Shown here: positions 1-41,541 of the stretch, in pieces
How positions within the stretch are numbered: the first letter of the stretch is position 1
How the letters are laid out: each line of letters begins with the position of its first letter
Program-made: the position numbers and the translations under genes
The notes under the pieces: model-generated
Told to the model about the DNA's origin: nothing
The model's database searches: none
Seen by the model: the letters and a program-made list of their open reading frames with translations, nothing else
NCBI RefSeq assembly: GCF_008085915.1
Contig: NZ_VSJK01000027.1
Span: forward strand, 1 to 41,541
Length of the DNA: 41,541 bases
Direction: 5' to 3'
Origin: Oceaniovalibus sp. ACAM 378
Lineage (GTDB): Bacteria; Pseudomonadota; Alphaproteobacteria; Rhodobacterales; Rhodobacteraceae

Positions 1-127
1 TCAAGGTCAGGAAATTCGCGGCACTGCCCTGCCCGGGCCCCGACATCATCCGGACCCCCCGTTCGGGATGGGCGGCGGCAAAGCTGTTCACCAGATCAGG
101 AGTAGAGTCGCGCGATCCGTCGTCCCC
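1..127. repeat. Terminal overlap, copy 1 (circular molecule)
   Basis: The first 127 bases are identical to the last 127 bases of the window (41415-41541), in direct orientation. The repeat lies inside one continuous glycosyltransferase reading frame that is rebuilt when the ends are joined. It is therefore an assembly overlap of a circular molecule and not a biological repeat. The unique length is 41,414 bp. Confidence 0.95.
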
Positions 128-343
128 CACCAGCAGCGTCCAGTCGTCATGGTGCTGGTCAATGAAGGAATTCAGCTGATCGGGCAGATAGGCGGCGCCG
201 TTGTAAGTGGCCAGCAAGATGCGCACGGACCCGTGTGCGGACAGCCGCGCGCCCCGGTTCGGCCTCTTGTCTGGTCCCCTATCCGGCCTCACATCTGGGC
301 CCATAATTGGCCTTGTAATTGGCCTGTCGGCACGCTCGTTCAT
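1..343 (-). CDS. Family 2 glycosyltransferase, N-terminal part (continues at the right end of the window)
   Basis: This is the 5' part of the gene whose remainder lies at 40675-41541. Across the circular join the frame is continuous and gives a protein of 360 aa. The ATG at 341-343 (complement) is preceded by an AAGGG-type ribosome site. The first 30 or so residues are a low-complexity stretch rich in Arg, Pro, Asp and Gly. After it comes a typical GT2 start, VRILLATYNGAAYLPDQ, then the nucleotide-binding DDGSRDST motif. GT2 enzymes transfer a sugar from a nucleotide-sugar to a growing glycan at the cytoplasmic face. The gene diverges from the exporter operon starting near 481, which suggests a shared control region. 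The Arg/Pro-rich leader could be untranslated if a later GTG is the real start. Confidence 0.85.
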   Translation of the reverse strand, partial: MNERADRPITRPIMGPDVRPDRGPDKRPNRGARLSAHGSVRILLATYNGAAYLPDQLNSFIDQHHDDWTLLVGDDGSRDSTPDLVNSFAAAHPERGVRMMSGPGQGSAANFLTL

Positions 344-480
344 CGCCTGCCCTTTCTACCGGCCATCGCCCTGTGGTGCCGCTGGTCACCCTACCGTGCA
401 TCGGGCGCGGCGCCACTGGTCATCGGCCGTCATCTTATGTTACTTACCGCCAGCATTTCCATCATTTGACCGAGGCTGTT
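344..480. promoter_or_regulatory. Divergent intergenic region between the GT2 gene and the exporter operon
   Basis: About 137 bp separate the two divergent starts, so promoters for both directions should lie here or inside the poorly constrained 5' ends. I could not pick out a convincing -35/-10 pair. The sequence just left of it, inside the GT2 leader, has a direct repeat of TAATTGGCCT at 304-313 and 316-325. Confidence 0.35.
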
Positions 481-2007
481 TTGAAGGCTCCCCGCCCCCA
501 GGCACCTGCCGCCCCGACGGCAGAATCCGATACCCCCGCCGCCTCAGGCCCCGGGTCCGCTTTTGGATCGGGCAGCCCGGCCTCTCTGCGCGACGTATCT
601 GCCACAACCCGCCCCCCCGCGCCAGAGCCCGACAGCAGCGCGGACCCCGACAGCGAAGCGGCAGCGCAGGCCCGGCTTGACGCGACACGCCGCGAGCGGC
701 TGGAAATGGCGCAGCGCAAGGAAGAGATCAAAGCGATCAAGATGCGCAAGGAGCTGGATGCGCTGGAAGCGATGGTCGCCAAGGATGACGGTGACGACGA
801 CGGCCCGCTGCGCCCCGCTGCGCCCACCGGCAAGCCGGAACCGGAGCCGATCATCGCCGCCCCGCCGGTTGGCAAGGCACGCGCGAAACGGCGCCACTGG
901 GGCGCGCTGATCAGCTTTGCCGTGATGGTGATTGTGCCGGTCATGGTCTGCGTCTGGTATCTGAACCAACGCGCCGCGCCGCGCTATGTGTCGCTGGCCG
1001 GGTTTTCGGTGCGCACCGAAGAAGTCGGATCGTCAATCGAACTGCTGGGCCAGGTGGCGCAGATGTCGGGATCATCCTCGTCGGATACCGATATCCTGTA
1101 CCAGTTCATCCAGAGTCAGGAACTGGTCAGGAAGGCCGACGCGGTGCTGGATCTGCGCGCGCTCTGGGCCAAGGGCGACCCCGACACCGACTTTGTCTTT
1201 GCCTATCATCCGCCGGGCACGATCGAGGACCTGGTGACATACTGGGGCCGCATGGTCGGGGTCTATTCCGACAGCGGCACCGGGCTGATCGATCTTGAGG
1301 TACAGGCCTTCACCCCCGAAGACGCCACCCGCATCGCGCAGTTCATCTATGACGAGAGCACGCTGATGATCAACCGGCTGTCGGCCATCGCCCGTGACGA
1401 TGCCACCGGATATGCCCGCGAAGAACTGGAAAGTTCGGTCGAAGAGTTGAAAATCGCCCGCGCGGCGCTGACCCGGTTCCGCAACGAGACCCAGATCGTC
1501 GATCCCGCCGCAAGCATCCAGAGCCAGATGGGCATCCTGTCGTCGTTGCAGGGCCAGCTGGCGCAGACGCTGATCGATCTGGACATCCTGATGCAAACCA
1601 CCAGCGCCAGTGATCCACGCGTCGTGCAGATCCGCCGCCGGGTCGAGGTGATCGAGGCGCGGATCGCCGAAGAGCGCAAGAAGCTGGGCATCGGTGTGCG
1701 CGGCGAAACCGGGACGGATGTCCCCGAAGGCGAAGCCTTTGCCGATCTGGTGGGGGAATACGAACGCCTGCTGGTGGATCAGCAGTTCGCCGGCGAATCC
1801 TATACCGCCGCCCGCGCCACCTATGAATCCTCGCTGGCCGAGGCGCGGCGGCAAAGCCGCTATCTGGCCGCCCATGTGCACCCGACAACGGCGGAATCGG
1901 CCAGGTATCCGCAGTTCTATCAGACCAGCGGTTTGGTGATGCTGTTCTCTTTCCTGGCTTGGGCATTGATCGTGATGATCGGCTATGCTCTGCGCGACCG
2001 GCGCTGA
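481..2007 (+). CDS. KpsE/BexC/CtrB-like polysaccharide export inner-membrane protein
   Basis: This is a polysaccharide co-polymerase / adaptor that links an inner-membrane ABC exporter to the outer-membrane channel. The protein has a Pro/Ala-rich cytoplasmic start, a charged probable coiled coil (RRERLEMAQRKEEIKAIKMR), a first membrane segment at about residues 141-161, a long periplasmic region with coiled-coil-like helices, and a second membrane segment at about 484-504 followed by a short RDRR tail. Two flanking membrane helices around a periplasmic coiled coil is the family layout. The cytoplasmic extension of about 140 residues is longer than in enterobacterial KpsE. The start is uncertain. 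The frame is open upstream to a TTG at 319, and I chose the TTG at 481 because GAGG lies 5 nt before it; TTG 466 is an alternative. It is followed after 12 bp by the ATPase gene, so the two probably share a transcript. Confidence 0.82.
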   Translation: MKAPRPQAPAAPTAESDTPAASGPGSAFGSGSPASLRDVSATTRPPAPEPDSSADPDSEAAAQARLDATRRERLEMAQRKEEIKAIKMRKELDALEAMVAKDDGDDDGPLRPAAPTGKPEPEPIIAAPPVGKARAKRRHWGALISFAVMVIVPVMVCVWYLNQRAAPRYVSLAGFSVRTEEVGSSIELLGQVAQMSGSSSSDTDILYQFIQSQELVRKADAVLDLRALWAKGDPDTDFVFAYHPPGTIEDLVTYWGRMVGVYSDSGTGLIDLEVQAFTPEDATRIAQFIYDESTLMINRLSAIARDDATGYAREELESSVEELKIARAALTRFRNETQIVDPAASIQSQMGILSSLQGQLAQTLIDLDILMQTTSASDPRVVQIRRRVEVIEARIAEERKKLGIGVRGETGTDVPEGEAFADLVGEYERLLVDQQFAGESYTAARATYESSLAEARRQSRYLAAHVHPTTAESARYPQFYQTSGLVMLFSFLAWALIVMIGYALRDRR

Positions 2008-2019
2008 CGGGGGGCGGGC

Positions 2020-2709
2020 ATGATCGTGCTGCGCAATCTGACCAAGGAGTTCCGCATGGCCGGCACCCGCAAGGTGGTGGCCCGCAACCTGAACGTGACC
2101 TTTCCTACCGGCGTGTCGGTGGGGCTGCTCGGGCGCAACGGCGCGGGCAAGTCGACCCTGCTGCAGATCATCGCCGGCTCCGTCGCCCCCACCTCGGGCG
2201 AAGTCCTGAGCGACGGCGACATTTCGTTTCCCGTGGGACTGGCCACGTCGATGCACCCCAATATGACGGGCGCACAGAACACCCGGTTTGTCGCGCGCAT
2301 CTATGGTGTCGACACCGACGAGCTGGTTGAATTCGTGCGCGACTTTGCCGAACTGGAGGGACATTATCACCTGCCCGTGCGCACCTATTCCTCGGGGATG
2401 CGGGCGCGGCTGTCTTTCGGCATCAACATGGGGCTGAAGTTCGACACCTATCTGATCGACGAGGTGACGGCGACCGGCGACGCCGCCTTCCGCGGCAAAA
2501 GCGAGGCGCTGTTTCAGGACCGGTTGCGCGATTCGGGCGCGCTGTTCGTCAGTCACAGCATGGGGACGATGAAACGCATGTGCGAGGCGGGCGCCGTTCT
2601 GGAGAACGGCCATCTGACCTATTACGATGACATTGACGAAGCCATCGCCCAGCACGAGGAAAACATGACCCGCAAACCCGACAACGCCGCGGACGAGTTG
2701 CAGCGATGA
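2020..2709 (+). CDS. kpsT: KpsT-like ABC transporter ATP-binding protein (capsular polysaccharide export)
   Basis: This cytoplasmic ATPase powers export of a lipid-linked surface polysaccharide together with the permease encoded next to it. The 229 residues match the short KpsT/CtrD/BexA class. The Walker A motif GRNGAGKST is at 38-46, NTRFVARIYG (near 87-96) is typical of capsule exporters, the signature YSSGMRARLSF starts at 123, Walker B TYLIDEVT is at 143-150 and the switch histidine is in SHS at 179. There is no C-terminal carbohydrate-binding extension as seen in Wzt-type O-antigen exporters, which favours a capsule-type role. The gene lies 12 bp after the KpsE-like gene and about 50 bp before the permease. 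Confidence 0.9.
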   Translation: MIVLRNLTKEFRMAGTRKVVARNLNVTFPTGVSVGLLGRNGAGKSTLLQIIAGSVAPTSGEVLSDGDISFPVGLATSMHPNMTGAQNTRFVARIYGVDTDELVEFVRDFAELEGHYHLPVRTYSSGMRARLSFGINMGLKFDTYLIDEVTATGDAAFRGKSEALFQDRLRDSGALFVSHSMGTMKRMCEAGAVLENGHLTYYDDIDEAIAQHEENMTRKPDNAADELQR

Positions 2710-2761
2710 CCCCGGTTGCCCTCCCGGCTCCGGGCCAGAACAAACCCCGGAGCCGCCTGTC

Positions 2762-3670
2762 ATGACCATGGACACGACCCCGCCCGGCCCGGCCGGCCCG
2801 TCCGGGGAATTTGCCGCGCCACAGCGCCCCGGCTACCAGACCGGCGGGCGCGATGGTGACAGTCTGGACCGCGACACGGCGCTGCGAACCGTGCGTCAGC
2901 GTCTGCCGCGGCTTGCCAGCCTGCGCACCATCGCAGCACTGATCCTGCGCGAGATCGGCACCTCCTATGGCCGCTCCCCGGGCGGGTTCCTCTGGGTCTT
3001 CGCCCAGCCGATCCTCGGCATCGGGGTGATGGTGGCGGTCTTTTCCACCGGGTTCCGCACCCCCTCGCTTGGCACCAGTTTCGCGGTGTTCTTCGCCTCG
3101 GGGTTTTTGCCCTATATGATGTTCACCGCCGTAACCGGATCGGTGACGGGATCGGTGGGTGCCGCACGCAACCTGCTGGCCTATCCCCGCGTGACCTTCA
3201 TGGATGCGATTCTGGCGCGCTATTTTCTGGCGGTGATGGTGCAACTGGTGGTCAGCGCGGTCATTCTGGGGGTGATCCTCGGCATTCTTTATCCGCAGAA
3301 CTACCTCGGGATCGGACCGATCCTGAACGCCTATGTGATGGCCGCCGCGCTGGCGTTGGGAATGGGCATCCTGAACTGCGTTTTGACGCTGTATTATCCG
3401 GTCTGGGGCACGGTCTGGTCGGTGGCCACCCGACCTCTGGTCATCCTGTCGGGGGTGATCCTGCTGCACGACCGGATTCCCATGCCCTACCGCGAATGGC
3501 TGGAATGGAACCCGCTGGTCCATGTTGTCGGCGCATCGCGCACCGGGTTCTATTACAGCTATCGCGGCGAATACGTCGACACCGTCTATGTCTATATGTT
3601 CGCAGCGATCACCGGCACCGTGGGGCTGGTGTTCCTGCGTCGCTACTATCGCGAAAGCATGGAGCGCTGA
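2762..3670 (+). CDS. kpsM: KpsM-like ABC-2 permease (polysaccharide export)
   Basis: This is the membrane component of the polysaccharide ABC exporter. After a Pro/Gly-rich cytoplasmic tail of about 55 residues comes the family start LRTIAALILREIGTSYG and then about six hydrophobic segments, for example FLWVFAQPILGIGVMVAVF, FAVFFASGFLPYMMFTAV, and a final segment near FAAITGTVGLVFL. The overall arrangement is that of ABC-2 permeases of the KpsM/Wzm type. It follows the ATPase gene, completing an E-T-M operon. The last codon lies 21 bp before a hairpin, so the operon probably ends here. No outer-membrane KpsD/Wza-type protein and no KpsC/KpsS lipid-linker enzymes are on the plasmid. Confidence 0.9.
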   Translation: MTMDTTPPGPAGPSGEFAAPQRPGYQTGGRDGDSLDRDTALRTVRQRLPRLASLRTIAALILREIGTSYGRSPGGFLWVFAQPILGIGVMVAVFSTGFRTPSLGTSFAVFFASGFLPYMMFTAVTGSVTGSVGAARNLLAYPRVTFMDAILARYFLAVMVQLVVSAVILGVILGILYPQNYLGIGPILNAYVMAAALALGMGILNCVLTLYYPVWGTVWSVATRPLVILSGVILLHDRIPMPYREWLEWNPLVHVVGASRTGFYYSYRGEYVDTVYVYMFAAITGTVGLVFLRRYYRESMER

Positions 3671-3691
3671 CACGGGCTTCCGGCCGAACGC

Positions 3692-3718
3692 GCCCCGGCC
3701 GGTTGTCGCAGCCGGGGC
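3692..3718. terminator. GC-rich hairpin between convergent genes
   Basis: A perfect 8-bp inverted repeat, GCCCCGGC (3692-3699) and GCCGGGGC (3711-3718), is separated by an 11-nt loop. It lies in the 54-bp gap between the ends of the permease gene (plus strand) and the sulfotransferase gene (minus strand), where a bidirectional terminator would be expected. There is no clear T-tract. Confidence 0.5.
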
Positions 3719-3724
3719 CTACAG

Positions 3725-4684
3725 TCAGTCTTCGCTGCCGTCGGGATCTTCGGCGGGAGTGCCTGTGGGTTTCTGGGCCGGGTTCCTGGCCGCTGAGCCC
3801 CCTGCCCCGCCGCCATTGAAGCCCTGCCAAGCACGTTTGGCCGGGTTCACCCAGCGGTCGGCAAAATTGCGCGCCAGTTCGTCCGGATGATCGACGGCCA
3901 GCTTGCGGATGAACCCGATCGCATTGCCCGGACCATCGGCGACGATGCGCGCCAGATCCTCGCGGATATCGTCCAGATCACAGACCGTGTCACGGTCGAA
4001 CAACGCGGTCAGGCCGATCCTGTCCAGCCGGTTCAGCGCGCGTTGCTCGATCTTCTCGAGTTCGACCTTGTCGCGCCGGGTCTGGCGGGTCTTGATATGG
4101 TCGATCTCGGCCAGAGCCTGTTCGCCGAACTCCGGCGCGACGCCGGGGGCGATATGTTCGATGGCCCGGCTCATGGCCTTGCGCCAGTCGGCCAGCAGCG
4201 CCTTTTGCGGCATGATCAGGATCTTTGCATCCTGCGGCGCATGGTGCAGTGCATGCACCAGCATCAGCGCATCCCCCACCGCAAACAGCCCGCGCCGCCC
4301 GGAGTTCCAGCGGTCCTTTGTGTTGGACGCCCGGGTGGAATACGACAGGGCGACGGAATGGGGATCGCGGATACAGGCGATGGCGGGCGCATTGTCCAAC
4401 TCGGCCAGTACGCCGTTCAGGCGATAGAAATAGGTCGGTGTCTTGTTGCCATAAAGCCGGATGCGATCCCGGTTCGCGGTGACGGCGGCGACCGAACTGT
4501 CATTCCAGCGGTCGTTGACCGGCGTCAGGAAGGCATCGGGAATATCCAGCGTGGAATGGTCGGTGCTGATCGTCATCACCTCCTGCCCGCAATGCAGCGG
4601 TTCCACAGCCGAAATATAGCGCGCGACCGCCGAAGTGCCGCCGCGCGGCATGCCGAACACGATGAAGTCAAGTTTCCTGACCAA
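3725..4684 (-). CDS. Sulfotransferase family protein
   Basis: This is a predicted PAPS-dependent sulfotransferase of 319 aa. The 5'-phosphosulfate loop FGMPRGGTSAVARY is at residues 10-23 and the 3'-phosphate binding segment IACIRDPHSVALSYS is at 102-116. Both are standard for the fold, so transfer of sulfate from PAPS to a glycan hydroxyl is likely. The acceptor is unknown. The start is a TTG with a strong AAGGAGA ribosome site 8 nt upstream. The C-terminus after about residue 285 is a Gly/Pro/Asp-rich tail without predicted structure. It is the last gene of a minus-strand group that begins near 8426 and contains two glycosyltransferases, so its substrate is probably the glycan these make. 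Confidence 0.82.
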   Translation of the reverse strand: MVRKLDFIVFGMPRGGTSAVARYISAVEPLHCGQEVMTISTDHSTLDIPDAFLTPVNDRWNDSSVAAVTANRDRIRLYGNKTPTYFYRLNGVLAELDNAPAIACIRDPHSVALSYSTRASNTKDRWNSGRRGLFAVGDALMLVHALHHAPQDAKILIMPQKALLADWRKAMSRAIEHIAPGVAPEFGEQALAEIDHIKTRQTRRDKVELEKIEQRALNRLDRIGLTALFDRDTVCDLDDIREDLARIVADGPGNAIGFIRKLAVDHPDELARNFADRWVNPAKRAWQGFNGGGAGGSAARNPAQKPTGTPAEDPDGSED

Positions 4685-4850
4685 CAGATATCTCCTTGCA
4701 GGAACGGATCAGGTCCGCCGCCACGGTGGTGTGCCCGGTCGGGCGAAAGGGGGGCCGCGCCGGTGGCGCGGCTCCCGGATTTGGGCCCTGATTGGGGCCC
4801 GGGACGGTCTGCGGCCCGACCTGAAAATCAGGGCGCCGAAGACCCGGCAC

Positions 4851-5111
4851 TTACGCCTTGGGGGTAATGACCCAGCCGCTTTCAGTCAGCGACTTGAGGG
4901 CCTTTCTGGCGGTCCGGGTCATTTCCGGCTTGGCGGCCTTCCAGGCGGCCTTGCGCTCTTCGGCGGACATCTTGGGTTCGCCCTTGCCGGTGGCGCCGCG
5001 GGCCTGCCACAGCGCCTTGGCCAGATCACTGGCCATTTTCTGCTCGGGGCCGCGTTCCTTGCGGGCCGCCCCGGTGTTTTCGGAAGTATCCATATCTTCG
5101 GGAGCATCCAT
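4851..5111 (-). CDS. Small charged protein of unknown function (86 aa)
   Basis: I do not recognise this protein. It is rich in Lys, Ala and Glu (MSAEERKAAWKAAKPEMTR, ARKALKSLTESGWVITP) and should be largely helical and soluble, with no signal peptide or membrane segment. The ATG at 5111 has AAAGGA about 9 nt upstream. A longer frame to 5264 exists but overlaps the GT4 coding end and lacks a ribosome site. The gene lies between the GT4 and sulfotransferase genes in the same direction and is probably co-transcribed with them. It could be a small accessory subunit of the polysaccharide machinery, but nothing in the sequence shows this. Confidence 0.7.
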   Translation of the reverse strand: MDAPEDMDTSENTGAARKERGPEQKMASDLAKALWQARGATGKGEPKMSAEERKAAWKAAKPEMTRTARKALKSLTESGWVITPKA

Positions 5112-5158
5112 GGGAAAATCCTTTGTAGGTGACTTGGGGTTGCGGATATCGGGCCGGA

Positions 5159-6421
5159 TCAGGCGGCCGTTTCCCTGCCGATCTTTTGGACGATGGTCTT
5201 GTGGGCGTCCCACACTTCGGTCATCGGGACTTCGTCGGTAATACCGCCCGACAGGCTGTCCCACAAGGCGGCGTTGCCAATGCAGCGGTCCATGATCCCG
5301 GCCAGTTGGGTCGCCGATCCGGGCAGGAAGGTCAGGCCGTCGACCCCGTCGGCGATCCGTTCGGTCAGCCCCCCGGCGCGGGAGGAGATCACCGGACGGC
5401 GCGCGTCCCAGGCCTCGGACACCACCAGGCCAAAGGTTTCGGGCCAGACCGACGGCATCACCACCCAGTCGACCGTCGTCATCAGGTCAAACACGTTGTC
5501 GCGCGAATAGGCCCCCGCCTCGGTGATCTTCAGGTTCTTCTTGGCGCCTTTCAGGATCTTGTCGACCTTGGCGACGTAATCCTCGCTGGCATATTGCTTG
5601 TTGCCGCCGAAAATCCTGATCTCGACCGGCTTGGTCTTGCTGACCGCGACCGCGGCGCGCAACAGCACATCGATCCCCTTGGCATCGACGAACTGGCCGA
5701 AGAAACCGAACACGTTCAGATCGGCCGACCGGGTCGGCGTCCAGCCTTCGGGGCGGCGCGGGGTGTGACCATTGGCGATCACGCTGATCCGATCAGCCTC
5801 GATCCCCCAGTCGACATAGCGCGACCGCAGATATTCGGACGGGGCGATGAAATGATCGACCAGATCAAAGGCGCGGCGGAACACCCGGCGGCGCAGGATG
5901 AAATCATCGGTGGTGTGGTCGGGAAAGCATTTGACGCATTGATCCGGCGCGGTGTCATGGCAGATCGCGCCTTCGTGATAGCGGAACAACTGCCCCCGGG
6001 AATAACAGATCGGCAAGTATTCGTGCAGGGTATAGATGATCTTGACCCCCGGCAGCACCTTGCGCGCCAGTTGCAGGAACTCCAGCCCCACCCACAGGGA
6101 ATGGTGGATGTGGATCACATCGGGGCGGTGCTGTTCCAGAAAATGGCGCACCGCCTTGTTGCGCCGCTTGTCATAGATCAGGTGATAGAATTCGACGAAC
6201 CGCTGTCCGGGCAGCAGATATTCGTGATCACCGTCGGGCAGCGCGGTGATGCTGGCGCCGGTCTTGGCGTATTGCGGAAAGATATTGGCGTCGATCGCCG
6301 CCAGCATCACCGGATCCGTATCCGGATCGGCGCGGGCCACATCATGCAGATCCTTGGCGACGTATTGCGCGCCGCCTTTCATCACCGATGGATGATAGAG
6401 AGACACCGTGAGGTATTTCAT
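5159..6421 (-). CDS. Family 4 glycosyltransferase (GT-B fold)
   Basis: This is a predicted retaining glycosyltransferase of 420 aa. The N-terminal acceptor domain opens with MKYLTVSLYHPSVMKGGAQY, the Gly-rich loop usual for GT4. The C-terminal donor domain has FGFFGQFVDAKGIDVLL and the EX7E motif in WPETFGLVVSEAWDARRPV, followed by SSRAGGLTE. A cluster of cysteines and histidines (ICHDTAPDQCVKCFPDH) in the N-terminal half is typical of a subgroup of bacterial GT4 enzymes and might bind a metal. I chose the ATG at 6421, which follows a GGGAG site. The frame is open further upstream, but only into the preceding GT2 gene, whose stop is 20 bp away. The enzyme is cytoplasmic and probably adds a sugar to the exported glycan. 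Confidence 0.88.
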   Translation of the reverse strand: MKYLTVSLYHPSVMKGGAQYVAKDLHDVARADPDTDPVMLAAIDANIFPQYAKTGASITALPDGDHEYLLPGQRFVEFYHLIYDKRRNKAVRHFLEQHRPDVIHIHHSLWVGLEFLQLARKVLPGVKIIYTLHEYLPICYSRGQLFRYHEGAICHDTAPDQCVKCFPDHTTDDFILRRRVFRRAFDLVDHFIAPSEYLRSRYVDWGIEADRISVIANGHTPRRPEGWTPTRSADLNVFGFFGQFVDAKGIDVLLRAAVAVSKTKPVEIRIFGGNKQYASEDYVAKVDKILKGAKKNLKITEAGAYSRDNVFDLMTTVDWVVMPSVWPETFGLVVSEAWDARRPVISSRAGGLTERIADGVDGLTFLPGSATQLAGIMDRCIGNAALWDSLSGGITDEVPMTEVWDAHKTIVQKIGRETAA

Positions 6422-6441
6422 GAGCAGGCTCCCGGGGTCAC

Positions 6442-7929
6442 TCAGAGAAGGGACAGATCGGCCGACTCGTCCGAAAGCAGATCGGAGTCGGCGAATTTCT
6501 GCGAATAAAGCGCACGGTTCAGCCACATGAAGCTGCGCACATGGGCCGGTTTCGCCTTGCCCACGCCCTCCATGTGAATCCAGCGCGCGGTGTTGTCGAT
6601 CACGATGTCACGGCCCTGTCCGCGCAGCGCCAGACAGAAATCCGCATCCTCGTAATAGGCGAACAGATAATCGATCGGCAGCCCGCCAACGGCGTCGAAC
6701 ACCGTCTTGCGGATCTTCCACAGGGCCGCGCTGGCCAGCACCGGCTGACCGGCGATCGCGGCCAAGGTCGGTGCGATGATATCGGCGGCGTCGTCCACGT
6801 GATGGGTCAGCCCCTTGCCGAAATGTTCGACCCGGAGCACCGGCGCCGACACCCCGCTCCGGGCATTGAAGGCCAGGTCGGCCGTGGTGTACATGCCCGA
6901 ATGCATCAGCATGCCGTCGCCGTAATACAGCAACGCCCCGTGCAGATCCTCGCCCGGATCGGAAAACAGAAAATCCGTGCCCCGTTCAGGCGCGGTTTCC
7001 GGCGGGAAGATGTCGGGGTTCATGAAGATCAGGATCTCGCCCCGGGCGATTTCGGCACCGTGGTTGTTGCCGGCCGAGAACCCCGAATTGCCCGAACACA
7101 GGTGCAGCGACAGCGGGATATCGTGAATCTGGCAAAAGGCGCCGAGCTGTTCGACCAGCAGTTGCGCCCCCGCCAGTTCATTGCCGATCACGATCACCTC
7201 GGTTTCGCCGTCCCGGGTCAGGGCCTCGGCCAGACTGTCGAGCTGAATCAGCAGCATCTCGGCCTTGCGGTGCAGCGTGATGATGATGCTGCGCGCCACC
7301 GGGGCCTGCGCGCGGTGTTGAAACGCCGCGCTAAAGGTCAGACCGTCCAGATATTCCCCCCAGATTTCGGCATACTGGGGATACAGTGCCTGCGCATGGG
7401 ACAGGGTGTTGCCCACCGGCTGATCGGCCAGAACCGCGCAGGCACTCAGCGACCGGGTGAGAAAACTGTCGATCGACAGCCAGCGCATCGCCGGCTCGTC
7501 ATACATCTTCTTGTCGTTGATCAGGATACGCACGCCGGAATGCAGGATCAGACCGTCGATCTTGAGCAGCGCCAGATACCCCGAGTCCTGCTGCGTGTCG
7601 CCGGTCACCGCCGTCACGTCGGCGCGTTCGTACCAACAGGGCGTCACCTCGCCCAGATCATAGCGTATATAACCGACTTCGACCGTCACATGGAAACTGT
7701 GGATGAGCCGCCGGTCGGCCCAGCCCGCCAACTGAATATGGCCGCGGTCGGAACAGAAAACAGCCTCGAGCCGGATGTAATCCTCGGCCTTGATGCCGCG
7801 CATCTCGTGCTGGCCATAGCGGGTGAAATGTTCGTTCAGATTGGCGTCGGCATCGGCATCGGTGCCGAAACGCTCGGCCAAATCGCCATTGCCCTCGGCA
7901 TAGCGGCCGTGAAGGAAGGTGGTCTTCAT
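6442..7929 (-). CDS. Family 2 glycosyltransferase with N-terminal extension
   Basis: This 495-aa protein has a GT2 core in its second half: SIIITLHRKAEMLLIQLDSL (about 215-235), the DXD-like FMNPDIFPP, and the ED segment FAYYEDADFCLALRGQG with HMEGVGK downstream. The first 200 or so residues are not recognisable as a glycosyltransferase. They include a probable beta-rich module (IQLAGWADRRLIHSFHVTVE), which resembles small domains often fused to polysaccharide GT2 enzymes. The ATG at 7929 has GAGAG upstream. It lies between the 138-aa repeat protein and the GT4 gene, all on the minus strand with short gaps, which suggests one transcript and one pathway. Confidence 0.85.
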   Translation of the reverse strand: MKTTFLHGRYAEGNGDLAERFGTDADADANLNEHFTRYGQHEMRGIKAEDYIRLEAVFCSDRGHIQLAGWADRRLIHSFHVTVEVGYIRYDLGEVTPCWYERADVTAVTGDTQQDSGYLALLKIDGLILHSGVRILINDKKMYDEPAMRWLSIDSFLTRSLSACAVLADQPVGNTLSHAQALYPQYAEIWGEYLDGLTFSAAFQHRAQAPVARSIIITLHRKAEMLLIQLDSLAEALTRDGETEVIVIGNELAGAQLLVEQLGAFCQIHDIPLSLHLCSGNSGFSAGNNHGAEIARGEILIFMNPDIFPPETAPERGTDFLFSDPGEDLHGALLYYGDGMLMHSGMYTTADLAFNARSGVSAPVLRVEHFGKGLTHHVDDAADIIAPTLAAIAGQPVLASAALWKIRKTVFDAVGGLPIDYLFAYYEDADFCLALRGQGRDIVIDNTARWIHMEGVGKAKPAHVRSFMWLNRALYSQKFADSDLLSDESADLSLL

Positions 7930-8009
7930 GTCAGGCTCTCAGTCTTGGGCGCGGGCGCAGGCATGGCCGCAATCCGGGGATCGGTGGTCACGTCAGGGGG
8001 CGTCGCAAT

Positions 8010-8426
8010 CTACGCCTTGTCGTCCAGAATGCTATTCGTCTCAAGACGAAATGCGCGCCCTTCCCCGAAACCGACGCTATAGAAGTGGTCGCGTGCATCG
8101 GCGAAGGCCTCGCCCTCGATCGCGGCGCCGACATCCTTGTGCTGCATCAGATAGCTCTCTTCGTCCAGCGGCGCGGGAAATGGCATGCGCCCCTCGAATA
8201 TGCCCGACTGAGCGTAATGATCCAGCGCCGAGGGCACCAGCCCTTCTGCGATGGCGGCCGCCACATCGGGATAGCGGTTGAGATACCAAAAGTCCGAGAA
8301 CGACCCGTCAAGCGCGGCTTTCAGAATATCGCGCAGGGTGCCCCGCGGCAATGTCACGGTCTTGCCGGCTCCGGGGTCGGCAGCCATCACATTGCGCAGC
8401 ACCAGCAAAATGTCCTGAGGGTCCAT
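8010..8426 (-). CDS. Small protein with two YPDVA/HY-EGR repeats (138 aa)
   Basis: The protein has two copies of a motif of about 34 residues: FWYLNRYPDVAAAI...HYAQSGIFEGR at about 46-80 and SYLMQHKDVGAAI...HFYSVGFGEGR at about 91-124. This aromatic, PDVA, HY, GxxEGR pattern recurs in glycosyltransferases and secreted proteins of proteobacteria, usually fused to a catalytic domain. Here it is a free-standing protein. No signal peptide is evident. It starts at an ATG with AAGGAA upstream and is first in the minus-strand polysaccharide group. A role as a docking partner of the next-encoded GT2 is plausible but is inference from position. Confidence 0.78.
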   Translation of the reverse strand: MDPQDILLVLRNVMAADPGAGKTVTLPRGTLRDILKAALDGSFSDFWYLNRYPDVAAAIAEGLVPSALDHYAQSGIFEGRMPFPAPLDEESYLMQHKDVGAAIEGEAFADARDHFYSVGFGEGRAFRLETNSILDDKA

Positions 8427-8662
8427 CCGGAAAATTCCTTCTTTAAAAGGATATATTCAGCTATAAATATCAGTATGCCAAGACCCGCGCAGGGCGCGAT
8501 GGCGCAGATTTCCTCTAAAAGGCGGGACGGAAAAACAAAAGCAAAACCACGCCCGTGCCACCCCGGAGTTGAACTTCCCTTTCAGATGGGGTTGGTCATC
8601 GGGAAACCATGCGCAAGGCGCGCTGTTTTGCAACAACGGACAATTGAGGAAAATCACAACCC
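8427..8662. promoter_or_regulatory. Divergent promoter region
   Basis: This 236-bp gap between two divergent genes is clearly more AT-rich than its neighbours, especially 8436-8480. On the minus strand a TTGGCA element (around 8474-8479) is followed by the AT-rich stretch tatttatagctgaatatat, a reasonable place for the promoter of the five-gene minus-strand group. On the plus strand I see no clear promoter; the sulfotransferase ATG at 8663 is preceded by TTGAGGAAAA, which can serve as a ribosome site. Confidence 0.4.
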
Positions 8663-9427
8663 ATGACAGAAATCGTCTATATTCTCGGCTCCACGCGGTC
8701 GGGCACTTCGGCCCTGCGCAACGGGCTGGGTGAAACGCGGTTTTCGGGCTATGGCGAGGGGCATATCGTGCCGATCCTCGACGATCTGCTGAGCTCGGTG
8801 CGCAAGCACAAGAAACAGGGGCTGGGCGCCGCCGTTTCGGGCAATGGGATGAGAGAGTTGCGCGAGAACGTGCTTCTGCGGCATCTGTTTCACGGCTATG
8901 AGCAATATCTGGTCAACCAGATCGGCAGCCGTCACCTGATGGACAAGACGCCAACGATCACGCCGATCCGCATGGCGCCCGACCTGAATACCTTTCACCA
9001 GAACCCCCGTTTTATCCACTGCGCGCGGCGTCATGTGGATAATGTGCAATCAAAGGTTAAGAAATTCACCGACCGCAGCCTGGAACAGCATTGCCGTGAA
9101 TGGGCCGATTGCAACCGGGCCTGGCTGGACACCCGCGACCGGCTGAACGGTAATTTCATCGATTTCGATTTCCACGATCTGGCCACGGACCCCGAGCGTA
9201 TTTCAGCCCTGATCGGCACATATCTTGAATTGAGCGAGGCCGACACCGCTGCCCTGGCCGCCTATCTGATCGCCAAACGCCCCCAGGCCAGCGCCGACCG
9301 CGATCTGACCCAGTTCCTGCGCCTGTCAGAAATGGATTGGTCGGACGAGGAAAAAGCGACCTTCACCAGAATCTGCGGCCCCGTGGGCGAGGTGCTGAAT
9401 TACGGCATGGAAGATTATTACGCCTGA
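8663..9427 (+). CDS. Sulfotransferase family protein
   Basis: This is a 254-aa sulfotransferase-fold protein. The PAPS loop LGSTRSGTSALRNGL is at residues 8-22 and the second binding segment, FIHCARRHVDNVQSK, is at 117-131, slightly atypical because the usual Arg-Asp-Pro is Arg-Arg-His. MDKTP, seen at 93-97, is another family hallmark. It probably transfers sulfate from PAPS to a carbohydrate in the cytoplasm. It is short for the family (250-320 aa is common) but has both ends. It is followed after 72 bp by the SGNH-like hydrolase on the same strand, a pairing consistent with glycan decoration. It is not closely similar to the other sulfotransferases on the plasmid. Confidence 0.78.
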   Translation: MTEIVYILGSTRSGTSALRNGLGETRFSGYGEGHIVPILDDLLSSVRKHKKQGLGAAVSGNGMRELRENVLLRHLFHGYEQYLVNQIGSRHLMDKTPTITPIRMAPDLNTFHQNPRFIHCARRHVDNVQSKVKKFTDRSLEQHCREWADCNRAWLDTRDRLNGNFIDFDFHDLATDPERISALIGTYLELSEADTAALAAYLIAKRPQASADRDLTQFLRLSEMDWSDEEKATFTRICGPVGEVLNYGMEDYYA

Positions 9428-9499
9428 TCCTTCAGCCCGATTGCAGTCAGGCAGTGTCCGGACTAATGATCCCCAATACGACAGAACATCGGGACCGGC

Positions 9500-10537
9500 A
9501 TGACGACCTATATCTGCGGCGGATCGAATTCAGTGCGCCGGGGGGGATGGGTTCATCACTTCGACGTGGCATCCGACAATATCTCTATCGGCGCGTCGAC
9601 ATCTATCATGGGCGCTTACCGGGTGATGTTCTGTCGCGATGTTGCGCCCGGTGATACCGTTATTTGGGAATATGCCCTGAACGACGCGAACCAGGCGCTC
9701 GGGCGTGGGCGTGCCTATACTGTCGACTATCTCTTGGCCTATTGCGAGGCAATCATCCGCCATTGCGCCGAACGCGGCGCGCGGTTCATTGCCATCGTGC
9801 TTACGCCACGCCCCCATGAACGGCTCGACAAGCGGGATCCCTATCGCCGCAAACTCATCCCCCTGCTGCGCCATTACAAAATACCGTTTGTTGAGGTTTC
9901 GCAGGAAATGCGCCGCAAGATGGCTGTGGAAAAGCTGCCTGACGATGTATTCTTCGATGATTTTCACTATAAAGAAGATCACCGGATCGTGAAACACACG
10001 GCCCGCCGTGCCAAGCGGTTTTGCGATGCCCCCTTCGTCCCGGTCGACCCGACAATCGAGCCGCTTCTGATCACACCGGGCCGTCGGCTTGATCTGCTTA
10101 CGGGGTTTCGCGACGCTGCCCCCCGATCTTTCTCGAACCGGCTTTTGACGATTGACGTTTTTCCCCCTGAAAGTTTGCCACTGCACATTCCAGACATGGA
10201 AGCAGGGGGCAGAATTGTGGGAATCTTCATGATCACCACCTCAAATGGCGGAGTTCTGGAATTAAAGATTACCGCGCCGGATGGGAAAGTCTCGTGTTAT
10301 GATCTCAGCGTCGCCCATAATGAACCCGGCTTCAGCAAACCGGTTTTCAAGATGTTTTCACTTATAAATGCCCTATCGGATCCAGTCGTTTTTTCTCGGG
10401 GAGAGAGCATCACTCTTTCAATGTCTACCGGGGCCGGTCTTGCCCTGAATGATACCGGTTTTGCCGAATCTCCGGATACTTTGCCGACGACGATCGAAAC
10501 CTCCATCGCAGGAATTCTCGTGGAGTTGGAAAGTTAA
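9500..10537 (+). CDS. SGNH/GDSL-like hydrolase or acyl-modifying enzyme
   Basis: This 345-aa protein has the spaced blocks of an SGNH hydrolase. GGSNSVRRGGW near the start has a candidate nucleophile serine at 9, EYALND at 57-62 supplies the Asn, and DDFHYKEDH at 153-161 fits the terminal DxxH with Asp153 and His156. Such enzymes remove or transfer acetyl groups on polysaccharides. The region from about residue 215 to the end is beta-rich and unrecognised; it could be a binding domain. No signal peptide is visible, so it may act in the cytoplasm. The 3' half is much lower in G+C (about 43% around 10321-10380) than its neighbours, which suggests separate acquisition. It is convergent with the next sulfotransferase. 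Confidence 0.65.
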   Translation: MTTYICGGSNSVRRGGWVHHFDVASDNISIGASTSIMGAYRVMFCRDVAPGDTVIWEYALNDANQALGRGRAYTVDYLLAYCEAIIRHCAERGARFIAIVLTPRPHERLDKRDPYRRKLIPLLRHYKIPFVEVSQEMRRKMAVEKLPDDVFFDDFHYKEDHRIVKHTARRAKRFCDAPFVPVDPTIEPLLITPGRRLDLLTGFRDAAPRSFSNRLLTIDVFPPESLPLHIPDMEAGGRIVGIFMITTSNGGVLELKITAPDGKVSCYDLSVAHNEPGFSKPVFKMFSLINALSDPVVFSRGESITLSMSTGAGLALNDTGFAESPDTLPTTIETSIAGILVELES

Positions 10538-10617
10538 GGCAGAATGGATATCCTGAACAAGGGATGCCGTGGCGGCGACCGCACCGCGCCTCACAACTTG
10601 TAACCGTCGCTTGCTGA

Positions 10618-11688
10618 TCAGGGCAATCTCTTGCGCCTCACCTTCTTGTCGGTCAGCCCAGCTGCACGTTTTGCTTCTTCCTGCAGAACGCCCCCACCAT
10701 CGGTGGCCTGCCGGATCTCTTCGCTGATCGCCGCAACCAGCACCCGGAGCTGTGCTTCGCTGAACTGGTGAACCGGGGCGGGATCGGGGGCGGAGAATTG
10801 CGCCAGCGCCTCCTCGAGGGAGGGCAGGTGATAATGTTCGCCCTCAGGCAGGTGCCGTTCCAGCCCCTTGCGAACGATCAACCCCTGCATCCGTGACAGG
10901 AACCGTTCCAGAGCCTCGGGCGGTGCGGCGGGCCGCTCCGAACGCACATCGGGCAGATGTTCGCACAGCGGGTCGCTGATGAACTTGGCCGTTGCCCAGC
11001 CGAGCGCATCGCTGAATGCCCGCTGCAAAGCGATTTCGGCATTGGTCATCGACCGGTTGACCTGTTTCACCGATGGCGGGCACAGAGTGCCGTCCGGTAT
11101 CCCCATCCAGTCTTCAAAGGTCTGCGCCAGCGTCGTCTTGTGCCGGGAGTAATTGCGCACCATCACATCGACATTGTCGAGTTCGCCCAGCCAGGCAAGA
11201 AACGCCGACACATTGCCCGGGGTGACATAATCATCCAGAAAACTTGCGAAATCGCCCGTATATCCGCCGCGTTTGACCGACTGCTGATAGCATGACACGG
11301 CATGGTCCAGCGGATCGCGGATATACAGCATCACCCGGATGGACGTTCCAGGCAGCCGGCGCTGCAACTTGTCCATGAACCCCTTGGGGCGCATCTTGTT
11401 GAAATGGGATTCACTGGACAGCAGCAGCCTGTCGACAGGCACGGTCGCCCCCCCCGTCCAGTCGCCTTTGAGAAGTTGCACCAGACGGGCGGGTGCGGGA
11501 CCCATGTTACCCGAAGAAATCCCCCCCGCCCGCACCCTTTCGCGTTCCTCTGCAGCCATCGGATAGGCGATGCCATGGCTCGCCAGTTCCTCGATCGAAT
11601 TGGCCAGGGCAGATTGCAGGAAACTGCTGCCGGTCTTGCCATGGCCGACATGCAGCAGAACTTCGCGGGGGGCGGCGGGCGATGTCAT
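10618..11688 (-). CDS. Sulfotransferase-like protein
   Basis: This 356-aa protein has the P-loop LLHVGHGKTGSSFLQSAL (11-28) and the 3'-phosphate segment VMLYIRDPLDHAVSCYQQS (119-137), so it belongs to the sulfotransferase fold. The His-Gly-Lys-Thr-Gly version of the loop is common in Rhodobacteraceae proteins encoded in polysaccharide clusters. The acceptor is unknown. The ATG at 11688 is preceded by AAAGGA. The C-terminal 40 residues are Lys/Arg-rich and probably disordered. It follows the next sulfotransferase-like gene (11762-12799) on the same strand by 73 bp, and both use the same loop type, which suggests related substrates. Confidence 0.78.
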   Translation of the reverse strand: MTSPAAPREVLLHVGHGKTGSSFLQSALANSIEELASHGIAYPMAAEERERVRAGGISSGNMGPAPARLVQLLKGDWTGGATVPVDRLLLSSESHFNKMRPKGFMDKLQRRLPGTSIRVMLYIRDPLDHAVSCYQQSVKRGGYTGDFASFLDDYVTPGNVSAFLAWLGELDNVDVMVRNYSRHKTTLAQTFEDWMGIPDGTLCPPSVKQVNRSMTNAEIALQRAFSDALGWATAKFISDPLCEHLPDVRSERPAAPPEALERFLSRMQGLIVRKGLERHLPEGEHYHLPSLEEALAQFSAPDPAPVHQFSEAQLRVLVAAISEEIRQATDGGGVLQEEAKRAAGLTDKKVRRKRLP

Positions 11689-11761
11689 CGCAAATGTCCT
11701 TTCGGGAAGTCGGGCCAGAAATCTGATCCGGAAAATTGGGCCAGAGATTCAGACTGGCCGG

Positions 11762-12799
11762 TCAGGTTTTTTTGTCGCCGCCCTGCGCATCCAGTCTTTC
11801 CTGCAGTTCCAGCACCTGACGTTGCAGCGAAAACACCATCTGGAACAGCATCCTGTCGATCTCCCAGGTCGATACATCGCGCCGCTTTTCGTCCGGCACG
11901 TCATAGACCATGGGCGGCTGTCCCTGTTGCGCCAGCATCGCGTTCACCGCGGCCAGATCGCCGCCGTATTTCGCCTGAATCTCGATCAGGGCGGCGGCAT
12001 CGGGCAGCAGTTCGTCCAGCGGCGGCACCGGCTGGCCCTTTTGCTGCAGCACCTTCAGCGGTCCGGCCAGCCGGGTGAATGCGGCGGGCAGGGTCTGTCC
12101 TTCCTGCGCACCGTTGAACACCGACCAGGCGGCCAGCAGCCCGTTCGTCGGGCTGTCGTTGGCACGCACCACATCGATCCCGACCAGATCCAGCAGCCCG
12201 AAAAAATGCATCGCCACATCGGGAATCGCATCGAAGTTAAAGATTTCAAGCTGCGGAAAGGCCGCCCGCCAGATCTCCAGATCCGGGCCATAGGCGATCC
12301 GCGGCTGCCCCTCTGCCCAGTCGCGGAAATTGCGCAACGGCCCGGGGTATGACTTGAACTTCAGACCGAACTGCACATAGGCGCTGCGCGCCCATTTGTC
12401 GTGGCGGCGGACATAGACGATGGGGCGGACCGGCACACCGTCTGCCGCCAACTGCTGCATGATCCCAAGCACCCGGTCATGGCGGGTCAGGAACGCCTCG
12501 TTGCTCCAGATCACCTGGGTCACGCCCAATTCGCCCTGGCGCTTCAGCTCGGCCAAGATGGTTTGATAGACCTCTTCATTGGTCTCTTCGCGGTTCTTGG
12601 CGCGGAAGTATTTATGCGGCGCGCCCTCGGCGCACCAGGGATAGTCGAGGGCACCGGGCACCTTTTCCAGCATCAGCCCGACATAGGCGGCCCGCTGCTC
12701 GGCCAGTTGTCCCGCCGCCCGGCGCAGGGTGAACTGAATCGAGGTCGACCCGGTTTTTCCCGCCCCGATATGCAGCACGAGTGTGGGAAACTTCGCCAT
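11762..12799 (-). CDS. Sulfotransferase-like protein
   Basis: This is a 345-aa protein with the P-loop LHIGAGKTGSTSIQFTL (9-25) and the segment PIVYVRRHDKWARSAYVQ (126-143) in place of the 3'-phosphate motif. The usual Arg-Asp-Pro is Arg-Arg-His here, as in the gene at 8663. I chose the ATG at 12799 because AAGGAA lies just upstream and the loop then falls at the normal distance from the N-terminus; a longer frame reaches 12868 without a ribosome site. The last 40 residues (MLFQMVFSLQRQVLELQERL) form a probable coiled coil, which could mediate pairing. It is likely a cytoplasmic glycan sulfotransferase, with the acceptor unknown. Confidence 0.77.
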   Translation of the reverse strand: MAKFPTLVLHIGAGKTGSTSIQFTLRRAAGQLAEQRAAYVGLMLEKVPGALDYPWCAEGAPHKYFRAKNREETNEEVYQTILAELKRQGELGVTQVIWSNEAFLTRHDRVLGIMQQLAADGVPVRPIVYVRRHDKWARSAYVQFGLKFKSYPGPLRNFRDWAEGQPRIAYGPDLEIWRAAFPQLEIFNFDAIPDVAMHFFGLLDLVGIDVVRANDSPTNGLLAAWSVFNGAQEGQTLPAAFTRLAGPLKVLQQKGQPVPPLDELLPDAAALIEIQAKYGGDLAAVNAMLAQQGQPPMVYDVPDEKRRDVSTWEIDRMLFQMVFSLQRQVLELQERLDAQGGDKKT

Positions 12800-12963
12800 G
12801 TCGGTTCCTTCGCAGCCGGTGTTCGCAACCCCGACCGGATGGAGGGCGGGCACAGGAACGCATAGCACCGGCCTTGGCGGCGGGCAACACTGGCCGGGAG
12901 CCAGACAGGGCAGGCGGGCAAGGGCATGAACACCCCGTCAGACGCCCGGTTCAGACGCCCGGC

Positions 12964-13563
12964 TCAGACAAATGTCACGTTGTCCAGAACCATGCCGAGA
13001 TTGGTGATCGCGTTCAGCGTCAGGCTGTCACCGGCGCCAAAGCTGAACACCAGATTGCCGTCGGTCACTGCGGCAAGATCCGCCAGCTCCTGCCCGGGCA
13101 GGAGCAGATCAGCCTCGATCTCCAGCCTGTCCACAATCAGCGAATAATCCCGGATCACGTCATCGCCGCCGGTAAAGACAAAGACATCCGCCCCCTGCCC
13201 GCCGCGCATCGTGTCGTTGGCCGCGCCGCCCTCCAGAGTGTCATTGCCGGCATTGCCCTCCAGGTCGTCGTCACCAGCGCCGCCGATCAGGATGTCATGC
13301 CCGTTCAAACCAAAGAGCACATCGTTGCCGGCCCCCCCGTCCAGACTGTCGGAGCCCAGACCACCGTTCAAAGTGTCATCCCCCGCGCCTCCCATCAGGC
13401 TGTCGTTGCCAAAGCCACCGTTCAGGAAATCGTCACCATCTCCGCCCAAAAGCGTGTCAAACCCGTTTAGGCCGATCAGGATATCGTCACCGCTCCCGCC
13501 CTCCAGACTGTCAAAGCCAAGATCGCCGTTCAGCGTATCGTCGCCGCTCCCGCCCCACGCCAC
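12964..13563 (-). CDS. Short RTX calcium-binding protein without N-terminal domain (199 aa)
   Basis: The protein begins directly within glycine-rich nonapeptide repeats (GGSGDDTLNGDLGFDSLEG and onward, about residues 4-130). It ends with the terminal module seen in the other RTX proteins here: GGQGADVFVFTGGDDVIRDY, then DGNLVFSFGAGDSLTLN and a final DNVTFV. Such proteins bind calcium outside the cell after type I secretion through an uncleaved C-terminal signal. The start is a GTG with no convincing ribosome site, and there is no catalytic or adhesive domain. It may therefore be a truncated descendant of a larger gene or a natural stand-alone RTX chain. It lies 65 bp downstream of the large RTX gene. 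Its 3' part contains a 52-bp stretch nearly identical to one in the RTX gene at 28989. Confidence 0.75.
   Translation of the reverse strand: MAWGGSGDDTLNGDLGFDSLEGGSGDDILIGLNGFDTLLGGDGDDFLNGGFGNDSLMGGAGDDTLNGGLGSDSLDGGAGNDVLFGLNGHDILIGGAGDDDLEGNAGNDTLEGGAANDTMRGGQGADVFVFTGGDDVIRDYSLIVDRLEIEADLLLPGQELADLAAVTDGNLVFSFGAGDSLTLNAITNLGMVLDNVTFV
13165..13216 (-). repeat. 52-bp inverted repeat, copy A (within RTX terminal module)
   Basis: On the minus strand this stretch, which encodes the GGQGADVFVF part of the terminal module, matches 31166-31217 of the plus strand at 51 of 52 positions by my alignment. The two copies are in opposite orientation. Confidence 0.8.
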
Positions 13564-13628
13564 TCCCGACCCGCCGGACCCAACATACCGGGCAGTTTTA
13601 TCCCCGGCACAGGGCGGCTTTGCCCGCC

Positions 13629-16250
13629 TTAGAAAATATCCAGATCATCTGCCAGAGCCGCAGGATTGGTCAGTCCGATGATCGTCAGACTGTCGTGTGT
13701 GCCGAAATGCAGCACCGTATTGCCGTCAACCACGACGGCCCCCGCCAACACCTGTGCCACGCTGCGCGCGCCCCCGCCCCACAACCCGTTGTCCAACCGG
13801 ATCCTGTCCAGATCGTTCTGGAAATCCAGCACCACGTCATGTCCGCCGTTGAAGATGAACACGTCATCGGCCAAACCGCCGTTCAGCGTGTCATTGCCCG
13901 CACCGCCGTCCAGGGTGTCGGGGCCCGCATTGCCCTGCAGGCGATCGTCACCCGGGCAACCATACAGAACATCGGCACCATTCATGCCCGAAAGCAGGTC
14001 ATTCCCGTCTTCGCCGTACAGGGTGTCGTGGTTGATGCCGCCGTTCAGGGTGTCGTTACCCGCACCGCCATACAACAGATCGGCCCCGGCGTTGCCCTGT
14101 ATGTCGTCGCGCCCTGCCCCGCCATACAGCACATCGTTGCCGTTCATCCCCAGCAGGGTGTCATCGCCCCCGTCGCCATAGAGGGTGTCGTGGTTGATAC
14201 CGCCGTTCAACAGATCGTTGCCATCATCGCCATGGAGCACATCGGCTCCGGCATTGCCCGAGAGGGTGTCGTTGCCCGCCCCGCCGAACAGCAGGTCCGG
14301 CCCCGCATCACCCGAAAGCACGTCATGACCATCGCCCCCCGTCAGGGTATCGGCACCGATCCCGCCCGACAGGGTGTCGTCGCCCGCCTCGCCCTCCAGA
14401 CTGTCGTTGCCCGCATTGCCCCACAGAACGTCATCGCCATCGCCGCCCCAAAGACTGTCAAATCCGCCGCCGCCGATCAGGGTGTCGTTGCCCCCGTTGC
14501 CCCAGATCCGGTCGGCACCGCGCCGCCCGTCCAGAACATCGTTCCCCATGCCGATCATCGAATTCGCGCCCTCGGTCCCGGTCAGCCGGTCAGGACCGGG
14601 GGTGCCGGTCAGCGCAGACGGGACGGGTGGAGGAGGAGGAGGGGGCGGGGGGGCCGGAATATCGACGGGAAACATGTCTTCGGTGATCCAGGACGGCAGA
14701 AACCGCCCGCCGATGACAATATCCAACGCCTGCATCTGCGCCACAGTCATCGTTGCACCGTTGAAGGTGTAGATCCGCAGGGATTCGTCCCCAAACCGGA
14801 TCTCGCCGCCGCCGGGCAGCGAGACCAGCACCAGCTGCGCCATCGCGCGCAGGAAGGGCCAGTGCGACAGGTCGATCCGGTCAAGCATCGGTTCGAAATC
14901 GCCGATGATGTCACGCGCGTCGTCGGCGGCCATGATGAACGTGTCGGCCCCTGCCCCGCCCAACAGACTGTCGACACCCGCTCCGTCGCGCAGGATGTCA
15001 TCGCCCGCCTCCCCGACCAGCCGGTCATTGCCCGCCCCCCCTTCCAGCAGATCTCCATGGGCGCCGCCGGTAACCACACCACCCGCCGCAGGCGCCGTCA
15101 GCCACAGCCCCGGTCGGCCCGGATCGACCATATGCCAGCTGATCCCCCGCTCCGATCCGCTGGTGCTGAGGATATGCAGATTGCCGTCGCGTTCGGTCAG
15201 CACGATGGCCGACACATCGGCCAGCGAGGTGTCGGCCGTGTCGGCCAGACTGCCCAGATGGAGCAGCGTGCCATCGGGCAACAGGCGGAACAGGCTGATG
15301 CCGTCATCACTGCCAGCCACGGCGACATAGGCAATGCCACCGATCACGAGGACGTCCAGCACATGGGCATTGGCAAAACGGCTGGCCAGATCGTCGCTCA
15401 GGTGATCGGTCAGGGTCAGGGTGCCATCAGCGGCAAGGGAAAACACGCTCAGGGTGCCGCTGAGACTGCCCGCGACCAGAACGTATTGCTGGCTGCCGAG
15501 GGTCACCACCTCGACCGCCATCGGCCCGGCGATGCCCGGCCCGGTGATCATCGCCGCGCTGTCGGTCTCTCGCAGGGTGCCGTTCGCCGCCACCCTATAG
15601 GCGATCAGCGTGTCGGCCCCGCCCGAAATCGCCACCAGCAGCGGCGTGGCAGGGCTGCCCGCCTGCGCCAGCCCGGTGATGCCCGGGGGCGTCACGCCTT
15701 GGGGGGCACCGGGGCTGGCGGTCAGATCGACGGGGCGCAGAACGCCGTTCGCCTGCAATTCCCAGACCGAAGGCTCGCCAGCACCTGGCGTGACCGTATA
15801 GACCCAGGTGCGCCCGTTCAGAACAACCGTCTCGACCGCGCAGATATCGCCCGGAACCGGCCCCGTCGAGCTCAGCATCACCCGCGCACCGGGCATGCCG
15901 TCGGCACCGATCCGCATGGCCCAAAGACCGCCCCCCACCCCGGTGACGATCATCATTCCGGTGCCGATGCCGGAATCGGCGCCCGAGATTACACCGATGC
16001 CGCTGTCCACCCCGGCCACGGCACCGCCGGTCAGGGTGGTGCCGCCGATCAGCGTCAACTGCCCGCCCCCGCTCTCACCATGGACAAGCTCCCAGACCGA
16101 CACCCCGCCCAGCCCGGGCCGGGTGGTCGCATAGATCATCTGCCCGCCCCCGGCTGTCGTGCCCCCCAGAACAATATCCGTCATCCCGGCCGCGAACACA
16201 CTGGTCCCGGCCGTTACAGTGGCCACATGGCCAAACGTAACGTTGCGCAT
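13629..16250 (-). CDS. Large RTX protein with beta-propeller-like N-terminal domain
   Basis: This is an 873-aa predicted secreted calcium-binding protein. Residues 1 to about 390 form repeating beta-strand units of the type (V/L)xVxELxxxGxLxxxD, as in lactonase/YVTN-like propellers. A short RTX block follows at about 397-445, then an insert with [20 protein letters not shown], a poly-proline linker near 533-545, a long RTX block at about 563-793 (two copies of [12 protein letters not shown]), and a terminal module ending DDLDIF. The C-terminus resembles those of proteins secreted by type I systems; no HlyB/HlyD/TolC genes are on the plasmid. I chose the ATG at 16250 with AGGG 6 nt upstream; a GTG directly before it is possible. 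A cysteine sits inside one repeat (LYGCPGDD), which is unusual for RTX proteins. The function could be adhesion or glycan binding. Confidence 0.85.
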
Positions 16251-16771
16251 CACTCACCCTCGCCGCACCCGGGATCACCTTGGCGAAGCGCGGTTAAGGA
16301 TGGCTCAGGGCATTGTGGCGAAACCGGGGAGCTTATCGAAAATGCTCCGGCACCGGCTAAGGCTGTTGCGCCGGATCTGCGCGCAAGGCCCTGTTCTCAC
16401 TGGTTCGCGCATCGGATCGGGGTTAAGCGGTCCGGATTTTCGCCAGCCGCTGAGCCCGCCCATACCCGGGACAGTTCAGACCCTGTTCCGGTCCGGCACG
16501 CTTTGGCTGTTGCGCGACTGCGGCCTGCCCGGGACCAAAGAGGGTGCCGATACACGCCCGATCTGAACCCCGGCGAAGGCGCTGCCGGGCGCAGATCCTG
16601 ATACAGAACCGCCGCAAGGCCGGGGTCTCTGTCCGCCATACCGCTGAACCGGTCGGGCGGCGTGTCCGGGGTTGGGTGCTCCATGGCGATATCTGCGTCT
16701 GGCCGGGCTGGAACCGGCTTGTTCGGGACTCGGCCGCCAGAATATCGATCCGGCCGGCAATCCCGCGCTGG
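16251..16771. other. 521-bp intergenic stretch without recognisable gene
   Basis: Frames of 60-100 codons exist on both strands but have no ribosome sites, are rich in Arg and Pro, and resemble nothing I know. The right part adjoins the 3' end of the tail-fibre cassette. The left part must carry the promoter of the large RTX gene, but no clear -35/-10 pair stands out. Confidence 0.5.
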
Positions 16772-17023
16772 TCACCCCTCCTGCGACCCAGTCCCGTCCT
16801 GACTCCCGCCCTGAAACACCGCGTTCAGGCACAGCCGGGCGGCAGCGCGCTCGGCGCTGATCTCCCCGGGGACCGGCACGCCGGTTTCGGCGGCGCGGAT
16901 GGCCATCCAGTCGGTTCGCGCCAACAGGGCACGGGCCGCCGCTTTGGCACCGGCTTGGGCGCGGGCTTTTGCACTGGCTTTGAGGCTGACCGCCTGCGTA
17001 AAATCGATATTGCTCATGGTCAT
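16772..17023 (-). CDS. Small tail-fibre-assembly-like protein (81-83 aa)
   Basis: The protein MSNIDFTQAVSLKASAKAR... is Ala-rich and helical, then has LARTDWMAIRAAETGVPVPG. This is the AxTDWxxxRxxExGxxxP pattern of short proteins encoded after phage tail fibres (tail-assembly-chaperone-like). Two starts are possible. The ATG at 17023 overlaps the stop of the preceding gene as ATGA, and the ATG at 17017 has AAAGGA at the ideal 6-nt distance. It is the third gene of a cassette with the DUF2793-type fibre gene. A chaperone role for the fibre is inferred from phage gene order. Confidence 0.65.
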   Translation of the reverse strand: MTMSNIDFTQAVSLKASAKARAQAGAKAAARALLARTDWMAIRAAETGVPVPGEISAERAAARLCLNAVFQGGSQDGTGSQEG

Positions 17024-17325
17024 TCCTTTGGTCCGTGGGGCGGCAGATCGACCGGCCCGTCACCGGTCAGGGTCAGCGGCGCGGGAAACAGTCTGGCCTC
17101 GGGCGCGCCCGGCCCATGGGGCAGGATCAGCGACAGATGCAGCACGCCCCGGCGGCGCGAAACCTCACCTGACAACCAGTCACAGGCGACAGCCTCCTGC
17201 GGCAGCACCGCGCCCTCGGGCAGAGGCGAAAAGTCGAAATCCACGCCGTTGATCGTCAGGGTATCGCCCGCGCGAACCAGTGTCAGACAACCGTCATGGC
17301 GCATGGGTGAGAGTGTGATGTGCAT
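17020..17325 (-). CDS. Small beta-rich protein in the tail-fibre cassette (101 aa)
   Basis: I do not recognise a named family. The sequence reads MHITLSPMRHDGCLTLVRAG followed by LTINGVDFDFSPLPEGAVLP and looks like a compact beta protein. The ATG at 17325 has a strong AAGGAG site, in preference to a longer frame to 17448 that overlaps the fibre gene. It begins 12 bp after the fibre gene stop and its own stop overlaps the next ATG, so the three genes are very likely translated from one message. Proteins of this size and style accompany tail-fibre genes in alphaproteobacterial phage-like clusters; the role is unknown. Confidence 0.7.
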   Translation of the reverse strand: MHITLSPMRHDGCLTLVRAGDTLTINGVDFDFSPLPEGAVLPQEAVACDWLSGEVSRRRGVLHLSLILPHGPGAPEARLFPAPLTLTGDGPVDLPPHGPKE

Positions 17326-17336
17326 GGGGGTGCTCC

Positions 17337-18701
17337 TTAGGCCGTCCAGCGACCAATGGCCGTATACGTTCCGACGTAATCCGCAGGGCCGCTCGTGAGA
17401 CGCATGAAGCGGACAGTAAAGAACGTGGCGCCTGTAATGACACCGCACACCAGCATGTCCGTTCCCGCGAGGTCATTTGACATGGCGCTGATGGCCGGGG
17501 ATGACGCGAATGTGGCGGCATAGGTGATCGACGGCCCGGTGCCAGAGCGAAAACCGCCTGCAAAGCCGATGCTGCAGGATACAGAGGCCGCCGTGATCAC
17601 CCCCCGACAGATCTGCGTGCCATCGGCCCATCGCGTATATGTCCCGTTCGCGTTGGTTCCGGTTTCGATGATCGCGCCAGTCGCCACACCGCCGGTCTGG
17701 CTGACGGTGCCCAGAATATCGGCATTGACCAGCCCGCGCAGCCAGGGCGACCAGCCGCCCGAGGTGCGCGCCCGCGACAACATGGTGCCCGGGCGGATCC
17801 CCGATGCCTCTTCGGCGATCATCACCTGCACCTCGCCGCCGCCCGTGGCACGGCGCGACTGGATCATCTGGCCGCGTGTGACCCCCGCCGGCCCGCCTGT
17901 GCCGCCCCCCGCCGTCGAGAACCCGAACACCCCGCCGGCAGGCAACGAATTGTCGGTGACGGAAATATCGCTCAGGAACGGGGACAGCCCGCCGATGCCA
18001 AAGGCGCCGGTCTTCATCAGACGGCCCGGTGTAACGTCCGATGGCCCGCTCTGCACCGCCGCGCCCGTCACCTGACCGCTGGTCCGGTCGACCCTGAGCG
18101 CCTCGGTCCAGGCGGCCCCATCGGGGCTGACCTTGATGGAAAAGTCGTTGTTGCCCGCCGTGCCCATTTCGGCCCGGCCGGAAAACCCGGTCTGAAACAT
18201 CAGGCTGGCCGTGTCGGTCGCGCCTGCCTTGTTGATCTTCAACTGATGCCCGGCACCCTGATGGTTCAGCAGCACGGCAGAGGAGGACACCGCCAGCCGG
18301 TTGGTGGCATCCGCAGCGCCATTCACCCCCAGCATATCCAGACCATCAAGGCTCACCGGCAGCCGGATCCAGCCCTGCGCGGCGTCGAACACCAGCGGCC
18401 CGCCCTCGGCCAGATCATAGACCGTCCAGCCCGGGCGCGGCGCGGCGAACCGCCATCCGGCACCGTCCCACCAGGTCAGGGCGTTCTCCTGTCCGGCCCA
18501 GGCGTTCACCGCGCCGGATGGCGCCACCAGCCAGGCATCGCCGGTCTGGGGTGCGGCGGGCGGAGTGGCCAGGGTGCGTCCCTTTACCGCAGCCTGCACA
18601 AGGGCATCGAGGCTCGCCAGGGCCTCGTTGTGGGTGACGTGCTTTTGCGCCTGGGAGGGCTGGATATAGGGCAGCCCCAGAATGGCGGAAACGTCTGACA
18701 T
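17337..18701 (-). CDS. DUF2793-type tail-fibre-like protein
   Basis: This 454-aa protein starts with SAILGLPYIQPSQAQKHVTHNEALASLDALVQ, the hallmark of DUF2793, a domain common in Rhodobacteraceae and their phages. The middle contains a knob-like section (TPGRLMKTGAFGIGG, SRARTSGGWSPWLRG) as in phage fibre repeats. The end has GTNANGTYTRWADGTQICRG, typical of phage tail-fibre C-termini that bind host surfaces. There are no capsid, tail-tube or lysis genes nearby, so this is not a prophage. I chose ATG 18701 with GAGG upstream. It may be a borrowed receptor-binding protein or a surface fibre; how it would leave the cell is not apparent. Confidence 0.8.
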   Translation of the reverse strand: MSDVSAILGLPYIQPSQAQKHVTHNEALASLDALVQAAVKGRTLATPPAAPQTGDAWLVAPSGAVNAWAGQENALTWWDGAGWRFAAPRPGWTVYDLAEGGPLVFDAAQGWIRLPVSLDGLDMLGVNGAADATNRLAVSSSAVLLNHQGAGHQLKINKAGATDTASLMFQTGFSGRAEMGTAGNNDFSIKVSPDGAAWTEALRVDRTSGQVTGAAVQSGPSDVTPGRLMKTGAFGIGGLSPFLSDISVTDNSLPAGGVFGFSTAGGGTGGPAGVTRGQMIQSRRATGGGEVQVMIAEEASGIRPGTMLSRARTSGGWSPWLRGLVNADILGTVSQTGGVATGAIIETGTNANGTYTRWADGTQICRGVITAASVSCSIGFAGGFRSGTGPSITYAATFASSPAISAMSNDLAGTDMLVCGVITGATFFTVRFMRLTSGPADYVGTYTAIGRWTA

Positions 18702-18983
18702 CGCAGTACCTCGCATATCGGGTCGGTTGCGAAACTATGGCCCGGTGATGAAGAACGGCTAAGCAATGCGGGCGCTGCCCCGGGTGCAGAGGCAACACCT
18801 CCAGCGATTTCTTGTCTTGGACAGGTTGACAGAGACGGCGTGTTACTCAACTCAGGGTAGAACGATCCCAAGTCCGCGAATCCGTCTCCATCGAGATATC
18901 CGATCGATACCCGAATTCGTATATTTCAGGGTTGCGGCCCGCCCCACTCAAAGGATCCCATGTCCGCCACCTGAAAGAACCCA
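18702..18983. other. Intergenic region, divergent
   Basis: This 282-bp gap lies between the fibre gene (minus strand) and an RTX remnant (plus strand). Promoters for the fibre cassette should be here. A TTGACA occurs on the plus strand near 18823, but there is no matching -10 at the right distance. I see nothing else in it. Confidence 0.35.
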
Positions 18984-19208
18984 ATGCCCCTGACCGCGGC
19001 CAATGCTCCTCTGCGCACGCCCAGCAGTTTATCCGACACCGGCAGCCTGAATGAAATCGCCGCAGATCTCATGGGTGCCCCCGCTCTGGCCGCGCTTGGG
19101 CGGGTGGTCGACACCCATTCGGTGCTGACCTTCGCGGATGGCAGCACACTGACCGCGAACAACCTCACCCATCTGACACAGCTGTTTGACGATGTCGTTT
19201 TCATCTGA
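18984..19208 (+). pseudogene. RTX terminal-module remnant (74 codons)
   Basis: The frame ends SVLTFADGSTLTANNLTHLT followed by QLFDDVVFI, which lines up with the end of the protease just downstream ([26 protein letters not shown]). No glycine-rich repeats and no N-terminal domain remain; the preceding 35 codons align only loosely with the terminal module. There is only a weak AAAGAA before the ATG. It is most simply the 3' stump of a lost RTX gene, though a short expressed peptide is not excluded. Confidence 0.65.
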
Positions 19209-19487
19209 CCCCCCTTCCCTTTTCACCCCCCGGCACGCCTCCAAAGGATGGCCGTCAAAACCCCCGTTGGCCAAAGATTGGCGCCCAAATGCGGCAATCT
19301 GGCTAATTTTAATCGCCTCAAACGATAAAATCCCCATTTTTGCCCCCTTTCCGACCAGCCCGGGCCACGCCCGGCCAATACCCCCGTCGCTATTCACACC
19401 GATGTTCGACGGTGTGCGGCAGGGACGCCCCTCTGGGCCACACAGCAATCTGGCTCGGACAGAGCCTTTGGAGAATAAGGACGACAG
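19209..19487. other. Intergenic region upstream of the metalloprotease
   Basis: This 279-bp gap has a modest AT-rich patch around 19306-19340 (gctaattttaatcgcctc), a possible promoter position for the protease gene. AAGGACGACAG gives the ribosome site. No repeat or RNA structure was recognised. Confidence 0.35.
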
Positions 19488-21656
19488 ATGACACAGGCCA
19501 CCGCTGCAGGCATGCCCAACCAGAGCCAGCTTGACGAAATCACCGATTACATTGTCTCGGGCTATTGGGAGCAGGTCGGCGGAATGCAACACGCCTATGA
19601 CACCCCGGTGCTCACGGTAAACCTGGGCGGACTTTCGGGGGATCTGGCACAGCTTGCCACCTGGGCGTTCGAAGCCTGGGAAATGGTTGCCGACATCCGG
19701 TTTTCATATGGCAACGATGCCAATGCCGACATCCGGTTCACAACCAACGCGGCCTCCAACCCGACAACAACCACATCCTATTTCACCAACGGCGTGACCG
19801 ACTGGTCGATCATCAACATTCCCACGGCATGGACCGATGAATACGGCAGCACCGTCGACAGCCACTCATTCCTGACCTACATACACGAAATCGGCCATGC
19901 CCTGGGTCTGGGACATGCGGGATACTATAACAACAACGCCAGTTTCGACCGCAACGCCATGTTCGACCATGACAGTCTGCACACCACGGTCATGTCCTAT
20001 TTCGACCAGAGCGATAACCCCAACACCACCGCCATCGATGCCGCTCCGATCACGGCCATGGCGGCCGATATTGCGGGGATCCAGCAACTTTACGGTGCCG
20101 CTTCGGGCGGGGCGACGGCGGGCGATACCACCTGGGGGGCGGGATCGACCCTGGACAACTATATCACCGAGATCTGGGACGCGATGACCGGGCCCCGCGA
20201 TCCGTCGATCCATGGCGGCGAACCGGTCACCATGACGATCTTCGACGAAGGCGGCATCGACACGCTGAACCTTGATACCGCGGCCTTTAACCGCGGCGTC
20301 ACGGTCGATCTGCGCGATGGCGGCTATGCCGGCACCGCCGCCGCACCGCAAAGCATCCTGATCGCCCGGGGCACGGTGATCGAGAACCTGATCACCGGCG
20401 CGGGCAAGGACCATGTCACCGGCAATGCCGCCGACAACCTGATCATGACCGGCGCAGGCGCCGACACGGTGCTGGCCGGTGACGGAGACGACATCATTCG
20501 CGCCAACTGGGCCCGCGATCTGACCGGCGATGTCATCGATGGTGGCCGGGGGCGCGACGTGCTGCAACTGACCGGGCTGGCCAGCCTGAGCGCGCTGATC
20601 GCCGATGCCATCGTCAAGCGTTCGGGCAATGACACCTATCTGTTCACCGACCGCAGCAATGGTGACATCCTGCTGACCCTGACGGGCACCGAAACGGTAG
20701 AGCTGCGCAATGGCGCTGGCGGTCTGATCGCCGATGCGACCCTGCCCGAATTGCTGGCGCTCTCGGATGCGGTTAAGCCCGTGGATCACGCCGCCCCGCT
20801 TACCCTGCGCGGCGACGGTGGCCATAATCTTTTGGTCGGCGACACCGGTCACGACACGATTTCAGGCGGTGCAGGCAACGACACGATCATTGGCGATGAA
20901 GGCGACGACGTGATCAACGGCGGCATCGGTTTCGACAGCCTTATGGGCGGTAATGGTGACGATATGATCATCGCCCTCAACGGGTTTGACGTCCTGCACG
21001 GTGGCGCAGGCAATGACACGATGCAAGGCAACTTCGGCAACGACACGATGCACGGCGGCAACGGCGACGACCAGATGAATGGCGGTCTTGGCGCCGATGT
21101 CATGTATGGCGACGAGGGCGACGACCAGATGACCGGATTGAACGGCGGCGATCTGATGTCGGGCGGCGCGGGCGACGACACGATCTATGGCAACGCCGGA
21201 TTCGACACTCTTACAGGGGGCGACGGCAATGATTCCATCCGTGGCGGCATCGCCTTCGATGTTCTTCACGGCGACGCAGGCGATGACATGCTGTTCGGCG
21301 ACAACGGTTTTGACACGCTGTTCGGCGGCGCAGGCAACGATATGCTGGAAGGCAACTCTGGCAACGATGTGTTGTCAGGCGGCACCGGCAACGACATCCT
21401 GCGCGGCGGACAGGGGGCGGATACGTTCGTGTTCACCGCCGGTCACGATCTGATCCGCGATTTCCAGAACAACATCGACACGATCCATATCGAGTCCGAT
21501 CTGCTGGGCAATCTGCCGGCACAGCCGACATCCCTTGCCCGGATCTCCAGCATTGTCGACGACGCGCTGGTGCTCGACTTTGGCGGTGGCAACACTCTGA
21601 CGCTGAACGGGGTGACCAACGTCGCACAACTTTATGACGACGTTCAGTTCATCTGA
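19488..21656 (+). CDS. Serralysin-type RTX zinc metalloprotease (M10B)
   Basis: This is a 722-aa secreted protease. The zinc site [11 protein letters not shown] is at 133-143 (ligands His133, His137, His143; catalytic Glu134). The Met-turn is VMSYFDQ with Met169, and the Tyr at 171 fits the serralysin fifth ligand. After the catalytic domain come a degenerate RTX block at about 300-345, a long RTX block at about 445-645, and the terminal module ([20 protein letters not shown] to DDVQFI). Serralysins are made without a cleaved signal peptide, exported by a type I secretion system and folded outside by calcium. No inhibitor gene or secretion genes are nearby. The ATG at 19488 has AAGGAC upstream. 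A perfect hairpin terminator follows at 21683-21722. Confidence 0.92.
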
Positions 21657-21682
21657 TCCCAGAACAGGGACTGTTTAACCTC

Positions 21683-21722
21683 AAAACGCCCGGCCTGCGC
21701 TGATCTGCGGGCCGGGCGTTTT
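21683..21722. terminator. Bidirectional rho-independent terminator
   Basis: A perfect 13-bp inverted repeat, AAAACGCCCGGCC (21683-21695) and GGCCGGGCGTTTT (21710-21722), has a 14-nt loop. The A-run and T-run on either side make it functional in both directions. It separates the convergent protease and parB genes. Confidence 0.9.
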
Positions 21723-21733
21723 ACGTTTTCGGA

Positions 21734-22777
21734 TCAATCGCCAAACTGGGTGGCAAGCCAGACATCGAGCCGGGCCAGGAACTCCGGATCGACGCCGCCC
21801 CCCCGGATCACCACCTTGCCCGGCGCGGCGGTCAGTCTCGTTCCCGGGGCCAGATCCCGGGTGACCGCCTCCTGCCCGCCCGCCGGAACTGCCTGTTTCG
21901 CGGATCTCTTTGGCGCGGTGCCCTCCGACAACACCTGGGCCAGAACCTCCGCTTCAGCCTCGGGCGTTTGCGGTTCGGCCTTGTGCAGGGCCGCGATCAG
22001 TTGATCGGTGAACCCGTCGCGGGTCATCGCAGCCGACAAGGCCAAACCGGTCCGTTCGGGGATCCGAGCGGGAAACCGCAGCACCCCGTCCAGCGCCGCA
22101 ACCAGTGTCATGAAGGTCTTGATCTTGGACCGTCTGGCATAGCTGACATTGGCAAACAGGCTCTGCAACGCCTGTTTGTCACTATCGAACACACCGCCCT
22201 GCCGCGCCATCAGTACAATCCGCGCCCGTTCGTAAAACGACAGCCCGGCGCGGATTTCGTTTTCCTCGACCATGGCGATATAGGCCGCGCCCCGGTCGGC
22301 GGGCTGTTTCACCAGAGCCAGAATACGGTCATAGGCGCCACCGGGCAGGGCATCGGACAGCTCGTGCAGGGCTAGCAGACGCCGCCACCCCGAAATGAGC
22401 CCATACCGGCCCTCGCCCAGATCGACGACCTCGACAGGGGTCTGCTGGCCCCGGGCCATCAGGCTCTGTTTCAGCTCTTCTAGAGCCTCCGAGTCGGTGG
22501 CGACCCGATCACGGATCAGATGATCGGCGACCACCGCCGCCAGCGGCAGAGACAGCACCATCCGCCCTTCGGCCCGGGCACGGGACAACTCGCCGCTCAC
22601 CTCATCAAAGGCCGAAGACGCCGCAGCGGCGCCCGCCAGATGGGCAATCGGCGGGCGCGGCACCGCTGTGGCATCGGGCACCACAGGGGACGCCCCGACA
22701 AATGCATCCGCACCCCGGTGGATCGGCGGCGCAGCCGCGTCCGGGCGTGCCGGGCTCAGACGTTTGCGTTTGGCCAT
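21734..22777 (-). CDS. parB: Plasmid partition protein ParB
   Basis: ParB is the centromere-binding CTPase that spreads on DNA around parS and is moved by ParA. This 347-aa protein has the ParB N-domain motif YGLISGWRRLLALHEL and the segment AYIAMVEENEIRAGLSFYERARI, equivalent to the ENxxREDL box, then a helix-turn-helix region (ALQSLFANVSYARRSKIKTF). I chose the ATG at 22777 because a frame to 22801 adds only eight residues. It follows parA by 78 bp on the same strand, and the convergent protease gene is insulated by a terminator. The C-terminal region after about 270 is variable and probably a dimerisation tail. Confidence 0.92.
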   Translation of the reverse strand: MAKRKRLSPARPDAAAPPIHRGADAFVGASPVVPDATAVPRPPIAHLAGAAAASSAFDEVSGELSRARAEGRMVLSLPLAAVVADHLIRDRVATDSEALEELKQSLMARGQQTPVEVVDLGEGRYGLISGWRRLLALHELSDALPGGAYDRILALVKQPADRGAAYIAMVEENEIRAGLSFYERARIVLMARQGGVFDSDKQALQSLFANVSYARRSKIKTFMTLVAALDGVLRFPARIPERTGLALSAAMTRDGFTDQLIAALHKAEPQTPEAEAEVLAQVLSEGTAPKRSAKQAVPAGGQEAVTRDLAPGTRLTAAPGKVVIRGGGVDPEFLARLDVWLATQFGD

Positions 22778-22855
22778 GTCCTGTTCCCTTTCTTGCCGCA
22801 ACCGGCCCTGTTACAGCGCAGATCGGTTAACCACTCCCTGCCCCAGCGTACGCTT

Positions 22856-24292
22856 TCAACCTTTCGCATGCGAAAGATCCGCGCGGTCACCCTGATCCCC
22901 GGCACTTTGCCCTTCGGCATCCCGGGCCAATTCCTCGCGCCGCCAGATCCCGACCAACAGCCGTTTGAACGCAGCATAGGTCTGATCGAAAGTCTCGCGC
23001 CCCCGGACATAGGTTTCGCGGTTGAAGTCGCGGTAATCCGCCTCATAGATCCCGTTCACCTGTTCGCCGGCCTGTCCGATCAGCGCGGTGAAATCCTGCC
23101 GGTGTGGTGACAGGACCGGGCCAAGATAGGCCTGCATCAGCGCCGCCAGCTCGCCCTGTTGCGCCCCGTCATAGCGGGTGATCACCGCGCGCACGGCATC
23201 CCACTCAAAGTTCAGGCTTTCGCGCCCCAGGGCCCGCGCGGCCATGTTCTCGGCGTCCTCAATACTGGCAAAGGTCGAATGCAGCATGTCAAAGAACCGC
23301 CCCGTGGAATCGAACTCCAGAAACGAAGCCCCGAGCGGCACCAAAAGGATATCCGCCGCCGCCAGTCCGTTGATCGTCAGATACCCCAGCGCGGGCGGCG
23401 TATCGAGAAACACCAGATCGTAATCGTCCAGCACCCCGTCCGCCTCGAGGGTTTCGCTCAGAGCCTCCCACAGCTTCCAGCTGCGCCCCTGCATCCGCCA
23501 GACCGGCACCTGAAATTCGGCCCAGTACAGATTCAGCTGCGCGCCAATCAAATCGATGTTGGGCCAGTGGGTCGATTGCACCAGATCCCTGGCCGTCAGT
23601 TTCAGCGCCTCGGACAACGTGTCATCCAGCGGGATCGGGTCGTCACCGCGCGCCATCCGGTTGCGGTTTTCGCCCTGCAAATGGGTGGCATAGTGCCGCG
23701 CAAGCAGGGGGAAAACCGTGCCCCATTCATCGGCCACCTTGCCGCCGAAAATGCTGGTCATCGAGCCTTGGGAATCCAGATCGATCACCAGCACCCGGTA
23801 TCCGTCGAGCGCGGCCGACATCGCCAGATGCGCCGCCGTGCTGGTCTTGCCGACACCACCCTTGAAGTTCGCCACCGCGACCATCTTGGCCGCCAACCCC
23901 TCGGGGCGATAGGGGCGGTACTCCTTGGCGCGGCTGCCGCCCTTGGCAAAATGCGCCCGCAGCACCAGCACCTCGTCCAGGGTGAACCACTTGGCACCAC
24001 CCTCGGTTTCGCTGGTGCCCTGCGGCAGCTTCGGATTGCCCTTCAGCACCCGGCGGAAATGCGCGGCGGCAACCGGGATCAGATAGCGGGTGATTTCCCA
24101 GGTTGAAAACAGCCGCAGCGCCTTGCGCCCGGTTTCATCCAGACCCCGCCCGGCCAGATCACTACGCCCCTGTGCGCAACTCGCTGCGATCTCGGCAAAG
24201 CTCTGGGTCGTCGGGGCCGGCCCCAGTTCGGCGAGGGCGCGGTCGGGATCGATGTTGAAATAGGGGGGCGTTGTGTTGCTCTCAAATGCCAC
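22856..24292 (-). CDS. parA: Plasmid partition ATPase ParA
   Basis: This is a Walker-type partition ATPase that positions plasmid copies and often represses its own operon. At 478 aa it is of the large class with an N-terminal DNA-binding region (about 50-125, including WFTLDEVLVLRAHF). The deviant Walker A, NFKGGVGKTSTAAHLA, is near 142-157 and Walker B is LVFLDTPPALGYLT. The start is a GTG with AGAGG 5 nt upstream. A 9-bp inverted repeat overlapping the likely -10 sits just before it. The gene diverges from repA with the origin between them. Its last codons (LSHAK) are formed by a perfect 16-bp palindrome, a candidate parS. Confidence 0.94.
   Translation of the reverse strand: MAFESNTTPPYFNIDPDRALAELGPAPTTQSFAEIAASCAQGRSDLAGRGLDETGRKALRLFSTWEITRYLIPVAAAHFRRVLKGNPKLPQGTSETEGGAKWFTLDEVLVLRAHFAKGGSRAKEYRPYRPEGLAAKMVAVANFKGGVGKTSTAAHLAMSAALDGYRVLVIDLDSQGSMTSIFGGKVADEWGTVFPLLARHYATHLQGENRNRMARGDDPIPLDDTLSEALKLTARDLVQSTHWPNIDLIGAQLNLYWAEFQVPVWRMQGRSWKLWEALSETLEADGVLDDYDLVFLDTPPALGYLTINGLAAADILLVPLGASFLEFDSTGRFFDMLHSTFASIEDAENMAARALGRESLNFEWDAVRAVITRYDGAQQGELAALMQAYLGPVLSPHRQDFTALIGQAGEQVNGIYEADYRDFNRETYVRGRETFDQTYAAFKRLLVGIWRREELARDAEGQSAGDQGDRADLSHAKG
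22861..22876. promoter_or_regulatory. 16-bp perfect palindrome, parS candidate 1 (inside parA 3' end)
   Basis: The sequence CTTTCGCATGCGAAAG is its own reverse complement and recurs identically at 25861-25876. It encodes Leu-Ser-His-Ala-Lys at the end of ParA. I noticed no third copy. Paired palindromes bracketing par and rep genes are typical of plasmid centromeres, so ParB binding is the leading explanation. Confidence 0.75.
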
Positions 24293-24309
24293 CGGAACCT
24301 CTGTATGTC

Positions 24310-24337
24310 ATGTTTTGCGTATCATACTGCAAAACAT
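24310..24337. promoter_or_regulatory. Inverted repeat overlapping the likely parA promoter
   Basis: The arms ATGTTTTGC (24310-24318) and GCAAAACAT (24329-24337) match perfectly around a 10-nt spacer. On the parA strand the spacer holds TATGAT (complement of 24321-24326), a good -10 element about 30 nt before the GTG start. An operator across the -10 suggests autorepression, probably by ParA with its N-terminal DNA-binding region. Confidence 0.6.
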
Positions 24338-24427
24338 CGCTCATGAAAGGTTTATGATCACATCGCGGCACGATCCCAGTGCTTTTCTGAGCAAAATCGG
24401 CTGCTTCGCAAAGGCCAAAGCGGGTGG

Positions 24428-24540
24428 AGATAAATATTTTCCAACAGCTTTGTTCAGTTATATCAGGTTAAATATGTGTTACGCACTCTCAGATGCACAG
24501 AAAAATCATTTTTTGTCAAAGGCTTGTGGTTCTTTTTTCG
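24428..24540. other. AT-rich tract of the replication origin
   Basis: The stretch contains taaatattttccaaca, gttatatcaggttaaatatg and two T-runs (cattttttg, ttctttttt) in an otherwise GC-rich plasmid. It lies beside the iteron-like repeats and a DnaA box between the divergent parA and repA genes, the expected place for strand opening. Confidence 0.55.
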
Positions 24541-24549
24541 GCACAAGGT

Positions 24550-24608
24550 GACTCTGAAACCACGATAAAGCGATTCCGAACCCCCGACAAAGAGATTCCG
24601 AACCCCCG
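24550..24608 (+). repeat. Iteron-like direct repeats with 22-bp period
   Basis: GATTCCGAACCCCCG occurs at 24572-24586 and again at 24594-24608, exactly 22 bp apart. A degenerate copy (11 of 15 matches) begins at 24550, again 22 bp earlier. A two-turn period places the sites on one DNA face, as for binding sites of plasmid initiators. The likely ligand is the RepA encoded just downstream. Confidence 0.72.
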
Positions 24609-24661
24609 TTGACTGTCGGCCCGGCTGACCGCTGTCTGACCCGGGCAGGCTGGACCGGGGC

Positions 24662-24670
24662 TGTGGATAA
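24662..24670 (-). promoter_or_regulatory. DnaA box
   Basis: On the minus strand the sequence is TTATCCACA, a perfect consensus DnaA site. It lies 54 bp after the last iteron and before repA, which supports this as the plasmid origin with host DnaA assisting. Confidence 0.72.
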
Positions 24671-24799
24671 CTCTAGGGTGTAAACAAAACCACGTTGGCC
24701 CGAGTCGTTTGACGAGTTGGAATTCAATTGGGCGGGCGCAAGATCCGCAGTGCGGCAGAGGTGATCCGGAACAACCGGGCAAGAGGCAGAGGCAGGCAG

Positions 24800-25828
24800 A
24801 TGACGGGACAGCGCGCAGCCCCGGGCGGCACCCTTGCGGGGCATGCCCCGGCGATGGCCGATTTCTTTTTGTGCGATATGTTCTCGGCGGCGCCGAAGAA
24901 CGATCTGACCTCGATGGAACATCCGATGTTCTCGCTGGCCACCCGCCCCGATCTGCGGATTCTCGACTATGAGCATAATGGTACGCAGATTCGGGTCACA
25001 CCTTCGGTCAAGGGGCTGGCGACGATCCACGACAAGGACATCCTGATCTTCTGCATCAGCCAGTTGATGGCGGCGCTGAATACCGGGCGGGCCGTGTCGC
25101 GCACTCTGCGACTGACCGCCCATGATCTTTTGGTGGCCACCCGGCGCGAAACCTCGGGCGATGCTTACCGGCGGCTTTGCGAGGCCTTCGAACGTCTGGC
25201 GGGCACCCGGATCACCACCAATGTGGAGACCGGCGGGCTTGAAGTGACCAGCGGTTTCGGGTTGATCGAATCCTGGCAGGTGGTGCGCAAATCCCGTGGC
25301 GGGCGCATGGTGTCGGTGGTCATCACCCTGTCGGACTGGCTGTTCCGCGCGGTGCTGAACAAATCGGTCCTGACGTTGAACCGAGACTATTTCAGCCTGA
25401 GAAAGCCACTGGAGCGGCGGGTCTATGAACTGGCGCGCAAACATTGTGGCCGACAGGCGGCCTGGCACATCTCGGTCGAACTGCTGTTGAAAAAATCCGG
25501 GAGTGCCAGTCCGCGCCGGGTGTTCCGCAAGATGATCCGCGACATGATCACCGCCGACCCGCTGCCCGATTACACCATGGCCGAGGAGGCGGGCGATCTG
25601 ATCCGCTTTACCCCGCGCTTTGCCCCGGATCCGGGCGCAACGGGCGCGCGTGCGCCGCTGCTGTCCTCCGACACACTGGAGCGGGCGCGGGCGCTGGTGC
25701 CCGGTGCCGATGTGCATGCCCTTGTCGCCGAATGGCAGGCCATGTGGCGTGCCACCGGTGCCCGCCCCCTGCGCGCCCCCGACCGGGCCTTTCTGGGCTG
25801 GCTGGGCAAGCGGAATGACAAGGGATGA
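24800..25828 (+). CDS. repA: Replication initiator RepA (RPA family)
   Basis: This 342-aa protein belongs to the replication initiator protein A family that drives many Roseobacter-group plasmids. Hallmarks are DFFLCDMFSAAPKNDLTSME near the N-terminus, HPMFSLATRPDLRILDYEHN, VTPSVKGLATIHDKDILIF, and YFSLRKPLERRVYELARKHC in the second winged-helix region. It binds origin repeats and recruits the host replication machinery. I chose the ATG at 24800 with GAGG upstream; the frame extends to a TTG at 24728, and a later ATG at 24854 is also possible. It is divergent from parAB with the origin between, the usual arrangement for this plasmid type. A candidate parS follows 32 bp after the stop. Confidence 0.92.
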   Translation: MTGQRAAPGGTLAGHAPAMADFFLCDMFSAAPKNDLTSMEHPMFSLATRPDLRILDYEHNGTQIRVTPSVKGLATIHDKDILIFCISQLMAALNTGRAVSRTLRLTAHDLLVATRRETSGDAYRRLCEAFERLAGTRITTNVETGGLEVTSGFGLIESWQVVRKSRGGRMVSVVITLSDWLFRAVLNKSVLTLNRDYFSLRKPLERRVYELARKHCGRQAAWHISVELLLKKSGSASPRRVFRKMIRDMITADPLPDYTMAEEAGDLIRFTPRFAPDPGATGARAPLLSSDTLERARALVPGADVHALVAEWQAMWRATGARPLRAPDRAFLGWLGKRNDKG

Positions 25829-25860
25829 GGGCGGCGGCCTGATCCTGACCTGACCGCGTT

Positions 25861-25876
25861 CTTTCGCATGCGAAAG
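25861..25876. promoter_or_regulatory. 16-bp perfect palindrome, parS candidate 2 (after repA)
   Basis: CTTTCGCATGCGAAAG is identical to the copy at 22861-22876 and lies exactly 3,000 bp from it. This one is intergenic, between repA and an RTX remnant, so it has no coding constraint. That supports a DNA-binding role for both. Confidence 0.75.
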
Positions 25877-25918
25877 GTCGGCCCGGCCCCTGCCGCAATC
25901 TCAGGGGGTCACGTGATC

Positions 25919-26073
25919 GCCATCGATGGATCGCTGCTGACCCGGAATTATGGCCGCGTTACAGCCGCGTGACCGACGGCAATCTGTTGCTGGATCTTGG
26001 CGGCGGCAACGCGCTGACGATCAACGGCATCGCCGATGCAGGCGATATCCCTGACGTCATCGTCCTTATCTGA
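25919..26073 (+). pseudogene. RTX terminal-module remnant with frameshift
   Basis: Frame 1 reads AIDGSLLTRNYG, matching the EIDASLLSQAN part of the RTX terminal module. The homology then continues in another frame as YSRVTDGNLLLDLGGGNALT and ends INGIADAGDIPDVIVLI before a TGA. The equivalent in the intact gene at 28989 is YDSIVNGNLVLDFGDGNTLT. No start codon, repeats or N-terminal domain are left. A hairpin (26077-26100) directly after the stop may be its surviving terminator. Confidence 0.8.
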
Positions 26074-26076
26074 CCG

Positions 26077-26100
26077 GCCCCTGTCCGAACGGGAAGGGGC
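26077..26100. terminator. Hairpin after the RTX remnant
   Basis: GCCCCT (26077-26082) pairs with AGGGGC (26095-26100). There is no T-run. It is probably the former terminator of the broken RTX gene and may still limit read-through from repA. Confidence 0.35.
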
Positions 26101-26183
26101 AGGTAAAGGCCAGCGCTGGTTCCCAAAACGGCAGAACCTTAGTAACCCGACATTCAAGTCTGTTTTGAACAAGGGTCACCGCC

Positions 26184-28793
26184 ATGCCTGATACAATTCC
26201 CGCCAGTACCGGCACCACTGCCACGATTTCCATTGGCGGCACTTTTTCCAGCGCATTGGACACACCGGGCGACCGCGACTGGATCCGGCTGGACCTGACA
26301 GCGGGGCAGGAGGTTGCGATCAACCTTGACGGTGCCCCGGGGGTGAACAGCCTGTATGATCCTTATCTGTACCTGCACGATTCCGACGGCATGTTGATTG
26401 CCAGCAATGACGACAGCGGCCTGGGGACGAATTCGCAGATTACCGTTACCGCAGGTTACTCCGGCGCGTATTACATCGATGTCGGCGCATTCGGCGACAA
26501 CTCGACCGGCGATTACGTGGTCAGTGTGCAGGAGGCGGGTGCATCGCTGCCGGGCAATTATGATCCGCTGGAATCGCTGCAATGGGGCGTGCCCCTTGCC
26601 GATACCCATGTCACCGTCCATTTCGGCGCTGCGGGATTCACCGCCGCCGGATATACTTCGGATGGGTTCCGCACCTTCGAGACCTTGCAGTTTCGGGTGG
26701 TCTTTGACCTGATATCGTCACTGACCCATCTGACATTCAGCGTGGTCGACGACCCCGAACAGGCAGATTTCCAGCTCATTCTGGACGTGATCAGATTGCC
26801 GCAAACCGGATATCTGGGCACATTCATCCCGCCGGGCGAAATCGACGAAGGTGTCGGCGTGTTCAACGGCGAGGCCTGGGACCGTTGGGTGGGCGGCGAT
26901 CTGGAGCAAGGAGGCTATGGCTTTGCCACCATCCTGCACGAGGTGCTGCATGGTCTTGGCATGGCGCATCCCCATGACAGCGGCGGCACATCCACTGTCA
27001 TGCCGGGGGTTACCAGCTCTTTTTTCAACACGGGCACCGATCTGCTGAATCAGGGTGTCTTTACCGTGATGGGCTATAACCGGGGATTTTTCGAAGGCCC
27101 AGTGGGCACCGGGCACTATGGGTCTGACTGGGGCTATGAGGCGGGGCCGATGGCGCTTGATATTGCCGTGCTGCAACGGATGTATGGCGCAAATACCGGC
27201 ACCAACACCGGCGATGACACCTATGTGCTGCCCGATGCAAATGTCAGAGGCACCGGCTGGGTGTCGATCTGGGACAGTGGTGGCATCGACACGATCCGTC
27301 ATGACGGCACGCGCACCAGCACCATCGATCTGCGCGCGGCGACGCTGCTTGGGGCCGAGGGCGGCGGCGGATATATCTCGGCCCGCAATGGTATCACCGG
27401 GGGGTTCACCATCGCCAATGGCGTGGTGATCGAAAACGCCATCGGTGGATCGGGCAGTGACATGTTGAACGGCAATGCCGCCGCCAATTCGCTGAGAGGT
27501 CGCGCGGGCAGTGACACGATCATCGGCGGCATGGGGGATGACTCGATCGACGGCGGCGCCAATTTCGACACGGCGGTTCTGGGTGTGGCCATGGGCACGA
27601 TCCAAGTCACCGGCATGGGCAGCGGGTGGATCGGCATCCTTTCAGCCGAGGGGGCGGATGTATTCTTAAGCATCGAGAGCTTTGAGTTCTCTGACGGCAC
27701 ACTGAGTATTGCGCAGATCATGGCGCTGGCGGTGGGCGGGTCCGGACAGGTGATCGAGGGCACACCATTGCACGACCCGCTGTACGGCACGATCGGTGAC
27801 GATACGATTTCAGGCTTTGACGGCAACGACACGATATATGGCGATGATGGTAACGATCTGATCAACGGCGGCGCTGGCGACGACAGTCTGCTGGGCGGGC
27901 TGGGCGCCGACGAGATCCATGGCGCGACAGGCAACGACACGATCTCCGGGCTGAACGGGTTCGACGCGATCAATGGCGGGGCCGGTGACGACAGTCTGAA
28001 CGGTGGGCAGGGCAATGACACCCTGCTGGGCGGAGACGGCAATGACCACATGATCGGTGGTCTGGGTTTCGACGAGATCAATGGCGGTACCGGTGACGAC
28101 ACGCTGTACGGGCTGAACGGTTTTGACCTGCTGAGCGGCGGGGCGGGGAATGACAGTCTGAACGGCGGCTCTGGCAACGACACCCTGCGGGGCGGCGATG
28201 GCAATGACCACATGACCGGCGGTCTGGGCTTTGACGAGATGGACGGCGGAGCGGGCAATGACACGCTGTATGGGCTGAACGGGTTTGACCTGCTCAACGG
28301 CGGTGCCGGTGACGACCGCCTGAACGGCGGCTCTGGCAACGACACCCTGTTTGGCGCGACGGGCAACGACACGCTGATCGGCGGGCTTGGTTTTGACATT
28401 CTGAGCGGTGGCGGCGGTGACGACATATTGCTGGGGCAGACGGGGTTCGACCGGCTGAACGGTGGCGCGGGCAACGACGATCTGCAGGGCAACGCGGGCA
28501 ACGATACGTTGATGGGCGGGCAGGGCGACGACATCCTGCGCGGCGGGCAGGGGGCGGATCTGTTCATTTTTCAGTCCGGGGCCGATGTGATCCGCGATTT
28601 CCAGAATGACGTCGATTCCGTGCGGATCAACTCGCGCCTGTTGTTTCAGGAAAGTCCGGTGGCCAGTGATCTTGGTGGCTATTCCAGCGTTATATCAGGA
28701 AATCTGATGCTGGATTTCGGTCGCGGGAATACGCTCACCTTCAATGGGCTGACCAATGTCACGGCGCTGTATGATGATGTGATATTCGCCTGA
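26184..28793 (+). CDS. RTX zinc metalloprotease with N-terminal PPC-like domain
   Basis: This is an 869-aa predicted secreted protease. Residues 8-118 form a beta-rich pre-peptidase-like (PPC) domain: DTPGDRDWIRLDLTAGQEV and AYYIDVGAFGDNSTGDYVV. The zinc site HEVLHGLGMAH begins at His252 and the Met-turn VMGYNRG has Met296. RTX blocks lie at about 418-458 and 532-789, and the terminal module ends ALYDDVIFA. This order, with the PPC domain ahead of the protease, differs from the serralysin at 19488, so the two are not a recent duplication. It has no cleaved signal peptide and should leave by type I secretion. The ATG has AAGGG upstream. The PPC domain might bind glycan or act as a pro-region. 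Confidence 0.9.
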   Translation: MPDTIPASTGTTATISIGGTFSSALDTPGDRDWIRLDLTAGQEVAINLDGAPGVNSLYDPYLYLHDSDGMLIASNDDSGLGTNSQITVTAGYSGAYYIDVGAFGDNSTGDYVVSVQEAGASLPGNYDPLESLQWGVPLADTHVTVHFGAAGFTAAGYTSDGFRTFETLQFRVVFDLISSLTHLTFSVVDDPEQADFQLILDVIRLPQTGYLGTFIPPGEIDEGVGVFNGEAWDRWVGGDLEQGGYGFATILHEVLHGLGMAHPHDSGGTSTVMPGVTSSFFNTGTDLLNQGVFTVMGYNRGFFEGPVGTGHYGSDWGYEAGPMALDIAVLQRMYGANTGTNTGDDTYVLPDANVRGTGWVSIWDSGGIDTIRHDGTRTSTIDLRAATLLGAEGGGGYISARNGITGGFTIANGVVIENAIGGSGSDMLNGNAAANSLRGRAGSDTIIGGMGDDSIDGGANFDTAVLGVAMGTIQVTGMGSGWIGILSAEGADVFLSIESFEFSDGTLSIAQIMALAVGGSGQVIEGTPLHDPLYGTIGDDTISGFDGNDTIYGDDGNDLINGGAGDDSLLGGLGADEIHGATGNDTISGLNGFDAINGGAGDDSLNGGQGNDTLLGGDGNDHMIGGLGFDEINGGTGDDTLYGLNGFDLLSGGAGNDSLNGGSGNDTLRGGDGNDHMTGGLGFDEMDGGAGNDTLYGLNGFDLLNGGAGDDRLNGGSGNDTLFGATGNDTLIGGLGFDILSGGGGDDILLGQTGFDRLNGGAGNDDLQGNAGNDTLMGGQGDDILRGGQGADLFIFQSGADVIRDFQNDVDSVRINSRLLFQESPVASDLGGYSSVISGNLMLDFGRGNTLTFNGLTNVTALYDDVIFA

Positions 28794-28849
28794 CGGCTTA
28801 TCCCTGACGGGGCTTGATGGGTCCTGATCGGCCCCGAATTAGCGCGACC

Positions 28850-28988
28850 CGGCCCCGGGCGTGCAGCGCGCCGGGGTATTCTTATTTGCATTTGTATTTG
28901 ATTTTTCCTTGATTCCAAATCCGGATTTGGCTTTTGTGCAAACCGGGGGCACGACTGATTCAGCCCCGAATTCAATTTTGGGGCTTTC
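28850..28988 (+). promoter_or_regulatory. Leader of the RTX gene, duplicated upstream of the RTX pseudogene
   Basis: The leader is AT-rich in the middle (28881-28914), with a perfect 16-bp palindrome CCAAATCCGGATTTGG at 28915-28930. A hairpin, AGCCCC (28962-28967) with GGGGCT (28980-28985), ends three bases before the ATG and covers the only ribosome-site-like GGGG. The same layout recurs at 31555-31694. Confidence 0.55.
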
Positions 28989-31430
28989 ATGATCATCACA
29001 TACCTCGGCGGCAACAGCGATTTCTTCAGCGATGCATTCTTTGACACAAGCGGCGAATTTGATGCCAATTTCCTGAACGCGAGTGCGACCCGCGTCGTAT
29101 TGCAGCAACCGACAACCCGTGATGTGACCACGATCACCGGCACCGATTTCACCTTTGCGGGCAACGACCCCACGGGCGGCACGGTCACCGGGATGAGTTT
29201 TTCCTCGAACGGGGTCAACACCGGCACGATAACCGGGATTTCCTGGAGTGTGACGGCGCTGGGGGATGCGCTGGACGCGGCCGAGAATGACAATCCGCTC
29301 CCGCTTGGTGTGCTGTTTTCGTCCAGCGGTGGCATCACCGTGGACGCGACGGGGGCCAGCACCGGGTTCGATGCCGACGATCTGAGTTTCCTGTCAGATT
29401 ACATCACCGTGCCGATCACGATAAACGGATCGCGCTTTGACGACGAATTGTCCGGGGGCAGGGGCAACGACACGATCCGCCCCGGCGCCAATGACGGATA
29501 CGACAAGATCGAAGGCTCGCTTGGCAATGATGTGATCGATTTCGCCGGCGCCAACAGCAACAGTTATTATTCGATCGACCTGGAGGGCGCAGACCTCGGC
29601 GCCGCCACCTTCAACCTGAATGGCACGGCGAACACCGGATCCTTCACCGCCTCCGGGGCCAACACGACGCTGCAGAACGTGCGGGGTGCGCTGACCGGTG
29701 AGGAGGGCGGTCTCGAGTTCATCGGCACCGGCTATAACGACGTGTTCAACATCGCCTCGGTTGCGGGGGGGTGGCTGCAACTGACCGGCGGTCTGGGCAA
29801 CGACACCTTCAACCTGACACTGGACGGCACGATCCGGCTTGCGTTCAACTGGAACGGCGACATGGGCGCCACCCAGGGCGTGGTGGTCAACCTGGCCACC
29901 GGGGTGATTGCCAACGACGGGTTCGGCGGCCGCGACACGGTGAATGTGCTGGCGGACCACGGCGGGCGGCTGGAGGTGCGGGGCACCCAATACGCCGACA
30001 GGATCACCGGATCGGCCCGGGACGAAAGGTTCATCACCGAATCGGGCAACGACACCGTCGACGGCGGCGGCGGCGCTGACATGGTGCACTATGACCGCAA
30101 CGGTTTGGGGGCGATGAACATCGATCTGGCGGCAGGCACTGCAAGCGGTACCTGGTACGGACAGGCCTTCACGGATACGCTGATCCGCATCGAGGATATC
30201 CGCGGCACCGGTGGCAACGACACGATCCGCGGCAACGGTGACGACAACCGGCTGGAAGGGCGCGATGGCAACGATCTGCTGGAAGGGCGCGCGGGTGACG
30301 ATGACCTGCGCGGCGGTGATGGCAGTGACACGCTGGTCGGCGGCAACGGTGACGACAGCATGGACGGCGGCGCAGGCGATGATGACTGGATCCGCTTTGG
30401 TGTGGCCACCGGCGACATCACCGTCATCGATCTGGGCGATGGCCGGGTCGAAATCCAGTCGTCCGAAGGCACAGATACGGTGCAGGGCAGCGAATGGTTC
30501 GAATTCTCCGATGATACGCTGACCCTGAGCGAACTTCTGGCGATCGACAACGACGGGTCGGGCGGACCGGGCATTCTGGTCCCGGGCACGCCGCAGCATG
30601 ACACGCTGACCGGCACCGATGGTGACGATACGGTCAATGGCGGCGCGGGCAACGACACGATGGATGGCGGTGCCGGCAACGACATGATGAACGGCGGCAT
30701 CGGTTTCGATTCGATGGAGGGCGGCAACGGCAATGACACGCTGATCGGTCTGAACGGCTTTGACACCCTGTCGGGCGGGAGTGGCGACGACAGCCTGAAT
30801 GGCGGGTTCGGCAATGACATGCTGTCGGGCGGGGCCGGCAACGACACGCTGAACGGTGGTCTTGGCATCGACATCATGGATGGCGGCAGCGGCGACGACG
30901 TGCTGATCGGGTTGAACGGCAACGACATCATGACCGGCGGATCGGGCAATGACACGATATCGGGCAACGCCGGGTTCGATTCCGTATCGGGCGGCGATGG
31001 CGACGATGTGATCTCGGGCGGGTTGGCAAATGACACGCTGTCGGGCGGGGATGGTGACGATATCATCCGCGGCGACAACGGCTTTGACCTGCTGTTCGGC
31101 GGCGACGGCAACGACGACCTGCAAGGCAATGCGGGCAACGACACCCTGAATGGCGGCGCGGGCGACGACACGATGCGCGGCGGGCAGGGGGCGGATGTCT
31201 TCGTCTTTACCGGCGGCAACGATCTGATCCGGGATTTCTCGGGGATCGTCGATTCCCTTGAGATCGACGCATCGCTGCTGTCTCAAGCCAACCCGCAGCC
31301 TTTGCATCTGGCGCAATACGATAGCATCGTGAATGGCAATCTGGTGTTGGATTTCGGCGATGGCAATACGCTGACCTTCAACGGGATCGGCAGTGTCGCG
31401 GTGCTGTTCGACGATGTGACCTTTATCTAG
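28989..31430 (+). CDS. Large RTX calcium-binding protein (813 aa)
   Basis: The protein starts MIITYLGGNSDFFSDAFFDT, a leader also found in the pseudogene at 31695. Residues 1-140 form a small Thr/Gly-rich domain, followed by an RTX row near 147, beta-rich spacer regions (about 165-400), an RTX block at about 407-467, a spacer with WIRFGVATGDITVIDLGDG, a long RTX block at about 537-737, and the terminal module (GGQGADVFVFTGGNDLIRDF to LFDDVTFI). There is no protease motif. A surface-attached or released adhesive calcium-binding protein is the best guess. Export is presumably by a type I system encoded elsewhere. The start codon lies directly after a hairpin covering its weak ribosome site, which may regulate translation. 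Confidence 0.87.
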   Translation: MIITYLGGNSDFFSDAFFDTSGEFDANFLNASATRVVLQQPTTRDVTTITGTDFTFAGNDPTGGTVTGMSFSSNGVNTGTITGISWSVTALGDALDAAENDNPLPLGVLFSSSGGITVDATGASTGFDADDLSFLSDYITVPITINGSRFDDELSGGRGNDTIRPGANDGYDKIEGSLGNDVIDFAGANSNSYYSIDLEGADLGAATFNLNGTANTGSFTASGANTTLQNVRGALTGEEGGLEFIGTGYNDVFNIASVAGGWLQLTGGLGNDTFNLTLDGTIRLAFNWNGDMGATQGVVVNLATGVIANDGFGGRDTVNVLADHGGRLEVRGTQYADRITGSARDERFITESGNDTVDGGGGADMVHYDRNGLGAMNIDLAAGTASGTWYGQAFTDTLIRIEDIRGTGGNDTIRGNGDDNRLEGRDGNDLLEGRAGDDDLRGGDGSDTLVGGNGDDSMDGGAGDDDWIRFGVATGDITVIDLGDGRVEIQSSEGTDTVQGSEWFEFSDDTLTLSELLAIDNDGSGGPGILVPGTPQHDTLTGTDGDDTVNGGAGNDTMDGGAGNDMMNGGIGFDSMEGGNGNDTLIGLNGFDTLSGGSGDDSLNGGFGNDMLSGGAGNDTLNGGLGIDIMDGGSGDDVLIGLNGNDIMTGGSGNDTISGNAGFDSVSGGDGDDVISGGLANDTLSGGDGDDIIRGDNGFDLLFGGDGNDDLQGNAGNDTLNGGAGDDTMRGGQGADVFVFTGGNDLIRDFSGIVDSLEIDASLLSQANPQPLHLAQYDSIVNGNLVLDFGDGNTLTFNGIGSVAVLFDDVTFI
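31166..31217 (+). repeat. 52-bp inverted repeat, copy B (within RTX terminal module)
   Basis: This matches the minus strand of 13165-13216 at 51 of 52 positions. It is part of the coding sequence for GGQGADVFVFTGG. Confidence 0.8.
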
Positions 31431-31554
31431 GGCGTTACAGGTTTAGCGCAATAACAGGGAATTGAAAGGCCTGCTCGCCTACGGGGGAGAGGTAATTGTT
31501 TCGATACCCGAAACGATCTGCGCCGGATTTCCGGATTGACCCGGGATAAACCCA

Positions 31555-31694
31555 ATCCCACCCCGGGCGTGTAATACGCGCCCGGGACAGGTCTTTGCCG
31601 TTTAATTTACATCCATCCTGTCTTTCGATACCGGTTTTTCTCTGTCCGAAACCGGGGCGGGATCGAAACAGCCCGATTCAACTTGGGGCTCTTC
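31555..31694 (+). promoter_or_regulatory. Second copy of the RTX leader region
   Basis: The region resembles 28850-28988: a GC-rich hairpin (CCCGGGCG 31562-31569 with CGCCCGGG 31579-31586), an inverted repeat CCGGTTT/AAACCGG (31631-31637, 31649-31655), and AGCCC (31670-31674) pairing with GGGCT (31686-31690) just before the ATG at 31695. Loop bases differ while the stems are kept. It now drives only a broken gene. Confidence 0.5.
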
Positions 31695-31930
31695 ATGAGC
31701 ATCCCATATTTCCGCGCCAACAGCGATTTCTTCAGCGATGCATTTTCCAACGACTCCGACGGCGAACTCGACGCCACTTTAGAGAGCGCGTCGTCCACCA
31801 CCCTGGTCATGCAGGGATGATCTGATCACGGATTATTCGCTGATCACCGATGCGCTGCAGATCGAGGCAGAACTGCTCCTTCCGGGGCAGGATCTGGCGG
31901 ATCTCGCCCCGGTTTCAGGCGGGCGGGGTT
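31695..31930 (+). pseudogene. RTX gene reduced by internal deletion (5' end joined to 3' module)
   Basis: The ATG at 31695 opens MSIPYFRANSDFFSDAFSND, a clear relative of the start of the RTX gene at 28989, and runs 41 codons to a TGA at 31818-31820. Right at that point, one frame over, comes DDLITDYSLITDALQIEAEL and then LLPGQDLADLAP, which is the middle of an RTX terminal module and closest to the gene at 12964 (DYSLIVDRLEIEADLLLPGQ). Everything between, including all repeats, is missing. The module is itself cut off near 31910, where the minus-strand sulfotransferase gene ends. Two deletion or rearrangement joints are therefore visible. Confidence 0.87.
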
Positions 31931-32737
31931 TCAGTCTTCCGCCATCCCCAGCCGCCGCATCAGCCGGCGGTCCAGCCGGCCAAAGGATTTCAGCTGCCGA
32001 ATGCTGGCGTCCTTTTCGAACCTTGCGGCCAGTTGTGGCCAGCGCAGGGCGGGCGTGGCGGCGGCCGCCTCGGGGCCTGCGTTCATGAACCGGTCGGCCA
32101 CCTTGATCCCGGCCCCCAGCCGGATTTCGATGTCACGTTCCAATACGGCCAGATCATCAACCGAATAAATCCGGTCCAGCGCCTTGGTGCCCTTCAGGGC
32201 GCGGCGGAACAGATCGTCGCGGGCGGTGGATTCGATATCCCGCCAGCCGCGGATCTTGCGGGTGGCGAAATAGGTGCAATAGACATTGTCGTAATGGTCA
32301 TGGATGAACCGCTGCCACCTCTGGTCGCCACCAAAGAAATAATCGTCGGCGGACAGGCTGGTGATCATCCGCATCCCGGTACGCTGGGGGGTGGCCAGTT
32401 CTTCGCCGCTCAGGCCCGCGGCCTGGCGCAGGGTATAGAAATAGAACGACGCGATCCGTTCAAGCGGCGCGCGCAGCACGCTGAACACAAAGCGGTCGGA
32501 CGGCAGAGTTTCCAGCGCCTCCCAGTCGATATGGCCGGAATAGAGCCTGTATCCCGGCGGAAACTGCCCCGCCCCCGGCGGTGCCCCGGTGTGGACGCGC
32601 ACCGGCGATACGGCGGAGTCACCCACCACCCGCGACAGTTCGGAATGGATCGTCTGACCGGCGGTCTTGGGGATATGCAGAAACACCACCGGGCCAGTGG
32701 TACGGCCCGTGGTGGCGGTATCGGAAGGGTCGGTCAT
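31931..32737 (-). CDS. Sulfotransferase (HIPKTAGQT type)
   Basis: This is a 268-aa carbohydrate sulfotransferase-like protein of the family that includes eukaryotic heparan/dermatan 2-O-sulfotransferase relatives. The PAPS loop FLHIPKTAGQT is at 19-29 and the 3'-phosphate segment FVFSVLRAPLERIASFYFY is at 83-101. It is a clear paralogue of the gene at 38561; they share PPGYRLY(S/A)GHIDW, SADDYFFGG and WQRF. It is the last gene of a minus-strand operon, and its ATG overlaps the acetyltransferase stop as ATGA, so the two are translationally coupled. It likely sulfates the glycan built by the double glycosyltransferase encoded upstream in the same operon. Its 3' end abuts the RTX pseudogene. Confidence 0.86.
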   Translation of the reverse strand: MTDPSDTATTGRTTGPVVFLHIPKTAGQTIHSELSRVVGDSAVSPVRVHTGAPPGAGQFPPGYRLYSGHIDWEALETLPSDRFVFSVLRAPLERIASFYFYTLRQAAGLSGEELATPQRTGMRMITSLSADDYFFGGDQRWQRFIHDHYDNVYCTYFATRKIRGWRDIESTARDDLFRRALKGTKALDRIYSVDDLAVLERDIEIRLGAGIKVADRFMNAGPEAAAATPALRWPQLAARFEKDASIRQLKSFGRLDRRLMRRLGMAED

Positions 32738-33486
32738 GGGGCGGGTTTGTCAGTCTTCAATGCGTCTGTCCTGAGGTCGAGCGTATCGGGGCGGAACGGT
32801 TTTACAGCGCCCATCTGGTTCAGCCCATGCACGAAATCGGCGATATTCGATGGGTCGAGATGGGTCATCTGCCAGGGCGCATAGCGCCACCAGGCCAGCC
32901 GGATCAGCGGTGAAATGAACTGCGGCGGCACGCGCAACCGTTTCAGCACCGCCGGATTGCCCGCCACCACGCCATAGGGCGGCACGTCTTTCGTCACCAC
33001 CGAATGGGCGGCCACAATCGCGCCGTCGCCAATCCTGACCCCCGCCGCCACATAGGCGCCATGGCCGATCCAGACGTCGTTGCCGATCACCGTGATCTTC
33101 GCCTTGGTCGGCGGTTCCTTCGCCTTGAATTTATAGCTGTGATAATCGGCGGCCCCGGCAAACCCGTCGCCCAGATCAAACAGCCGGTCGCCCAGATAGA
33201 ACGCCGGGCTGGTCGACACCCAGGTCAGCGGATGGTTTTGCCGCCCGATCTGCACCTCTTCGCCAAAGGAACAATATCGCCCGATCCGCGCGGCAAAACA
33301 GTATCCCGACACCTGATAGGAAAACGCCCCCAACTCGATGGAATGCTCGTAGGCGGTCCATTTCAGGCTCGACGGCGCTTCGATCACGCTGTGGCGGGGC
33401 AGGGCGACCGTATCGCCCGCGCCGCGGGGCAGAACCTCGATTCCGCTGGATTTCAGCCGGGCATAGGAGACCTGAACCTGGGTCAC
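32734..33486 (-). CDS. Hexapeptide-repeat (CatB-like) O-acetyltransferase
   Basis: This 250-aa protein is of the left-handed beta-helix acyltransferase type. It shows hexapeptide rows (ARIGRYCSFGEEVQIGRQ; IGNDVWIGHGAYVAAGVRIG; IVAAHSVVTKDVPPYGVVAG) and the NHPLTWVSTSPAFY segment typical of the CatB / xenobiotic acetyltransferase subgroup. The predicted activity is acetyl transfer from acetyl-CoA to a sugar hydroxyl in the cytoplasm. Chloramphenicol acetylation is the other use of the subgroup, but the operon of glycosyl- and sulfotransferase genes favours glycan modification. It starts at a GTG with AAGGAG 7 nt upstream, and that GTG overlaps the stop of the preceding gene. Its own stop overlaps the next ATG. 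Confidence 0.86.
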   Translation of the reverse strand: MTQVQVSYARLKSSGIEVLPRGAGDTVALPRHSVIEAPSSLKWTAYEHSIELGAFSYQVSGYCFAARIGRYCSFGEEVQIGRQNHPLTWVSTSPAFYLGDRLFDLGDGFAGAADYHSYKFKAKEPPTKAKITVIGNDVWIGHGAYVAAGVRIGDGAIVAAHSVVTKDVPPYGVVAGNPAVLKRLRVPPQFISPLIRLAWWRYAPWQMTHLDPSNIADFVHGLNQMGAVKPFRPDTLDLRTDALKTDKPAP

Positions 33487-36173
33487 GACGGCTCCTTTTC
33501 AGCGGGGCTGGCGGGCGCGGCGGCGGGCGGCAGCTCGGCGCGATCCGACAGGCCGTTCAGCGCGGCCAGAATCGCGGCGGCGGCAAACCCAACGGCATCT
33601 TCGCCCGGCCCGGTACTTCTCAGCGGCACGGGAACACCGTTGGGGGCGGCGCGCACCGCCTCGCCCTGGGCGCCGATGTCAAAGGCCAGCACCGGCAGGC
33701 CGGTCGCCAAGGTTTCGCGGGTGGTATAGGAAAACGTCTCGGGCCAGATCGACGGGATCAGCCAATGGGTGATGCCATGCCGTGCCGCCAGTTCGGGGAT
33801 GTCGGCGGGGATGTAATCGCCGTGCACCAGAACGGATTTCGGCAGGGCATAGGCGGGATCGATGTTGCCGATCAGGACCAGCCCGGCTGGCTTGGTGCGG
33901 TTGGGCCTGTCTTGGGCGGGTGCATTCTGCCCCCCCGATGTTAGGTCCTGCGCCGCACCCGATTCAAGCCTGCGCGCCAGTGTTTGCAGCACCGCCGCCC
34001 CCTTTTGCCGCCCGATATTGCCCAGCACGCCAATCACCGGCGCGGCGCCCGGGGCAGGGGGTTCAATCACCGGCAGGGTCTGGGGCAGGGCATGGGGACG
34101 TATCGCAATCCGCCGGGACAGGGCGGGCCAGACGGCGCGCACCTGTGCGGCGCTGTCGGCGGAAAACACCGTCAGCACCTCGGCCGCGCGCACCAGCGGC
34201 GCCCAGGCATCCTGCCAGTCGGCCAGGGTGGCCGGTGTGCCATCGGGATGGGCCGAGCGATGCGCCTGATCGTCACGGCCGCGCCGCACCGGACCACGAT
34301 ACACACCGTCAAAATCGAGCAGGGTATAGGACGGCGAAAGCGGGAAGAAATCGTGGAACAGCACTTCGATCCGGTCGTCCGGGTGGCCGCGCAGTGACAG
34401 CAGGATGTCCGGCAGGGACATCGGATCGGGGTCACCCACACCGCAGGAATAGACGATGCGCCGTCGCGGCAGGAGGGCCAGCAGGCGGAGCACAAAGGCG
34501 GTGTCGTCACTGCTGCCCCGGGTGATGCCGCTGGGCGCACAGAGTTCGATCTGCCAGCGGCGCGACCCGCCGACCCGCAGAACCACCGCCGCGCCGAGCG
34601 TTTCCAGATCGCCCGCGATACGTTCCTGCAACCAGTTTTCTGCACCGCCACCCAGCGAATGCGCCAGATAGACGGGGACGGGCGCGGGCGCGGCTCCTTG
34701 CGCCCCCAGACTGCCGGCCCAGGCCATGCCAAGGGCCAGACGCGCGGTGACCATGGGATCGGCGGCGATGAAATCCTGGATCTCCAGATCGTATCCGGGA
34801 TACCGCCGCGCGATGATGTCGTTGTTCCTTGCCACCAGCACCAGTTTTTCGGTCGAGCCGAAGCTTTCGCCGCCGCGGTGCTCAACGAACAACCCCGCCA
34901 AGCCCAGATGCCGCCCACCCAGGGCGCGCACCTTCTGGCACCAGTCGACCTCTTCGCCGTACCCCCGGCCAAAGGCGGGATCGAGCGCGCCAGCCCGCAC
35001 CAGCCAGTCGCGCGACAGAGCCATGCAGAACCCCACACCGGTGGGCGCAGGGGTCAGCAGCGCCTCGGGGTGAAAGGTGCGCGCGACCGCGTCCATTGCA
35101 TCGCCCTGACCCGGGGTCAGCAGGGTGCGCGCGCAGATTGCCGGGGACGAGAAGATCTCGGCATCATTCGACATCGGCGTGACGCTGGCGACGTTTTCGT
35201 GCTGCAACATCGGGCGCACCAGACGCGATGCCCATCCGGCGGGCACCAGAGCGTCCGAGTTGAGCAGGATCACCGGCCCCTCGGGTGTATCGTCCACCGG
35301 CGCGGGCTGGGCTGCGGCGGCTGCCAGCCCGGTATTGACCGAACGGATAAAGCCAAGGTTCTCGGGGTTTTCGATCAGCTCGATATCGTGACTGTTCTGG
35401 CGGGATTCGACCCAATCGCGCAGAAACGGACGGACGGCGGCATCGCTTGATCTGTCCTCGATCAGGATCAGCCGCCAGGGCAGGTCGGTATGTTCTTCGA
35501 TCCGCGCCAAGGCCAGCTTCAGCAGATCCAGCGCGTTATAGACCGGCAGGACAATGGTGATCCGGCAGGGGGCCAAAGGTTCGATCCGGTCGATATTGGC
35601 GTCACCGGTCAGGAACAACCGGCTTTCCAGTGGGACGGCCATATGCAGCGTGTTCAGCCCCAGCCCGCGTTTCACCTTTGCGCGATAGGCCGGATCGCGG
35701 GTGATGAACCACCCGGCAACCGCCGGCAGCAGGCAAAATCCGACCCAGAGAAATCGCAAAAACAGCTTTATGCGGGCCGGGCCGGGGGCGGGCAGGGGCA
35801 GCGACAGCGGGTAGATCTCGACACCCCCCGGCACGGGCGTGGCCAGCAGCCCCGGCGCATCGCAGGTCGCCAGCGTGTCAAGCGTGCAGGGCAGGTCCAG
35901 ATCGAACCCCACCTCGGACGGAATACCGAGGGAGGCGCCCACATCCTCGCGGCGCAGGCGGGGGATGATTTCGGCGCGGTTGCCGCCAAGCACCAACGTG
36001 ATCCGCGCCGCCCGCGCCCATCCCGACACCCTCAGCCGTCCCTGATCCACGGTCACCCGCTCGACATAGCCGATCGTCTCGCCGTCGGTATTGCGCAACT
36101 CGGCAGGCGCCCCCGAAAGCACCAGATGCGTCGCCGCATAACGGTCGTTCAGGGCAATCAACCGCCTAAACAT
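33483..36173 (-). CDS. Double glycosyltransferase: GT2 domain followed by GT4-like domain (896 aa)
   Basis: The N-terminal 170 residues hold a beta-rich part (VDQGRLRVSGWARAARITLV) and a hydrophobic segment near FLWVGFCLLPAVAGWFI. A GT2 domain follows, with ITIVLPVYNALDLLKLAL, the DXD-like ILLNSDALVP, and GRGYGEEVDWCQKVRALGGR. From about residue 500 a GT-B-like domain begins (VYLAHSLGGGAENWLQERI), with VIGVLGNIGRQKGAAVLQTL and the EX7E motif in WPETFSYTTRETLATGLPVL. One chain may therefore add two sugars in sequence. It leads an operon with an acetyltransferase (GTGA overlap) and a sulfotransferase (ATGA overlap). AGGG precedes the ATG at 36173. The upstream region has 27-bp tandem repeats. 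Confidence 0.87.
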   Translation of the reverse strand: MFRRLIALNDRYAATHLVLSGAPAELRNTDGETIGYVERVTVDQGRLRVSGWARAARITLVLGGNRAEIIPRLRREDVGASLGIPSEVGFDLDLPCTLDTLATCDAPGLLATPVPGGVEIYPLSLPLPAPGPARIKLFLRFLWVGFCLLPAVAGWFITRDPAYRAKVKRGLGLNTLHMAVPLESRLFLTGDANIDRIEPLAPCRITIVLPVYNALDLLKLALARIEEHTDLPWRLILIEDRSSDAAVRPFLRDWVESRQNSHDIELIENPENLGFIRSVNTGLAAAAAQPAPVDDTPEGPVILLNSDALVPAGWASRLVRPMLQHENVASVTPMSNDAEIFSSPAICARTLLTPGQGDAMDAVARTFHPEALLTPAPTGVGFCMALSRDWLVRAGALDPAFGRGYGEEVDWCQKVRALGGRHLGLAGLFVEHRGGESFGSTEKLVLVARNNDIIARRYPGYDLEIQDFIAADPMVTARLALGMAWAGSLGAQGAAPAPVPVYLAHSLGGGAENWLQERIAGDLETLGAAVVLRVGGSRRWQIELCAPSGITRGSSDDTAFVLRLLALLPRRRIVYSCGVGDPDPMSLPDILLSLRGHPDDRIEVLFHDFFPLSPSYTLLDFDGVYRGPVRRGRDDQAHRSAHPDGTPATLADWQDAWAPLVRAAEVLTVFSADSAAQVRAVWPALSRRIAIRPHALPQTLPVIEPPAPGAAPVIGVLGNIGRQKGAAVLQTLARRLESGAAQDLTSGGQNAPAQDRPNRTKPAGLVLIGNIDPAYALPKSVLVHGDYIPADIPELAARHGITHWLIPSIWPETFSYTTRETLATGLPVLAFDIGAQGEAVRAAPNGVPVPLRSTGPGEDAVGFAAAAILAALNGLSDRAELPPAAAPASPAEKEPS

Positions 36174-36719
36174 CGCGCAGTACCCTGCGCGTCAGGGGTG
36201 CGCGCAGTACCTTGCGCGTTTGGGGTGCGTGCAGGCGCGCGCGAAACGCCTTGCGCATTGGGCCGTCGCGCAATGCCGGGCGCATTGGATGACCGCGCAA
36301 CGCTTTGCACGTCGGGGGAGAAATCGGGACGGAATGCGGAGCGGGCCGGACAGCGGGCGCACTGTCCCGCATAAGGAGAATAGAACAGATCATTTGCGCC
36401 AAAACTCGTCCCGTCTGAGGTAGCTCAGGTTACCATCATGCAAAGCGCATCCATGCAAGGGCAAAGTCCGGCCTTTGCCGCCACTCCTGTACTGGCTCCC
36501 GTATTGGCGAACGACGTCGTGCAAAGGGCCCTCCGGACCCGGCGCATCAGGCCCGGGCCTGTAACAACGCCCCTGCCCCGGACGGGGTTTCACCGCGTCG
36601 GGGGCGGTGCTATGCCGGGGCCATGTCGAAACTGCGCCGGGATGCGTGGTGCCTGCCGCTTTGTCTTGCCGTTTCAACCTGTCGTTTTCATCAGCCGTTT
36701 CTTCCTTTCGGGGCCTGTC
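36174..36719. other. 546-bp divergent intergenic region
   Basis: The region separates the minus-strand glycosyltransferase operon from the plus-strand esterase-sulfotransferase operon. It holds the 27-bp repeats and both promoters, which I could not pinpoint. A 78-codon minus-strand frame (36402-36166) made of Arg-Pro-Leu-rich repeats ends in ATGTTTAG, overlapping the glycosyltransferase start; it might be a leader peptide but has no supporting homology. On the plus strand the esterase frame is open back to 36438, so an N-terminal extension of 94 residues is possible. Confidence 0.45.
36175..36228. repeat. Two 27-bp tandem repeats upstream of the double glycosyltransferase
   Basis: Units 36175-36201 and 36202-36228 match at 24 of 27 positions, with a core of gcgcagtacc-tgcgcgt-ggggtgc. 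Weaker relatives with the TGCGCA core continue to about 36310. They sit directly before the ATG of the minus-strand operon, so they form its untranslated leader or overlap its promoter. Confidence 0.65.
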
Positions 36720-38564
36720 ATGACCAAACCCGCCATCTCTGCCGCACCTGAAACCATCGATATCGGGCAGGGCCTGCAGGTGTCGCTGTTTGCCGCCGAG
36801 TCTGCGGCACGGGTACCGCCCGAAAGTCTGGGCGCGGGGGGGCCGGAGGGCGGCGAGAAAGACAGGCCAGTTGCGATTCTGGCCTGGCATGGCGGCGGCG
36901 GGGTGGACGGCGCCCCTGACATGCTGGCACCGTTCTGTCGGCAGTTGTCCGCCGGGGGTGCCGATGTGATCGCCGCCGGATACCGCACGCTGAACCGCGA
37001 TGGTGCCACGCTCGAGCAGATGCGCGCCGATGCCGCACATGCCTTGAGCTGGGCGCGAAATTGGGCAGGGGGACAGCAGCCAGAGGCGCGGCTGTTCCTG
37101 CTGGGCGCGTCCTTTGGCGGGCTGCTGGCGCTGGATGCGGCGCTGGAGGATGACACTGGGATTGCGGGACTGATCCTGCTCAATCCGGTCACCGATACCG
37201 GACCGGGCGGGTTCGCCAACCGTGTGGTCGACCCTGCCGTTCACGCCGCCCTGTCGCCCCGGGCGCTGCTGGCGGATGGCAAGACGGGTGATGAATCCGG
37301 GCATCCGCTGCTGTCCCGGCTGCGCTGTTTTATTGCCCATGGCGGCCAAGACGAGGTGGTGCCGATCGCCGCCGCCCGAGAGTTCGCTGCGCTATGGCCC
37401 GCCGGGCGCTGCGTGATCAAGGAATATCCAAATGCGGGCCATGGGTTTTTCAACCGCCCGCCCCATGACGAAAATGTTGCCCGGCTGGTTCTGGCCTTTA
37501 TTCGCGAGGAAGCTTCCGCAGTAACGACACCAGCCGCCGAAAAGTCGCCCAAAAAGCCACGCAAACCATCCAGCCTGTTGCCTGCGGGGGCGACGCTGGT
37601 CTTTGGTATCGGCGCGCAGAAGGCCGGCACCAGCTGGCTGTTTGAACAGCTGCGCGCCAGCCCTGACTGCCATACGGTGCCCACCAAAGAGCTGCATTAT
37701 TTCGACGCCCTGCACATCAAGGGCGAACAGAGCCACATCAACGACCGCCTCGCCCACCTGCGCCGGGTGGTCGATACCCTGACACCCGGCGCCGATCCGG
37801 CCAATCGCGGACGGTTGCGCACCATTCAGGTGCTGGCCGAGCGTCTGTCGATTCATGCCACGACCCCCGGCGATCACCGGGCCTATATCAATCATCTGCT
37901 GACCGGTTATGCGGGGCAAAAGATCATCTGCGATTTCACCCCGTCCTACTCCGTGCTGCCGCCCGAGGTCTTCGCCGAAATGGCCGAAATCGGCCCGGCG
38001 CGGTTCATTTTCATCCTGCGCGATCCGGTTGACCGGATCTGGTCGCAGATCCGCATGTCGATCAGCGCCGCACAGCCGAAACTGGCCGATGCGGCGTTCG
38101 AAACGGCCTGCGCCGCCCGTGCCGCTGAAATGCACGCGGGGCGCGATCTGGCGCGCATCCCCCGGGCCAATTACGCTGGCACACTAGAGGCGCTGGACCA
38201 GTCCGTGCCATCCGGATCGGTGCATACGGTGTTCTATGAAGACCTGTTCACCCAAGCCAGCATGGACGAGGTCTGCGCCTTTCTCGACATCGCCCCGCTG
38301 CCCGTCGAGGCGGACAAAAGGGTCGGGCTGGGGCGGGTGTCGTCGCTGCCGCCGGAAACTGAAGCACTGCTGTTCGCCGGTCTGCGCCCCCAGTACGAGG
38401 CGGCGTTCGAGCGGTTCGGTGCCGCTGTGCCAAGCGCATGGCACAGCCGGTATGCCGCGCTTTGCGGTGAAACCGTGCCTGTTGTGGCACCACCAACAGC
38501 GCCAGATCTGCCGCGCCGCGCCGCATCGCGGCTGGTTGACCTGCTGAAGGGACGCGGGAAATGA
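36720..38564 (+). CDS. Alpha/beta-hydrolase (esterase-like) fused to sulfotransferase
   Basis: This 614-aa protein has two enzymes in one chain. Residues 50-262 form an alpha/beta hydrolase of the acetyl-esterase type: oxyanion HGGGG (57-61), nucleophile Ser131 in GASFGG, Asp211 in HGGQDEVVP and His241 in NAGHGFF, so the triad is complete. A Lys/Pro-rich linker (about 268-288) leads to a sulfotransferase: PAPS loop FGIGAQKAGTSWLF (295-308), 3'-phosphate segment FIFILRDPVDRIWSQIRM (429-446). The combination suggests removal of an acetyl group followed by sulfation of the freed hydroxyl, which is inference. I chose ATG 36720 because the longer frame to 36438 lacks similarity. Its stop overlaps the next start as ATGA. 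Confidence 0.86.
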   Translation: MTKPAISAAPETIDIGQGLQVSLFAAESAARVPPESLGAGGPEGGEKDRPVAILAWHGGGGVDGAPDMLAPFCRQLSAGGADVIAAGYRTLNRDGATLEQMRADAAHALSWARNWAGGQQPEARLFLLGASFGGLLALDAALEDDTGIAGLILLNPVTDTGPGGFANRVVDPAVHAALSPRALLADGKTGDESGHPLLSRLRCFIAHGGQDEVVPIAAAREFAALWPAGRCVIKEYPNAGHGFFNRPPHDENVARLVLAFIREEASAVTTPAAEKSPKKPRKPSSLLPAGATLVFGIGAQKAGTSWLFEQLRASPDCHTVPTKELHYFDALHIKGEQSHINDRLAHLRRVVDTLTPGADPANRGRLRTIQVLAERLSIHATTPGDHRAYINHLLTGYAGQKIICDFTPSYSVLPPEVFAEMAEIGPARFIFILRDPVDRIWSQIRMSISAAQPKLADAAFETACAARAAEMHAGRDLARIPRANYAGTLEALDQSVPSGSVHTVFYEDLFTQASMDEVCAFLDIAPLPVEADKRVGLGRVSSLPPETEALLFAGLRPQYEAAFERFGAAVPSAWHSRYAALCGETVPVVAPPTAPDLPRRAASRLVDLLKGRGK

Positions 38565-39382
38565 GCCGGCTGCGCAGCTTGCTGGGCGGGCGGGCACGGG
38601 CGGCTTCTGGCCCTGTGGTGGTCTTTCCCCATATCCCGAAAACCGCGGGTCAGACGGTGATTTCCGAGTTGCGCCGGGTGCTGGGCGAGGCGGCCCATTC
38701 GCCGGTCCGCACCCATGCCGCGGCCCCCGAGGATGCGCAGATGCCGCCGGGATACCGGCTCTATGCCGGGCATATCGATTGGGTCGATCTGGAGACCCTG
38801 CCCGACAACCGCTTTGCCTTTACCCTGCTGCGCGACCCCTATGAACGGATCGCGTCGTTCTATTTCTATCTGCTGCGCGAGGCGGCAAAACTGACCCCCG
38901 AGGAATTGGCGACCAAAGCGCGCACCAACATGCGAATGATCTCGACCCGGTCCGCCGACGATTATTTCTTTGGCGGCAACCGGCCCTGGCAACGCTTCGT
39001 CCTGGATCACTATGACAATTTCCAAACCGCATATCTGGCCACCGGGCGGATCCGTGGTGCCAAGCAGATCGATACCCTGCCGCGCTCTGACTGGGTGGGT
39101 TGGGCGCTGAGCGGGGCACAACGGCTACAGGGGATTTACGGGCTGAACGATCTGGACCGGCTGGAAAGCGATCTGGCCGCGCGGCTGGGAACAACAGTGA
39201 ACCTGACCGGTAATTTCGTGAACGCGGGGCCGGATCTGGCGCCAGAGGCCAGAGCCGGGACGCGCCCGCGCCGCTGGCCCGATCTTGTCGCCCGGCTCGA
39301 ACAGGACGGCAACGCCGCCCGGCTTGAGCGGTTTGCCGAAACCGATGCCGACCTGATCGAGCAATTGGGGATGAGACAGTGA
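38561..39382 (+). CDS. Sulfotransferase (HIPKTAGQT type)
   Basis: This 273-aa protein is a paralogue of the sulfotransferase at 31931. The PAPS loop FPHIPKTAGQT is at 22-32 and the 3'-phosphate segment FAFTLLRDPYERIASFYFY is at 85-103. Shared segments such as GYRLYAGHIDW and SADDYFFGGN indicate a duplication within the plasmid lineage or acquisition from related clusters. The ATG overlaps the stop of the esterase-sulfotransferase gene, so the two are coupled, and a GT61-like gene follows 25 bp later. Two sulfotransferases from one message suggest sulfation at more than one position of the same glycan. Confidence 0.87.
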   Translation: MSRLRSLLGGRARAASGPVVVFPHIPKTAGQTVISELRRVLGEAAHSPVRTHAAAPEDAQMPPGYRLYAGHIDWVDLETLPDNRFAFTLLRDPYERIASFYFYLLREAAKLTPEELATKARTNMRMISTRSADDYFFGGNRPWQRFVLDHYDNFQTAYLATGRIRGAKQIDTLPRSDWVGWALSGAQRLQGIYGLNDLDRLESDLAARLGTTVNLTGNFVNAGPDLAPEARAGTRPRRWPDLVARLEQDGNAARLERFAETDADLIEQLGMRQ

Positions 39383-39407
39383 CTGTACTGTGGGAAAATG
39401 AAAACTG

Positions 39408-40556
39408 ATGGCTAAATCTACGTCTGACCAGATCGTCGAACTGCGCGATGTTGCCGTCGCCCCCTATGTCTATAAGCGGCCGAAGTTTCGCGGCGGAATC
39501 GAAGCGCCGCTGGCCCCGCCACAGGGGCGAATGCGGCGGGGCGCGAACCTGCGCGACGATCCGCAGCCGATCGATCGCGGCGGGCGGCGGCTCTTTGGCG
39601 GTGGCGATCTGGACCGGCTAAAGGGGCGATATCTGTACGGCGGGCCGATGTGGAACCATTTCGGCCATTTCTTCGTCGACTGTATCCACCGTCTCTGGGC
39701 GCTCAAGGCAGGGGGCACATCCTATGATGGAATCGTCTTTCTGGCGGTTCAGGGTCTGCTTGGTGTGCGCAGCGACGCCGATCTGGCCGCAGCACAGCCG
39801 CCCGGTTTTCTGATCGACCTGATGCGCCTTCTGGATATGCCGGATGTGCCGGTGATCATGGTGCGTGCGCCGATGCTTTTTGACCGTCTGGACGTGCCCG
39901 AGGCGGGTACTGCTCCACGGCAACCCATCGCGCCGTTTTACCGCCCCTATCTGGACGGGTATCAGGCCGCGCTTGAGGACAAGCTGGCCCTGCATATCTC
40001 GCGGGCGCCGGAACGGCTCTATCTTGGCCGATCGCACCTTTTGGCCAAGGGTGGCGTGCTGGGGTCCAGCCATCTGGAACAGGCGCTGAAGGCTGCCGGC
40101 GCCTATGTGTCGACCCCCGAAGCGGTGGGTCTGCCGGTGCAGTTCGGCCATCTTCTGGGTGCCAAAACGGTGGTGTTCGACGAAGGCAGTGCCGGCCATC
40201 CGACCCAGGTGATGTCCCGCACCCCGACGGAATATCTGATGTTTCCACGCCGCGCGGCCAACGAAATCTATGGCGATGCGATTTCCCAGCGTGCGCCTTT
40301 TGCGCTGCTGGCGGAAAACGACAACATCGCCGTGCTGCCCGACCGCCACGGCTCTACCTCGTCACCCGGCGGGCTGGCCGCTTACCGCGATCCCGGTGCG
40401 GTCTGGGATGGGTTGGTGCGGCGCGATCTGGTGCAGGGAGCCTTCGACATGGACGCCTGGCGCGCTGCCGAAGCAGCCGACCTGATCGCCGCCCGGTCCG
40501 CCACCCCGGAAATCGAGTCGGTGCGGCGCGCGGCATTGGAAAGCGTGCGCGGCTGA
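39408..40556 (+). CDS. GT61-like glycosyltransferase (DUF563)
   Basis: This 382-aa protein contains the segment YGGPMWNHFGHFFVDCIHRLWAL at 77-99 (split here as YGGPMWNHFGHFF and VDCIHRLWAL), characteristic of GT61-like proteins common in Rhodobacteraceae polysaccharide clusters. RAPERLYLGRSHLLAKGGVL and VVFDEGSAGHPTQ further on fit the C-terminal half of the family. Cytoplasmic sugar transfer is expected; the donor is unknown. The ribosome site is poor, only GGGAAAATGAAAACTG, so translation may depend on coupling to the preceding gene. It is the last gene of the plus-strand operon. Confidence 0.8.
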   Translation: MAKSTSDQIVELRDVAVAPYVYKRPKFRGGIEAPLAPPQGRMRRGANLRDDPQPIDRGGRRLFGGGDLDRLKGRYLYGGPMWNHFGHFFVDCIHRLWALKAGGTSYDGIVFLAVQGLLGVRSDADLAAAQPPGFLIDLMRLLDMPDVPVIMVRAPMLFDRLDVPEAGTAPRQPIAPFYRPYLDGYQAALEDKLALHISRAPERLYLGRSHLLAKGGVLGSSHLEQALKAAGAYVSTPEAVGLPVQFGHLLGAKTVVFDEGSAGHPTQVMSRTPTEYLMFPRRAANEIYGDAISQRAPFALLAENDNIAVLPDRHGSTSSPGGLAAYRDPGAVWDGLVRRDLVQGAFDMDAWRAAEAADLIAARSATPEIESVRRAALESVRG

Positions 40557-40674
40557 CACCCGGAGGGACGCCGGTTCCGGGCGGATTCGTGCCGAAATTC
40601 GGGGGTGGTTGGGAATGGGTGATAATCAGGGTTATGTAATATTAACCTCTGTCCGTCGCTTGTTCGCCAGGGTG
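40557..40674. other. Convergent intergenic region
   Basis: This 118-bp gap lies between the ends of the GT61-like and GT2 genes. A short inverted repeat GGTTA (40630-40634) / TAACC (40643-40647) encloses an AT-rich loop. It is not a convincing terminator. Nothing else was seen. Confidence 0.4.
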
Positions 40675-41541
40675 TTACAGCCGCCCGGTGCGCGCCAGCA
40701 GCCGCAGCATGCGGTCGCCCGCGTCGGTCTGGCGATAGATCCCAAGGTTGTCCAGCGCCGCCAGGCAGGTGCGGCGGCGGCCTTGTCGGGCAGCGGCAAA
40801 GGCGGTGAACAGAGTGCGGGACTCAGGTGTCAGCAGTTCGGCACAGCCGGTCAACCCCGCCAAATTTCTGCTCAGCCAGTCGGAATAGTGCCGGTTGGCC
40901 AACATTCCCAACCGCGCCATACGCCCGCGCATCCCGCCATGATTGCCCAATACGTTGGTCTTGTGCTGGCGATAGAACACACCGGGGCGGCGGTCGAAGA
41001 CGATGGTACCGCCTGCCCCCGCAATCAGCAGATAGATCCACCAGTCATGGAACGGCACATCCGCCGCCAGCGCCGCGGGCACCGACCGGGCCACCAGCGC
41101 CGCCGCCGCAGGGCTGAGAACCATGGAATTCCCCCCAAGGATGTTCTGCACCAGTGCATTGGCAAAACCCGGCGGGCGCATCATATGCGGCGACACGCCG
41201 GTGAATTTCATCTCGGCGTCGGTCAGATACAATCGGCTGGCATAGGCGATCACCGCATCGCCCACGGGGGGCAGCGGGGCGTCACTGCCCTCGCCCGCCA
41301 GATCGCGCAAACGGCGGCGCATCATCAACTGGGCACGACCCAGCTTATGCGGCATCCAGACGTCGTCCTGATCGGAAAATGCCATCCACGATCCGGGGCG
41401 TGTGCCCTCTGCCGTCAAGGTCAGGAAATTCGCGGCACTGCCCTGCCCGGGCCCCGACATCATCCGGACCCCCCGTTCGGGATGGGCGGCGGCAAAGCTG
41501 TTCACCAGATCAGGAGTAGAGTCGCGCGATCCGTCGTCCCC
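40675..41541 (-). CDS. Family 2 glycosyltransferase, C-terminal part (starts at 343 across the circular join)
   Basis: This is the main part of the 360-aa GT2 whose N-terminus is at 1-343. Bases 41415-41541 duplicate 1-127, so the overlap must be counted once. The acceptor/metal motif appears as WMAFSDQDDVWMPHKL, followed by PFHDWWIYLLIAGAGGTIVF and RPGVFYRQHKTNVLG. The DQDDxWxPxK and H(D/N)xW pattern is that of GT2 rhamnosyl- and galactosyltransferase-like enzymes of surface polysaccharides; donor identity cannot be read from sequence. The C-terminal 80 residues are helical and Arg-rich. Confidence 0.88.
   Translation of the reverse strand, partial: GDDGSRDSTPDLVNSFAAAHPERGVRMMSGPGQGSAANFLTLTAEGTRPGSWMAFSDQDDVWMPHKLGRAQLMMRRRLRDLAGEGSDAPLPPVGDAVIAYASRLYLTDAEMKFTGVSPHMMRPPGFANALVQNILGGNSMVLSPAAAALVARSVPAALAADVPFHDWWIYLLIAGAGGTIVFDRRPGVFYRQHKTNVLGNHGGMRGRMARLGMLANRHYSDWLSRNLAGLTGCAELLTPESRTLFTAFAAARQGRRRTCLAALDNLGIYRQTDAGDRMLRLLARTGRL
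41415..41541. repeat. Terminal overlap, copy 2 (circular molecule)
   Basis: Identical to 1-127 in direct orientation. The length of exactly 127 is a common assembler k-mer, which fits an assembly overlap. Confidence 0.95.

Follow-up and report, generated by a model that had tools for sequence, protein, structure and literature searches.

A gene on a probable plasmid of Oceaniovalibus sp. ACAM 378 encodes an alpha/beta hydrolase and a sulfotransferase in a single chain of 614 residues, and homologous fusions were found in seven further sequences from related bacteria. The gene lies on C31, one of the 116 contigs that make up the 5.36-Mb genome; this contig, 41,541 nucleotides long and analysed as a whole, is referred to below as the window. 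On the strength of its sequence and setting, we consider the chances roughly even that the fusion would work in the cytoplasm as a tailoring enzyme with two activities, modifying a polysaccharide that is encoded on the plasmid and exported by a KpsMTE-like ABC system. The architecture is new, but its domains come from well-known families and its logic has a famous animal precedent. In the literature searched, which took in few subscription journals, we recognised no description of a natural esterase/hydrolase-sulfotransferase protein or of this locus.

Domains, conserved residues and start of the fusion protein

The fusion gene, its parts and the gene that follows it are:
36720..38564 (+): HYD-ST3 fusion, open frame, 614 aa
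36720..37505 (+): hydrolase domain (HYD, aa 1-262), with H57-GGGG oxyanion motif, nucleophile elbow GAS131FG, D211 and H241
37506..37571 (+): Lys/Pro/Ala/Ser linker (aa 263-284), delimited by sequence, low pLDDT and variability in relatives
37572..38561 (+): Sulfotransfer_3 domain (ST3, aa 285-614), with GAQKAGT, KE324LHYF and RDPVDRIWS442
38561..39382 (+): ST2, a Sulfotransfer_2 protein, part of the same chain in L012, L054 and L055

The maximal ORF starts at ATG 36438. Given that the 95% identical copy in a Puniceibacterium metagenome-assembled genome (MAG) differs upstream of 36720 through nine inserted bases and a few substitutions, and that the start of the Tateyamaria ORF and the annotated start of the Sulfitobacter guttiformis protein both align near 36720, this position is likely the start codon. 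The stop codon overlaps the ATG of ST2 by 4 nt (ATGA, 38561-38564). No signal peptide was apparent when the fusion sequence was inspected by eye.

Pfam matched the N-terminal half to Hydrolase_4 (2.7e-12, 46.9 bits against a cut-off of 27) and to Abhydrolase_3 (7.1e-10, 39.4 bits against 25), while NCBIfam gave only weak sub-threshold matches for the fusion (chloramphenicol hydrolase, LipP1). By its predicted motifs HYD is an alpha/beta serine hydrolase with an HGG oxyanion motif and a Ser-Asp-His triad. An earlier note on this DNA had picked out Ser131, Asp211 and His241 as that triad, and all three are kept in 12 of 12 aligned hydrolase rows; H57, G59 and G60 are kept in 11 of the 12. Est2 of Thermogutta terrifontis is both the nearest solved structure by sequence (8.9e-13) and the first-ranked Foldseek match of the full-length fusion model, a model of modest confidence (pLDDT 65, pTM 0.43) that is uninformative on domain coupling. 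The solved chains of Est2 measure 286-287 aa and hold the esterase alone, whereas the window protein adds a sulfotransferase.

We find it improbable that HYD is a non-catalytic or decaying scaffold beside a sulfotransferase that works alone. The one exception in the alignment, the homologue of G168 (L055:2388-4772), has lost the HGGG oxyanion motif and other glycines, and between the window and the MAG, where substitutions are few, dN/dS is higher for HYD (0.46) than for ST3 (0.15), with 0.16 for ST2 and 0.03 for the GT61 homologue described below. However, even the G168 protein retains Ser, Asp and His, the conservation across the other rows is as given above, and hydrolase homologues that stand alone carry the same residues as the fused ones.

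The Lys/Pro linker described in the earlier note is evident in the sequence at ~263-284, where Lys, Pro, Ala and Ser abound; pLDDT is low at 269-289 and the segment varies among relatives. Beyond it, Sulfotransfer_3 (PF13469) was matched at aa 294-524 (6.3e-14, 53.2 bits against a gathering cut-off of 27), in agreement with the sulfotransferase and its two PAPS motifs as first proposed. We take GAQKAGT to be the 5'-PAPS motif and RDPVDRIWS442 to be the 3'-PAPS motif. K301, G303, K323, E324, H326, F328, R434 and S442 are kept in 20/20 sulfotransferase rows, a set that excludes the near-identical MAG copy and a broken copy of Dinoroseobacter shibae.

A profile of 19 sulfotransferases was compared with the PDB and retrieved 3rnl (3.9e-17), heparan sulfate 3-O-sulfotransferases (8.4e-7) and the CurM ST (7.6e-5), while its match to the NDST chain 1nst was insignificant (E 0.89). 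In the profile alignment the Glu of KE-x-HYF falls on the Glu of 'NEVHFFD' in heparan sulfate 3-O-sulfotransferase 1, which is presumably the catalytic base of that enzyme. A model of the ST3 domain (300 aa), likewise modest (pLDDT 69, pTM 0.69), gave 3rnl, the CurM ST, NDST1 (8ccy, rank 3) and the 3-O-sulfotransferases as top Foldseek matches, of which only three reached E <= 0.001. Predicted fold and motifs thus point to a heparan-sulfate-type sulfotransferase. For ST2, matches in the PDB were insignificant (heparan sulfate 2-O-sulfotransferase, E 0.24).

The probable plasmid and its polysaccharide export genes

The first 127 nucleotides of the window are repeated exactly at its end (41415-41541). 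Together with genes for RepA and a ParA-like protein and with a ParB_N match slightly under cut-off, this terminal repeat makes the window a probable RepA-type plasmid, circular and complete at ~41.4 kb. The other genes of relevance are:
319..2007 (+): KpsE/BexC/CtrB-like polysaccharide export protein (TIGR01010 2.5e-54, 184.8 bits, below the curated cut-off of 437.5)
2020..2709 (+): ABC transporter ATPase (KpsT-like)
2762..3670 (+): ABC-2 permease (KpsM-like)
24728..25828 (+): plasmid replication initiator RepA (RPA; PF10134 4.5e-99)
31931..32737 (-): second ST2-like sulfotransferase, 56% identical to ST2 over 253 aa, no Pfam match, 4-nt overlap with HEX
32734..33486 (-): HEX, hexapeptide-repeat O-acetyltransferase-like protein (Pfam/NCBIfam; NCBIfam scores below cut-offs)
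33483..36173 (-): two-domain glycosyltransferase, 896 aa, GT2 above cut-off and GT1-like matches below, divergent to the fusion
39408..40556 (+): GT61-type glycosyltransferase homologue, 61% identical to an S. guttiformis protein annotated as glycosyltransferase 61 family, with no Pfam match itself

The permease, ATPase and KpsE-type protein of an ABC-dependent (KpsMTE) capsule set are therefore all present, the KpsE score lying under the curated cut-off. Among the window proteins scanned, Pfam matched no KpsC/KpsS lipid-primer enzyme. Five sulfotransferase genes were found on the plasmid: the fusion, ST2, the second ST2 and two further Sulfotransfer_3 proteins at 3725-4684 (-) and 8663-9427 (+). 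RTX calcium-binding-repeat proteins, some with serralysin-type domains, are encoded at 12964-16253 (-), 19488-21656 and 26184-31430 (+), and RTX-like genes also sit beside the homologous loci of R. persicicum, G010, G070 and D. shibae. The gene at 40675-41505 (-) encodes a 276-aa protein without a Pfam match; its homologues, found in 7 of 18 relatives' stretches, lie among the same export and glycosyltransferase genes. A role in anti-phage defence was considered and dropped, PADLOC giving no match at E <= 0.01 for the fusion, ST2 or this 276-aa protein.

HEX was considered as the obligatory acetyl donor for HYD. It is present in 13 of 18 genomes, own included, but no match at E <= 1e-30 was found in the genomes of G168, G562 (each 99% complete) and R. 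persicicum (completeness not given), all three of which bear the fusion, nor in the incomplete Puniceibacterium MAG. HEX is thus not an obligatory acyl source. Homologues of the two-domain glycosyltransferase occur in 10 of 11 genomes, own included. An APS-kinase gene is present in all 10 genomes examined, the window's among them, and also in 11 of 14 control genomes, and is hence ordinary.

Fused and separate homologues in related bacteria

Counting the window's own, eight fused sequences were found (window, L009, L010, L011, L012, L053, L054 and L055), all from the family of the window or from named Roseobacteraceae/Paracoccaceae. Scanning genome contigs yielded three fusions, in the Puniceibacterium MAG (95% identity), in Tateyamaria sp. 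(60%) and in Roseibacterium persicicum (49%). Among 72,556 plasmid records 17 matched, and one, pSD118 of S. guttiformis, whose record bears the title of a complete sequence, covered at least 80% of the query. Its protein, WP_015063277.1, is 50-53% identical to the window's over hydrolase and ST3 and is followed by the same GT61 homologue; unlike the window protein, it runs to 838 aa with ST2 as a third domain. Its annotation mentions the alpha/beta hydrolase fold alone.

When 394 genomes of the family were searched at E <= 1e-30, 117 matched some part of the fusion, and four held one stop-free frame across both domains (G000, which is the window's own, G010, G070 and G168). In 292 genomes of the order, at E <= 1e-50, four were fused (G000, G070, G168 and G562). 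Since identities and spacing are the same at both loci, G562 and S. guttiformis were counted once. Five other genomes of the window's genus have unfused sulfotransferases only. The window's own was the sole match spanning both domains in the draws from the class (385 genomes, E <= 1e-50) and phylum (398 genomes, E <= 1e-15), which included own-family genomes, scored at most three candidates per genome and are blind to independent fusions using other hydrolases.

The earlier note had asked whether a sequencing error joins two genes and whether the fusion is absent from all relatives. An artefact of sequencing or assembly is excluded for practical purposes, given that the MAG copy, at 95% identity, has the same 614-aa frame and that six further homologues, on pSD118 and in other genomes, are fused as well; relatives do carry the fusion.

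Beyond what the earlier note described, the frame continues through a Sulfotransfer_2 domain (Pfam) in three relatives, giving tri-domain chains of 838 aa (L012), 825 aa (L054) and 794 aa (L055), and the next gene of the window corresponds to that third domain. ST2 is likewise a separate next gene in the MAG and in Tateyamaria. No ST2 match was found in the L011 stretch (13.6 kb) or the L053 stretch (18 kb), although the contig of L053 has one in another stretch.

With HYD alone as the query, 7 of the 394 genomes from the family matched at E <= 1e-12. Four of these matches are parts of fusions, those in G190 and G356 stand alone at 54%, and the one in G040 is distant. Another stand-alone copy was found in G527. 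In G1120, of the same class and another family, a 316-aa hydrolase homologue lies close to genes for a hexapeptide transferase and for a Sulfotransfer_2-like protein.

The surroundings of these genes were compared in 18 relatives' stretches of more than 10 kb. Not all are independent, as L012 is nearly identical to L067, two pairs come from one genus each, and L013 and L014, with L056 counted with them, are D. shibae. Recurring neighbours were the two-domain glycosyltransferase, the hexapeptide acetyltransferase, ST2-like genes, the KpsE-like protein and two ABC exporter subunits; no export genes were found in the stretches of L012, L013, L056, L067 and L071. The export ATPase is adjoined, on the same strand, by HYD alone in L051, L052 and L073 (the ORFs overlapping in L051 and L052), by ST3 alone in L068, L069, L070 and L072 and by its broken copy in L014 of D. 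shibae, and by HYD-ST3 in L053, with one RTX gene between them in L011. The tri-domain gene precedes KpsE in L054 and L055, a GT61 gene intervening in L054. In the window the order across the circle joint is fusion, ST2, GT61, one reverse gene and then KpsE. Tateyamaria has the gene set within one 18-kb stretch, more distant from KpsE. L071 (ST3) and L056 (a distant hydrolase) have none of the recurring neighbours. The occurrence of HYD, ST3 or HYD-ST3 at one genomic place is, as read from these predicted genes, a Rosetta-stone pattern.

D. shibae has its ST3 gene divided between two plasmids (L014:11557-11931 on pDSHI04 and L013:10019-10603 on pDSHI02). Its N-terminal part lies at the left end, and its C-terminal part at the right end, of a ~7.4-kb element that is present on both plasmids and holds an IS1182 transposase, thiC, a recombinase, a Mu-type transposase and an ATPase. 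The split looks like an insertion followed by an arm exchange between the plasmids.

A tree of 20 ST3 rows has starred branches that force at least two changes between the fused and unfused states, and in it the fused ST3 of G010 clusters (95/91) with one that is unfused. A history with one clean fusion is not supported; fusion, fission and transfer between genomes are possible routes. A tree of 12 hydrolase rows, with a single starred branch, gives no answer on the fusion history.

These patterns bear on a rather unlikely alternative, namely two independent tailoring activities, HYD trimming acyl groups and ST3 sulfating other positions, with fusion merely co-locating them at the export site. 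In sister loci each domain is found by itself at the one genomic position, and ST3 changed between fused and unfused at least twice. Moreover, no ST3 match was found in the stretches around three lone HYDs, and none of the seven genomes checked that have an unfused ST3 gave a HYD match at E <= 1e-8, so that this type of sulfotransferase needs no HYD. The eight fused sequences nevertheless suggest some gain from coupling.

Proposed function and comparison with known systems

The explanation that we favour, a tailoring enzyme of an exported polysaccharide, is based on the domains, the conserved residues, the eight natural fusions, the genomic setting and the APS-kinase gene. HYD would deacylate the polymer or a precursor, the group removed being most likely acetyl; ST3, using PAPS and with Glu324 as the proposed base, would sulfate the same polymer prior to export; and ST2, as the next gene here and within the same chain in the three relatives, would add another sulfate. 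We infer that both domains are active, that the polymer is their substrate and that acetyl is the leaving group. PAPS is made in the cytoplasm. The fusion would meet the polymer or its precursors there, in view of this source of PAPS, the APS kinase, the lack of a signal peptide by eye and intracellular capsule synthesis. ABC-dependent capsules are built inside the cell on a lipid anchor and then exported by KpsMT, as described in an excerpt of PMC11041684.

The earlier note went further, proposing that one protein could replace an acetyl by a sulfate on one and the same sugar. What it observed is correct and holds more widely than it could tell, architecture, residues and glycan setting all having stood; its mechanism is a fair hypothesis, which the separate HYD and ST3 genes and the lack of a HEX match in fusion genomes leave only plausible. 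That the freed position would be the sulfated one we regard as possible but doubtful. In its favour, two genes that otherwise share one place are fused here, in a layout common with NDST. Against it, ST3 occurs without a HYD match (7/7), HYD without a linked ST3, and the fusion without a HEX match. An acyl group that is the N-acetyl of an amino sugar would call for no acetyltransferase, whereas for an O-acetyl another donor must exist in those genomes.

Like the window protein, NDST, with which heparin sulfation begins and which N-deacetylates and N-sulfates GlcNAc, joins a deacylase and a PAPS sulfotransferase in one chain. Its C-terminal sulfotransferase domain is heparan-sulfate-type, as is that of the window protein by profile and fold similarity, and the two belong to one fold group. 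In NDST1 the deacetylase folds as a (beta/alpha)7 barrel whose His-His-Asp triad binds metal, next to an extra non-catalytic N-terminal domain (excerpt of PMC10864358). Such a metal-dependent barrel is not found in the window protein, which has an alpha/beta Ser-Asp-His hydrolase instead (Pfam, Foldseek). Moreover, NDST is an animal enzyme, whereas the window fusion is bacterial and lies in an export locus. We suggest only tentatively, and think it unlikely, that the fusion is an independent natural bacterial counterpart of NDST, with deacetylation and then sulfation at the same position and a three-enzyme sulfation chain in the three relatives. A deacetylase-sulfotransferase fusion for polysaccharide has been engineered with a polysaccharide N-deacetylase, according to PMC13353177; it is man-made, while the fusion of the window occurs in nature and has a serine hydrolase as its deacylase.

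A further system that combines a sulfotransferase, structurally related to ST3, with an acyl-cleaving hydrolase is that of CurM and the olefin synthases. In CurM and the olefin synthases ST precedes TE. It is very improbable that the window pair would act, as they do, on an acyl thioester or small precursor by sulfonation, hydrolysis and decarboxylation. The nearest solved structures include the CurM ST, and the CurM system too joins a sulfotransferase to a thioesterase (excerpt of PMC3903477), but going by that excerpt these enzymes work within polyketide synthases on carrier-bound acyl chains, unlike the window protein. Furthermore, the domain order is reversed in the fusion, the window proteins scanned with Pfam have no carrier-protein or ketosynthase domain, and the locus is one of glycosyltransferases and polysaccharide export.

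If both domains of the proposed tailoring enzyme act in sequence, the deacetylase-sulfotransferase logic of heparin synthesis would have been built at least twice by nature, with the second instance relying on a serine hydrolase, whose family does not depend on metal, within a seemingly soluble bacterial protein. Expression of active NDST in bacteria is named as a key bottleneck of heparin biosynthesis in PMC13353177, for which a natural bacterial deacetylase-sulfotransferase would be a useful template. The fusion also provides a concrete gene for testing the presumed, partly plasmid-borne sulfated polysaccharides of these bacteria.
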